Source: Atriophallophorus winterbourni
Lineage: Eukaryota; Platyhelminthes; Trematoda; Plagiorchiida; Microphallidae
Length of the DNA stretch: 64,000 bases
NCBI GenBank assembly: GCA_013407085.1
Contig: JACCGJ010010420.1
Location: 1-64,000, forward strand
Direction: 5' to 3'
Under the pieces are notes generated by a model that worked only from the letters and a program-made list of their open reading frames with translations, was not told where the DNA came from and ran no database searches. Each line of letters opens with the position of its first letter. Position 1 is the stretch's first letter. Positions 1 through 64,000 of this stretch are shown here, in pieces. The position numbers and the translations under genes were made by a program.

Positions 1-1650
1 CCGTTAGTTTAACCACATCTATCTGTGTCGACACTTGCGATTTACCACATTGTTCGTGTCAATCTTGTCAAAGAGCGGCTAACAAGCGCAATTTGTTTAT
101 TATTTCTTGACTGTTTCGATAATAGGAAGTACCGAAAAAAGAAAACGCCACGCAAGTTTGATTAGCGTTCAAAGAAATGTTTAGTTATCCTGTTCGAGAT
201 TACGATTAATTCAGATGAATTAATTTACCGAACGCTTTCAAATCCATCATCAACAGTAACTCAATTTCATTTAACAGATTTCCTAAAGTCACTTATCTAC
301 TTGATTCAAATACTGCATAATGTTATTTTGACACTACATTTTCAATATTGCGGAGAATCAAATCTTAACTAAGTGTTACCAACAGATTCGCACAAGGTTA
401 ATAGCTTTCACCTCAGCTATGTTTCGCGAAATTCACAAGTTGTGTAGTGTGATGTTTTGCCGAGGTAAAAACGGCAAAACCGATGGATTCTGCTATCCGT
501 ATCACGATGGCGACAACGGATACTATGTCATACGAAAAGGTTGTGTGCAGATATAGCCAGTTTGATGTGATACGATAAACGTTGCTTAAATTTTCACGAG
601 AATAATGTTATGTACATCTGTAGTAAGATTGAATAACTAACAAAGCTTCAATGCTAGTAGCGTATCTCAGTTCAATTTAGTGTTAAAACGCGTGTACCAT
701 GCATTGTTTATTTCAAAATTGTTGATCTTTCACAGAGCGGGTTAGAATTTATACTGCTCACGTTTAAGCAATGTACCTGCTTGCGATGCAGCTACCTCAG
801 AGGATTTTTCAGTAAAATACCGGTTGATAGTATAATCTATACAAATTTGAAACGTAATTATTATTCAAATTTTTCCGTGAAGGGATGCGCTAAGATGATC
901 TCAATTGCTGAATCGGTAATTTATTTCATGTTAGTCCAAACTTTTTAAAAGCGCCATTGTTGATGAACTATTACAGCAATTAAAAACTTTTGGTTATTCC
1001 TAGACAGCTTCACAAATGTGCAGGAATTATGTTTGCAAATTTTAACTACTGGTAGCATTGATTGTTCTATATTCGGTATAAACAATTGTATAAAAATTGT
1101 GACTTTAAAAATATATACTTTTGAATCCAACCAGCGCGCATCGTACACTCGCTTGCAGTGATTTAGCTGATTGTGAGAAAACTTGTTCATAATTTTCTAT
1201 ACTGACTGATGTGAATGAGAGAACTGTAAGAATGATCAACACTCACACAAAAATTCCATTTTAGAGAGCCAACAACTTTATTCATTACTCGAACTTCTAT
1301 TCGTTGAGAATTTTATCTGAACGGATCCAAACTACCCAATATGTGGATTATAGTTCCGTCCCGAAATTTTCGATATCCTGGATAACCAGCACCTGACATT
1401 TATATTACTATCTTTTTACTTAACTCACGTTGACCTTCAGTGAGCTATTTTCAGCTTTCGTTTTTAATCTTTTATATAATGTTGTAGCTAGAATTACGAG
1501 ATATTCTTACCGAGTGCTTGAATTTGTGATTAGGAACATGCTATGAAATTTATGACGTGCTACGATATTTCCAATGCATAATACGTTGAATACATTCTAA
1601 TATTAATAAAGGTGAAATGTCTCGGTGTCAACAGTGTCAGGTGACAGCCC
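1..1650. other. AT-rich sequence, no confident gene
   Basis: No recognisable coding domain or repeat family was seen here apart from the weak exon candidate at 419-556. The sequence is AT-rich with short open frames only, as expected of intergenic or intronic flatworm DNA. Confidence 0.5.
419..556 (+). CDS. weak candidate exon, cysteine-containing 45-codon frame
   Basis: A short open frame starts at ATG 419 and stops at TAG 554-556. It follows a good splice acceptor (pyrimidine stretch, then ACCTCAG at 411-417) and contains several cysteines, glycines and tyrosines. A possible donor (GAG then GTAAAA) also lies inside it near 467. The product is not recognised and no partner exon was identified, so this may be chance. 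Confidence 0.12.
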   Translation: MFREIHKLCSVMFCRGKNGKTDGFCYPYHDGDNGYYVIRKGCVQI

Positions 1651-1717
1651 AATGATTTGGAAATTATCTGGCCTTCTAAACAAAATATTCATTTGCATGC
1701 TTTTCCGTCACAAAACA

Positions 1718-1759
1718 CCCCACGACCGGTTTCATGCTGTTTGCACTCATCAGGTAGGG
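1718..1759 (-). ncRNA. type I hammerhead ribozyme, copy 1
   Basis: Read on the minus strand: stem I CCCTAC pairs with GTGGGG (one G-U), then the core CTGATGA, stem II GTGC/GCAT with loop AAACA (closing pair G-U), GAAA, the self-complementary stem III ACCGGT, and a GUC cleavage triplet. All invariant core bases are present. The very short palindromic stem III suggests activity as a dimer. Confidence 0.75.
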
Positions 1760-1951
1760 ACAGTAAGATCAGGATCCGCATGCGCTTGAAACAGTGGAGG
1801 AATGGTACACAAGGAGCGCTTGTACGCCACTGTTGGATACGGCTGGTACGACCAACCTGTTCAAAGCATGTGTCCAAACACATGTTTAATGGGGTTAAAC
1901 CCATAACCATGAAACTAAATATTCATTTGCCTGGTTTTCCGCCAAAAAACA

Positions 1952-1993
1952 CCCCACGACCGGTTTCGTGCTGTTTGCACTCATCAGGTAGGG
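1952..1993 (-). ncRNA. type I hammerhead ribozyme, copy 2
   Basis: Same architecture as the copy 234 bp away, but stem II is fully Watson-Crick (GTGC/GCAC). Core CTGATGA, GAAA, stem III ACCGGT and GUC triplet are intact, and stem I is CCCTAC/GTGGGG. By sequence this is among the best hammerheads in the window. Confidence 0.8.
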
Positions 1994-2329
1994 ACAGTAA
2001 GATCAGGATCCGCATGCGCTTGAAACAGTGGAGGAATGGCCTTTTGTTGAGCGCGTGAACGTTCTGCTAAACAAGGGTTACATGCCTAAACATAACGCAA
2101 TTTGAGTTATTCAACATAATACAAGTTTTTTAATTGTCTAAAAAGCAACAAGCTTAAAAATAACCATATGATAGAAGAAATTGAAATGTGAGTGTATAAA
2201 ACAAGATAAAGTAATCGATCAAATATTATATAGGTGTTCGTGAAACGAATAATTCAATAAAAATTCGTCTAATTTTGTTGTAAAGTCATGCAATTTAGTG
2301 GAGTAAGCAACGGTAGAAAGTGAGCTGTT

Positions 2330-2900
2330 TCAGGTAAAACAGACAGTGACAGAATAAAAATAAATTTTAAAGGTGAGGCGGTAATTGGGTACCACCAGCA
2401 CATATACATGGGTTTGACAATTTATCGTATCCCTTTGCGTGAATAAATCCTTTAAGAGATGGACTGAGGTATTGAATATTTTGTAAATTATGATAATTTC
2501 TTCTCTGACTCGCCGATAGGGAAAGTCGAATAGGTTTAGTTGAGCTATCCTTGCTTTATAAGGCTTGTTCCAGATGCTAAAAAACGAGTTTTGTTGAGCG
2601 GTAATAAATTCGCTGCCTAATTTATACATTCCTCTTGGGACACGGAGACTATGAACGCACACCTTATTCCGTGACTGTTGTCAGGAATATATTCAAAATA
2701 CTTGGACATATCTGACACGAAATTTTCCGAAATAACCGTTTGAGTAGATTTAGTGCACGTGTTGCCTTTTTAAAGGCTGTGTCAGCTTTAATTGTTGTTT
2801 CTAAAGTGGAGCATCTCCAGACACCCCACTCTTTTTTTACCTGCACCTTTCAACGACATGTGATCCTATATAATAATTAAACGCTTTTCGATTCCCCACA
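2330..2900 (-). pseudogene. LINE (CR1/Jockey-like) reverse transcriptase C-terminus, decayed
   Basis: Two minus-strand frames give the post-RT region of a non-LTR retrotransposon. The upstream part (2846-2664) has WGVWRCSTLETTIKADTAF followed by KKATRALNLLKRLFRKIS, matching the EKDLGVW...KKATRAL...LLKRIFR block of trematode CR1-like elements. The downstream part (2662-2330) has LNLFDFPYRRVREEIIIIYK and later NYRLTFKIYFYSV, matching LNLFDLPYRRVRGDLI.TYK and NHRLDIRKYFFSVRV. Frame changes and stops show it is dead, and EN and RT cores are absent. Confidence 0.8.
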
Positions 2901-5900
2901 TTCATGATCCTGCATTTGTTGAAGATAAACGGCATTTTGTTATATAACGACACATATTCTACGTCGGACGCGGTGTAAGCAATTGTCCTCTACGCTTCAA
3001 GCAAATGAACTTTATAAATCAATTGATCAGTAGATTTATACTTCATCGGAATTATCATGAAATTGGTGCTTCGATCAACTGTTAATGAAAGATCTTGTCT
3101 TCATCATAGGATATAAATTAGATTTACAGGAGTCACTTTGTCCCAAAAGCTTTCCGATGCGACAATCGAATAACATCGGATTAGACATTTCGAAGTTCAA
3201 CAAAACCAAGTTTGTCTACCAATACAGATTTATCAAAATAATGACCGAGCATCGTAACAACGTTACACATTAAAAGAACCATCCGCGCAATTGAGTCTGA
3301 AAGCCTTTAGTAACTAGAAATACGGCCAAAAATCGTTTCTATTCGACGTTCTAAATCAATTGAAGTAATGTTACAATTGACACGATCAATTTCAGCTCGC
3401 TCGCTGCTCTTTGGATATTTACCTCAAAACATATGTCGATGGATTGACTTAGACAATCTGGATCGTTCAGCCAGAATACCGATTGAAAACATTTCACATC
3501 AATTAGTGAGGTCAAATCAGCTAAATTAGTTTGGACATCAGCATGCCTCCACTAGCACGGTATCGTAGGTTTGTGTACGGATGTCAAGCGATTCGCTATG
3601 ATCGTTGAAAAACGATTATTTTTATTGGAATTATAAAACAAAACAGTCAACAAATCGATCCAAAAGTTGAAGTTTTTGGCGAGTTTATCAAAAGCGTAAT
3701 CTAGTGTCACATATATACGAACCTCGAAAACAGCTGCCGATAGTTGCAACATAAGATTCAAAACCGTTTCTAAAAGATTCACTCTAGATTTTGAAAATAA
3801 AAGAGGAATATGCGACCTGTCTGATTCACTTTAAAACGTATATACCCAGGTGCCCCATTGTCAGATTCTGATACATAAATTCTATTATGTAGATATGAAA
3901 ACGCCATACTTTCATTTATTTTACTGATGCATGTTCGAGACACAATTATAATTTATTGTTGGAAGGAGAATTATATGTTTAATTCCGTTTAAAAATTGTG
4001 ATGGCTGTTCATCCAATTGGTGCAACATCATCCTTAATTTGCGAAATGGTCGCACTGCGTTAAACGGTTAACGTGTTTGATCATTTTTTAGTAGAAAGAA
4101 TCAGAAATAATGCCTCGGTCATTGAATATGTTGATCATTGTACGCATGCATTTTCCATATCTATTGCACACTAGCTAAATATCTTCACACATCAACTCGA
4201 CACATTCCGAAGGTATTCTGCAACATAGTTGTAACGATTCATTTTCTGAAAATATTCAAAGACTCATGAAGACAATGGGGCAGACAAACCACTACCTAGT
4301 GACAATAAACTATGTTTCATTGTAGGGCGTTTCTTAAGGTTAGATCAGAGGTTAATTCGTCCATGACTACATTTATTGTAACTCCCAGCATTTTTTCGGT
4401 TGCTAATGGCTCGTACATTATATGCGTGTAAATCCGTGGGCCTATCGTAAATTCAAATATTATCATTGTAAATCCATTCTGTCAAGAAAAAAACTCCCAT
4501 TCGTAATAATGTTCACAACTGCCTTATCAATGACTTTGCATCGTCGTCAGTACGTATTGATATTAAACAATCATCAACAAAGCACTTATCGAATCATAAT
4601 TCCCGTTTCATTTTACGAAAAAATAATCAAAACCTTTGCCCATTTTACGCAGTGAGACCACAGCACAAAAGGAGGAGAACGTTGCGCCAATTGGATTAAC
4701 CGTCATTTCATTTTTTTAATGGAACCATAACTATCATTCTCTATCCACCAGGGAATTCTTAGTGTGTCTCCATTATGTTTTGGAACTTTGACTTGTAGAA
4801 CCATCTCTTCAATAAAAGCAGCAACAGCACAAAAAATGCAATCGAAACGGAGCAAATCCGGAGGCTTTTGAATATTAGCAATCAGTTTTAGGTTGTCTAC
4901 TCGTTGCTGACGTCTTAGGCGTTACAGTAATGAACTTCAAGTTTAATTTGTTAGAGATATTTGTCAATCTAATTTAGCTGCAATCATCTTAAATAGCTCG
5001 TTTCAAATCAATGCACAACAACGGCTTATATTTGTTGGAAACTGCGTACAACTTGCTTCGTTTCTGTTGACGACTAATCTATTTTGATTTGTTACATTCG
5101 AAACAGCAATGAAATTTGGCTTGTCTCAGTTCCAGAAAATAATCAACTTTACTTCGTAACAATCATCAAAACTTTGGAGCAATAATTCGTGAACCAATAT
5201 TGCGATCTAGAATCAGATTGAATTTAATCGCATTTAAACATTCACGCTTGATTCTTTTTTGTAAGAATTTATGTTGAATACCTAGGTGAAATTCTATTAT
5301 TCTGTGTTTTCTTTTTTTGATTATTATCAATTATGTATAATACTTGGACGATCAAATCAGTTACTACGTGTTGCTGTTGGGACCATAGAAGAGAGTCGCA
5401 TTGGTAAAGACGATTTTGAATTTTGTCGTCGGTAGGTTGACATAGAATCGATTATATTTGTGCACGTTTTCAGCATGAAATCGAATTACTGAGGAATATT
5501 AGAATTACTAAAGCTACAATCTCTAAGTTGGCTTGTGGCGCTAATCTTGGACTGACGTCATGCTCACTGCAATACTGACAGAGTCTGAGCGGTACCCATT
5601 TGATTGAGATCCGATCAGTTACTGGAATTTCATTACACAGTTCGAGTTTCTTGTTGAATTCAGTGTAAGAGACACTGCACAGCGTTTGCTGCACCCTTTG
5701 CATTATTGTTGTGACGGCGCGTGGAAGGTTGTTATTTCGTGCGTGATCTTGCCGACTGTAGTTTCTCATACACAAGCGAGAACATTTCTGAAGAGAATGT
5801 TCGGCTTACATTATTTCAATGATCGTATATCATCAGATGAGTTATTGGAAGTGGCCAACCTTAAGGTTTTTGAAGTCTAGATCTAGCAATGCAAAAATGT

Positions 5901-6690
5901 CAAATATATTTGACGCAATTGAACTACCTAGCCGATTTGAAGTAAATTGCTCCACTGGAGTACATACCGAAGTGTTTACCGGCCGCATTCCGAAAACAAT
6001 GGTTTGAATTGAAGGTTGCGATACATAACTAAGGTTGTGTCACTTAGACCTGCTTCATTGCGTGAAGTAGGTCTGAAAAAGTCTGCAATATCCGCTTAAA
6101 CGGTCTGATGACCAGGCCTATGAACCTCATCAATTTTGAAGAGACGTTTTCTGTCGGTTTAAACTTGATTGATGTTGGAACATATATTGTCGCTCGTGCT
6201 CTGAAGGCTGATTTAATTTTCACTTAATCAGTCCAAAGGGATTGTGGAGCCAATTTATCTGACATGTTATCAGAACTGAATGTGAGTATGCCTGATTTAC
6301 CGGATAGTATATCAGCCCAGGTCGATGCTAGGGCTGGCTCAAATAACACTGCACCAGTCTGAACTAGGAATGCTAGTGATTAATATGAAAAAATGTATTT
6401 GTTGTAAGTCGTTTACCCGTATGCGTGATACGTTTCTTGTATTTGAAACCCAGGTAGAAGTATAAACAGTATGTGTTATCGACTGAATCAAATTTTGCCA
6501 TATTTCTTTGTTAGAAAATAAAATATACAGGGCTCGTACGGGTAGGAATATGATAATCATATGTACGCTTTTTATTCGGACAATTGCAGAAACGGAAGAC
6601 GCAGCGGGTCTTATTCTGGCAAATTAATTTCCTATTAAAAGCCACATGTTTCCATTGATGGTGATGCGACAGAGCATGTGTGAGTCTCCA
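2900..6690. other. long stretch without recognisable genes
   Basis: Only short, compositionally AT-rich frames occur here and none resembles a known family. The one structured item seen is the hairpin at 6046-6074. A few frames around 5470-5880 are open on both strands, with no recognised motif. Confidence 0.5.
6046..6074. repeat. 12-bp-arm hairpin
   Basis: AGACCTGCTTCA and TGAAGTAGGTCT are complementary with one G-T wobble and are separated by TTGCG. It could be a small inverted repeat, with no evident function. Confidence 0.5.
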
Positions 6691-6719
6691 TTAGATATTG
6701 TTACTTGTTTTCCTACAGC

Positions 6720-7750
6720 GTCGTGGTTGTATGTGGGGCAGTAGGCTCTTGCTTCTTAATCCCTCAGCAATAGTAGTGTCAGGGACAGCCCTTGGCTGGA
6801 TACGCGCATCATTCAGTGACCGTTCCTTTGTCGTCAGGGTAGATGATAGGCGCTTCTTATGTGAGCCTATTACAAAGGGGATCCCGGTGGGCTCAATCTA
6901 TGTGCCGTTGCTCTTATTAAACCTAATTATTGATCCATTAAAGCAACTGCGCTGACCCTGTTATATGTTTGAAAAGACGTAAAATATTTCGGTAGGTCGC
7001 AAGACTCCGATATGATAAAAGACACATAAGCGGTGTGATGTAATGAAAGGATAAGTGGGACCTTTACCTGATCCTAGAGAAATGTTACTTATTCTCTTCA
7101 CAAACGAGTAACATGATTGTCAATACGCCATTAGCCCCCACAAAGTTCTGTAGCGTGAATTCTACTAAAGACTTAGGTAGCATAATCTCCACATACATGA
7201 ATGGGCTGACAAATCTGCTGCTGCGGCTCGAAGAGCCAAAAGAGAGGTTTTTTGACTGCGCTCAGCATTTACACGCAGAAAACCTAAGGTGATGTTTGAC
7301 ATTCAAACGGCAATAATAAGGCCGCATACATAATTATTTATTTAACCTTGAAAGTCATATTATCACAAGGGAATAGGCAGCTACAAAGCTGACGGAAGCT
7401 AGCTACTTGTATGCTCTAAAGGTTATCGTGCATCGACTATGAAAATCAACTTTTAGCATTAGCACTTTCCTCGTTTAGGTGGAAGCTGCTTAGAGGCGAA
7501 CTTATTGAAAACTTCAAAGTTGTTAAGAAATTAATCTGTCTAGAATTCGATGAATTCATCCGGTTATCTCATCTAAGTGGCAAAGAAGATACGGTATGAA
7601 GTTGAGTAAACGACATACTTGGCTAGAATCCGGAAAGTTCAACTTTAGTATACGTGTAGTAATTGCGTAAAATTCACTCCACGGGGAAGTAGTCTCACCA
7701 GCTTCAGTTAGTGTGCTGAACAATTGGTTGCAGGTGCTCTTTTAGATAGT
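6720..7750 (+). pseudogene. LINE (CR1/Jockey-like) RT C-terminal half, decayed
   Basis: Translation near 6785-6950 gives LGWIRASFSDRSFVVRV, then PITKGIPVGSIYVPLLLLN, a mutated form of the LINE block SGVPQGSVLGPLLFLLY. Around 7140-7290 are NSTKDLGSIIST and ADKSAAAARRAKRE, equivalent to the KDLGV and thumb segments. Around 7480-7730 come LRGELIENFKVVK, FDEFIRLSHLSG and VVIA-NSLHGEVVSPASVSV, matching RGDLI..FKI, FDEFF.LS and WNSLPEEVVSA.SV. Several frameshifts and stops separate these pieces. The YADD-type active site is not visible. Confidence 0.7.
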
Positions 7751-8023
7751 AATGAAATCCCCTTTTTTGGACTAAAAATCTCTGGAAATATTTTTAAAGA
7801 TACCACAAGAAATTATTTCTAGGTTTTACATTTTTGTAGTAATTTACAACTGTCCATCATCCAATTATATCGACTGGGGGCGCGAAATGCATACCATGCA
7901 TACCACAAGCCCTTTCCCAAACTCTGCTTAACGCTACGTAAGTACATAGAGACAGCCAATTTGCAGTTATTCATTACCTTTTTCATTTTACCATTATCTC
8001 TCCGTTCATAAGTGCACTCCAAC

Positions 8024-8452
8024 CTAGTCTAAATAATAGCTTTTGTTCAAAATTACGGTTGCCTTACATTTATCAGCCTTAGTAATACCTATAATCGCAT
8101 CTTGCTTAAGCGTAAGAAGTGCTTGTCTTTCATGTGAATCAAGGTTTGCATCGCCTTGTTCCTGGTTTTTAATAACACCAGCGATACAGTTTCCTACCGT
8201 ATCTGCCTTTTCATTGGGAAGTGCATTTAATGATCCCTCAATACAGGGGATAAGATCTTCAGCCTTCACAAAGCTCTTACTTATGCAGAAATTTAGGACC
8301 TTCACCAACAATCTTTGTTCAACTCGTGAAAGTTTCCGATTAGATAAATTCAAAACACTAGAATACTGGTTGCTTGATAGTGACTAATTAGATTTATCTG
8401 ATGAACGTTTCTTATGAAACTCTAATAACTTGTTAAACTTACGGTTTTGTCG
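8024..8452 (-). pseudogene. Penelope-like element, N-terminal RT region
   Basis: The minus-strand frame reads KLLEFHKKRSSDKSN, a stop, then SLSSNQYSSVLNLSNRKLS and a stretch ending ITKADKCKATVILNKSYYLD. This matches the conserved start of PLE proteins (NLS.R.L...E..LL.KGL.F......) and the ADKG.ATVV...YL motif just before the RT palm. Conserved glycines are replaced (ADKC for ADKG) and the rest of the RT is missing below 8024. The fragment is head-to-head with the GIY-YIG part that begins near 8455. Confidence 0.75.
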
Positions 8453-8454
8453 TT

Positions 8455-8800
8455 ATCCTATTCGCTCCGTTTGTGTGGCCAAAACCTCCGCGTTTTCCAC
8501 AAAGGACTGTTCGGGTGTTTACATAGGGCAGACTTCCAGGGAAATTCAAAATAGAATCGAAGAACGCCGAAAGCGTGTCCGAAGACAGCCCTGGGATGCG
8601 AGGAAATATCAATCCCTTACTCGTGATTCCGCCTTAGTGAAGCACGTTTAGATACGGACCACAGCCTCGATCTAGACAATGTGGAATTATTGAGAGTCGG
8701 TATTAAACCGTATAGCGAACGCCAACATGTGGTGGTCGAAATTGTCAACGCGGTAAAAAATCTCCACAATCTGGCGCTCGTCGCTGATGCGAAGGTAAAT
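8455..8800 (+). pseudogene. Penelope-like element, GIY-YIG endonuclease domain
   Basis: The plus strand encodes DCSGVYIGQTSREIQNRIEE, the diagnostic GIY-YIG segment of PLE nucleases, followed by SALVKHV and then, after a -1 frameshift at about 8649, LDTDHSLDLDNVELLRVG and YSERQHVVVEIVNAV. This is the usual SAL..H....H..D......L......Y..R...E order. In PLEs this domain is C-terminal to the RT and cuts target DNA. Here it lies inverted to the RT fragment, an arrangement known from PLEs with inverted partial copies. Confidence 0.85.
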
Positions 8801-9107
8801 AGTTGTTATTCACCTTATACCTACTAGTTTATTAGATTTTTGTTTTTCTTTAAAATAAGCTTAACCTTAGCCCTTTTAATGATGCACGTTTACGCATGTG
8901 GGCCGCTGTGTCAACGGACCTTGACCGTGTTCACTTGTATTAGATTGACATGGATACACACTGTGAGGAAAATCGACCACTGATCCTGGTCATACCCACG
9001 AGACGTGACACAATGTAGGCGTACTATAGGCTGTTTAGCGGTAAGGTCAAATATGTGGTGGTGGGTTGACTACTAATTAATCACGTTCCCTGTCCTGACT
9101 ATCACCC

Positions 9108-9150
9108 TTGTTCTGACGAAGCTTCTGTGTCATAAGTGATACGTTGCCAA
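9108..9150 (+). ncRNA. fossil PLE-type hammerhead ribozyme
   Basis: About 300 bp downstream of the GIY-YIG domain the sequence TTGTTCTGACGAAGCTTCTG, TGT, CATAAGT, GATACGTTG, CCAA aligns step by step with the intact hammerheads of the 2.1-kb array. The core CTGACGA is present, but GAAA has become GATA and stem II has mismatches, so it should be inactive. It links the array ribozymes to PLE tails. Confidence 0.65.
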
Positions 9151-9345
9151 AAAAGTGCTCTAACCGATTTTACTCAAATTTCTTTGCATTAAACAAAATA
9201 TACTGATAAATAAACAAGAGATGAGTGAAAAATGAATAAACAGCTTCACTAATGTTCATTTACAAAAGTCACAAGTGAAAAATTGTTTCTAGATAAGCGT
9301 CGATCGAAGCACAAGTCAACATTCACCCAAAGGTCTCGAGAGGGT

Positions 9346-9390
9346 TTAATCGAAACGCCGGTAGTTCAAGTAAGGCACTTTGTCGATAAA
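9346..9390 (-). CDS. PIGA: PIGA terminal coding exon
   Basis: A 74-bp intron (9464-9391, GTAACA to TATTTTCAG) leads to 14 codons, [14 protein letters not shown], and TAA at 9348-9346. WFRPEK joined to FID matches the W..P....ID end of PIGA proteins, which favours splicing over read-through. Confidence 0.72.
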   Translation of the reverse strand, partial: FIDKVPYLNYRRFD

Positions 9391-12300
9391 CTGAAAATAG
9401 AAGCGATGAGCGAATCGGTCAAACAGTATTTAATGCGAGTAAGCGATTGTTACGGAAATGTTACCTTTTCCGGGCGGAACCAAGAGATCAAGCAGAACAC
9501 CACGCGGTAGATCAAAGCCAGCACCACCAGCACACGACCAGACATACCTCCACGCATTGAGTAGCTGTCGGGAGGGGAAGAATCGTGTGATTTTTGCTTA
9601 ACGTGATTGGTCACGAATACAGCGCCTAGCCTAGATTGATTGTTTACTTGAAATGCTTCGAAGATGAAGAACGGGATGCAGAGTTGAAATATTTTAAACC
9701 ACAATGCATAATATCGGGAACTCTGAGCTATGGATTGTAAATATGATCGTAGGAACAAGATGATATACGGTAAAAAGCGGTTCACAACACCAAAACCAAC
9801 AAGTATCGATACATCGTTCAGCATATGCACGAACGAAAAAGAGACCATTCAAGTGATAAATGTCGCCAATGGGAAGACAGTAGGTTAAGTCTACTTCGAC
9901 ACAGAACAAGTTACAGAAATTATACGCTACGACATTAGAATGAATGAATCAATGCACAAGCCTGATCCAGGCAAAGTGCCGTACAGTCAGAGACTGCACG
10001 TGGGCTGAGATACTGTCAGGTTGCCCAGGCCTAAACAGATATGAGAATGAAAATACGACATTAGGGGAGGACTTGACACTCAGCGCAACGCATTCGTCGC
10101 ACTTTACTAAGCGTGCCAAGGATTTCTGGTTCACTTGAGAGAAATGTTTATCAAACATGGTAAGTTTATAGCATTCCTCACTTAGAAAAGACTAAAGCAT
10201 CGATCGCATCGGATAGCGTAGTTCTGTGGAACGCGATAAGTTCCAAAGGTTGACAGAGCTGAGGGTGGAAGTGAGGATAAGCTCCCAGTGTGCGTCTTAA
10301 ATAGCCACTGACAATGAAGTCCAGCTCCTGGCCTGCACGAGTGGCTATACGAGTCCAGCGGAACTGCTTCTATTAATATGGGAAAGAGCGAGGGAGATTG
10401 AATGGCGACTGAAATTTATTTAGTTAGTTAGCGCCTGGCGGATACAGCTCGTTAGCCCTGTAGGGTAGTCCGTTTAGGGGAATTAAAACCCAGGTTTGAA
10501 GACGTTGCCTTGCGGGATACTGGATTACGAGAAAGGCTCGCGAGACAATCCTGAGGAAAATCCGCGCCAGAGTCCCTTAGGCGGTTAGTTGGTGAACAGC
10601 ACCTCTACCCAGCAACTCACTGCTGCCTTACAGGTAGCACTTGGCTATGCAAAGGCTAAAGCTGACTCGGACAAACATCGAGTAGTGCTGTGGACGTCGC
10701 GTGGTACACAAATTCCCAAAGCTCTTCATGACTCACGGATCGCTACAATATATCGTTAATGCTACGATATGCCCAGTACTCCCCCAGCGGCTGGGTTGAA
10801 AGCAAGATCCTCCTCTTTATCTCATGCTGGAACGACATAATGCTCTTCGAGCCCGGTAGCCAATGCACCACGATGCGGTCTTTGCGACGATGGTATGAGT
10901 ATAGGCTGCCTGTCGGCAAAATAATCACGACCACTGGATCTAGTCGTATCAAGATTCCTGGAAGAAAATCTCATAATGGTTGTACCACAGTGGACCTACT
11001 GAAAAATCTAGGCTACAATTCGTCGCGATTGCGCTTGATGCAAGGATGCATTCTATGAAGAATTGCGACAAGCCGTTGATAAAATCCCTAGGCGTGGCAT
11101 GCTGATCATTGCTGGTGACTGTATACAATCTACAATCTAAGAACAACACAAGCTGTTGCGAGTCACCTCCAACTTTGGATCGGTATTTGTTGTGCGAAGA
11201 CTCTCCTAAAAGCGTATCATGCACCATTTGCTGACATCTAGCAGATACAAAAGTCCAATCGCTTTATGTGACGTTGAATCTCAGTGATTGACTCAAAACG
11301 AGAAGTAACTAGCTAATTCAGTATACGCTAGGGTTGAATTGTGTGTTGAGCTCGTTCTGTCGATGTTAACCATGGATATACATCACAAGCGTATGATGGT
11401 TTTATGCCCCACACCGTTTCCAATGGTGAAAACATTTGGCACAAGTACGTCTCGTGCATATGGCAAATTCTCGCATTCATGAGGACAGGCATGGGAGGCT
11501 TAGTATCAGGTTCCGCCTGGACCAATATTGAATACTGTTCAAACATTGCATGAGAAAACATCATAACGAAACGTTGAACAACAACGAAGCTTGCTTGGAA
11601 AACGCTATCGAAACCTCCCACCGTGAATAGCAAATTTTGTCCTCTATTTATATACGTTTATTTGAACAATTATTTCTATTGAGGTGACTGAAAAATTTTG
11701 TTAAAAAGAACAATGTGCCATTTGCAAGTAAACCAAAATGGGTGGCGTGAGTGGTTACCGTTTTAAAAGTCGATCAAACGTCAACGACTCATTTGACACG
11801 GCCTCGAAGTAGACCGCTTCAGTTCGCGATGCCACATCCGTCCAGGAATAAGCGTGTCGAACCCATTGATGCATTCGCCAAGATTTTTCTTCAATCGATT
11901 CGGCTTTTATGTAGGGTCCAGGCTAGTAAAAATGTACACGAGTCAATACATGTGTGTTGGCAATGCCAGAAATGGCAAAAGGGATTGACAGCCATCCACA
12001 ATACTGTGTGATAGAAGGCAACTTTGATTGTACAATGTGTATATGAAACGGGCAGATGCAATGGTCACATTATTCTTGTATACATACAGTACGTGAATCG
12101 CAAGGTAGTCATGCAATTCACCTTTTAAGATGAACGCGATGCTGTCTAGTCGTTCAGAAATGGTATCTTAGGGGACCACTCATCGAGCCTTTGGCGAAAT
12201 AACCTAAAGCACAACACATCTGGTTGAGAGACCATCTAACAATTACCAATTGGTTTTCTGTTGGCATAGCATGACTCCACACCTGTGGTTAACCATGATA

Positions 12301-14304
12301 ATGATGAGGCTAATGATGATAAATAAACACAAAACCAGTATGGAAGTCTGCGTTTTGGCCAAATAGATAAAATATTGATGCGTTTGAACAGTGATAAGAT
12401 TATGTGATTTGATGCTCAAATCATCACCGTTAGTAACAAAGTTGTCTTTACTTGCACAGCTGGTGATAAGGGAACACCGAAGATAATAGCTCAAACATTA
12501 GTGCTGCGTTTACGGAACTCAGTAGAAATGGAATTTCGAATATGGCCGGGAACGTGGTTAAACTCAACAGAGAGTAGAGCTGTTTGCCGGATACGCACGC
12601 GTATGGGATGCAATGACAACATCTCATCCAACAATATTCTTCAGAGCCAAAGTTTTATTCACATTCGATTCACCATTTGACGGCATGCACACAGCGTGAT
12701 ACTATGTTCACGTGAATAAACATGGTGGTCGTGTCAGCCTTATCGAAACTTGCCTCAAAGTTTACCGTTTCTCCACTGTTTCAAGACATAAAAATCTTGA
12801 GCTTACTGCATCCACCTGACGAGAGTATACAGCCTCAAAGCTTGGTGTAAACGTCTGTGCATGCGAATATATAATTCAACATTGTTTCCTTAATTCATGG
12901 AATTTTGATCATTACTTAATATAAATCGACATGTACAACACGACAATTATTGAAAACGTAACTCACTGCCTCAGCAACTCTAGCGATGTTTCCGCAACCA
13001 GGAGAACGCGATGATCGTTGTTGTTTTAGTACTTCTTGAATTGCTCCGGAGAGGCATTTCGCCAATTCAGATGGACTTGCTGGTGCCATACGGATAAATT
13101 CACTAGGCAAGACCTCTGGAACGCCTCCCACTGCAGTACTGACGACCAACAGTCTAGTGAAAGAATGGCACAAAAATTTGCCATGTTGTTATGTGAATGC
13201 GTGAACTAGTTGTGAGAATCGAATGTTATTGGCGAGATGCTGACAGAATCGCATGACGCGAATAAACAAAAGGAACGAGAAGGTGCAGGAACACTCAGGG
13301 AGTGAACTGCAGCTTGAAATCAACGATTTTGAATAAATGGATGAGGGGTTTCAGTTCTCAAACCTCTCGTACAGCAGGTGCAAGTTCACAACATTTGTAA
13401 CGCATGCGAGTTGATGCCCGACAAATTACACTGTCGTAGTGAATAATAATAATAACAATGAATAATAACAATAATAATTCACATTCCTCGCATAACGTTT
13501 CCACTTAGAATTGGTCTACGGCAGACGTCAGCGCTGGACGTGGCGCAAGTGATTCGGCGTCAGCAACCGAGGTTAATCGAATGCAAATATAACAAATAGA
13601 TGAGAATAGATGGATAATAGATGGACAATACCTAACGCTTCCAGTAACTTTTCAAAATAAGCCTAATTAAGCTCAACAATTAATGGTCCCCAGGGAAAAA
13701 CCATATAGAACCCCAGGTTGGAAATTTGGCAAAAAATATTGAAGTTGATCGTGTTGGTCCGCACAAACCAGAAAATGTCGCCAACTAAATCCTTTGTAAA
13801 CCGAAATCAACTGAGAAACTGGCCATACATGAGGTGACAAAAATCCGGCATTACGCCCAGGTCGCAGCACAAGCTGCGAATAAACATCACTGATATGGAT
13901 TAAACTTTGAGTTTCAGCGTAATCGGTGATTTGTGAAATACAGTCGACGTTCAACAAATAGTGTCATTCAAAGATACGTCAGATTTGAAATTTAGTATGA
14001 TTTCAGCGATCAATCAATCAGAAAATATCGGCATCTAATCTATTATGTCTGTAAATAAGAGTAACCGGTATTGACTAGGCTATTCACATACGTTGAACAC
14101 AATGCGAGATGGTTTAAATGCAACAATTCACCAGTGACACTGGCCGTTGTAGAAAATGGCAGACAGCAGTCCCCTCGGTTATTGAATAGGATTTGCTATG
14201 GTTAATGGAACAGCGACTCACCCACAAGAAACAGCCTCAAGCAACGCGATGCAAAAAGCCTCAGTAAGGGAGGTGTTCAAGAATATATCACCTTGTACCA
14301 GTAC
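9346..14304 (-). CDS. PIGA: PIGA, GPI-anchor GlcNAc transferase catalytic subunit (3' five exons)
   Basis: PIGA transfers GlcNAc from UDP-GlcNAc to phosphatidylinositol on the cytoplasmic face of the ER, the first step of GPI-anchor synthesis. Five minus-strand exons (14304-14222, 13153-12967, 11922-11759, 9564-9465, 9390-9346) join with matching phases and GT/AG borders. In order they give [17 protein letters not shown] with the GT4 EX7E motif (EAFCIALLE), [19 protein letters not shown] across the first junction, [20 protein letters not shown] (family: YTWRNVAERTEKVY), a hydrophobic helix [19 protein letters not shown], and a short tail [14 protein letters not shown] then stop. Roughly the last 190 residues are covered. 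The ~300 N-terminal residues were not found, so earlier exons lie further upstream or were missed. Introns hold repeat and RTE remnants. Confidence 0.9.
9465..9564 (-). CDS. PIGA: PIGA exon (C-terminal membrane segment)
   Basis: This 100-nt exon follows a strong acceptor (TTCTTCCCCTCCCGACAG), completes an arginine codon and encodes [20 protein letters not shown] then [13 protein letters not shown]. The hydrophobic run fits the single ER membrane anchor of PIGA. It ends in phase 0 before GTAACA. Reading on instead gives VTFP and a stop, an alternative gene end. Confidence 0.82.
9944..10140 (+). repeat. dispersed repeat, SINE-like, copy 1
   Basis: Sequence around CAAGCCTGATCCAGGCAAAG, GAGACTGCACGTGGGCTGAG and CTGTCAGGTTGCCCAGGCC recurs inverted at 33337-33420 and directly, more diverged, at 33648-33735. 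It lies inside the large PIGA intron. The family is not identified, and open frames here are incidental. Confidence 0.6.
10225..11125 (+). mobile_element. RTE-like element remnant (5' region plus EN scrap)
   Basis: The stretch from about 10225 to 10400 (GGATAAGCTCCC, AGCCACTGACAA, CGGAACTGCTTCTA) matches the 5' leader of the RTE-like insertion at 22198-22380. At 11042-11121 the frame [26 protein letters not shown] matches the APE-endonuclease segment (K..FYE.L...LD.IP......GD.N). The middle is degraded. It sits in a PIGA intron, in the orientation opposite to the gene. Confidence 0.65.
11130..11750. other. PIGA intron sequence without recognised features
   Basis: No recognisable domain, repeat family or splice-compatible PIGA exon was seen. 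A minus-strand open frame at 11633-11328 has no recognised motif. Confidence 0.4.
11759..11922 (-). CDS. PIGA: PIGA exon (YSW..VA.RTE.VY motif)
   Basis: This 164-nt exon follows acceptor TTTTTACTAG in phase 0 and encodes [17 protein letters not shown], then [20 protein letters not shown] and [13 protein letters not shown]. It ends with two bases before GTAACC. The central motif matches TWRNVAERTEKVYDRV of vertebrate PIGA. Confidence 0.9.
11923..12966. other. PIGA intron without recognised features
   Basis: The intron between the third and second identified exons. The only item noted is a weak hammerhead-like string near 12820 (CTGACGAGAG, then CCTCAAAGC), which lacks the GAAA and a stem I. 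Confidence 0.5.
12967..13153 (-). CDS. PIGA: PIGA exon (GGVPEVLP motif)
   Basis: This 187-nt exon completes the glycine codon split by the previous intron and reads [19 protein letters not shown], then a less conserved stretch ending NIARVAEA in phase 0 before GTGAGT. The acceptor is [25 protein letters not shown] is a signature of the family. Confidence 0.93.
13154..14221. other. PIGA intron with microsatellite
   Basis: The intron between the first two identified exons. It contains an AATAAT/AACAAT-type microsatellite at about 13440-13482 and a minus-strand 94-codon open frame at 13957-13673 with no recognised family. Exons on either side join in phase without it. Confidence 0.5.
13440..13482. 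repeat. AAT-type microsatellite
   Basis: Irregular runs of AATAAT and AACAAT inside a PIGA intron. Confidence 0.8.
14222..14304 (-). CDS. PIGA: PIGA exon (GT4 EX7E motif)
   Basis: This 83-nt exon starts in phase 0 after the acceptor TTTGTCTTTTCCAG and ends with two bases of a glycine codon before GTGAGT. It encodes [20 protein letters not shown] followed by LLEAVSCG, matching [25 protein letters not shown] of animal PIGA. Confidence 0.92.
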
Positions 14305-15095
14305 CTGGAAAAGACAAAGAATCGATAACATCTGATATTGAATTTGTCAGTTGAAGAGAGTGTCAAATCCGCATGCCAACATTTGAATTTGGATAGAAAA
14401 ACAATTTGCCACAAGTTGACAGGCATGTAAATGTATCACAAAACTTTGCGAAGGAGTAGTGGCCATTTTCTGCACGTAAACATAGTTTCTGATGGTTAGC
14501 TACCATCAAGTGAAGGGAGCGAGGTTAAATTCGGTGAGCTTTGAAACAATGAGCAGATAGGAAACAATGTGTAGCTATCAAACTACTTCTAATTACGAGT
14601 AGTTAAAAACGGGATCCCGATTCCAGACCAAACTCTAATAAATGATCAGTTCGGTTGTCGTTCGAATCTCTGCAATTACACTTTAGTAACGGTTTCACGT
14701 TGCTTGCTATAATCATATTGGCAAATTAAGAACAGTTCAAATGAATCCTGAAGCTGTGGATAGAGATGGAAAACAAAAGTTTGCATTGAAAACGTGGTTA
14801 AATATGGTTAAAAGAACTTATTACGGTTCGAGAAATCTGGCTCGAGCGTTGAAAGGCTCATAGTAGACGGGCCGATTGCTCTTGAAGTTTTTGCCCTGTT
14901 ACGGCAAAAAGAAATATTAAAGCTCGTAAACGGTAGTTATTTGTTCTCCCGGCTTCCTTTCAGAAGTTCATGTACTACTTATGTGTAGACTCCGACTTAA
15001 AATGAAAAGAAATGCAGTTAATTGTTTCCAATTCGACGAGCCGAGGTTTTTGCAAGTAAAACCACAAGGGGGTTTCAGAACAAGAATTGAAACGT
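14305..15095. other. no recognised gene upstream of identified PIGA exons
   Basis: The preceding PIGA exon would be expected on the minus strand here or further upstream. No segment matching GGEGPK, DRV.LLG or the N-terminal PIGA motifs was found. Confidence 0.4.
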
Positions 15096-15310
15096 GTCTT
15101 TGTCTGCACGACTTGACACCCCCAGGGATTCCAATAGGCTGTTTATTAACACGACTAATTAGAGGTGATGGTTGAAGTGCTATTTAATCGCGTTCCTTGT
15201 TATGACGAATACCTTTATTCTGGCGAAGCTTTTCTGTTAGAGGTTTAACGTTATTCAAAACTGATTTAACCGATTGATTACAAATTTATTTTTACAAAAC
15301 TGAGGTATCA
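15096..15310 (+). mobile_element. fossil PLE 3' end with decayed hammerhead
   Basis: The order CTTGACACC, ATAGGCTGTTTA, CTAATTA, CGTTCC, then CTGGCGAAGCTTTTCTGTTA and AACGTT parallels 9000-9165, the PLE tail next to the GIY-YIG fragment, including the shared AACCGATT further on. The hammerhead core (CTGGCGA) and GAAA are mutated. Position and order, not exact match, support it. Confidence 0.55.
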
Positions 15311-16140
15311 TTACGGCATATTATTTCAGTACCACTTCAAATTAATTGCAGCCAGGACACGACAGTAAAATAGAATGGCCAACGTAGTCCGTACTTATGC
15401 TTGTTGATCGAAATATAAGCACAAGAGTAGTGCCAAGCCCCTGTGATTTTGGTAGAGTGAATGCCTACAAGAGCATCCAGTATAAAGTGCTAAGAAGTTA
15501 AAATTTATGCAACCAGGTTGTACAATTCAGATTAAAATTTTATGCTCACATTATGGACAAAGTATCCACTCATGGTCAGTCGCTCATAGATCATTTTCTA
15601 TGCCAGTTGCTACATTTCCGTGATCTCCATTCGGTATCGAGGCCTTCTCACAGAGAACATAAAATTCCGTCGATGAACCCTACCGAAATAGAATGAGAAT
15701 GCTACGCTCAATGACTAAATATGATATTACGAGTGTGTTTGTTGAGTTGCACTTTTTTCCAAACGAGTGGAAATTCTATAAGCTGGTAAGTATTATGCAA
15801 AAATTATCGAATACCTAAAATATCCATTGGCAGATCACAATTAATCGGGACGAAACTTTACAGAATATTTAGACATTCTCGGTAGTCAGCAAGGCGGATG
15901 CTGTTGAGTTCCTACTGCTCACACGTTTTCATTGTGATCATTTCTTCCTGGTATAGTCTGTTAACAATTGTCCATAATCGCAGTTCGAATTGTTCAACGT
16001 TGTCTTGTGCAGCGATTAATCGTTGATTTTATTAACGAATCATTCAATATATATGACATTTTAAAATGCTGTTCAAAGTTACAACGTTAGATAAATAGAA
16101 AAGACAATCCAGAAAATGTCGAACTGCAATGACAGACAAC

Positions 16141-16149
16141 TATAAAAAG
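16141..16149 (+). promoter_or_regulatory. possible TATA box
   Basis: TATAAAAAG lies 17 bp before the ATG of the candidate exon at 16166. That is too close for a typical leader, so this is only suggestive. Confidence 0.15.
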
Positions 16150-16165
16150 ACTATTTCAAGAGGGA

Positions 16166-16437
16166 ATGTTTAGTAAAGAAACAAGTGAACAATCGAAGCC
16201 AGAGGGTACTCAACAACCTCGACTTAATAGCCTATCGATAACACATGTAGAAATCCCAACAATGAGGCCAATATTCCCATTGGCTATTTTGCAACATAAC
16301 GCAATTGCGAGAACTGGTAGTCGGAGAGGTCGGAAAAATCAAGGTGCTTTTAGCGGGAAAAACATTTCTTCTAGAAGCGATTTCACGCTCAACCAATTGA
16401 CTGGTTCAGTAAATTGGAGCGCATTGTCCCAAACTGG
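16166..16437 (+). CDS. candidate coding exon, unknown product
   Basis: An open frame from ATG 16166 ends at a consensus donor (CAAACTG then GTAAGTGGG at 16438). It encodes about 90 polar residues including SITHVEIPTMRPIFPLAIL and TGSRRGRKNQGAFSGKN. No family is recognised and no downstream exon was identified. It ends just before an old copy of the 2.1-kb repeat. It could be a first exon on the strand opposite PIGA, or chance. Confidence 0.25.
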
Positions 16438-16444
16438 TAAGTGG

Positions 16445-16930
16445 GATTAGATCGCCATTCAGTGACAGTTGACCTAACATATTACATATAACTTTCTTCT
16501 CAGCAAGCGCTTTTCAATATCAAAATTCTGTATACAAGCAACAAGAGCTGATGAACAGACTTTGTGAACCGTTCACACGCTTGCTTTACAGATCACTCAG
16601 AACCACGAACAACTGCACACATTTCGCGAACTAACTTTAACCGAGTGCACAAAGTTCGCCAAATCATCTGAACAACATTTTCGTTTCAAAACTGCAGCAA
16701 CTTTTAAGATGAAGTTGAATTTCACACGATAATGCAAGTCTACCATCCGATATCGCGATCGATACCGACAGTTGTGATAAGTTGTTTGTAACTTTCTGCG
16801 TTTTAATCGATAAACCTGTTAAGTATCACGCTGAAATGGTGACTAAGACGCACTGTTATTATGATGAAAATAATTTCATCTTTTCATCAAATGTTTTGCT
16901 TAATTAATATATGGGTCTTAAAGAATATCG
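16445..16930 (-). repeat. old inverted copy of the 2.1-kb-array repeat
   Basis: Read on the minus strand this matches the array unit in order: CATTTCAGC.TGA, CTGTTAAG, AATGCAAGTCTACC, TTCACACG, GATGAAGTTGAA, GCGAAATGTGTGCAGTTG, CGTGGTTCTGAGT, GTGTGAACGGTTCACAAAG, GCGCTT. It is clearly more diverged than the units are from one another. The part that contains the foldback insertion site in the array is not included. Confidence 0.8.
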
Positions 16931-17860
16931 TTAAACAATGTGCTCACTTAATGTTGAAATCAAGTTAGACTTTTTTATGGGATTAATTTGGAATAAATTC
17001 GGTGATAGCAGTTTATTGGTAACTTTCCGTTTCTGACTGACCAAGTGTGAAAGATATGAGATGATACATGTAAGATTTCTAAACAGAGATTATTAATAAC
17101 GGCAGCAAGACATGTTCCATGCGGTAGAAAACCTCGTGTTTATCCTTTAAAATCATCGTCTATGCAGTGAAACTAAAAGGAAAGATAAACTCTGTGGTCT
17201 AAGGAAAACTCATGGATACAGCGACTGTCTCACGACAAACCTTTTCCCGCTGTACTCTGCTCTGCAAGTCCATTGCTTCGTCTTTTACCCACAAGATACT
17301 CCACAATTGAAGGTAGCGAAAACAGGCATATCGTGGTCTGCTATCGCCCCTTTAACAATGCTTGTCTGGAAATTTATAAAGAAATAAATTAACAGATAGC
17401 GAAATATTTGATTTTCAAATATTCGACTTTTTACTGATTACATGTGTTTAAATGGATTCAAAAAATTTTGTAGCAAACATCTATTATTGACGTTGTCAAT
17501 TCTTCTCAATATTGTCATATATTCAGCCAACAAAACCATCTGGTTGTCCGATGGTGTTGGTAAATCGTTCACGAATAAAAGTGATTCAAGCACCCATCAT
17601 TGCGTAAAAACGCTAATTTATTAGATTTGCTTCGGAAATAGATCATTTACATGAACTCAGATGTGAACTTTGCTATGGAAGTCACGTGTTTATTCATATA
17701 TCTTTCGAAAACTACAAAGTTTTATAGCGTAAGCAATAATAAATTATGAAAATATCAAAGTAACATGCACAAAAGCATCTAAATGCATATACGAAACTCG
17801 TCCAATCTCAAACTTAAAAGGAAATTTGCTAGGTAAGATCCAATATATATAAAATCCAAA
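16931..17860. other. no recognised features
   Basis: AT-rich sequence. A minus-strand stretch near 17390-17290 reads VKGAIADHDMPVFATFN, faintly like the SDH.PV end of an endonuclease domain, but nothing else supports it. Confidence 0.4.
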
Positions 17861-17863
17861 TTT

Positions 17864-17907
<44 letters not shown>

Positions 17908-17914
17908 AAATTTC
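17858..17914. repeat. (TA)n microsatellite within a palindrome
   Basis: About 20 TA units are bracketed by AAATTTAAATTA and TAATTTAAATTT, so the whole stretch is self-complementary. Confidence 0.9.
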
Positions 17915-18770
17915 GGCACGAAAACATTACTAATGCATTGTTAAAATAATTGCGAGTAGCATAGACATGAAAATAAAACACGTAAGTGAAAAGTAATCTA
18001 TTAATTTCACAATGGTAGTTAATTTGCACGTGTGCTGATCCGCATTTGATCAAAGAATGTTATTTCAAATCAAGTGTTTAAGTGTAACAGTCAAATGTGT
18101 AATATCAAATTGAAATATTTCACGAGCAACTATTTCTGAGTTAGATCGTGATCTATATATTACCCTCACTTTTTTCCAATTGTGTTATTTTATTGTCTTT
18201 AATAAACTGACTGGCACATGATTGAACGCTTCGCAAAACGAAGCATGGTACTCATGCCTAAGAAGAATGAAATTTAAGCAGGATAGAAATACGATACATT
18301 ATATACCACTAAATACGTATCCTACCGTATTAAAGGGTTCGCGCTCAAATTACACTTATGTACAACAATAACTTCTGCTGAGCATAGTGATCCATCCCAG
18401 AGGTTTTAGATTCAACATTGCCAAATAATTGAATAAAACCCATCCGTTTTTCTTATGTTGATCAGCAATATCAGAAAATAAGACACGTGGTGTTAATTGG
18501 CAAAGTGGTTTTTTTAATGGACTTCGAATTTATGCGATAATTTGTTTGATTTCTTCACGCACTAAACTATCCTAGGCAATGTCACATCGTCCATCATTTA
18601 TCAAACGTAAACCAGGAATTTCGATCAATAGAATTCATAAGAAATTAGATTTAAAATATTATAACGTGTATTGTAACGCGTATTATGAGAATTTATTTGC
18701 GCCCCAAATAATCTAAACCCTAATCCAAACAGGAGACTAACGAGAATTTAAACAGAACGTTTTTCTATTG
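17915..18770 (+). repeat. AT-rich repeat, copy A
   Basis: This ~850-bp block recurs downstream as copy B (18790-19205, 20815-21113 and 28997-29130) in the same order. Shared landmarks are GAGTAGCA, ATTTCACAATGGTAGTTAAT, GACTGGCAC, TTCGCGCTCAAATTACACTT, AATAAGACAC, GCACTAAACTATCCTAG, TAACGTGTATTGT and CAAATAATCTAAACCCTAAT. Part of the family also occurs inverted at about 31830-31970. The element type is unknown. Confidence 0.85.
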
Positions 18771-18789
18771 AACAATTTCAATCCGTGTT

Positions 18790-19205
18790 AATGCTCACAC
18801 AAATAACTTTACTAATATATTGTTAAAATACTTGTGAGTAGCACTTAAATGAAAATAAAATCTTCATAATAAAAGTAATCAATTAATTTCACAATGGTAG
18901 TTAATTTAAACGTGTGTGATCTGCATTTGATTAAAGAATGCTATTTCTAATCAAGTGGATAAGTGTGACAATAAAATGTGTAATATCAAACTTAAAATAA
19001 TTCACGGCCAACTATTTATAAGTTAGATTTACATTATCTATACTTTTTACCATAATGGTGTTTTTATTGTCATTAAGACCCTGACTGGCACACGATATTA
19101 CGCCTCACAACTAGGTAGTCATGCAAATGAAGGATGAAATTTTATCAGGATAGAAAACTGCTACACTATAAACCACTATATACGTTTCACATAGTATCGA
19201 CTAAA
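18790..19205 (+). repeat. AT-rich repeat, copy B part 1
   Basis: The left third of the second tandem copy, interrupted at about 19205 by the plus-strand LINE. Confidence 0.8.
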
Positions 19206-20686
19206 CGACTAAACGAAAAGAAGTCCCCTGGCGCAGACAAAATTACCCCCGCCGTACTTCGCAGGTGTCGCGTTGCTTTGACTGCTCCTCTCACTCACAT
19301 ATTCAATCTCAGCTTAAATGAAGGAAAAATACCACCGCAATGGAAAGCAGGGATGATAACTCCTATTTATAAAGGCGGTAGCCGTTCAGACACAGCAAAC
19401 TATAGACCGGTAACGTTACTTCCGGTGATCTCCAAATTAATGGAACGCATTGTGACTGCGCGCATAAGAGAACATTTTGAAAACCAAAATATTTTGACCG
19501 CAGCACAACACGGTTTTCGAAGAGGTCGTTGCTGTTTATCTAACCTTCTTACCACGTTCGAGGATTGGACCAAGGCACTAGACGAAGGTGAGGCTGTACA
19601 TGCTTGCTACATCGATATTTCCAAAGCTTTCGACAGAGTCAACCATGACATCTTAATTAAAAAGCTAGAATCCTATGGAATAACGGGAATATTGCTGAAT
19701 TGGATAAGGGACTATCTTACTGATAGACACGTCCAAGTTCGCGTTGGCAGCACCTTATCTAGAAAAATAGACGTCACGAGTGGAGTTCCGCAAGGCTCGG
19801 TGCTTGGACCTCTTCTATTCTTGGTGTATATGAACGATATAGTAGAGGATATTGGATGCAACTGATACTATTTGCCGATGATATTAAAATTTGGAAACGT
19901 GTCAGGTCTGTTAATGACTGTATGGCATTACAACGGGATCTAAGCATCTTATTTCGTTGGTCCCAGTTAAATGAGTTACCATTTAACCCTGCGAAATGTA
20001 AAATGCTGCAGCTTGGGAAATCTCTGCACCACACGTATCAGCTTGGCACGCAAGATCTCGTCTGGACCACAGCAGAAAAAGATCTGGGTATCTGGGTTTC
20101 GTTTAACCTGAAGCCTGGACAGCATTGCCGGATGGTGTACAATAAAGCTTGCCGTATCTTGAGTCTTCTCAAAAGAATATTCCGGATTTTTACGCCCGAA
20201 ACCCTACCCCGGGTAATTAACACGTATATACGTCCTGTTATGGAATATTCCATCCAAGCCTGGGCACCATGGCTGAGGAAGGATATCGAACTACTCGACA
20301 GGATTTATCATCGTGCTACAAAGTTGGTCTCCCGGTACAGAAATTTGCCTTTCACAGAGCGAATGTTAAAACTGAACCTACAAGATTTTACCCAACGGCG
20401 GATACGTAGTGACCTTATGTTGACCTTCAAAATCCTGCATTCTGTAAACCATCCCCTTAAACACTTGCTAAAGCCCAATGACCTTACTAGAACACGAACA
20501 CATTCAAAGGCTTTAAGCATTCCGCATTCTCGATTGGATATACGTCGTAATTTTTTCTCCGTAAGAATTTGTTTCACTTGGAACTATTTGCCTGAAGAAA
20601 TCACACGATCAGAATCTGTTGAGGTTTTCGCTTCCAAACTCGATGAGTTTATGACGAACCATGCGGTATGCGAATGTCCCTATTGA
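19206..20686 (+). pseudogene. LINE reverse transcriptase, one frameshift
   Basis: The first frame carries KSPGADKITPAVLRRC, YRPVTLLPVISKLMERIV, AQHGFRRGR, ACYIDISKAFDRVNHD and VTSGVPQGSVLGPLLFL, the RT finger and palm blocks. A one-base shift at about 19858 leads to ILFADDIKIWKRV, the catalytic A/FADD block, followed by KDLGIWVSFNL, the thumb, MEYSIQAWAPWLRKDIELLD, RRIRSDLMLTFKILH and RRNFFSVRICFTWNYLP, and a stop at 20684-20686. APE endonuclease and ORF1 are lost by 5' truncation. It copied element RNA into DNA when active. Confidence 0.88.
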
Positions 20687-20809
20687 TTTTTGAGATATTT
20701 TATATTTTTTTATATATTTTTATATGTTCCATATACCTTGTCATCCTATGGTTATTGTTAAGCTTAATGCTTTTTCTACCATACAATTTTCTGAGTTCTG
20801 AGTTCTGAG
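19206..20809 (+). mobile_element. LINE (CR1-like), 5'-truncated, plus strand
   Basis: A non-LTR retrotransposon fragment that starts inside the RT fingers. It ends in an A/T-rich tail and three copies of TTCTGAG (20789-20809), a 3' short-repeat tail like those of CR1 elements. It splits copy B of the AT-rich repeat. It is among the younger insertions here, as only one frameshift interrupts ~490 codons. Confidence 0.85.
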
Positions 20810-20814
20810 TATAT

Positions 20815-21113
20815 GCTACCATTTTTTGGTTTTCGCGCTCAAATTACACTTATGTAAATCAATATCTTTTACTGAGCATAGTGATTCAAACCAAAGGTGT
20901 CAGATTTAACAGTGTCAACTAATTGAATGAAACACCACAGTCTTTATTAGATTTAGCAGCAATATCAGAGAATAAGACACGGTGTGGTAATTAGCAAAGT
21001 GGCTTTGATGGACGTCAAATTGGTGCGCTAATTTGTTTGATTTCTTCGCGCACTAAACTATCCTAGACAATGTCACATCGAGCATCAGTTATCAAAAGTA
21101 AACCAGGAATTTT
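20815..21113 (+). repeat. AT-rich repeat, copy B part 2
   Basis: Continues copy B after the plus-strand LINE (TTCGCGCTCAAATTACACTT to AAACCAGGAATTTT). It is then interrupted by the minus-strand LINE whose tail begins at 21114. Confidence 0.85.
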
Positions 21114-21275
21114 GATTCAAGATTCAAGATTCAAGAATTTATGGTCACAAAATGCACGTAGCTTTACAATTACCATATCATAGTAAATATGCGTTCAATA
21201 AGAGGTATAAAAACAATTATACGATGTCACTGGAGTCAAGTAATATGCTCACCCTGAGTCAATACATAGGCATCG

Positions 21276-22214
21276 TCAAATCGTTATGTAACAAATAAGT
21301 GTCCAAGGTTCGATTGAATGTTTGATACAGGGAGAGGTGATAATTGCTTCGAGAAGGGCATTCCACAGTAAACAGACACGCACCGGAAAGAAATATCGGC
21401 GACAATTAGTACGGGAATGGGATATTTGTAGTGCTGCTGAGTGGCTACGTATAATTCCTGATTCACGGTATTTGAACAAATGTTTGAGTGGATGATCTGG
21501 AGTATTCAATAGTTTGTAAGTAATGATAACGTCACTTCGAAGTCTACGTTGAAGGAGAGTGGAGAGCTTTAGCTTTTTCAACCTTTCCTCGTATGTAATG
21601 TCTCGAAAAACACGCACGAGTTTAGTTGCACGATGATATATCCTGTCAAGCAAGAATATATCTTTTTTCATCCACGGAGTCCATTCTTGCGATGCATGTT
21701 CCATTGTGGGAATTGAGTAGGTCTTCATGATGCTTGGCAACGTTACAGGCGTAAAGGTTCTGAAGATCTGTCGAAGCATACCTAGAAGCTTTGAAGCACG
21801 CTTGTGAATGACCTCTCAAGGAACGCTGTTCTTTAGGCTGCCACATATCCAGACTCTAAGATCCTTCTCCGATTCGGTCCAGCTCAAAATCGTCTGCCCA
21901 AAGTGATATTCGTACTGAAAGGGCTTACCGAATTGCAGTAACTTGCATTTTTGAAAATTGAACGGCAGTTTATTTCTGACATATCATTTGTGTAGTGCAT
22001 ACAAATCACGTGGCTGATTTACGCAGTCTGCAGTTGATTTTATCCGCATCCAAATTTCAACATCATCCGCGAAAAGAACTACCTTACATGAGAGCGTATC
22101 AGTTAAATCATTGATGTTAGCTAAGAAAAGCACTGGACCGAGAACGGAACCTTGCGGTACACCACTGGAGGTATTGATGGCTCGTGATTGTACCCCGGTT
22201 CCCAAGGTTGTCAC
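21276..22214 (-). pseudogene. LINE RT palm and C-terminus (part after nested insertion)
   Basis: The minus frame resumes directly after the RTE insertion with VQSRAINTSSGVPQGSVLGP, then VLFADDVEIWMRIKST with the catalytic FADD. The lower part (21779-21276) has MEHASQEWTPWMKKDIFLLD, RIYHRATKLVRVFRDI, RRLRSDVIITYKLLNTP and RRYFFPVRVCLLWNALLEAI. Frame changes between 21780 and 21984 separate these. With the 25131-26013 part this forms one RT domain. Confidence 0.85.
22190..22197. repeat. left target-site duplication of RTE insertion
   Basis: GTACCCCG occurs here and at 25124-25131, flanking the insertion. Removing one copy and the insert restores the host LINE frame VRVNG-VQSRAINTSSGVPQ. Confidence 0.88.
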
Positions 22215-25123
22215 AGCTGGGGGTGGTGGTGGGGATAAGCTCCCGTTACCTACAAAGTGCTCCCATAGGGCGTGCGTGTCAAATAGCCTCTGACAACCGA
22301 CGCCCTACTCCTGGCATGCTCGTGGCGGAACTGCTTCTACTGACAGGAGGAGGAGCGAAGGCGGGTGACTGGCGCCTCAGGTCATGAAGATGAGAACCAT
22401 AGTCATTCAGAAGGCGTCGCCATTATGTTATCCCCAATAGCTGCAGGCGTTCTCATAGGATGGGAACCCGTTGACTCACGGATATGCACAGTCAGATTCA
22501 ATTTCAAGGGGAGAGATGTGACGGTAATTCAATTTTATGCGCCCACAAACAATGCTAGCCTTGAGTCGAAAGAAGAATTTTACGTGCGTCTGCAGTCTGT
22601 CCTAGACAAGACACCCAAGTGAGATAACAAGATTTTGATGTGTGACATGAATGCGAAATTGGATCCAGACAACACAGGGAGAAAATCTGTGATGGTTACG
22701 CATGCCCTAGATGAAATGAATGAAAACGGTGAACTTTTCGCAGATTTTTGCGCTCAACGATCTGGTCATCGGAGGCAGCATCTTTCAACACCGAAACATC
22801 CACAAGGCCACCTGGACATCACCTGAGGGTGTTAGTGCCAATCAAATCGATCACCTATCGATTTCACGAAAATGGAGTCATAGTCTCCTTGATACACGCG
22901 TAACGCGAGGTGCGGATGTTGCCTCAGACCACTGCCTTCTAATGGCCAAAATTAAAATCAAGTTGAGAGCTTTCTGCGAAACCGGCAATCGGCCTAGTGT
23001 AAAGGACCACGCGCAGAAACTAAGGGAAGAGCGTACAAGAGAGATTTTCTCAATCTCACTTAAAAACAGATTCGAATCGCTCAAAAACTTAACCCCTGAG
23101 CTCCCAATAAATGAACACTGGACCGCTCTGAAAGACTGTTGGCAAGACACTTGTAAGCACTTAATTGGCAGACGGGTGAAGAAAGACAAAGAGTGGATCT
23201 CGAGTGAGACTTGGACACTGGTCAACTCGAGAAGGCAGCTGAATCAACATATCCTCCAGTGTAAGGACACCAAGCAGAAAAACCAACTGATCAAACAATA
23301 CGGCTCGCTAGATAAAGACGTGAAACGAAGTGCCAAAAGTGACAAGAGGCGGTTTTATGAAATGCTGGCAAAGGAAGCGGAAAATGCAGCAGAAAAGAGA
23401 CACCTGAACACCGTCTACAACATCACCGGAACCTTATCAGGAAGGAAAATACCTTACGGCAAAATAATAGAAAACGGTGAAGGTAACCTTATCAGTCAGG
23501 AATCGGTGCAAAGAAAGCGATGGATGGAACATTTCAAGGAACTCCTAAATCGACCAGCACCTACTTCAGTCACTGACATCCCACCTGCAGCAAATTTTCT
23601 AGACGTAAGCACCGACCCCCCGGTCGAAATGAAATCCTTTTTGCCTTAAAATCGCTAAAGAATGGCAAAGCACCAGGCCCATATGGGATTCCACCAGAAG
23701 CTCTGAAGGCTGATATGTTACTTCCTCTGCTGCAGAAAATCTGGTCAGAAAGACGGGTCGTAAATGATTGGAAGAGAGATCATTTGGTCAAACTTCCCAA
23801 GAAAGGGGATTTTAGGCTATGCAAAAACTGGCGAGGTATCATGCTGCTCTCAGTCTCTAGTGAAGTTCTTACACGCATCATCCTCATGCGTTTGCGCGAC
23901 GCTATCGACCAAGTGTTACGGCCAGAGCAATCAGGCTTCAGAAAACAAAAGTCTGGTATCGACCAAATTGCGACCCTTCGCATAATAATTGAACAAAGCA
24001 TTGAATGGCAATCGCCTCTTTGCCTCAACTTCATAGATTTTGAGAAAGCTTTCAACAGTGTGGACCGCGAATTCATATGGAAGCTTTTGCCACACTATGG
24101 GGTCCCACCGCTCTACATGGACCTCATAAAGCAGCTGTTTGAAGGTGCCTCCTGTCAGGTAATTCACGACGGAAGACTGACCGATCCATTTGCAGTTGAC
24201 ACTGGCGTTCGTCAGGGATGCCTGTTGTCTTCAATGATTTTTCTGTTGGTAATAGACTGGATAATGAAACGGGCAGTAAAGGGCGAGAGGAATGGTATCG
24301 ATTGGAAGGAATCCGAGCATTTGGAGGATCTGGAATACGCTGATGATGTCTGCTTGATATCACGTGACTTCCAACGTCTTCAGAGAAAGACCGATACACT
24401 AGCACACTTTGCTTCATATGCAGGACTACGCGTGAATACCGAAAAAACAGAAGTCCTCCGTATGCTAACTAATGGGCACCCATCAATCACCATCAATGGT
24501 AAAGCAGTCAAAAACGTCACGCACTCCGTCTACCTCGGCAGCATTGTTTCAATAAGTGGTGGCACGGACGGAGACATAGTCGCCAGAATCGGCAAAGCAA
24601 GATACGCGTTCATAGCTTTGAAACCCATTTAGAAGTCGAAGGTTCTATCAAAACGCACGAAACTGCGCATATTCAGAAGCAACGTCAAATCCGTGCTACT
24701 CTATGGATCGGAAACCTGGCGATTGACAGCAAAGTCTTCTGGCCGCTTGCAATCATTTCACAATAATTGCCTTCGTCGAATTATTGGGGTAAAATGGCCA
24801 GAAAAGATAAGGAATCAAGACCTCTGGCAGATTGCTGCTGGAGACTAGATCGCCCAGCAGATCAGTAGAAGAAAATGAAGGTGGGTTGGGCATACCTTGC
24901 GGAAACCTCATGATGACATCACGCGTCATGCTCTGGTATGGAACACAATCGAGAAGAGACGGGTCGGACGCCCAAGACTATCTTGGAAGCGCTCGTGTGA
25001 AGAGAAAATCTGCAAGTGCGGACTTAACTGGAACGACATCGAACTGGCTTCTATGGACAGACCAAAGTAAAGACAAGTTGCCGAGGCCCTATGTTCCTCC
25101 AGGAACTCAAGGGATTGAGTCAA
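22198..25123 (+). mobile_element. RTE-like retrotransposon nested in the minus-strand LINE
   Basis: A 2926-bp plus-strand element with exact 8-bp target duplications. It has a ~190-bp leader shared with the remnant at 10225, a truncated APE endonuclease, an RT and a C-terminal domain, and ends in AGGGATTGAGTCAA. The N-terminal half of the endonuclease is missing relative to full-length relatives, so this copy is internally deleted. It is younger than its host element. Confidence 0.88.
22390..25085 (+). pseudogene. RTE-like APE endonuclease/reverse transcriptase, broken
   Basis: The endonuclease part reads EGVAIMLSPIAAGVLIGWEP, YAPTNNASLESKEEFY, LMCDMNAKLDPDNTG (the GDMNAK block, G to C), ATWTSPEGVSANQIDHLSIS and RGADVASDHCLLMA with the catalytic SDH. 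The linker has NGKAPGPYGIPPEALKAD. The RT (23715-24632) shows LPKKGDFRLCKNWRGIMLLS, EQSGFRKQKSGIDQIATLRI, FIDFEKAFNSVDREFIWKLL, GVRQGCLLSSMIFLLVIDWI and LEYADDVCLISRD. After a stop at 24630 come VLLYGSETWRLTAKSSGR and WVGHTLRKPHDDITRHAL. Frameshifts near 22620, 22740 and 23645 and stops near 24630 and 24848 make it non-functional. Confidence 0.87.
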
Positions 25124-25131
25124 GTACCCCG
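25124..25131. repeat. right target-site duplication of RTE insertion
   Basis: Second copy of GTACCCCG, directly after the insert's terminal GAGTCAA. Confidence 0.88.
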
Positions 25132-26013
25132 TTAACTCGAACGGTTGCCTTGCGCTCATTGAGGTAGCTCTCGAACCATAGGAGTAGCTGCCCGTCAATA
25201 CCAATCTGTTTCAACTTTTGTAGCAACAGGAAGTGATCAACTCTGTCGAAAGCATTCGACATATCCAGATAGCACGCGTGCACACTGTCTTCTGCGTCAA
25301 CCGTTGGGTCTAATCGTTTATTACCATCAGCAAGTTTGTCAAGAAAGAGCGAGCTTTCGAAACCCATGCTGGGCGACAGATAGTATATTTTGTGATTCCA
25401 AGTGATGAACCATATTTTCCGTCACTATGCACTCCATATCTTTGGATATCACGGTGAGTAGTGTGACAGGACGGTAGTTCGCGGGATCTGAACGGCTACC
25501 ACCCTTATAAATTGGTGTTATTACCCCTGTCTTCCACTCTGTTGGCACCACTCCTTCGGTTAGGGGATGTTGGAACAATTGGCATAATGGTTCACACAGC
25601 GGCTGGTCACAGGATTTTAGTAGTGCTGGTGTTATTCCATCGGCTCCAGGAGATTTCCTAGGGTTCAGTCGACACAATTGTCTTCGTATAATCGCTGAAG
25701 TAATCTCAATATCATTCAGTTGTCGAGATGTAATCGGTGTCAGTAAATTCTCATTCGCCCTAACCGTTATCGGGCTAAACACATTTGCATAAAATTGAGC
25801 GAGAGTATCAGCCGTTTCCGTTGGTGTGACTGTTAATTCATTTTCAGAAATAACAGGAACCACCCCTGGTTTCACACTGGACCGATCATTAACAATCCGA
25901 TAGAGAAGTTTATGGTTTTCTTCCATTTTTGAAGACAGAGAGCGATGGTAATATTGCTTGTCCTCTTTGACGAGAGCATTCACTTTGTTACGAATATAGA
26001 AAATTGCTGCCAA
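25132..26013 (-). pseudogene. LINE RT fingers and palm (part before nested insertion)
   Basis: The minus frame (26013-25339) has LNPRKSPGADGITPALLKSC, EWKTGVITPIYKGGSRSDPA, NYRPVTLLTVISKDMECIV and SVAQHGFRK. A second frame (25367-25131) has SVHACYLDMSNAFDRVDHF with the first catalytic Asp, then LNERKATVRVNG, where the RTE insertion interrupts. One frameshift lies around 25340-25367. Confidence 0.86.
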
Positions 26014-26223
26014 GAGGCATCAGTTCTGGTCTTCCGGTGTTCAGTCCAAGCAAAGTTTCGTTTCCCGAGCCATTTTTTGTGCGACTGCGAAGCTTAAATC
26101 GGAAATCACTTGCCCGTCGTTCATCAACAAATCGCGAATTATGATCTATGTTTGACTGAAGTATTTTCGTGAGCTCACTGCATTGTGTTTCGGTGTTGTG
26201 CTGATCAAGTTCTTGCCAATTTA

Positions 26224-26988
26224 CTAGCCCAAGCGATCCACGTAGACCAGCGTAGTCGATCTTTCTGAATTGTTTGGAGGGCGCACAAATTCGTCTAGCA
26301 CTGCAAACAAACTAAAGGCTAGCACCAGATGATCATTCCGACCAAGGGGCGCAATGTACTCAACACCCTCAACCGCTGTTTTCTCGGAAGTAAAGATTAG
26401 ATCCAAAATGGATGGCAACTCTGATCCTCTTCTGTGTGTAAAGTCAAACACATGATTATGAGGTGGAATCATGTCGACCGCCTCATGAAATTTGTGATCA
26501 AATGTGTGTACAGGGTGATCGTATCTGGCAAAAAGATGAGGAAGATTAAAGTCCCCGATGAGTAGTAATTGCGAGCTACGCTTCCCTTCGGCGTAATTTA
26601 GCGCTTCTAATAACCTGTCATTTTGAGTATCATTCGAGGCTAGAGGGCGATATATGATTCCAAGAATGCAATCGTCCTGTGACACATTCGTGAGACTGCA
26701 CCAGAGAGTATCTTCGAAATCAAGGTTTGGATCGTGAATTTTCATGCACTGAAGCCGTTCGTGACAGTATGAAGCCAAACCACCTTCTCTTGGGCGATCG
26801 TTCCGTATTAGCATCATGTTGGGGATTGAGAGTTCACTTTCATTCATACAGGATTGAAACCAGGTTTCAGTAACAGCAACGTGGTCTGGCGTGTATCGCT
26901 TGCACAGCTCTGTCAGTTTAGTCAATATGTTGAACAAACTTTGAGCATTGGAACAGATGCATTTAAGTGAGTTTTTAGAATGTAACAC
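26224..26988 (-). pseudogene. LINE APE-type endonuclease domain, open frame
   Basis: An uninterrupted 254-codon frame holds the APE fold in order: CSNAQSL, VAVTETWFQS with the catalytic Glu, ILGIIYRPL, LLLIGDFNLPHLF with the GDFN block, SILDLIFTSE and GRNDHLVLAF (NDH for SDH). This domain nicks target DNA to prime reverse transcription. The following 210 bp (26223-26014) link to the RT in shifted frames. Confidence 0.85.
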
Positions 26989-27147
26989 CGAGTCAGTGTT
27001 TGTATTTATTGGTCCGACGATGTCGACGTCGGACCGAGATCGTTTTTTGAAGCAATTTGAAGTAATTTCGCGGGCGAATTTGCACCAGTTTCGGATAATT
27101 GCCTAATTAAAGGCTCCAGGTGGACCTCAAAAGCGGCTTTCGAGTTT

Positions 27148-27841
27148 TCACAGTCTAACGTTTTCAGGTAACCTGTTTCTGTTCACTTTTATCTTGCTTC
27201 GAACATCATCCGCCATGCTACTTAAAAGAAACGTAACCTTAAGTGGATTTACCCCTTTCCCGTGATTGATCGGCAAACGAGGTATTCTGTATGTGTTGAC
27301 AACTACAGAATTTTGGGAACCGATATTTTCGGCTATGAATGACCATTGTTCACGGTCGTGCTCTTTGTTTTCGAAGCCTGTTATGGCGCCCGAATTTTCT
27401 GGAACGTCGAGCAAAATACTACTCTTTGGTGCTGTTTGATCCCGCCTATTCTGTGCTTTTGACCTTTCCCACCAACGAATTTAGTAGGACATTTTCCATG
27501 TCCTTTCCGTTGGCGAAACTAATTTCTAGGAGACTTGGTTTATCTTGATTCGGGGATTTCGTATGACGAGTTATTCGAGTTACCGACACGGGGGGTTTAC
27601 TATATAGGCCGATTCGATTACAAACGACGAACCAGTTTTCACGGTCATGCTTTTGTCTTTCTTGAAAGAGCGTCACCTTCGACTCAGGAATATAGGTGCA
27701 TATTACACCTAAATTTTTTATGCGTTTCATCGAATTTTTCTGCTCCCTGTGATATGGAACCGTTTTGCTTTGAACTTCCTGTTTTGCTTGAGGTTTAGGG
27801 CACAATTCTGACGCCAAACACTTATCACCTTTAGTCACCAC
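27148..27841 (-). pseudogene. LINE ORF1, duplicated core module
   Basis: Two adjacent frames encode related modules. Module 1 (27841-27446) has LFQERQKHDRENWFVVCNRI then VSVTRITRHTKS and ENVLLNSLVGKVK. Module 2 (27414-27148) has GFENKEHDREQWSFIAENIG, NTYRIPRLPI and VNRNRLPENVRL. Both show HDRE.W followed by IG and R.TR/RIPR. ORF1 proteins of such elements bind element RNA. A frame change separates the modules. Confidence 0.65.
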
Positions 27842-28322
27842 CGGATGTTAGTTTGTTGGAATGAGACGCGTTCACTTGCAGCCCTATGGACGTAACCCCT
27901 GAGTCTGGAATCGATGGTACATTATTGACTTTTTTCAACAGTTCCGTCGATTGATGAAGTTCAGGTTGCTTTTTGTTATCTTGAGCATCATCTGCTACAG
28001 GTTGAATCGCTGGGGCAATTTTATCCATTCAGAGTGTTTTAAGCCTTCCCTCAATTATTCGATAATTATTTTCTAAGATTTCTAACCGAGGCTCAAGCCT
28101 TGCCTCATAGGCAGCGTTGTGTGGATTGTCGCTAGACTGTTTGCTTCGACATGAAGTGCATAGGAAACAGACACTGGGGAAATCCACGTTGTTGATAATC
28201 GATGCCACTTCCTCTGTTAGGGCTTCATCACAATTGACTCAGGCAGCCGAAACATTTGATGACATGAGATCTAGCGCTTACCCCTTTGTTGCACATTTTG
28301 CACACATCACGTGCAGACAATA
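27831..28322 (-). pseudogene. LINE ORF1 N-terminus, PHD-like zinc finger and coiled coil
   Basis: Near 28300-28250 the minus strand encodes CKMCNKGVSARSHVIKCFGC. After a frame change come NCDEALTEEVASIINNVDF, PSVCFLCTSC and a heptad-rich segment YEARLEPRLEILENNYRIIE. Paired cysteines followed by a late C-x2-C and a coiled coil fit the PHD-like ORF1 of CR1-type LINEs. A stop at 28028-28030 precedes MDKIAPAIQPVADDAQ. Confidence 0.6.
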
Positions 28323-28339
28323 ACAAATGTCACTTTTTT

Positions 28340-28510
28340 GGAGCGAAGCAATGTGCGAAGCGAATTTTCGAAGTGCCCTAACTGCCCTTCGCAATGGCGA
28401 ATAGTATCAGAGCGAATATCCGAAGTGCACTTCGCAATGGCAAGCTAAGCGAATATTCGCTTCGCTTCGCAACTTCGCTTCGCATTAAATCCTAAAGCGA
28501 AGTATTCGTT
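28340..28510. repeat. GCGAA/TTCGC-rich iterated segment in LINE leader
   Basis: More than a dozen GCGAA or TTCGC pentamers in both orientations occur here, including AGCGAATATTCGCTTCGCTT and two CTTCGCAATGGC copies. It lies just upstream of the ORF1 finger on the minus strand, where an internal promoter would be expected. The function is not known. Confidence 0.6.
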
Positions 28511-28996
28511 ATTGTCTGATCACGTGCAGCCTTCTTTGTTTGGGTTTTCGGGGTCAACCTGCGTGTCATTGTCTCAATCCAGTGAGGGGTGAATCAGTGC
28601 AGTTATTGATCGATCGATAACTAGCGGTGGAGTGAATGCGTTGGATCGGAGTTAAGTGATCGAAACGATGAGAAGAGAACGAGGTAGGATAAAACTGTTG
28701 CGATTTCACGATTTTCGATCTCACAGATTTCAAAAGAAAATCGGTCTATTCGGAGTGATTTGCTCTTTTCGACGGTATTTGAACAGAAACAATATTCCAA
28801 AGTAGTGATTCTGATGCACACGTGGGTAATTTGAGTTATAATTCGAAAATTTGGATTTTCAAGGATTCAACTTCTGCGAACTTCAAAATGGTATAATCCA
28901 AACAAGTGAATTGAGACGAGTTCAATGATATCTGAGGAAATAGATCCAAAAGTATGGAAGCACAGATTTATGCGACCGCACAGCACTCGAAATGTA
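28511..28996 (-). other. LINE 5' leader region
   Basis: No domain is visible. It is bounded by the ORF1 start and by the resumption of copy B of the AT-rich repeat, so it is inferred to be the element's 5' untranslated region. Confidence 0.5.
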
Positions 28997-29130
28997 AATA
29001 TATATTCAATATAATTCATGAGAAATTTGTTTTAACACATTATAACGTGTATTGTGACGCGTATTATGAGAATTGTATTCGCGTCCCAAATAATCTAAAC
29101 CCTAATTCTAACAGGCGACAAACGCTAATT
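28997..29130 (+). repeat. AT-rich repeat, copy B part 3
   Basis: TTCATGAGAAATTT, TATAACGTGTATTGTGACGC and CAAATAATCTAAACCCTAAT match copy A at 18640-18730. This gives the right border of the composite LINE insertion. Confidence 0.8.
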
Positions 29131-29530
29131 CAAATATTCATTTGAAATGACAGTTTTCATGCATGAATGATTTCTTTTCACGCTGCTTAGATGAAATGGT
29201 TACTTGACAACAGGGACTCGCCCATATTAAATATATGTGACTGTACGATATACGGATCAGGTTGAAGTACGCAACGATCGAATCAATATAAAGTCAACAT
29301 GTTTGGGCTTGACTGACTCACTCGAAGATTAATTCTTATCTAAATTGTTTGTTTGATTGTCACAGTATAATAATAATTTGCAAGAACAAGGCTGTCAGAT
29401 GTCTATGGCAACAGGGACCGGAGCTGGATAATGCTTACTAACTTCGTATATTGCGCATTACTCTATTTTATTAATTTTAAATAATTCAAATCTGTAGCTT
29501 ACATGAATTTGTTATCCGAACTTGTTGAGA
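29131..29530. other. no recognised features
   Basis: AT-rich sequence without coding or repeat signatures. Confidence 0.4.
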
Positions 29531-29534
29531 TGGC

Positions 29535-29576
29535 ATCAGACGTTTCGTTGTCAGACTAGGCAACATCTTCAGCGAT
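29535..29576 (-). ncRNA. candidate PLE-type minimal hammerhead
   Basis: On the minus strand: CTGAAGA core, one extra base, stem II GTTG/CAAC with a ten-base loop, GAAA, palindromic ACGT stem III and a GUC triplet. Stem I is only about four pairs, including a G-U. The extra base between the core and stem II also occurs in the array hammerheads. Being a single copy, it may be a remnant. Confidence 0.5.
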
Positions 29577-31320
29577 TGTTGGCAAAATGACTGCTCTAAT
29601 CTGGTCATGCATAATAAGCCGTGTGCATGTGAAATAGACCGCGTTCTCACTCTGTCATTAGAATACCGTGTTGTTAAGCCTTGCATCCCCGAACGTTTCA
29701 CCGCATTTTCTACGAGATGTGCCCTTACAAGCCATTCTTTATGCTATTTAGCGATGAGACCAACGGCATTTGTTCCGAAAATTTTCATTGTACTGTTTAT
29801 AATTTGTGATATAACGGAAAAATATCATCCGGTTGTGCTTGAATCTTACAATTAAAATTTGTTTGATGGCAATGACTAATTGATCTGCCCCAGACTAAGG
29901 TATATACATTTTGTGTATTGATAAATATTACGTCAGTTCTTTTGTTAAAAGCTTCCTTCACAAACGCTTTAAAAATCCAGCTCAAAATGCCAAATAGCGT
30001 AATAATTTTCCGCATAATTTTTATAATTTAACAAAATTAGCTCGTTCGTTCGTGATCAAAAACGGAAAATAGCCCAGACATTGATTTTCTATATCTCAAC
30101 ATTTAACACGAGCATTATTACTTTTAGCATGCTGTATTAACAGTAATAACAGTTTAGGATTAAACAAAATTTACTATGGAAATTCCATCAGTTAGAATTG
30201 ATCTCGCTATCTCGAAGGATAATCAAATTAATGTAGTTGAATTTTTGTTGTTGATGCCATTCACATAGTTTGAAGAAATGAATTTTAATTCCCTCTGGGT
30301 TGCGTAATGTGAATGTGTGAAAATACGACTTTTTAATTTATTAATGAATTACTCGTTTAAGCAAGAAACAATTATTCAGAAACCAGACGTGTTAATTATA
30401 ATACACCAAGATAAACCTGAAACATCACTAAATTGCATGGTTCATTGGAGTGAAATTAAATAATTTTCAAAGAAATGGCAATTTGTCTGGTCTTATTTGC
30501 GACGCCCTTATAATGATTGCAATTCAGACATCATCGGATTTAATTTTTCGTATTCATAACTAATCCCTTCAATATTCATTACGCCTTGCATGTTAAAACA
30601 GCTTTTTCTCCCAAAACATCGTACGAAAATATGAAATCATAATAAATGATGGTTCATTTTTATATCCGAAGCTATTTACAATCAGTTTGTTAAAAATCTG
30701 GATAAATGATTCACGCTGACTCGAAAAAGCGCATTATAAACAACCCACATAGATCACAAAAATGAAGTAAAAAGACTGCTCTGTATTGAATGCACAGGAA
30801 GAGAATAACAAAGGAGATCGCACACTTCATAGTTATAAAGCAAAGCATCCTATTCAGACTGAAAAAGAGGTCCTGCTCTAGTCTCGGTTTATTACAGATT
30901 GCTCAGAACCTCATAACAGGTAATATTGGTTCCAGATGTTCACATATGATAATTTTGCATTAAAAAGTGCTGTGTGTCATTTGAACAGAAAGTAGTGTGC
31001 GTGTACATTTGAAGCGTACAACGTGGGAACAGAACCGACATGATCAGAATGTCAATTTTGTTTTATTGAGGCAAAATTCTAAAATTTAATTTTCTAAACT
31101 CATGTGCAACTGATTTTACTACTTCTGCATTTGATGAGTTTTTTTAATAATACTGGTGTTTGTGTGTATCAGAAATGTTTAATTGTGTGTTAGTAATATG
31201 TTTTGATTATTTTTAAACATTTTTGAATATATGAAACCTATGTAATACCTATAATAAAAAGCCCATTTTTCATACTTTTCTTTATTTTTTTGCACAAATT
31301 AATAGTACTTCTTGAAAGTA
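29577..31320. other. long AT-rich stretch, no recognised genes
   Basis: Short open frames only. No repeats or domains were recognised in this interval. Confidence 0.45.
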
Positions 31321-31351
31321 ATTTGAGTGCATTCGATGAGAGAAAGTGTGC

Positions 31352-31395
31352 GGTAACGTTTCACTTGTGACACAGAAATGTCGTCACACCAAGTT
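31352..31395 (-). ncRNA. fossil PLE-type hammerhead
   Basis: Minus strand: CTTGGTGTGACGA, a stem II region with mismatches around TGT, then GAAACGTTACC. Stem I (TTGGT with ACCGC) is partly lost and the core C is G. It is clearly homologous to the array ribozymes and probably inactive. Confidence 0.6.
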
Positions 31396-31519
31396 GGATA
31401 TCAGGACAGAGAAAATTGTAAAACGATAGACAACTCATCACCACTGATCCAACCTTATCTGTGTTGAAACTTAACTGTTAGGATTTGTATGTCAGATGTA
31501 TGTTGCTCAACTTACATGC

Positions 31520-31640
31520 TCATTTGCATGCATTTTATCACACGCAACAAAATACCGTTTTGGGGCCGTTTACGCTCATCAGTTTGGGACAGTAGGATCA
31601 AGATTTGCATGCGAGTGAAGATGTGGAAGAGTGGTAAAGT
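31520..31640 (-). repeat. decayed copy of the 1.7-2.0 kb hammerhead repeat
   Basis: CATTTGCATGC, CTCATCAGTTTGGGACAGTA, GATCAAGATTTGCATGCG and GTGGAAGAGTGG follow the same order as the pair at 1680-2040. The hammerhead core CTGATGAG persists, but stem II and GAAA are mutated (CAAAAC). Confidence 0.65.
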
Positions 31641-32400
31641 AGCTATTGACTTATATATTGCAAATTCTACTAGTAAATAGATTTAGTTTTTTTAATGCAG
31701 CGCTCAATTCATCACACACTGTTTTCACAGCATACAAAAAATCAAGTGAAATATGAAATTATCTCTGCACATCCATGGGCGTTACCAATCAAGTTTATAC
31801 AAATATGCCCTTAAAATTAAACTTTCAACTTACGTATTCACACATGCTTTCTAAATGCTACTCACAAGCAATTTAACAATATGTTAGTAAAGTTTTTCGT
31901 GTCAGTATTAGCATGGATTAAAATGGTTCAATAGAAAAACATTTTGTTTAAGGAACAATCTTATCGAAAATTGTGATACATAATTCAGGTCTTATTATTT
32001 TTAATTTGATCGAAAAATTTAAATTTTCATGCAAACATGTCTCATGTTACATAATCATTAGTCCCGGAGAATAAATTAACTCGCAAATCCTTAATAATTT
32101 TTATCTTGGTTATTTACACAGCTTACTAAACTATTTGATATTAACACTCAGATTATTTAGGAACAACAAAAGTGGAAGCTTTTATCGGCGAGTCGTTATG
32201 CTGCTTTGATATTAATATTACAATTGTAAATATCCATGGAGAAAACCATATTTGAAAAAAATGACTAAAATTTCATTTTAAATCTGGTTTTATCAAGTTT
32301 AGATTATTAATATTATTATTATTTGGTCTGCCGATTTTGTGTGTGATGTAATAATTGATTTAATAATAATGATAATAATAATAATAATACTATATTCTTG
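31641..32400. other. AT-rich, partial inverted copy of the AT-rich repeat
   Basis: At about 31830-31970 the minus strand matches the 18755-18860 section of the AT-rich repeat (TTTTTCTATTGAAC, CTTTACTAA.ATATTGTTAAA, TTGTGAGTAGCA). An AAT microsatellite lies at 32364-32390. Nothing else was recognised. Confidence 0.55.
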
Positions 32401-32443
32401 GTAAACCAAGGCATGCAAAACATGATCAGGTTATCAATGTGTA

Positions 32444-32480
32444 CAAAAACTCCCCTCACCTCAGGTGAGGGGAGTTTTTG
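32444..32480. repeat. perfect 18-bp-arm hairpin
   Basis: CAAAAACTCCCCTCACCT and AGGTGAGGGGAGTTTTTG are perfectly complementary around a single C. It lies inside a short GC-richer segment (32400-32640) that may be a degraded retroelement leader. The role is unknown. Confidence 0.85.
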
Positions 32481-33330
32481 CTCTACATTTCAGGTAACCA
32501 TCCTACCAGAAGAAATCTGTGAACCTATTTTGTTTGAAGTGGTGGGCGCTCTTTTTGGCATACCACCGGAAGAAATCTGGACGCTCGATTGGCGACTCTG
32601 CCACATATCCTTCTGTGCAAACTGAACTGAGCTGAACTGTAAAATGACCTTACCAAGCGGAATTTGTAAACATTTTTCCGTTAAATAAAGGATGGTAAAT
32701 TTACAAGGGTAAGAAAGTTAATTTTTTCGCGCAATGTCACACAGTAATAAAGTTTCATCTAGATTGCATCGAAATAATCAAATGAAGAGGATGCAATTAA
32801 TTCTGGAGCAGAGATTAAAAAAAGTAACAAAATGAAGGAAATGGTGCGTTTGAAGATATAATTGTCACAGTAAAAATAAATTTTCGAAATAAAGAAAGTT
32901 CCTTCATATATATGTAAATTGACTTCTTCGGAATGTTGGTGGGTGTGATTAAAGAGAAGCACATAAAAATCCGAAGTTAAATTGAGAAAAATTAGAAAAT
33001 GAAGGGGATAAGGAGAGATTGTGGTTTAAAATTGCATGAGGTTTGGGCCAGTTGTACGATCCAGGAAAGTCGAAGAATTGTCTAATAAGGGAAACCAAAA
33101 CTGTTTGACAGTATGGATTTCAGTTCATGTAGAAGATTCAGTCTTACGCGGAAGAAGCAAGGACCAAGTTCAAGTTGCACAGGGCTGAAGGTGGCACGGA
33201 TGTGCAATCGGGCAGCATTTATGTGCTGTGCGGCTAACATCGTGCTAAATTGATTGGCCAACGGTAGTGAGCTGCATGCGAATACACGCTGGAGTCTCAC
33301 TACCATTTCCATTTCTATTTTCCCCCTTCA
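32481..33330. other. no recognised genes
   Basis: A 32505-32625 frame repeats PEEI twice (EEICEPILFE, then PPEEIWTLD), but no family is recognised. The remainder is AT- or purine-rich. Confidence 0.4.
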
Positions 33331-33336
33331 TATCTG

Positions 33337-33420
33337 TCTAGGCCTGGGCAACCTGACAGTATCTTAGCCCACGTGCAGTCTCTGACTGTGCGGCACTTTG
33401 CCTGGATCAGGCTTGTGCTT
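33337..33420 (-). repeat. dispersed SINE-like repeat, copy 2 (inverted)
   Basis: Reverse complement of the 9950-10035 core (CCTGATCCAGGCAAAGTGCC, AGACTGCACGTGGGCTAAGA, CAGGTTGCCCAGGCC). Confidence 0.75.
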
Positions 33421-33647
33421 TCATACAAAAGCCAATCACGCGCCCAGATTTCCTTCGACGGTATGCGGTTGAGCACCTGGCACTTCGATATCGAGTATAC
33501 AGTTCGTACTTTTCACACGTTCTTGCTTCCGAATATCTGGAAAGTAAGGTAGGGTTCCTCTTCACCAGCACGGTGAGAGGTCAGCTATTCAGGAAACAAT
33601 GCAATAATATGCGTGAACAATGTGTGGTGTATGAAATCACTAGCCTA

Positions 33648-33735
33648 GTTGAGGTAAAGTGAAACACAGTCATAGACTGCATGTGGGCTAATTTACTGTC
33701 AGGTTTTCTAGGCCTAGACAGATATGATAAAGATG
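33648..33735 (+). repeat. dispersed SINE-like repeat, copy 3
   Basis: Diverged direct copy (AGACTGCATGTGGGCTAA, TACTGTCAGGTTTTC, TAGGCCTAGACAGATATGA). Confidence 0.65.
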
Positions 33736-34140
33736 TATCGGAGTTGGTTTCGGAGTCGGAGGTACTGGAACACAATTGAAAATATTCTCTTCACCATCAT
33801 GGTGAGAGGTTATCATTGTAAAATAGTACATTTATTATAAACGATAAAAAAAGATCACAAAAAAACAATATTTTTGGCATTTTTAGCGTTTTTTTTCTTT
33901 TTTTGTTTTTATAATAAATACGTTATGGTAAAGCATGTTTTTATGCATAAATGGGTTTAATGTAAGCAGATTACGGTTGAGGATATGGTAATATGGTAAA
34001 AATGATCATAAGACGCACGGTTACGATGAAGGTTTGTAACAACATATCTAAGGTCCGGCAACCTGACACTTGAATGGCCAGTTATCCAGAGAATACTATA
34101 AGACCTCATGATATACTAATATGTGGAGAAAGATGTGGAA

Positions 34141-35245
34141 TTAGAAACCTGGGATCCCATGAGAGTATAGAATATCTAGAGAAGAGTTTATCTTAAGGAT
34201 TTGAGATAGTGAGTGAACAGTAAGGGTTTCTACAAGAGTTTTAAATTTTCCTGTAGATGTGCACATACGGAAATGAAGAGGAAGGGAGTTCCAAAGTTGC
34301 GCATATCTAATTAAGAAGAAGTTACGTTTAACTTTAGTGCGAGACATAGGAATATTCAACAGCCTTGTTCGATTGCGCAGATCATATCGGATATAATCGT
34401 GAAAGCGCATGCCAGACTGGAGCTTAATTCGTTGCTGGGTAATGATTCGAAAGAAAAGAAGCAGATTCAGACGAATTCTGCGTAGCCATAGTGGTTCGAC
34501 ATTCAGCAAATTACACCTTTCAAGATAAGGCAAGGGGTTTGAATAGCCCAAAGTTATTTTGCTGAATGTACGTTGAAGTCTCTCTAAGAGAAAACAATCA
34601 CGCCTACCCATGTGAGAATAGATGATATTACAATAATCGAGAATTGGTAGGACCTTCATCTTATACAATGCTATTTTACTCTCGCCTAAGAGGAATTTAT
34701 GGTTAATTAGGCTAAAGTTTTGTCTCGCTCTCGCAATGAGGTGTCTAGCTTGTTCATTAAAATTGAGAGAAGAGGAGTATCTAAATCCAAGGTCCCTAAT
34801 TTCTGCAGAAGGTGTGATGGTTGAGCCATTTATCGTGAGTGTGTTAGAAGGGATTGAACAACGTAATCCCATATATTGTGTCTTAGAAGCAGAAAATTCT
34901 AATCCTCACTGTGAGCCCCAGCTAGATAGAGAGGCAAGATCACGGTTAAGGGATATCAGAGCCTGTGACACTTAACCAGGAGGAGATGTTATGACGACTT
35001 TTATGTCATCCGCGAAGATAAATAGCTTGGAGTGATCTACAACATTTTGTAGATCATTAACATAGATAAGAAAAAGAAGTGGACCTAGAACGCTGCCTTG
35101 AATTACGCCACTTGTAATCGGCTGATTAGTTGAGGTAACACCATTAACGTGAACCGAAAAGGTGCGGTCAGATAGAAAAGAACGGAACCAGCTCAATTTG
35201 TGATCAAGGTTATTATGAAAAGCGAATGTATGTATCCTCTTGGAA
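34141..35245 (-). pseudogene. LINE (second CR1/Jockey-like family), 5'-truncated
   Basis: The minus strand reads LSWFRSFLSDRTFSVHVNGV, then ITSGVIQGSVLGPLLFLIYV and SKLFIFADDIKVVITSPPG with the catalytic FADD (35196-34972). After a frame change comes a 243-codon frame with AEIRDLGFRYSSSLNFNEQA, LPILDYCNIIYSHMGRRDCF and LERLQRTFSKITLGYSN, typical of the RT thumb and C-terminal region. GVIQGSV and the DYCN..YSH wording differ from the other LINEs here, so it is a separate family. It is truncated near 35245, and 3' sequence may run to about 33950. Confidence 0.83.
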
Positions 35246-35604
35246 TGAATCGCTAATGAAACCAGTTACATACAGTGCGCTTGTTGGTGAAATGTTAAAA
35301 ATTATTACAAAATGAATTCAATGAACTGAAACCACATTTTTGATATTTCTAGATTTGCGTTTTCACTACGAAACTGGAATCGCGGTTACAGAAAAGGACT
35401 TCCATTCAAAAGTTTGCAACGAAGTTTGTGAGAATGAAACTTGCATAATAAATGTGCTTTCTCTCGTAAAATTAACCCTTTCATGCCTGAATAATTTTCT
35501 AACCCGAAATAAAATATTTTTTCTTCGGAAACGAGTTGCCCAGGGGTGAAATAACACAAATAATATAAAAAGTGTGATATTCACATAATTGAGAAAATAA
35601 CAAA

Positions 35605-35624
35605 ATGTAACCAATTGGTTACAT
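35605..35624. repeat. piggyBac subterminal palindrome 1
   Basis: ATGTAACCAATTGGTTACAT is a perfect 20-bp palindrome followed by CCGGCAGAAGTCA, which recurs inverted before the copy at 36800-36819. It is a possible transposase-binding site. Confidence 0.75.
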
Positions 35625-35694
35625 CCGGCAGAAGTCATCAGTTTTCAGACGTCATTTCCTTATGGCACTGCATTGTACTTTTGTGTGATAGCCT

Positions 35695-36645
35695 CTATAA
35701 CATGTTTTGTCGTAGGTCAGACACAGAGCTACATCGCATTTTTGACACAGAAAAAATCCTCATGTACCATTTCTTCGACTTGAAATCGGTACGATAATGT
35801 TCGATCAACATATTGCACAAATCGACTCCCCCCATGAATTTGTTATATTCTTTTACAACGAAAGGTCTACCAACTTCTACATATGACTTCTGTTTTCGTT
35901 CCCATCTCATCACTGTATTAGCCGGTTCTATTCCCGCATATGAAGAAAGTAGGTGAATTGGTTTGTTGTCAAACCACTTCGCAGCTATTATATTACTATT
36001 GATTTCAAATCTGAAGTCGTAACTTCCTCTCCCATCTTTTTGTAGCAGTTTATCATTCTTCAGTATACATCTTTTCAGCCTGTTCACCCTGACGGTAGAC
36101 ACATTGAGAATACCAGATTCCCGTAGCTTCCTTGATAAGCCCAATGAAGAGAACCAGTTATCATAAAATAACTAGTAGTTCTTGTGCTTGGGTATACCTT
36201 CAGCAAGCCGAAGTGCGTAGGTTGATGACATTCCAACTTCGACATCATTCTTCTTCCGATCCTTCCCCGTATAAATCTCGAAGTCATAAATAAGGCCACT
36301 CGATCCTGCTCTAGATATGACTTTATACCCCCATTTGTGTGGCTTTCTTGGATTGTATTGTTTTAAGGATATATGCGCTTTGGTAGTAATGATTTATTCA
36401 TCCACAGCTTGATGTTCTTCTTGTGGAAGTTTCTGACAGTTCGATTTGATGGAATCCATAATTGGTCGAATTTTGAATAGTTTTTCATCTTTGTTGCCAT
36501 CTTCCTTCTGCAAAATGTTATCATTAAAGTGAAGATAGCGCTTTATCTCCTCATATCTGTCTCGACTCATATTACTCGAAACTGCTTTGAGGCTTAAGCC
36601 TTTTTTCCAGTAAGTTCGATAACTAGGAACTTTGATTATACCAGT
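35695..36645 (-). pseudogene. piggyBac transposase (DDE_Tnp_1_7), broken
   Basis: The minus strand encodes GIIKVPSYRTYWKKGLSLKA, MSRDRYEEIKRYLHFNDN, LFKIRPIMDSIKSNCQKLP, EEHQAVDE then a TAA stop, HISLKQYNPRKPHKWGYKVI, SSGLIYDFEIYTGKDRK, KNY with a TAG stop, LFYDNWFSSLGLSRKL, RGSYDFRFEINSNIIAAKWF and FMGGVDLCNMLIEHYRTDFK, ending soon after SKKWYMRIF. These are the DDD-transposase blocks, including the YDNWF and GGVD regions. The N-terminal region and the C-terminal Cys-rich finger are missing, consistent with internal deletion, and two stops kill the frame. Confidence 0.92.
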
Positions 36646-36799
36646 TAGGTCACCATGGATGCCAGAGGAGATCTGGGTCGTGGGCGTATGAGTAAGTGTC
36701 CGCAGTTATCGATCGTGCGATCTGCCATGGAAACAATGAGCGCTACACGGTCGTGAGACACTTCCAACAGGCCTGTACGATTTTGGTGACTTCTGCCGG

Positions 36800-36819
36800 A
36801 TGTAACATAAAGGTTACAT
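36800..36819. repeat. piggyBac subterminal palindrome 2
   Basis: ATGTAACATAAAGGTTACAT; preceded by TGACTTCTGCCGG, the inverse of the sequence after palindrome 1. This gives a 20-bp inverted match (GTTACATCCGGCAGAAGTCA) across 1.2 kb. Confidence 0.7.
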
Positions 36820-37151
36820 CTATTTAAACGCAATGCATTTCGAAGATTTTCTGATTTATTCCAATTTTTTTTACATAATGTCTTTGTAGGCATGACTAAG
36901 TTTATACTGGAACAAAATTTATAATAACTGAGACTTTCACACGATTTTTATTCGGCTCACAAAACTGCGAATTGTGAGGATACGTTCGAAACCCGTACCA
37001 GCACATACTCTCTCTTTCACTGTGGACAAGTCAATGATGATTGCGAACAAAGAAGTAAACCATCCTGCAGTTGACAAAATTCTGTATGCCGCCGTGCAAA
37101 AAAAATTCAGAAAATTTAGTTAGAATTAGGTTAAAATGACTTGCGAAGTTC

Positions 37152-37171
37152 ATGTAACCAAAAGGTTACAT
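37152..37171. repeat. piggyBac subterminal palindrome 3
   Basis: ATGTAACCAAAAGGTTACAT lies immediately inside the right terminal inverted repeat. Confidence 0.75.
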
Positions 37172-37753
37172 CCGTCCTGAAAGGGTTAACTAAAACGATA
37201 GCATAATATATCCAATATTACACGCAACACTTTTCTGGAAACAAAATCAATATTTAAAATGATTGGAGTATATTATTTCGACAGTCCGAAATTTTTTACA
37301 ACTTTGCCCTGCCAACTTCTGCGACGGCATCGTTGTCCAAACGTATCAGCCTATCTGTTCCTTTGGTTCCGGTGGTGCGGAGGAAAGGGAGTACTTGCTA
37401 CATGGGCAACAGCTAGTTCTCCAATTTGAACTGCCCGGGCGTACATCACAACGCACCAATGGAGAGGACACTCCATTCCGCTTCTGCGGATAATAAAACG
37501 GGAAGCAGCCGATACCGGTTGAGAGCTATGGCTCGATTGGCGTAGAGCTCAGCGCCTGGGGCTGCTTCCGACGGTGGAAGAGACTTCCAGGTCTCATTAG
37601 ACGGCTACCGCCCGTCTCAAGCTGGGCAACCCCCAGCCAATATGGTGCCGTCTTGCCACGGTCTGCTATCCTCATTAAGTGCATGGGGATTAGGAATGGA
37701 CTGACAAGCAGACTGTTATTTCCGCACCAGCGAAACCAACTACTAAAAAACAA

Positions 37754-38760
37754 ATGTCATTTCTGAAACTGGGAACCTGGAACGTCCGGTCCATGCTTCC
37801 AGGATTTCATGACGACGTCTCGAATATCAGAGGCGTTAGAAAATCTGCTGTGATTAACAATGATTTAAAGAGACTAAATGTCGACGTGGCAACCCTACAA
37901 GCGACGCGATTACCAGACATTGCTAAGCTAACAGAAAGAGATTACACTTTTTTGGAAAGGGAGGGGTTCTGATGAGCCTCGACTGCATGGAGTTGGGTTT
38001 GCCGTTCAAAACGACCTTCTAACAGCAACAAAACCGAGCAGCAGCGGGAGCAAACAGATTTGGACTCTAAATCTGAGTAGCACTACTGTTACCATTACGT
38101 TGGCAAACGGTAATGTGCCGACGCTCTCTGCGACGACTGCTGAAAAAGACGCTTTTAATAACAACCACGCAACAGTCCTGAAAAACGTGCCGCAAAGAAA
38201 CTGTGTAGTGGTATTGGGTGATTTCAATGCTAGAGTTGGTGCAGATTACGAATCTTGGCAAAACTGTCCCGTAGATTCGGTGTAGGTAAAACCAATGAAA
38301 ATGGACTACGCCTCTTAGAATTATGCACACAGTTCAGTCTCTGTGTTAGTAACACTTTCTTTCAAACAAAACCGCAGCATAAGGTCTCTTAGAAACATCC
38401 TCGCTCTCAGCACTGGCACCAGCTTGATCCTAATTTTGTAATCCGCACTAATATAGGAAGCGTAATTCTCACCAGATCATATCAAAGCGCAGACTGTGAC
38501 ACTGATCATTCACTGGTCTGTGCAAAACTGAAGCTTTCCAACACAAGATTTCACCGCACCAAATTGTCTGGTAAGCCTAGGATTGACGTCTCTCGCATGT
38601 GCGAACCTAATCTAGCTGCGCGATGTGCAAAAGCCCTCACAGTCGAGTTCAGCAAGACAACCCCACGTGAATTTACTTCAGAAAACTGGGAATCGATAAA
38701 AAGCTGCATATGCCGAGTCGCACTTTTCACTTTCGGTCCGAAGCAAGCTAGAAAGAGCGA
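37754..38760 (+). pseudogene. RTE-like APE endonuclease, frameshifted
   Basis: The frame opens MSFLKLGTWNVRSMLPGFHD and ends VATLQATRLPDIAKL, with Ala replacing the catalytic Glu expected in Q.ETR. After frameshifts come LHGVGFAVQNDLLTATKP, VVVLGDFNARVGADYESW (GDFNARVG block), NENGLRLLELCTQFSL, NTFFQTKPQHK and SADCDTDHSLVCAKLKL with the TDH motif. Several frame changes between 37972 and 38560 and the lost Glu show it is inactive. Confidence 0.85.
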
Positions 38761-38785
38761 CTAGTTCGAAGCAAAAGCTTCTGAG

Positions 38786-39870
38786 ATGACTGCTGTGTTG
38801 GATGAGAAAGGGTCAGCATTCTTGAGGTTCAAAGTTATGCCAACAGATGAAAACTTACGACTTTTAAGGTCCAACAGACTGCAAGGCGTTGTGCAAACGA
38901 CTACTGGACAGAAATTATCCTTAGTATTTAAAAGATGCGGATACTGGAAATTTTCACGGCATGTATGATGGAATCAAGAGAGCCATTGGTCCAAACAAAC
39001 TGAAAACGGCTCCCATTAAGTCTGTATCTGGTGACCCGATTGTGGACAAAAGTCAGCAGATGGAAAGATTGGTAGAGCACTTTTCCTCTCTCTACTCTAG
39101 GGACAGTACGGTTTTACCACATGTATTTAAAAATGTCGAGCGGTTGCCGACTATTGAATATCTAGATACTCCCCCTACTCTTGATGAGCGAATGGGAAGG
39201 CCCCTGGTGACGACGAAATTCCACCTGAGCTCATCAAATGCGGGAGAGCAGCATTATTACAACCGCTTCACCATTTGCTTCTTCAGTGTTGGTAGGAGGA
39301 GTGTGTCCCACAAGAGATGCGACACACAAAGATCATCACGCTATTCGAGAATAAAGGAAATAGAGGCGACTGTAACAATTACAGAGGAATCTCCCTTCTG
39401 AATGTTCTAGGCAAATTGTTTGCTAAAGTCTTACAGATCCGGCTGCAAGTTTTAGCTGATAGAATTTACTCCGAATATCAATGTGGATTCCGCAAGGGAA
39501 GATCAGCCGTTGACATGATCCTTTCCCTGAGACAACTTCAAGAAAATTGTCGGGAACAGCATATGCCATTATACGCTGTTTTCATTGATTTAACGAAAGC
39601 ATTCGACTACGTCAGCAGGGAGGGTCTTTTCAAAATGATTGATTCGATAGGCTGCCCCCCAAGACTGCTAAAGCTCGTTAGTTCGTTCCACTCAGGCATG
39701 AAGCGCTCAGTCTATTTTAGCGGTTTCAGCTCAGAAGCCATTGAAATTTGCCGAAAGCGTCAAACAAGGGTATGTTTCTGCTCCCTCGCTGTTTGGCATT
39801 TTCTTTGCTCTGCTTCTGAAGCACCCTTTCAGGACGAGAACAGAAGGTATTTAACTACGCACGTAAAGTG
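38786..39870 (+). pseudogene. RTE-like linker and RT N-terminal half
   Basis: Frames read MYDGIKRAIGPNKLKTAPIK, DPIVDKSQQMERLVEHFSSL, GKAPGDDEIPPELIKC (shifted), then MRHTKIITLFENKGNRGDCN, NYRGISLLNVLGKLFAKVL, YQCGFRKGRSAVDMILSLRQ and LYAVFIDLTKAFDYVSREGL with the first catalytic Asp. Near 39750 a shift interrupts SVKQGYVSAPSLFGIFFALL, the motif B region. Confidence 0.87.
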
Positions 39871-40940
39871 ATGGCAAGCTTTTCAACCTAAACCGGTTGA
39901 GAGCACAAACCAAGGCACGAAATGTGCTAATCCGTGACCTGCTGTTTGCCGACGATGCAGCCTTTATTGCTCACTCCCAAGAGCACCTTCAGTCTCTAAT
40001 GGACTGTTTTTCGTCGGCATGCAAAGAATTCGGTCCAACAATCAGCATGAGCAAGACCAAAGTCATCGGCCAAGGGACTGTATCGCCTCCCATCATAACT
40101 GTTGGAAACTATCAGTTTGAATCAGTACATCATTTCACATACCTTGGTTCAACCGTTGCGGATAACCTCTCGCTAGACACGGAGATTAATAAGCGGAATG
40201 GCAGATCAGCTGCCATTCTGTCCCATTTGAACTCTCGTGTTTGGGGTAACCGCAAGCTGACTGTGAAGACGAAGATGATGGTGTACAGCGCGTGCGTACT
40301 AAATGCTTTACTGCACGGCAGTGAAACCTGGACCACCCACGCAAGACACGAACGGAAGCTGAATGCTCTCCATCTACGAAGCATCCGTCGTATCTTGAAC
40401 ATATCGTGGATGAATAGAGTGTCTAATGCTGAAGTGCTTTCAAAAGCTGGTCTACAGAGCATGTTCACTCTATTGCGACAGCGCCGCCTGCGCTGGCTTG
40501 GTCATGTCTATAGAATGGTAAATGATCGTATTCCGAAAGATCTATTCTATGGTGAAATTGCAACTAGGAAGTCGACCATTGGCCAGACCGCACTTGCGGT
40601 ACAAAGACGTTTGCAAAAGAGATATGAAAGCTCTTGCATTGACCCGGCGAGTTGGGAAGAACTTGCTCTTGACCGCTCACATTGGAGGCACTGCATAAAG
40701 CGTCGTCTGCATGCTGGGGAGGAGCAGATACAGCTCTTGGTGGCTTAACGCAGATCACGCCGCCGACGTGCAACTGACGCAATACAACCGAGTTCTGACT
40801 ATCGTTGCCAGCGCTGCGGGAGAGATTGTTCCTCCCGAATCGGACTGTTTAGTCACTCAAAAAGCTGCAAACTTGAACATTCAACGCGTTTGTATGTACA
40901 TCCATGGTCGACATCGACCGTAGGAGACCAACATTATATA
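39871..40940 (+). pseudogene. RTE-like RT C-terminal half and C2H2 finger
   Basis: An 283-codon frame carries RNVLIRDLLFADDAAFIAHS (catalytic FADD), FTYLGSTVADNLSLDTEINK, KMMVYSACVLNALLHGSETW and LRQRRLRWLGHVYRMVNDRI. It stops at TAA 40746-40748. In the same frame, reading past that stop, RRSRRRRATDAIQPSSDYRC continues into CQRCGRDCSSRIGLFSHSKSC-type spacing (C-x2-C, then H and C), a nucleic-acid-binding finger typical of this family. So one stop codon severs an otherwise intact tail. Confidence 0.87.
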
Positions 40941-41006
40941 TATATATAGATATAATATATATATATATATCTATATATATATATTTATATATATATATAT
41001 ATATAT
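40935..41006. repeat. (TA)n microsatellite
   Basis: About 70 bp of interrupted TA repeats at the 3' end of the RTE-like element, which may be its tail. Confidence 0.9.
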
Positions 41007-41167
41007 TGTATACAAATGAGCAATTTGGAACACTATCTGTATGTGTTTAAGCACATTTGATTGAACAGGTTAATTGTACCAAACTGATTTAACTGTGGCG
41101 CTCAAGCGCAACGCTTTTCACATTCCTTCACTATTTATAGCACATGAGGATGTTGATGTTCCTGTTC

Positions 41168-41208
41168 CTAGCTAATTAATGCAAACAGCACAAAGCCGGT
41201 CGTGGAAT
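41168..41208 (+). ncRNA. fossil hammerhead of the GTGC-stem family
   Basis: CTAATTAATGCAAACAGCAC, AAAGCCGGTCGTGG aligns with CTGATGAGTGCAAACAGCAC, GAAACCGGTCGTGG of the 1952-1993 ribozyme (plus orientation here). The core is destroyed, so it is a dead copy. Confidence 0.65.
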
Positions 41209-41480
41209 TTGTTTAATGGAAATGCATATAATCTTTTTATTTCATATATCGCTATAATTGAAATTTACTCGTTTCAATACTCATTCAACGGGACATTCTA
41301 AAATTAGATATAATTAATATATTTAGGTATTTTTTATTAGTTGTAATTTCCGTATTATTAAAAATGAAAAGCGTCTTATGTGGCACAAATATTGTACTTT
41401 TTCATATAAAACCTATCCTTTTCCCATTGAGCGTAAATTCTAATTGATATATTTTAAATTACTTGATAATTATTTGATTT
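41209..41480. other. AT-rich, no recognised features
   Basis: Nothing recognised. Confidence 0.4.
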
Positions 41481-41511
41481 GATTTTGCCTATACGTATAT
41501 TATATGTTCAC

Positions 41512-41772
41512 AGTTTATACATATTTCAATTACATGTTCTGGGTTCTTTCGGTTTGGAAGACAGTAATCTTGATTATTTCGTGAAAATTATTGACCTCGA
41601 ATCGCGACTGGTTTTCAGGAGCCTCACGGTTCATGCAGCCACGTTCTACGGTTTGGATGACTCAACGTGGAATGCTCTGCTCATGATGAAATCCTTGCAA
41701 ACGAACGACCAACATAATATTATGGTTCGACTTAGTCTTCACGATAAATATCGAGACAAGGACTATGAATAG
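41512..41772 (+). CDS. candidate terminal coding exon, unknown product
   Basis: An open frame follows an acceptor-like TATTATATGTTCACAG (41496-41511) and ends at TAG 41770-41772. It encodes FGLEDSNLDYFVKIIDLESR, LVFRSLTVHAATFYGLDDST and NIMVRLSLHDKYRDKDYE, with balanced composition unlike the surrounding AT-rich noise. No family is recognised and no other exon was found. It may be the last exon of a host gene, but chance or an old retroelement is not excluded. Confidence 0.35.
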   Translation, partial: SLYIFQLHVLGSFGLEDSNLDYFVKIIDLESRLVFRSLTVHAATFYGLDDSTWNALLMMKSLQTNDQHNIMVRLSLHDKYRDKDYE

Positions 41773-41779
41773 TTTTTAC

Positions 41780-41980
41780 AATTTTTTATAATCGTTTGTG
41801 AGATTTTTTCTTGTTAACTAACTTAAACACAAACAATTGCGTTGAATTCATATATCTTTCAATTCTTTTTTAATTACCATTTACAAAATTGATGAAAATG
41901 TGCTGTAGTTTGATTATCAACCTTATGTTTTGAACTTTTTAATTGTCTAGTTGTATTATCTAACCTTTTACGAAATACTC
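41780..41980. other. AT-rich, no recognised features
   Basis: Nothing recognised. Confidence 0.4.
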
Positions 41981-41989
41981 GCTTTTGCA

Positions 41990-42745
41990 ATTCAAAGAAT
42001 ACAAAAATCTTACTTTTTTCTTATGTATAATGTCATATCATTCGCGGCCGCCCAATTCGACACGTTGTCCAAATCCATCTGCAGTTACTCAACATCATCT
42101 GCAAAACTGATTGGCGTCGAAATTTTTATATTATTACCGAACAGGACCATTGTATTTAATATTAACGGGGTTAAATCTCTTTTGCTCTGTAGAAAGAAGA
42201 GCGGGCCTAGAAAGGATGCTTGTTGGGATTCCGCTGGTGGGCGAGGCAATCTGGCAGGTAGTTAAACATTGATTAGAGAACTGGTTAGCATATTCCTAAT
42301 CGTATCAGTTTTTGCAAAAGCAAATGGTTATTGACTATGTTAAAAAATTTTAAAAATTTTTAAGTAGCAGAAATCTTACCAACCCTTCGTTCAGAAATCT
42401 GAAGTTATGAGAAGATTCATTAAACCAGATCAATGATATCGAAGTCCAAGCTGCACTGTCGAAACGAAATTACGAAATCCAATTTGTGCAACCATTATTC
42501 CCGAGACTACACCTAACTAATAACAGTGCGACGGGACGATAATATGTAGCGAAAGATCGGCAGCCGCCTTTGAAGGTAGCTGTAATCACAACGGACTTCA
42601 AATACGTCTTATAACACTTCCTTGAGCAAATAATAGTTAAATAGGCTGGAAAGCAGTTCACAACGCTAAGGATGAGAGAATTTGAACACATTCGATATGA
42701 TACAATCCGCACCTGGGAATTTGTTTACCGTTAGTTAGAGCAATT
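41990..42745 (-). pseudogene. LINE RT fragment, heavily decayed
   Basis: On the minus strand 42740-42510 reads FPGADCIIS, then KSVVITATFKGGCRSFATYY, RPVALLLVR, matching SPGADGI..., GVITPIYKGGSRSDPANYRPVTLLPV. 42250-42040 gives FLGPLFFLQSKRDL, NTMVLFGNNIKIS and LQMDLDNVSNWAA in changing frames, matching LGPLLFL..., LFADDIKIW and LQ.DLD.L..W. The active-site Asp pair has become NN. Confidence 0.7.
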
Positions 42746-43099
42746 GACTTGTGACGATCTCTGCATTTATCAAAATTTCGCCAAATGTTTATATTCCTTA
42801 GTCAGTTGAATAATCACAACGTTTCACCACAACCATTGGCACGAACACTGCAGTAATAAATTGCGAGAAAATTTGCGGTTTCCCACGCGGTCTCAGTGAA
42901 ATTTGCAGCATTCTGCACGGCAAAAATACATGTTTTGACATTTGCTTTTGCGTTCATGAATTAGTATAGTAACTTAAGGTGGCGTTTTAGACAAAAGAGA
43001 ATCAACCTTATAATGTCGCAAAATTGAAGTCACTGTGTTGCTTAAAACGAAAATGCTGCGGAGAAGTAGAATTTCTGCTGGGGACAACAAAAACGAGGT

Positions 43100-43730
43100 T
43101 CATGTTCAGATTTTTAGAAACGATCTACGAGTACTCGTCAATCTTCAGTTTCAGAATGATGTCCTTTTTCCTGTATATGTCCACTTTCCTTTTAAACAGG
43201 AGACGGGGAGGGTCCACCACATGTCAGGGTAGGGAATTGAAAAGAAATATAGCAAGTACGGACAAACATGGAGCCGACAATCAATACGGGAACTTTAGGC
43301 GCACAAGGATAAGGTATGTCCACGTGTAATTTTTGAAACACACACATCAAGAAACTGTTTTAGTGGATGTCCTTCAGTAGAGATCCTTTTATAGATCAGA
43401 AAAATATCGCGTCTCCTCTTTTGTGTAAAGTCTCATGGACCAACGCGTTGCATTCCATCGGTGTACGGAACATTGCGAAGACCCATCTCCATGTTTGTTG
43501 CTCAATGATAGATTTGATCAAATAGAGCAATATCGTTTCACAGCCAAGGAGCACATCAATCACCATCCCTCCTAGTCTCTCTGCCAACAAAAGATATACA
43601 TGCGAGATGCTTATTCGTTTCACTGAAAACAGAGAGATAATGATAATCGACTGGGAAACGCGATAATAAACTGAATTCGAGATGATAAACAACCTTTTCA
43701 AACGCATTTAATTTCACAAATGCACCAGAG
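43100..43730 (-). pseudogene. LINE RT C-terminal fragment, decayed
   Basis: Minus-strand pieces KRGDAIFFIYK-like, EGHPLKQFLDV, YLSAPCLSVLAIFLFNSLP and VVDPPRLLFKRKVDIYRKKD match the LINE tail (RGDLI.TYK, HPLK.LF, WNSLP..VV..P.L..FKRK.D). Stops and frame changes are frequent. Confidence 0.65.
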
Positions 43731-43944
43731 ATGTGAGATTTTATATAGACTCGTTGATGATAGAACCATTAATAAAACAATGTTTTTGTTTTAAAAACTA
43801 CCTTTGGTTTCACTGAATCCGTTAAACAGAACAATGATCATTAGCAGAGTGTAATTATTGAGTTTTCAGGCCCACATTTATTGGCCCATTATGGAATCAA
43901 ACATTCAGATTCATGGCCGACTTTGAGTGAAATAATAATTTCAC

Positions 43945-44130
43945 CGATGGTGGTGGTCCAGCCTTTAAGAAAAGTTAATGCAAATAAATCTTCTGGAGCA
44001 GACATGATAACTCAAATGGTGCTCAAATCATGTCATGCGCAATTGTCTGGATAAAATATCTGACATGTTTATTCTGATCTCAAAATTTGCATGCCGGGTA
44101 CATTGGAATCTTCGACATCAAATTATTTTA
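43945..44130 (+). pseudogene. LINE RT N-terminal scrap
   Basis: Plus-strand reading VQPLRKVNANKSSGADMITQ then MVLKSCHAQLS matches the KL...KSPGADGITP.VLK.CA..L. block. It ends just before the 257-bp repeats. Confidence 0.65.
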
Positions 44131-44203
44131 AGTGAATACAAATTTCAGAAATAGTACTTTGAACTATCCTGGGGTTGTAATAACCCTCGCGGCAATACGC
44201 CGT

Positions 44204-44315
44204 TGGATCAGTTGGGGCTTAGTTTAGTCCCTTCAGCTACTTATAAAGTAGCGAGTAGACGAGAACTTCAGTTCACATTGCGCCATCCGTCTACACAAAT
44301 ACTAGTTCGAAATGC
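44204..44315 (+). promoter_or_regulatory. possible internal Pol III promoter
   Basis: TGGATCAGTTGG at 44204-44215 matches the A-box except at one position, and GTTCGAAATGC at 44305-44315 resembles a B-box. The ~90-bp spacing is longer than in tRNAs. Unit 2 has the same boxes at +257. Confidence 0.35.
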
Positions 44316-44333
44316 GAAGAGTCCAGCGGATAC

Positions 44334-44376
44334 GCATAGCTGATGAGAGGCAAAAACCTCGAAACCGGTCCTGTGC
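44334..44376 (+). ncRNA. type I hammerhead ribozyme, 257-bp unit 1
   Basis: Stem I GCATAG/CTGTGC (one G-U), core CTGATGA, stem II GAGG/CCTC with loop CAAAAA, GAAA, palindromic ACCGGT stem III and GUC cleavage triplet (after 44370). All conserved core bases are intact. Confidence 0.85.
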
Positions 44377-44590
44377 TTCCGGTGAAATTTAAGCGTTTCG
44401 TAATGGTATTCTACTCTAAACTATCCTGGGGTTGTAATAACCCTTGCGGCAATAAGCCGTTGGATCAGTTAGGGCTTAGTTTAGTCCCTTCAGCTACTTA
44501 TAAAATAGCGAGTAGACGAGAATTTCAGTTCTCATTGCGCCATCCGTCTACACAAATACTAGTTCGAAACGCGAAGAGTCCAGCGGATAC

Positions 44591-44633
44591 GCATAGCTGA
44601 TGAGAGGCAAAAACCTCGAAACCGGTCCTGTGC
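44591..44633 (+). ncRNA. type I hammerhead ribozyme, 257-bp unit 2
   Basis: Identical over stem I, core, stem II, stem III and the cleavage site to the copy 257 bp upstream. Cleavage in a tandem transcript would release a 257-nt monomer. Confidence 0.85.
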
Positions 44634-46276
44634 TTCCGGTGAGATTTTAGCGTTTCGGAATGGTATTCTACTTTGAACTATCCTGGGGTTGTAATAACCC
44701 TCGCTGCAATACGCCGTTGGATCAGTTGAGGCTTAGTTTAGTCCCTTCAGCTACTTATAAAGTAGCGAGTAGACGAGAACTTCAGTTCACATAGTGCAAC
44801 ATCTTAACAAAAATGGACATTCGTTTGTTGCCAAAATAGGGCTTTCGTAAAAATGGATCTTAGATCACAAAATTGCTAAAACGTTTGAGGTTGTACGTGT
44901 TGTCAATTTGTCAGTCAGAAAAGGAAAGTCAACAATGAACTGTTATAATCAAAAGTATTCCAAATAAATCCCATAATACAGACTAATATAATTTCAACAT
45001 GAAATGAGCACCTTGTTAAACGATATTTTTAGAAATCCATATATAAAAAACAAGGAATTCGATCAAAAGATGAAATTATTTCAATTTTATAGAAAAGTGA
45101 CTCGGACTCCATTTCAGTGTAATGCTTAACAGGGTAATCGACTAAAATTAACCTGCAATTTGCATGCAAAACTATGTACAACGAGTGGAGGTGTATCGTA
45201 AAACAGTCGCTCTATCCATAAGTTTTACTCAGACGAAAGATTTCAACGTTCCATCTAGTTCCATCACGCAATCGAAGATTTTGAAGCATCAGGACGAGGC
45301 TTTAAAGCATGTGGCAAATGTCTGCTTGCAGTTGCTCATATTCTCTGCTTGGAAATCCGTCTTGCATCTTCTGATGACTTTCGCACTTGAACAAGTCAGA
45401 AGCGGAACGTTCCAATTTACTGAAATAACCTATTGTATTCAAATTGAATAGCGTCATTAAAAACAATTTAAATTTAACATTAAGTGAGCAACTTGTTGAA
45501 CGTTAGAATTTAAATGAAAATTTAAAAATGATTTTATAATTGTAGCAGTGCTTCTCAGTTTCCATTTCAGCCTGATGCTTAACAGGCTCAGCGAATAAAA
45601 TGCAAAATTTTACAAACAAATTAACTCAAATGTCGGTATCCATCTTGATATCTGAAGGTAGACTTGCATTAACGTGTGAAATTTGACTTCATCATAAAAG
45701 CAGCTGTAGTTTTGTAAGCTGAAACTTCTGTAGATATTGATTTAGTGAACTTTGTGCACTCTGCTCTAGTTAGGTCGCGAAATGTGTGCAGTTGTCCGTG
45801 GTTCTGAGTCAAGCGTGTGAACGGTTCACAAAGTGTGTTCATCACCACTTGTAGCCTGTATACAAAATGTTAATTTTCAAAAGCGCTTAGTGATCAGAAA
45901 GTTATATCTAATAGGGTGGATCAACGGTCTCTCAATATTTGAATATAAATCTCGATTTTCTTCGTGATTAATTCCAATAAACTAATATGATGTGGCAGTG
46001 TATATTGTTGCTCACAAACCCGGACTCACGCACTATAGCCATAATTGAATTTTTACAGTCACCAGCCAAAGAGAGCAAGATTATTTCTATCGAGCCTTGA
46101 AATGGCGAAAATCGTTAATCGAAGTTGGATATCTTAGCTACTGTCTAATCGCGTTCGTAAAACACACCACTGTTAATAAATGCATATTTACAATGCAATG
46201 GAAAATGTTTGTGACAGATCGGGGAATCATAATCATGAATTAATATAGTTTGTAATGAATCTGTGAGAGTAGTTTA

Positions 46277-46319
46277 TTGGTAACGTTTCGCTTCTGACAC
46301 AGAAGCTCCGTCAGACCAA
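46277..46319 (-). ncRNA. array hammerhead, left arm unit 1 (core mutation)
   Basis: Stem I, stem II and GAAACGTT are intact, but the core reads CTGACGG in place of CTGACGA, so cleavage is doubtful. Confidence 0.6.
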
Positions 46320-46968
46320 GGTTGTCAGTACGAACAGGGATCAAGCTTAAATTGCCTTCACCTGACCAATCATAAGCTGGTTAAGAATTGCACAGTCCAT
46401 AGTGGGTTCTGCGCTCGCTAAGAAGGACAGGCGCGTTCAATATCAATTGACGCACCACCACCCCTACGTTCCGTATTATCTCTTAATTGTTTTAGTCTTG
46501 GCAGGTGAGAATGACATCTGCTGACAGATTAGCGCGATTGCGTAATCGGTGCGCACAATAATGTTTATCCGATGCAGGACCGGACGCCAGATTGGGGTGA
46601 TATCAGCCCCATCCACCTTGTTGACAGCATTCTCACCAGCCTTTGTTATCTCAACCGCCTCAGCCTGAAGTCTTTCCATGTATGGCGTCCGGTCCTGCAG
46701 CGGATAAACATTAGCGTGCGTAACAACTAGTGTGCGCACCGATTACGCAATCGCGCGAATCTGTCGACAGATGTCATTCACACTTGTCAAGACTAAAACA
46801 ATTAAGGGATTATACGGCACGTAAGGGTGGTGGTGCGTCAGTTGATATTGAACGCGCCTGTCCTTCTTAACGAGCGCAAATCCCACCGTGGACTCCGCAG
46901 TTATTAACCAGCTTATGATTGGTCAGGTGGAGGCAATTTAAGCTTGATCCCTGTTCGCACTGACAACC

Positions 46969-47009
46969 TTGGTCTGACGAAGCTTCTGTCAGAAGCGAAA
47001 CGTTACCAA
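46969..47009 (+). ncRNA. array hammerhead, right arm unit 1
   Basis: Stem I TTGGT/ACCAA, core CTGACGA, one extra A, stem II GCTTCT/AGAAGC with loop GTC, GAAA, palindromic ACGT stem III and a GUU triplet (after 47004). This minimal form with a two-base-pair stem III matches the hammerheads known from Penelope-like elements, which act as dimers. Confidence 0.78.
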
Positions 47010-48299
47010 TAAACTACTCTCACAGATTCATTACAAACTTTTTTTTCATATTTAAAAATTATTCTCATTGAAGCACTCACGGTGAATATAATAGGTTTTT
47101 TATGATAATTTATGAACAAGGATAACAAGGATAGCTGATGTTTAGGATCAACGCCACTTCATAGCAAGTGAATGTTTGCGGCATCGGATTAACCATGTTA
47201 TTCAACTGAAGAAAATAATTTTCAACATGCTAATAAAATCAGGCTTTAAATAAATATCCAAATTTGCATGCATTCAATCACGAATTTTAGCTTTCAAATC
47301 GGTCTTAATTTTATTCAAGATTGATCCGTAAATGAAGAATATATTTTAGTTGGCATTAGCTCATCACGTCTTCTTTTTGAAGCTTGAGGACGAGGTTTTT
47401 AAGCATGTGGCAGATGTCTGCTTGCAGTTGCTCATATTCTCTGCTTGGAAATCCGTCTTGCATCTTCTGATGACTTTCGCACTTGAACAAGTCAGAAGCG
47501 GAACGTTCCAATTTACTGAAATAACCTATTGTATTCAAATTGAATAGCGTCAATAAAAACAATTTAAATTTAACATTAAGTGAGCAACTTGTTGAACGTT
47601 AGAATTTAAATGAAAATTTAAAAATGATTTTATAATTGTAGCAGTGCTTCTCAGTTTCCATTTCAGCCTGATGCTCAACAGGCTCAGCGAATAAAATGCA
47701 AAATTTTACAAACAAATTAACTCAAATGTCGGTATCCATCTTGATATCTGAAGGTAGACTTGCATTAACGTGTGAAATTTGACTTCATCATAAAAGCAGC
47801 TGTTGCTTTGTAAGTGAAACTTCTGTAGATATTGATTTAGTGAACTTTGTGCACTCTGCTCTAGTTAGGTCGCGAAATGTGTGCAGTTTTCCGTGGTTCT
47901 GAGTCATTTGTTAAGCAAGCGTGTGAACGGTTCACAAAGTGTGTTCATCACCACTTGTAGCCTGTATACAAAATTTTAATTTTCAAAAGCGCTTAGTGAT
48001 CAGAAAGTTATATCTAATAGGGTGGATCAACGGTCTCTCAATATTTGAATATAAATCTCGATTTTCTTCGTGATTAATTCCAATAAACTAATATGATGTG
48101 GCAGTGTATATTGTTGCTCACAAACCCGGACTCACGCACTATAACCGAAATTGAATTTTTACAGTCACCAGCCAAAGACAGCAAGATTATTTCTATCGAG
48201 CCTTGAAATGGCGAAAATCGTTAATCGAAGTTGGATATCTAAGCTACTGTCTAATCGCGTTCGTAAAGCACACCACTGTTAATAAATGCATATTTACAA

Positions 48300-49145
48300 T
48301 GCAATGGAAAATGTTTGTGACAGATCGAGGAATCATAATCATGAATAAATAAAGTTTGTAATGAATCTGTGAGAGTAGTTTATTGGTAACGTTTCGCTTC
48401 TGACACAGAAGCTTCGTCAGACCAAGGTTGTCAGTACGAACAGGGATCAAGCTAAAATTGCCTTCACCTGACCAATCATAAGCTGGTTAAGAATTGCACA
48501 GTCCATAGTGGGTTCTGCGCTCGTTAAGAAGGACAGGCGCGTTCAATATCAATTGACGCACCACCACCCCTACGTTCCGTATTATCTCTTAATTGTTTTA
48601 GTCTTGGCAGGTGAGAATGACATCTGCTGACAGATTAGCGCGATTGCGTAATCGGTGCGCACAATAATGTTTATCCGATGCAGGACCGGACGCCAGATTG
48701 GGGTGATATCAACCTTGTTGACCGCATTCTCACCAGCCTTTGTTATCTCAACCGCCTCAGCCTGAAGTCTTTCCATGTATGGCGTCCGGTCCTGCAGCGG
48801 ATAAACATTAACGTGCGTAACAACTAGTGTGCGCACCGATTACGCAATCGCGCGAATCTGTCGACAGATGTCATTCACAATTGTCAAGACTAAAACAATT
48901 AAGGGATTATACGGCACGTAAGGGTTGGTGGTGCGGTCAGTTGAGAATTGGAACGCGCCTTGTCATTCTTAACGAGCGCAAGACGCAACGTGGACTCCGC
49001 AGTTATTAACAGCTTTATGATTGGTTCAGGGGGAGGCAATTTACGCTTGACCCGGTTCGCATGACACCTTGGTCTGTAACGAGTTATGTCAGAAGCGGAA
49101 AACGTACCAATAAACTACTCTCACAGATCATACAAACTTTTTTTT
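48300..49145. mobile_element. foldback insertion, unit 2 (right half indel-rich)
   Basis: Left duplication CATATTTACAA at 48289-48299; the right one has lost a base (CATATTACAA at 49146). The loop lacks the short GCCCCATC segment present in the others. From about 48920 many single-base indels distort the right arm, including its hammerhead near 49074-49122. Confidence 0.82.
48383..48425 (-). ncRNA. array hammerhead, left arm unit 2
   Basis: All elements are intact on the minus strand: TTGGT/ACCAA, CTGACGA, a seven-pair stem II GCTTCTG/CAGAAGC with loop TGT, and GAAACGTT. Confidence 0.78.
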
Positions 49146-49445
49146 CATATTACAAATTATTCTTCATTGAAGCACTCACGGTGAATATAATAGGTTTTTT
49201 CTGATATGATAAAAAATTGAATGAACACAAAGATAGTGATTGTTAGGATCAACGCCACTAATAGCAACGTGATGTGTGACGGCATCGGATTAACCATGGT
49301 ATTAACGGAAGAAAATAATTTCAACATGCTAATAAAATCAGGCTTTAAATAAATATCCAAATTTGCATGCATTCAATCACGAAATTTAAGCTTTTCAAAT
49401 CGCGTACTTAATTTTATTCAAGATGAACGGAAATGAAGAAAAGAT
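48920..49445. other. indel-rich segment, probable consensus error
   Basis: Against the sibling units this half-kilobase has many scattered one- or two-base insertions and deletions (for example GGTTGGTGGTGCGGTCAG for GGTGGTGGTGCGTCAG), with few substitutions. Flanking sequence matches well. This looks like an unpolished join in the assembly rather than biology. Confidence 0.55.
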
Positions 49446-50493
49446 TTTAACGTTCCATCTAGTTCCATCACGCAAACGAAGATTTTGAAGCATCAGGACG
49501 AGATTTTTAAGCATGTAGCAAATGTCTGCTTGCAGTTGCTCATAATCCCTGCTTGGAAATCCGTCTTGCATCTTCTGATGACTTTCGCACTTGAACAAGT
49601 CAGAAGCGGAACGTTCCAATTTACTGAAATAACCTATTGTATTCAAATTGAATAGCGTCATTAAAAACAATTTAAATTTAACATTAAGTGAGCAACTTGT
49701 TGAACGTTAGAATTTTAATGAAAATTTAAAAATGATTTTATAATTGTAGCAGAGCTCCTTAGTTTCCATTTCAGCCTGATGCTTAACAGGCTCAGCGAAT
49801 AAAATGCAAAATTTTACTAACAAATTAACTCAAATGTCGTTATCCATCTTGATATCTGAAGGTAGACTTGCATTAACGTGTGAAATTTGACTTCATCATA
49901 AAAGCAGCTGTAGTTTTGTAAGCTGAAACTTCTGTAGATATTGATTTAGTGAACTTTGTGCACTCGGCTCTAGTTAGGTCGCGAAACGTGTGCAGTTGTC
50001 CGTGGTTCTGAGTCATTTGTTAAGCAAGCGTGTGAACGGTTCACAAAGTGTGTTCATCACCACGTGTAGCCTGTATACAAAATTTTAATTTTCAAAAGCG
50101 CTTAGTGATCAGAAAGTTATATCTAATAGGGTAGATCAACGGTCTCTCAATATTTGAATATAAATCTCGATTTTCTTCGTGATTAATTCCAATAAACTAA
50201 TATGATGTGGCAGTGTATATTGTTGCTCACAAACCCGGACTCACGCACTATATAGCCATAATTGAATTTTTACAGTCACCAGCCAAAGACAGCAAGATTA
50301 TTTCTATCGAGCCTTGAAATGGCGAAAATCGTTAATCGAAGTTGGATATCTAAGCTACTGTCTAATCGCGTTCGTAAAACACACCACTGTTAATAAATGC
50401 ATATTTACAATGCAATGGAAAATGTTTGTGACAGATCGAGGAATCATAATCATGAATAAATAAAGTTTGTAATGAATCTGTGAGAGTAGTTTA

Positions 50494-50536
50494 TTGGTAA
50501 CGTTTCGCTTCTGACACAGAAGCTTCGTCAGACCAA
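50494..50536 (-). ncRNA. array hammerhead, left arm unit 3
   Basis: Intact; same sequence as the unit 2 left-arm copy. Confidence 0.78.
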
Positions 50537-51180
50537 GGTTGTCAGTACGAACAGGGATCAAGCTAAAATTGCCTTCACCTGACCAATCATAAGCTGGTTA
50601 AGAATTGCACAGTCCATAGTGGGTTCTGCGCTCGTTAAGAAGGACAGGCGCGTTCAATATCAATTGACGCACCACCACCCCTACGTTCCGTATTATCTCT
50701 TAATTGTTTTAGTCTTGGCAGGTGAGAATGACTGACAGATTAGCGCGAATTGCGTATTCGGTGCGCACAATAATGTTTATCCGATGCAGGACCGGACGCC
50801 AGATTGGGATGATATCAGCCCCATCCACCTTGTTGACAGCATTCTCACCAGCCTTTGTTACCTCAACCGCCTCAGCCTGAAGTCTTTCCATGTATGGCGT
50901 CCGGTCCTGCAGCGGATAAACATTAGCGTGCGTAACAACTAGTGTGCGCACCGATTACGCAATCGCGCGAATCTGTCGACAGATGTCATTCACACTTGTC
51001 AAGACTAAAACAATTAAGGAATTTTACGGCACGTAAAGGTGGTGATGCGTCAGTTGATTTTGAACGCGCCTGTCCTTCTTAACGAGCGCAAAACCCACCG
51101 TGGACTCCGCAGTTATTAACCAGCTTATGATTGGTCAGGTAAAGGCAATTTAAGCTTGATCCCTGTTCGCACTGACAACC

Positions 51181-51221
51181 TTGGTCTGACGAAGCTTCTG
51201 TCAGAAGCGAAACGTTACCAA
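51181..51221 (+). ncRNA. array hammerhead, right arm unit 3
   Basis: Intact; same sequence as the unit 1 right-arm copy. Confidence 0.78.
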
Positions 51222-52588
51222 TAAACTACTCTCACAGATTCATTACAAACTTTTTTTTCATATTTAAAAATTATTCTCATTGAAGCACTCACGGTGAATA
51301 TAATAGGTTTTTTATGATAATTTATGAACAAGGATAGCTGATGTTTAGGATCAACGCCACTTCATAGCAAGTGAATGTTTGCGGCATCGGATTAACCATG
51401 TTATTCAACTGAAGAAAATAATTTTCAACATGCTAATAAAATCAGGCTTTAAATAAATATCCAAATTTGCATGCATTCAATCACGAATTTTAGCTTTCAA
51501 ATCGGTCTTAATTTTATTCAAGATTGATCCGGAAATGAAGAATATATTTTAGTTGGCATTAGCTCATCACGTCTTCTTTTTGAAGCATGAGGACGAGGTT
51601 TTTAAGCATGTGGCAAATGTCTGCTTGCAGTTGCTCATATTCTCTGCTTGGAAATCCGTCTTGCATCATCTGATGACTTTCGCACTTGAACAAGTCAGAA
51701 GCGGAACGTTCCAATTTACTGAAATAACCTATTGTATTCAAATTGAATAGCGTCATTAAAAACAATTTAAATTTAACATTAAGTGAGCAACTTGTTGAAC
51801 GTTAGAATTTAAATGAAAATTTAAAAATGATTTTATAATTGTAGCAGTGCTTCTCAGTTTCCATTTCAGCCTGATGCTTAACAGGCTCAGCGAATAAAAT
51901 GCAAAATTTTACAAACAAATTAACTCAAATGTCGGTATCCATCTTGATATCTGAAGGTAGACTTGCATTAACGTGTGAAATTTGACTTCATCATAAAAGC
52001 AGCTGTAGTTTTGTAAGCTGAAACTTCTGTAGATATTGATTTAGTGAACTTTGTGCACTCGGCTCTAGTTAGGTCGCGAAACGTGTGCAGTTGTCCGTGG
52101 TTCTGAGTCATTTGTTAAGCAAGCGTGTGAACGGTTCACAAAGTGTGTTCATCACTACTTGTAGCCTGTATACAAAATGTTAATTTTCAAAAGCGCTTAG
52201 TGATCAGAAAGTTATATCTAATAGGGTAGATCAACGGTCTCTCAATATTTGAATATAAATCTCGATTTTCTTCGTGATTAATTCCAATAAACTAATATGA
52301 TGTGGCAGTGTATATTGTTGCTCACAAACCCGGACTCACGCACTATATAGCCATAATTGAATTTTTACAGTCACCAGCCAAAGACAGCAAGATTATTTCT
52401 ATCGAGCCTTGAAATGGCGAAAATCGTTAATCGAAGTTGGATATCTAAGCTACTGTCTAATCGCGCTCGTAAAACACACCACTGTTAATAAATGCATATT
52501 TACAATGCAATGGAAAATGTTTGTGACAGATCGGGGAATCATAATCATGAATAAATAAAGTTTGTAATGAATCTGTGAGAGTAGTTTA

Positions 52589-52631
52589 TTGGTAACGTTT
52601 CCCTTCTGACATAGAAGCTTCGTCAGACCAA
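52589..52631 (-). ncRNA. array hammerhead, left arm unit 4 (stem II altered)
   Basis: The core CTGACGA and GAAACGTT are intact, but the stem II closing pair is G-G and the loop is enlarged (ATGTC). Reduced activity is expected. Confidence 0.6.
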
Positions 52632-53279
52632 GGTTGTCAGTACGAACAGGGATCAAGCTTAAATTGCCTTCACCTGACCAATCATAAGCTGGTTAAGAAT
52701 TACACAGTCCATAGTGGGTTCTGCGCTCGCTAAGAAGGACAGGCGCGTTCAATATCAATTGACGCACCACCACTCCTACGTGCCGTATTATCTCTTAATT
52801 GTTTTAGTCTTGGCAGGTGAGAATGAATCTGCTGACAGATTAGCGCGATTGCGTAATCGGTGCGCACAATAATGTTTATCCGATGCAGGACCGGACGCCA
52901 GATTGGGGTGATATCAGCCCCATCCACCTTGTTGACAGCATTCTCACCAGCCTTTGTTATCTCAACCGCCTCAGCGTGAAGTCTTTCCATGTATGGCGTC
53001 CGGTCCTGCAGCGGATAAACATTAACGTGCTTAACAACTAGTGTGCGCACCGATTACGCAATCGCGCGAATCTGTCGACAGATGTCATTCACACTTGTCA
53101 AGACTAAAACAATTAAGGGATTATACGGCACGTAAGGGTGGTGGTGCGTCAGTTGATATTGAACGCGCCTGTCCTTCTTAGCGAGCGCAGAACCCACTAT
53201 GGACTGTGCAATTCTTAACCAGCTTATGTTTGGTCAGGTGAAGGCAATTTAAGCTTGATCCCTGTTCGCACTGACAACC

Positions 53280-53320
53280 TTGGTCTGACGAAGCTTCTGT
53301 CAGAAGCGAAACGTTACCAA
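53280..53320 (+). ncRNA. array hammerhead, right arm unit 4
   Basis: Intact minimal hammerhead as in units 1 and 3. Confidence 0.78.
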
Positions 53321-54684
53321 TAAACTACTCTCACAGATTCATTACAAACTCATTTTTTTCATATTTACAAATTATTCTCATTGAAGCACTCACGGTGAAT
53401 ATAATAGGTTTTTATGATAATTTATCAACAAGGATAGCTGATGTTTAGGATCAACGCCACTTCATAGCAAGTGAATGTTTGCGGCATCGGATTAACCATG
53501 TTATTCAACTGAAGAAAATAATTTTCAACATGCTAATAAAATCAGGCTTTAAATAAATATCCAAATTTGCATGCATTCAATCACGAATTTTAGCTTTCAA
53601 ATCGGTCTTAATTTTATTCAAGATTGATCCGGAAATGAAGAATATATTTTAGTTGGCATTAGCTCATCACGTCTTCTTTTTGAAGCTTGAGGACGAGGTT
53701 TTTAAGCATGTGGCAAATGTCCGCTTGCAGTTGCTCATATTCTCTGCTTGGAAATCCGTCTTGCATCTTCTGATGACTTTCGCACTTGAACAAGTCAGAA
53801 GCGGAACGTTCCAATTTACTGAAATAACCTATTGTATTCAAATTGAATAGCGTCAATAAAAACAATTTAAATTTAACATTAAGTGAGCAACTTGTTGAAC
53901 GTTAGAATTTAAATGAAAATTTAAAAATGATTTTATAATTGTAGCAGTGCTTCTCAGTTTCCATTTCAGCCTGATGCTCAACAGGCTCAGCGAATAAAAT
54001 GCAAAATTTTACAAACAAATTAACTCAAATGTCGGTATCCATCTTGATATCTGAAGGTAGACTTGCATTAACGTGTGAAATTTGACTTCATCATAAAAGC
54101 AGCTGTAGTTTTGTAAGCCGAAACTTCTGTAGATATTGATTTAGTGAACTTTGTGCACTCGGCTCTAGTTAGGTCGCGAAACGTGTGCAGTTGTCCGTGG
54201 TTCTGAGTCATTTGTTAAGCAAGCGTGTGAACGGTTCACAAAGTGTGTTCATCACTACTTGTAGCCTGTATACAAAATGTTAATTTTCAAAAGCGCTTAG
54301 TGATCAGAAAGTTATATCTAATAGGGTAGATCAACGGTCTCTCAATTTGAATATAAATCTCGATTTTCTTCGTGATTAATTCCAATAAACTAATATGATG
54401 TGGCAGTGTATATTGTTGCTCACAAACCCGGACTCACGCAATATAACCAAAATTGAATTTTTACAGTCACCAGCCAAAGACAGCAAGATTATTTCTATCG
54501 AGCCTTGAAATGGCGAAAATCGTTAATCGAAGTTGGATATCTAAGCTACTGTCTAATCGCGCTCGTAAAACACACCACTGTTAATAAATGCATATTTACA
54601 ATGCAATGGAAAATGTTTGTGACAGATCGGGGAATCATAATCATGAATAAATAAAGTTTGTAATGAATCTGTGAGAGTAGTTTA

Positions 54685-54727
54685 TTGGTAACGTTTCCCT
54701 TCTGACATAGAAGCTTCGTCAGACCAA
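54685..54727 (-). ncRNA. array hammerhead, left arm unit 5 (stem II altered)
   Basis: Same closing-pair change as in unit 4, which suggests units 4 and 5 share a recent common ancestor. Confidence 0.6.
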
Positions 54728-55375
54728 GGTTGTCAGTACGAACAGGGATCAAGCTTAAATTGCCTTCACCTGACCAATCATAAGCTGGTTAAGAATTACA
54801 CAGTCCATAGTGGGTTCTGCGCTCGCTAAGAAGGACAGGCGCGTTCAATATCAATTGACGCACCACCACTCCTACGTGCCGTATTATCTCTTAATTGTTT
54901 TAGTCTTGGCAGGTGAGAATGAATCTGCTGACAGATTAGCGCGATTGCGTAATCGGTGCGCACAATAATGTTTATCCGATGCAGGACCGGACGCCAGATT
55001 GGGGTGATATCAGCCCCATCCACCTTGTTGACAGCATTCTCACCAGCCTTTGTTATCTCAACCGCCTCAGCCTGAAGTCTTTCCATGTATGGCGTCCGGT
55101 CCTGCAGCGGATAAACATTAGCGTGCGTAACAACTAGTGTGCGCACCGATTACGCAATCGCGCGAATCTGTCGACAGATGTCATTCACACTTGTCAAGAC
55201 TAAAACAATTAAGGGATTATACGGCACGTAAGGGTGGTGGTGCGTCAGTTGATATTGAACGCGCCTGTCCTTCTTAACGAGCGCAAAACCCACCGTGGAC
55301 TCCGCAGTTATTAACCAGCTTATGATTGGTCAGGTGGAGGCAATTTAAGCTTGATCCCTGTTCGCACTGACAACC

Positions 55376-55416
55376 TTGGTCTGACGAAGCTTCTGTCAGA
55401 AGCGAAACGGTACCAA
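55376..55416 (+). ncRNA. array hammerhead, right arm unit 5 (stem III altered)
   Basis: Core and stem II are intact, but ACGTT has become ACGGT, which breaks the palindromic stem III and the cleavage triplet. Confidence 0.6.
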
Positions 55417-56782
55417 TAAACTACTCTCACAGATTCATTACAAACTTTTTTTTTCATATTTACAAATTATTCTCATTGAAGCACTCACGGTGAATATAAT
55501 AGGTTTTTTTATGATAATTTATGAACAAGGATAGCTGATGTTTAGGATCAACGCCACTTCATAGCAAGTGAATGTTTGCGGCATCGGATTAACCATGTTA
55601 TTCAACTGAAGAAAATAATTTTCAACATGCTAATAAAATCAGGCTTTAAATAAATATCCAAATTTGCATGCATTCAATCACGAATTTTAGCTTTCAAATC
55701 GGTCTTAATTTTATTCAAGATTGATCCGGAAATGAAGAATATATTTTAGTTGGCATTAGCTCATCACGTCTTCTTTTTGAAGCTTGAGGACGAGGTTTTT
55801 AAGCATGTGACAAATGTCTGCTTGCAGTTGCTCATATTCTCTGCTTGGAAATCCGTCTTGCATCTTCTGATGACTTTCGCACTTGAACAAGTCAGAAGCG
55901 GAACGTTCCAATTTACTGAAATAACCTATTGTATTCAAATTGAATAGCGTCATTAAAAACAATTTAAATTTAACATTAAGTGAGCAACTTGTTGAACGTT
56001 AGAATTTAAATGAAAATTTAAAAATGATTTTATAATTGTAGCAGTGCTTCTCAGTTTCCATTTCAGCCTGATGCTTTACAGGCTCAGCGAATAAAATGCA
56101 AAATTTTACAAACAAATTAACTCAAATGTCGGTATCCATGTTGATATCTGAAGGTAGACTTGCATTAACGTGTGAAATTTGACTTCATCATAAAAGCAGC
56201 TGTTGCTTTGTAAGTGAAACTTCTGTACATATTGATCTAGTGAACTTTGTGCACTCTGCTCTAGTTAGGTCGCGAAATGTGTGCAGTTTTCCGTGGTTCT
56301 GAGTCATTTGTTAAGCAAGCGTGTGAACGGTTCACAAAGTGTGTTCATCACCACTTGTAGCCTGTATACAAAATTTTAATTTTCCAAAGCGCTTAGTGAT
56401 CAGAAAGTTATATCTAATAGGGTGGATCAACGGTCTCTCAATATTTGAATATAAATCTCGATTTTCTTCGTGATTAATTCCAATAAACTAATATGATGTG
56501 GTAGTGTATATTGTTGCTCACAAACCCGGACTCACGCAATATAACCAAAATTGAATTTTTACAGTCACCAGCCAAAGACAGCAAGATTATTTCTATCGAG
56601 CCTTGAAATGGCGAAAATCGTTAATCGAAGTTGGATATCTAAGCTACTGTCTAATCGCGTTCGTAAAGCACACCACTGTTAATAAATGCATATTTACAAT
56701 GCAATGGAAAATGTTTGCGACAGATCGAGGAATCATAATCATGAATAAATAAAGTTTGTAATGAATCTGTGAGAGTAGTTTA

Positions 56783-56825
56783 TTGGTAACGTTACGCTTC
56801 TGACACAGAAGCTCCGTCAGACCAA
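56783..56825 (-). ncRNA. array hammerhead, left arm unit 6 (inactive)
   Basis: Two core changes, CTGACGG and GTAA for GAAA, should abolish cleavage. Confidence 0.6.
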
Positions 56826-57474
56826 GGTTGTCAGTACGAACAGGGATCAAGCTTAAATTGCCTTCACTTGACCAATCATAAGCTGGTTAAGAATTGCACA
56901 GTCCATAGTGGGTTCTGCGCTCGCTAAGAAGGACAGGCGCGTTCAATATCAATTGACGCACCACCACCCCTACGTGCCGTATTATCTCTTAATTGTTTTA
57001 GTCTTGGCAGGTGAGAATGACATCTGCTGACAGATTAGCGCGATTGCGTAATCGGTGCGCACAATAATGTTTATCCGATGCAGGACCGGACGCCAGATTG
57101 GGGTGATGTCAGCCCCATCCACCTTGTTGACAGCATTCTCACCAGCCTTTGTTATCTCAACCGCCTCAGCGTGAAGTCTTTCCATGTATGGCGTCCGGTC
57201 CTGCAGCGGATAAACATTAACGTGCGTAACAACTAGTGTGCGCACCGATTACGCAATCGCGCGAATCTGTCGACAGATGTCATTCACACTTGTCAAGACT
57301 AAAACAATTAAGGGATTATACGGCACGTGAGGGTGGTGGTGCGTCAGTTGATATTGAACGCGCCTGTCCTTCTTAACGAGCGCAAAACCCACCGTGGACT
57401 CCGCAGTTATTAACCAGCTTATGATTGGTCAGGTAAAGGCAATTTAAGCTTGATCCCTGTTCGCACAGACAACC

Positions 57475-57515
57475 TTGGTCTGACGAAGCTTCTGTCAGAA
57501 GCGAAACGTTACCAA
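57475..57515 (+). ncRNA. array hammerhead, right arm unit 6
   Basis: Intact minimal hammerhead as in units 1, 3 and 4. Confidence 0.78.
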
Positions 57516-58788
57516 TAAACTACTCTCACAGATTCATTACAAATTTATTTTTTTCATATTTACAAATTATTCTCATTGAAGCACTCACGGTGAATATAAT
57601 AGGTTTTTTTATGATAATTTATGAACAAGGATAGCTGATGTTTAGGATCAACGCCACTTCAAAGCAAGTGAATGATTGCGGCATCGGATTAACCATGTTA
57701 TTCAACTGAAGAAAATAATTTTCAACATGCTAATAAAATCAGGCTTTAAATAAATATCCAAATTTGCATGCATTCAATCACGAATTTTAGCTTTCAAATC
57801 GGTCTTAATTTTATTCAAGATTGATCCGGAAATGAAGAATATATTTTAGTTGGCATTAGCTCATCACGTCTTCTTTTTGAAGCATGAGGACGAGGTTTTT
57901 AAGCATGTGGCAAATGTCTGCTTGCAGTTGCCCATATTCTCTGCTTGGAAATCCGTCTTGCATCTTCTGATGACTTTCGCACTTGAACAAGTCAGAAGCG
58001 GAACGTTCCAATTTACTGAAGTAACCTATTGTATTCAAATTGAATAGCGTCATTAAAAACAATTTAAATTTAACATTAAGTGAGCAACTTGTTGAACGTT
58101 AGAATTTTAATGAAAATTTAAAAATGATTTTATAATTGTAGCAGAGCTCCTTAGTTTCCATTTCAGCCTGATGCTTAACAGGCTCAGCGAATAAAATGCA
58201 AAATTTTACTAACAAATTAACTCAAATGTCGTTATCCATCTTGATATCTGAAGGTAGACTTGCATTAACGTGTGAAATTTGACTTCATCATAAAAGCAGC
58301 TGTAGTTTTGTAAGCTGAAACTTCTGTAGATATTGATTTAGTGAACTTTGTGCACTCGGCTCTAGTTAGGTCGCGAAACGTGTGCAGTTGTCCGTGGTTC
58401 TGAGTCATTTGTTAAGCAAGCGTGTGAACGGTTCACAAAGTGTATTCATCACCACCTGTAGCCTGTATACAAAATGTTAATTTTCAAAAGCACCTAGTGA
58501 TCAGAAAGTTTTATCTAATAGAGTAGATCAACGGTCTCTCAATATTTGAATATAAATCTCGATTTTCTTCATGATTAATTCCAATAAACTAATATGATGT
58601 GGCAGTGTATATTGTTCATCACAAACGCGGACTCACGCACTATTACCAATATTGTATTTTTACAGTCATCAGGCAAAGTCAGCTAGATTATTTCTATTGA
58701 GCCTTGAAATGGTGAAAATCGTTAATCGAAGTTGGATATTTAAGCTACTGTCTAATCGAGTTCGTAAAAAAACCACGGTTATAGAATG

Positions 58789-58799
58789 CAGATTTATAA
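58789..58799. repeat. empty insertion site in the terminal unit
   Basis: CAGATTTATAA stands where the other units have CATATTTACAA-foldback-CATATTTACAA, and it is followed at once by GTTATTATCCTTGAAGC (the others: ATTATTCTCATTGAAGC). This unit never received, or cleanly lost, the foldback. Confidence 0.85.
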
Positions 58800-58899
58800 G
58801 TTATTATCCTTGAAGCAATCACGGTGAATATAATTGGTTTTTAGAATGATAATTTATGAACAACGATAGCTGATGTTTAGGACCACCGCCACATTCATA

Positions 58900-59950
58900 G
58901 CAAGTGAATGTTTGCGCATTCGGATTACACATGTTAGTCAACTGAACAAATAATTTTCATCATGCTAATAAAAACAGGCTTTAAATGAATATCCAAATTT
59001 GCATGCATTTCCATCGCGAATTTTAGCTTTCAAATCAGCCATATTTTTACTCAAGATTGATACGTAAACAAGCATAGATTTTATATTGCATTGGCTCATC
59101 ACCTCTACTTTTTCGTTCAGCGCAGCAAACTGACAAACTAAATGAAAAAGATAGTTCGTAGAAAAGCTCACCCAGTTTAAAATGAAAGCACTGTCAGTTA
59201 TATTAATGTCAGGATATAAATGTATTAAAACTCTGCTTTTGTTATCCCTATAAAGTCACATACATTCTTCTGCAAATTGATCAAATGGGTTTCGTAGACG
59301 CACCATACCTAATTGAATGACATTAAATTAATATGAAAAATCCGATCAATTCATACGTATAAAACATATCCGTTATTTGCTGGTTTTATTGTTTTTTTCC
59401 TTATCCTAGCAGGTCGACGGTCAACGTGGATAGGAATCACAAGCAACTGTTTATTTTATAGTGTTCACTGTCCAGCAGTATGATGCAGACCGATGCATGC
59501 GTTAGTGCAATCAAAGCTATGTGCAGTCGTGAATTGTTTCGCGACGTTTGCACAATCTATTAGTGAGCGTTATTATGTAACAAGAATCGAAAAGTGCGTT
59601 TCAAGGTCTTCAATATTATTGTATTCTCAAATTCGATTATAATGCATTTAATTATAACATCAATATTTACACCGTGTTATGGTTCAAGGATGTAATATCT
59701 CCCAGTTATGAAATTAGTCATACGCCCCTCGTATCTCAGATAGCCACTGAGAACCAATTCGTCGTCAGTGATACACGTCTGTGCAATCAATTCTTGTGGA
59801 TATTAACTGAATCAAAGTTAAAGTAACAAAAATAATTTGGAAGAAGTTTGGCGAAAATGGTAGATGCACAGTACAGAATATGAGGTAATATACAAGAACG
59901 TATGAAGTAAGAAAAGCATGAAAGGTAGACCTACAACCTGTTGTTATTAT
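58900..59950. other. diverged array edge, then no recognised features
   Basis: Homology to the array unit fades out by about 59110 (last shared landmark GGCTCATCAC at 59093). The rest is AT-rich without recognised features. Confidence 0.5.
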
Positions 59951-60060
59951 TGCTATGGCTCGATTAGCCTACGGCGCAGCGCCTAACGACTCCAATCAAT
60001 ATGAAGTAGTGTTGCCAAGGTCTGCTATCCTCATTGGGTGCAATAAAACCAGGATCGAAA
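59951..60060 (+). mobile_element. RTE-like leader scrap
   Basis: GCTATGGCTCGATT and GTCTGCTATCCTCATT match the leader of the 37250-40940 element. Confidence 0.7.
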
Positions 60061-60235
60061 AATATGTAGAATATGTTTTCACACAACACTAATAGATCAG
60101 ATCCTAAACATTAAAATTTCTCAGAAATTCAACTGTTATAAACAATGCGCTAAAAAACAGAATGCTGACCAGCCGCCTCGCAAGGAACGCGGTTATCAGA
60201 CTCCTGTATGATACGAAAAAGAGATTACAATTTTT

Positions 60236-60643
60236 TTAAATTGGATGTATTGATTTCGGTTTTTCGTGCAATACATCAAAATAAATGTAACAGAATCTAC
60301 TAGCCACGGGATCGAATAAAATTTGACTGCAAATTTCTAGTGCAGTATTGATATCAATACATATATCAAAGTTTATACACAGAACGTCCCGCGAATCATG
60401 CGTATTTAAATGGTCTATGTAATTTAAGGATGGGTAGAATAAATTAAAATGGATGATGCTTTCATATCTATTTACACATTTCAGTCTCAGTTGTTTACAC
60501 AAATCGACAACTAAAATCAACTTCGAAACATCCGTGTTCATTGGATTTGTATTAGCTTTGATCAATTTCTTGTCAGTCGCACTCCAATAAATAGCACACT
60601 CCTCACATGATCGTATCAAAGCGTTGAGTGTGACACTGACCAT
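60236..60643 (-). CDS. unidentified 135-codon open frame
   Basis: A minus-strand frame from ATG 60643 to 60236 encodes a Cys- and Asn-rich product (DLCKQLRLKCVNRYESIIHF, then FDICIDINTALEICSQILFD). No family is recognised. Its N-terminal 15 codons overlap antisense to the RTE remnant, so the start is artefactual if the frame is real at all. It lies between two scraps of the same decayed element. Confidence 0.15.
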   Translation of the reverse strand: MVSVTLNALIRSCEECAIYWSATDKKLIKANTNPMNTDVSKLILVVDLCKQLRLKCVNRYESIIHFNLFYPSLNYIDHLNTHDSRDVLCINFDICIDINTALEICSQILFDPVASRFCYIYFDVLHEKPKSIHPI

Positions 60644-61740
60644 TCACCGGGTTGTACAAAAATGAAACTTTACCATACCAGAGTTTACCACATTAAGTTT
60701 GCTGGGAAACCAAGGATCAAATCAGTCGTATGAGTTCGCGCAAGCTTTTGGTGCCGCGCTCAAGCAAACAGCTTCATCATATTAAGCTTGTGAAACCCGA
60801 AATGGCTTAAAATATGCATGCGCTGAATCGTCCTTTCGACTTATGTTTGAAAGTTTACTCAAAGGATAAATTTGTTTGGAGCTAAAGTTTCTGTGATTAC
60901 TGCTCTTCTTGACAAAAAAGTCAGTATATTGGAAGATCAATAGACTGAAAACAGTATGGAATTTTTTTCTTCTTACAATAGCTGAGAAAAGGCTCGATGC
61001 GCATCAGATAATTGTAGATGAATATGCCCCGATATTGAAATGCTGTATTGCTGCAATGCATTGAAAACGTTCGTAATATGTTTGACATTAACAATGCAGC
61101 TGTGTTGAAGAAATTTTAAACAGCACCAAACGGACCTCAACATCATTTGTTCGACAAACTTCAGCAGCTGAAGTACTCAATCGCAATTACAAACTGGTTA
61201 ATAGAACTCCGGTGACATTTTGACATGTTTGGTCTTATATACTGCCATCTTAAATTGCGTAAACTCCTTGTTTTCCCAACCTGGCAAAAAGATATTTATT
61301 CCAAATTTACCGTTTCTTAGAGAAATCCTTGAAGTTTACTAAGACATCACGCAAGGGTGCCTGATTTCCGTCATGCTGTTCGGAACTCCGGTTGCTCTAG
61401 TGGTGAAGCATGTACTTATTCGATGGACAAAAGTTATTACCTTACACACGATGTGGTCGATAATATACTGCTTTTCGTCTAAAAGTAACGATTCTGGGTG
61501 GACAATCAGCAGGAACAAAACCAAATAACTTGCTCAAGGGATGTGTCGTTTCCAGCAAAACTTTGTTAAAACGTTTAAGTTTGGAAATGTACATGGTTTC
61601 ACAATTCTTAATTTATCTGTCACAGATAATCTCTCGCAGACACTTAGGTTAATGAACCTGTTGTCAGAACAAATCCCTGCTTGTCTCACTCAAACGTCTC
61701 CATTTTTAACGAAATCAATCTGACATTATAGACTAAAATG
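60598..61740 (+). pseudogene. RTE-like element remnant, strongly decayed
   Basis: DNA-level matches to 38480-38640 (GATCGTATCAAAGCG, GTGTGACACTGACCATTCAC, GCTGGGAAACCAAGGAT) cover the endonuclease end. Near 61345 DITQGCLISVMLFG matches the RT motif SVKQG...PSLFG, and near 61610 LSVTDNLSQTLRLMNLLS matches STVADNLSLDTEINK. Most of the RT is deleted or unrecognisable. Confidence 0.7.
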
Positions 61741-62510
61741 ATATTGTAAATCACGAGCTTACTGAAGTATTTCATTCATATCAGCAATACAGAGTGTTTC
61801 CAATTTATTTGGCATCCAACGACTCCAATAGACACAGGAAAAGGTTTCCGTTTTAGTTTGTGTCTGGTGTGCCATTTAGTACATTTCATTATGTCCGCAC
61901 AATCTTACTCTTCACGAGAGTTTGTGGTTGTCTTATAAGTAAGATTTTGAGCGAGGTAAAATGAATGCTGCTGTACAAATCATCATATTAATCAAACTTT
62001 CCAACTTATGGTTATCGATAATATTTGAGGTGTCTGATTAAGCGATATGGTCGTTCAACTTAACCGTTTTTTGCAACTATGATGTGATTCAAATTAATCA
62101 ACAAATGATTGAATCTTGTTCATGCTGTTTGTTTACTCGAGTCTAACATCCTCACATGATTTAAATTTTTTGTAAATAAACGGATCTGCTTAATGTTGTG
62201 TGCAATGATTGCTGCAATTTTATGAAAAAAATAAAAACTAGGAATTAACAGAACTTCTGCTGTGATTGTTCTTCTTAACAATGCAAACTAAAGAGCTTCC
62301 CATCACAAGGCATGATCAAGTAAATACCGTTTGTTCTCAATTTGAAAGTATGATTCAGGATCAAAAATCCCGAAATGCTCAATCGCGTTTAAGCAAGAGC
62401 ACTTCCTAGTTCGAAACTTTGAAACATTTCGAGAGCGAAACCGAATTTCTAGGGTGTGATAATTGTTATCGTCAAAGTGATTTAGATGCACTACACGAAT
62501 TGTCAGTTAG
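61741..62510. other. no recognised features
   Basis: AT-rich sequence without recognised coding or repeat content. Confidence 0.45.
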
Positions 62511-62519
62511 AAATGAACA

Positions 62520-62658
62520 ACCGTTCAGGTTTTAAAAATGCAAGTTACTGCAATATTGGTATACCATTTCAGTACGAAAATAACTTTGGGCAGACTATTT
62601 TGAGATGGACTGAATCGGAGAAGGATCTTGGAGTGTGGATCTGTGGCAGCCTATACTA
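62520..62658 (+). pseudogene. LINE RT scrap cut by the 2.1-kb repeat
   Basis: The frame reads QYENNFGQTILRWTESEKDL then GVWICGSLY, the CR1-type segment ahead of the thumb (W...EKDLGVW). It ends where array sequence (AATAACCTATTGTATTCAA) begins at 62662. Confidence 0.7.
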
Positions 62659-64000
62659 GAATAACCTATTGTATTCAATTTGAATAGCGTCATTATAAAC
62701 AATTTAAATTTAACATTAAGTGAGCAACTTGTTGAACGTCAGAATTTTATTGAAAATTTAAAAAATGATTTTATAATTGTAGCAGTGCTTCTTAGTTTCC
62801 ATTTCAGCCTGATGCTTAACAGGCTCAGCGAATAAAATGCAAAATTTTACAAACAAATTAACTCAAAGGTCGGTATCCATCTTGATATATGAAGGTAGAC
62901 TTGCATTAACGTGTGAAATTTGACTTCATCATAAAAGCAGCTGTAGTTTTGTAAAGTGAAACTTCTGTAGATATTGATTTAGTGAACATCGTGCACTCAG
63001 CTCTAGTTAGGTCGCGAAATGTGTGCAGTTGTCCGTGGTTCTGAGTCATTTGTTAAGCAAGCGTGTGAACGGTTCACAAAGTGTGTTCATCACCACTTGT
63101 AGCCTGTATACAAAATTTTAATTTTCATAAGCGCTTAGTGATCAGAAAGTTATATCTAATAGGGTAGATCAACGGTCTCTCAATATTTGAATATAAATCT
63201 CGATTTTCTTCGTGATTAATTCCAATAAACTAATATGATGTGGCAGTGTATATTGTTGCTCACAAACCCGGACTCACGCAATATAACCAAAATTGAATTT
63301 TTACAGTCACCAGCCAAAGACAGCAAGATTATTTCTATCGAGCCTTGAAATGGCGAAAATCGTTAATCGAAGTTGGATATCTAAGCTACTGTCTAATCGC
63401 GTTCGTAAAGCACACCACTGTTAATAAATGCATATTTACAATGCAATGGAAAATGTTTGTGACAGATCGAGGAATCATAATCATGAATAAATAAAGTTTG
63501 TAATGAATCTGTGAGAGTAGTTTATTGGTAACGTTTCGCTTCTGACACAGAAGCTTCGTCAGACCAAGGTTGTCAGTACGAACAGGGATCAAGCTTAAAT
63601 TGCCTTCACCTGACCAAACATAAGCTGGTTAAGAATTGCACAGTCCATAGTGGGTTCTGCGCTCGCTAAGAAGGACAGGCGCGTTCAATATCAATTGACG
63701 CAGCACCACCCCTACGTGCCGTATTATCTCTTAATTGTTTTAGTCTTGGCAGGTGAGAATGACATCTGCTGACAGATTAGCGCGATTGCGTAATCGGTGC
63801 GCACAATAATGTTTATCCGATGCAGGATCGGACGCCAGATTAGGGTGATATCAGCCCCATCCACCTTGTTGACAGAATTCTCACCAGCCTTTGTTATCTT
63901 AACCGTCTCAGCCTGAAGTCTTTCCATGTATGGCGTCCGGTCCTGCAGCGGATAAACATTAGCGTGCGTAACAACTAGTGTGCGCACCGATTACGCAATC
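62659..64000 (+). repeat. second block of the 2.1-kb repeat, runs off the window
   Basis: Begins mid-unit and continues in register with the main array, including the foldback insertion from 63442 (left duplication CATATTTACAA at 63431-63441). The right arm is cut by the window end. Confidence 0.9.
63525..63567 (-). ncRNA. array hammerhead, left arm of last unit
   Basis: Intact; same as the unit 2 and 3 left-arm copies. Confidence 0.78.

Follow-up and report, generated by a model that had tools for sequence, protein, structure and literature searches.

The locus raises the question of whether a ~0.85-kb hairpin insert, which follows CATATTTACAA in six 2.1-kb repeat units and is missing from an uninterrupted seventh unit, is a mobile element or a palindrome that was only ever duplicated with its surroundings. 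An initial annotation of the window (i.e. the whole 64,000-nucleotide stretch of Atriophallophorus winterbourni DNA analysed here) had read the insert as a hammerhead-tipped, Penelope-derived foldback that inserted once, duplicated 11 bp of target and was then amplified with the repeat. Features of the locus are collected in Table 1.

The insert in the tandem repeat and its Penelope-like anatomy

The six filled units, the uninterrupted seventh and the 11-bp duplication were confirmed from coordinates and flanks. Complete inserts in the window (n = 6) measured 846–855 bp. The left target duplication was exact in all seven window inserts; the right one was exact in 3/6, carried one substitution in 2/6 (at 47047 and 51259) and contained a deletion in copy 2. 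A genome search for this target (i.e. target A) detected nine filled and four empty copies, all on the contig of the window, with the filled copies at 63442, 65540 and 210589 (minus strand) lying outside the region initially annotated. Divergence between the two arms of a copy was 0.058–0.092 (K2P) for copies 1, 3, 4, 5 and 6 and 0.185 for copy 2. Insertion A was shown to have multiplied along with its host repeat.

Derivation of unit 7 by deletion was examined using the other empty A sites (at 74391, 78845 and 209143, minus strand). The last unit contained one uninterrupted site and no arm remnant, and no residue interrupts any of the four empty copies, some of which are diverged. Three empty copies differed from the filled copies (copy 2 left out) by K2P values of 0.10–0.12 (two copies) and 0.23–0.24 (one copy), and the fourth was 83% identical to unit 7. 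Loss of an insert from unit 7 by deletion was not borne out.

Table 1. Positions of the inserts, of the parts of copy 4, of the empty sites and of a decayed relative in the window
Feature	Position	Strand	Remark
Insert copy 1	46194..47046	.	
Insert copy 2	48300..49145	.	Right half resembles poor consensus
Insert copy 3	50411..51258	.	
Insert copy 4	52506..53359	.	Type A palindrome; 854-bp example of the initial annotation
Insert copy 5	54602..55454	.	
Insert copy 6	56700..57554	.	
Insert copy 7	63442..64000	.	Interrupted by window end; end point on contig 64296
Left target duplication, copy 4	52495..52505	+	CATATTTACAA
PLE tail, copy 4	52506..52557	-	On left arm only
Left arm, copy 4	52558..52900	-	Minus-strand PLE 3' end (ORF end, 3' UTR, pLTR)
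Left-arm hammerhead-like core, copy 4	52597..52626	-	
107-aa frame	52733..53053	-	Residues 20-64 87% identical to L028 PLE ORF C-terminus
Loop, copy 4	52901..52993	-	93 bp; portion of PLE ORF C-terminus (YMERL...IW)
Right arm, copy 4	52994..53352	+	Plus-strand PLE 3' end; partly converted to left-arm sequence
Right-arm hammerhead-like core, copy 4	53285..53312	+	
Right target duplication, copy 4	53360..53370	+	CATATTTACAA
Empty site A	58789..58799	+	Single CAGATTTATAA in last unit (57875-59113)
Empty site B	11580..11590	-	Single GCTTCGTTGTT
Decayed PLE relative	8027..9169	.	N-terminal frame and pLTR match in opposite senses
Its N-terminal frame	8027-8383	-	54% identity to L028 PLE
Its pLTR match	9087-9169	+	

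The insert is built from the 3' end of a GIY-YIG Penelope-like element (PLE), present twice and joined head-to-head; each of the two comprises the end of the ORF, the 3' UTR and a pLTR with a hammerhead-like motif. Copy 4 runs from a 52-bp tail through the left arm, a 93-bp loop and the right arm to a terminal T-run. A 36-base tail pattern (up to 3 mismatches) matched 743 sites genome-wide and the reversed control none. Penelope derivation, previously a surmise, was shown via related PLEs in the same genome with open and broken frames. One open frame of 720 aa (L028) matched RVT_1 (3.5e-8) and GIY-YIG (0.0048, below cut-off) in Pfam, the GIY-YIG match falling under the cut-off in both frames tested; its C-terminus was 87% identical to the insert frame over 45 aa. 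L028 is a typical PLE in its anatomy, with an inverted 127-bp pLTR (98.4%), a tail and a 13-bp direct repeat, and its far end, ACAAAC(T)n, is the same as that of the insert. No matches were obtained in Pfam for the insert frame and the decayed PLE pieces of the window or in a protein search with two short window frames, and PDB sequence searches gave no credible match. The insert shares with PLEs its descent from an element with RT and GIY-YIG domains, a pair of inverted pLTRs of which one bears a tail, and a short duplication of a target that also occurs uninterrupted (11 bp at both A and the second target B; 13 bp at L028). Because all that it retains of the PLE ORF is the terminal portion, with neither RT nor endonuclease of its own, the insert is non-autonomous at most. 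Very probably, it is a palindrome derived from a GIY-YIG PLE, non-autonomous and mobile as a unit.

The hammerhead of the initial annotation stands as a motif match. The core pattern CTGANGA...GAAA was present in 5/6 right arms (plus strand) and 5/7 left arms (minus strand); the same loose pattern had nine other matches in the window, some probably due to chance. Rfam detected no hammerhead in the insert, either in the whole window or with a relaxed threshold on 43000-64000, where only two HH9 hits, both sub-threshold, appeared (44322 and 44579). The predicted monomer fold differs from the active one, and hammerhead patterns gave 0 and 0 matches in viral_contigs and genome_contigs. The pLTRs carry minimal hammerhead-like motifs, candidates for a type I core lacking helix III, which may possess ribozyme activity.

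A second target and the number of origins

Copies outside the repeat were sought with a centre-junction pattern, which, with up to 3 mismatches allowed, produced 12 matches across the genome (none in the control), nine at A and three at an unrelated target (i.e. target B). The B copies are located on two other contigs, C12591 (two copies) and C14552, within flanks unrelated to target A, and are bounded by their own 11-bp duplication, GCTTCGTTGTT. Their hairpin has a junction identical to that of A to the base and the same 16-bp left-arm deletion. Mobility of the hairpin, as initially proposed, is supported by this presence of one hairpin at two unrelated targets, each with a separate duplication. 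Three empty copies of target B were found, one of them in the window. The empty-site sets for A and B each include diverged copies, and precise excision as the origin of unit 7 and of the window's B site was therefore rejected. C12591 and the window have nearly identical flanks and differ by the B insertion; as C12591 appears to be recombinant, this pair alone does not date B.

The two insertions differ at their ends. At A the left arm bears the tail and the insert ends in a T-run; at B the right arm bears it and the left pLTR is cut internally. These opposite-arm tails suggest that either strand can act as template and that A and B did not arise directly from one another. No more than two insertion events were detected, and the genome-wide junction pattern identified no direct source copy of either, all 12 matches being A or B.

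An improbable alternative is that a 5'-truncated PLE with a long inverted pLTR inserted once into the repeat, all else being locus duplication of a palindrome that never moved. Such an origin would fit the nine A copies, all on one contig with flanks in common, the related head-to-head forms L028 and L057, and the inverted pLTR ends described as common in PLEs in the text of PMC3846280. It is contradicted, unless B is misassembled, by the three B copies of the same hairpin with their unrelated flanks, different 11-bp duplication and different ends.

Slightly less probable still are two independent palindrome formations, at A and at B, whose breakpoints agree by coincidence. Head-to-head events do recur, as the PLE structures L057 and L058 have breakpoints differing from those of the insert, and a tree with the A arms constrained together was not rejected (p-AU 0.078). 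Against this stand the shared junction and deletion and the arm trees, in which left arms grouped with left (96/89) and right with right (100/96) across A and B; constraining the B arms to one clade was rejected (p-AU 0.023). Arm-specific changes are common to hairpins at two unrelated targets, and the palindrome probably arose once. Separation of all hairpin arms from PLEs received support of only 86/73.

A classical foldback DNA transposon, moved by a transposase acting on long terminal inverted repeats, is the least credible reading, for although the long inverted repeats, the empty sites and the 11-bp duplication at both targets would suit it, the termini of A and B differ and the arms are PLE 3' ends.

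Possible mode of copying and relation to known elements

For the single, mobile palindrome, copying would proceed by target-primed reverse transcription with enzyme supplied by full PLEs. Each arm terminates in a sense pLTR, so that RNA copied from either strand could be a template, and such two-way templating would generate A with a left-arm tail and B with a right-arm tail. The palindrome itself was probably born when first-strand cDNA snapped back and primed its own synthesis through a TGG/CCA match at a distance of 93 nt. We offer tentatively, at somewhat less than even odds, the view of a palindromic PLE as a two-headed retroelement, reverse-transcribable from either end, with A and B as the two outcomes and a one-step fold-back birth. 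The birth event may be preserved in L058, a PLE palindrome plus ~214 bp of inverted target flank, where self-primed synthesis would have run on into target DNA. A free-standing source element with tails on both arms is no longer required, because the right pLTR of L057 continues into PLE sequence, resembling that beside the L032 tail, and offers another route.

The initial statement that no named element has this exact structure was too strong, since endonuclease-containing PLEs of Adineta vaga with inverted pLTRs, a tail and a TSD have been published (PMC3846280). In the text of that paper these elements resemble the insert in having inverted pLTRs arranged head-to-head, only one of which bears the short 3' tail; the examples given show TSDs of 8-10 bp, and 5'-truncated forms enclosed by inverted pLTRs also occur. 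Their pLTRs still enclose PLE body or captured DNA, whereas the insert is nearly arms alone, a bare palindrome that was copied to two targets and bears its tail on a different arm at each. Literature searches returned no recognised description of a bare palindromic PLE moving as a unit, although this is not proof of absence.

Other elements share single traits with the insert. PAc of Anolis (PMC11167929) has a pLTR hammerhead missing part of the canonical form, AT-rich targets and reverse transcription that starts internally and so produces the tail; it differs in being autonomous, tandem and studied in vitro, and the text of the paper seen here mentions no palindromic form. Retrozymes, as described in the text of PMC7761336, are likewise non-autonomous with hammerhead motifs, but these lie in direct repeats and spread is by circular RNA, while the motifs of the insert are inverted and lie in PLE pLTRs. 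Galileo-type foldback DNA transposons, in the descriptions available, also have long inverted arms flanking a short middle, in contrast to which the insert has neither constant termini nor a transposase and is of PLE origin.

The origin of inverted PLE ends is treated as an open question in the text of PMC3846280, the Discussion of which proposes self-priming from structures alone. This genome holds an ordered series, in which the palindrome formed, was copied to A and B, and was amplified at A. Both targets have empty sites, the 3-nt junction is defined and the tails lie on opposite arms, which makes self-priming and two-way templating directly testable.

Filled and empty target sites

The array of inserts at one position with an uninterrupted seventh unit, as described in the initial annotation, was recovered, six of the seven units carrying the near-palindromic insert and unit 7 being empty (see table). 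The array lies on a 216-kb contig (i.e. C6738) of a fragmented assembly (537 Mb, 15,840 contigs), and the window corresponds to positions 1–64000 of that contig. When the empty site plus flanking sequence was searched against the genome and all 31 candidates were scored, 33 matches were obtained: 18 halves of nine filled sites, four empty sites and 11 matches stopping short of the site. In most copies the two halves of the filled site (insertion A) overlapped by 11 query bases, the overlap being the target duplication; in the empty copy at 209 kb, GCATATTTACAAGTTATT is uninterrupted. A degenerate end of the terminal repeat (pLTR) of Penelope-like elements (PLEs), TCAGAAGCGGAACGTT..., is present within the host repeat at 51690–51745 and in its relative at 16987–17040 (80–81% at 17 kb), pointing to an older PLE end built into the repeat.

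Positions of the insert, its host repeat and related sites
Feature	Position	Strand	Description
Insert, copy 4	52506–53359		52-bp tail; left arm 52558–52900; 93-bp loop; right arm 52994–53352; T-run
107-aa frame		minus	across insert centre
Host-repeat array	45279–59113		seven units; six with insert of 846–855 bp, all at one point
Second host-repeat array	from 62654
Further host-repeat piece	C6738, ~209–212 kb	opposite
Empty A site (match span)	C6738, 58609–59000
Empty A site (match span)	C6738, 74391–74778
Empty A site (match span)	C6738, 78845–79092
Empty A site (match span)	C6738, 209143–209534	minus
Empty B target	11580–11590	minus	in window
Empty B site	C6738, 114 kb		81%
Empty B site	C6738, 172 kb		84%
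PLE palindrome L058 (C2811)	L058, 19–2217		arms continue into ~214 bp of inverted target flank, no further

The initial annotation had called for a search for copies outside the repeat. A 31-base centre-junction pattern (up to three mismatches) gave 12 matches genome-wide, and the reversed control pattern gave none at the same tolerance. Nine matches were in the C6738 repeat; the other three (two on C12591, one on C14552) were hairpins in unrelated surroundings, bounded by a target duplication of their own, GCTTCGTTGTT, and with 5–6 extra bases (TAGCAA) ahead of the tail (insertion B). In a search for the B site (10 of 10 candidates scored), six of the ten matches were halves of the three filled copies, three were empty sites and one fell short of the site. 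Only two insertion events, A and B, were found.

Window positions 9441–13598 are 98–99.9% identical to part of C12591, the difference being insertion B, and the pair would represent either alleles or a recent duplication. In C12591:5500–10500, one flank of the insert is 99.86% identical to the window (2161 bp) and the other 98.0% (2022 bp); the region has the appearance of a recombination product between filled and empty flanks.

Identity of the insert

Besides the hairpins, at least 28 places in the genome matched the first ~480–495 bases of the insert (40 of 5002 first-look candidates scored). Eight regions, together containing nine of these 28 PLE-end places, were used as a comparison sample. 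A DNA-level PLE match was present in all eight, and the C-terminal peptide WRPVL lay inside a frame of at least 80 aa in seven, the frame of the eighth (i.e. L034) being broken there. The insert frame shared 39 of 45 residues with the end of the 720-aa frame of L028, a PLE locus. The L028 frame matched Pfam RVT_1 (3.5e-8) and, under the Pfam cut-off, GIY-YIG (0.0048). Homologs of this frame numbered at least 1888 at E ≤ 0.001 (7991 scored); named sources among the 120 listed included Schistosoma japonicum, Opisthorchis viverrini, Clonorchis sinensis, Heterobilharzia and Trichobilharzia and, beyond trematodes, a lancelet, corals, fishes and others, a spread compatible with a trematode host. L028 (2568 bp) starts with an inverted 127-bp pLTR, 98.4% like its own 3' pLTR, ends with the tail found in the insert and is bounded by two CACTCAGGCAGAC; the far end ACAAAC(T)n is common to both. 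The PLE matches, the frame match to L028 and the common tail and far end indicate that the insert is a head-to-head pair of PLE 3' ends with little in between.

PLE copies at L030, L031 and L034 share one internal starting point, PLE base 736, and are preceded by a different open frame whose start is cysteine-rich; they are possibly a chimeric element that spread. Four exact tail matches at ~1.9-kb spacing in one orientation (C5522:163028–168743) are probably a tandem PLE array.

Origin and order of events

The hairpins of A and B indicate a single origin: the junction, a 16-bp left-arm deletion and arm-specific substitutions are common to both. Arms of eight A and three B copies, together with 11 PLE ends from the eight comparison regions, made up the 33 rows of an IQ-TREE tree, from which copy 2 was omitted as a probable poor consensus. 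Right arms grouped together (100/96), as did left arms (96/89); support for separating all hairpin arms from PLEs was just 86/73. Constraining the B arms together was rejected (p-AU 0.023), and the tree constraining the A arms together stays acceptable (p-AU 0.078). A carries the tail on its left arm; B carries it on its right arm and has the left arm cut at ACCAATAAA. Neither A nor B contains everything that a direct source of the other would need.

PLE reverse transcription is described as able to begin within the transcript (PMC11167929), and an internal start fits the PLE tail. In a palindromic element such a start would be offered by both strands, and A and B look like two outcomes of a two-strand start. 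The junction of CATGTATGG with CGTCC would be expected if first-strand cDNA ending in TGG primed at CCA 93 nt back on itself. Self-priming has been proposed for PLEs from their structures, with an antisense template (PMC3846280); our proposal differs from that account in invoking the first cDNA strand. Across a compared stretch of 198 bp the inverted flanks of L058 are 97% identical, a structure that self-primed synthesis running beyond the insertion point would leave; this single locus could also stem from an inversion at the DNA level or from misassembly.

Over 300+300 bp, filled copies other than copy 2 differed from empty sites by K2P distances of 0.10–0.12 (unit 7, 209 kb) and 0.23–0.24 (74 kb), and copy 2 by 0.17 and 0.27; an alternative cut of 190+340 bp gave 0.16–0.18 for unit 7 against five filled copies. 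Majority rows of left and right arms differed by 0.068, a minimum given conversion between arms, and filled copies among themselves by 0.003–0.035 without copy 2 (copy 2 versus the others, 0.05–0.09). As filled/empty divergence exceeds arm/arm and arm/arm exceeds filled/filled divergence, the events appear to run from host-repeat divergence through palindrome formation and insertion to amplification.

Of ten right-arm departures in copy 4 within alignment columns 114–175, nine match the left arm; the right-arm tract at 53181–53214 is identical to the left arm, reading as conversion between palindrome arms. Copy 2 and its right flank (48930–49500) are crowded with small indels and substitutions, like a poorly polished assembly stretch, and the sequence of copy 2 probably reflects a poor consensus.

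Hammerhead-like motifs

A hammerhead-like core pattern occurred in five of six right arms, five of seven left arms and nine other places in the window. PLE hammerheads are described in a review as minimal type I motifs without helix III that may cleave as dimers (PMC7761336). Within the insert, Rfam recognised no hammerhead, either in a search of the whole window or in one of 43000–64000 at a relaxed threshold, and the predicted monomer fold differs from the active fold. The insert hammerheads are described as putative motif matches, with no activity claimed. Elsewhere, a 257-bp tandem repeat (44155–44792, 2.5 copies) holds two HH9 matches of 43.9 and 42.5 bits (gathering score 52). A 128-bp repeat at 1678–2039 (two copies, 95%) carries a minus-strand hammerhead-like core in each copy (1729–1753 and 1963–1987), and related sequence is present at 41041–41227.
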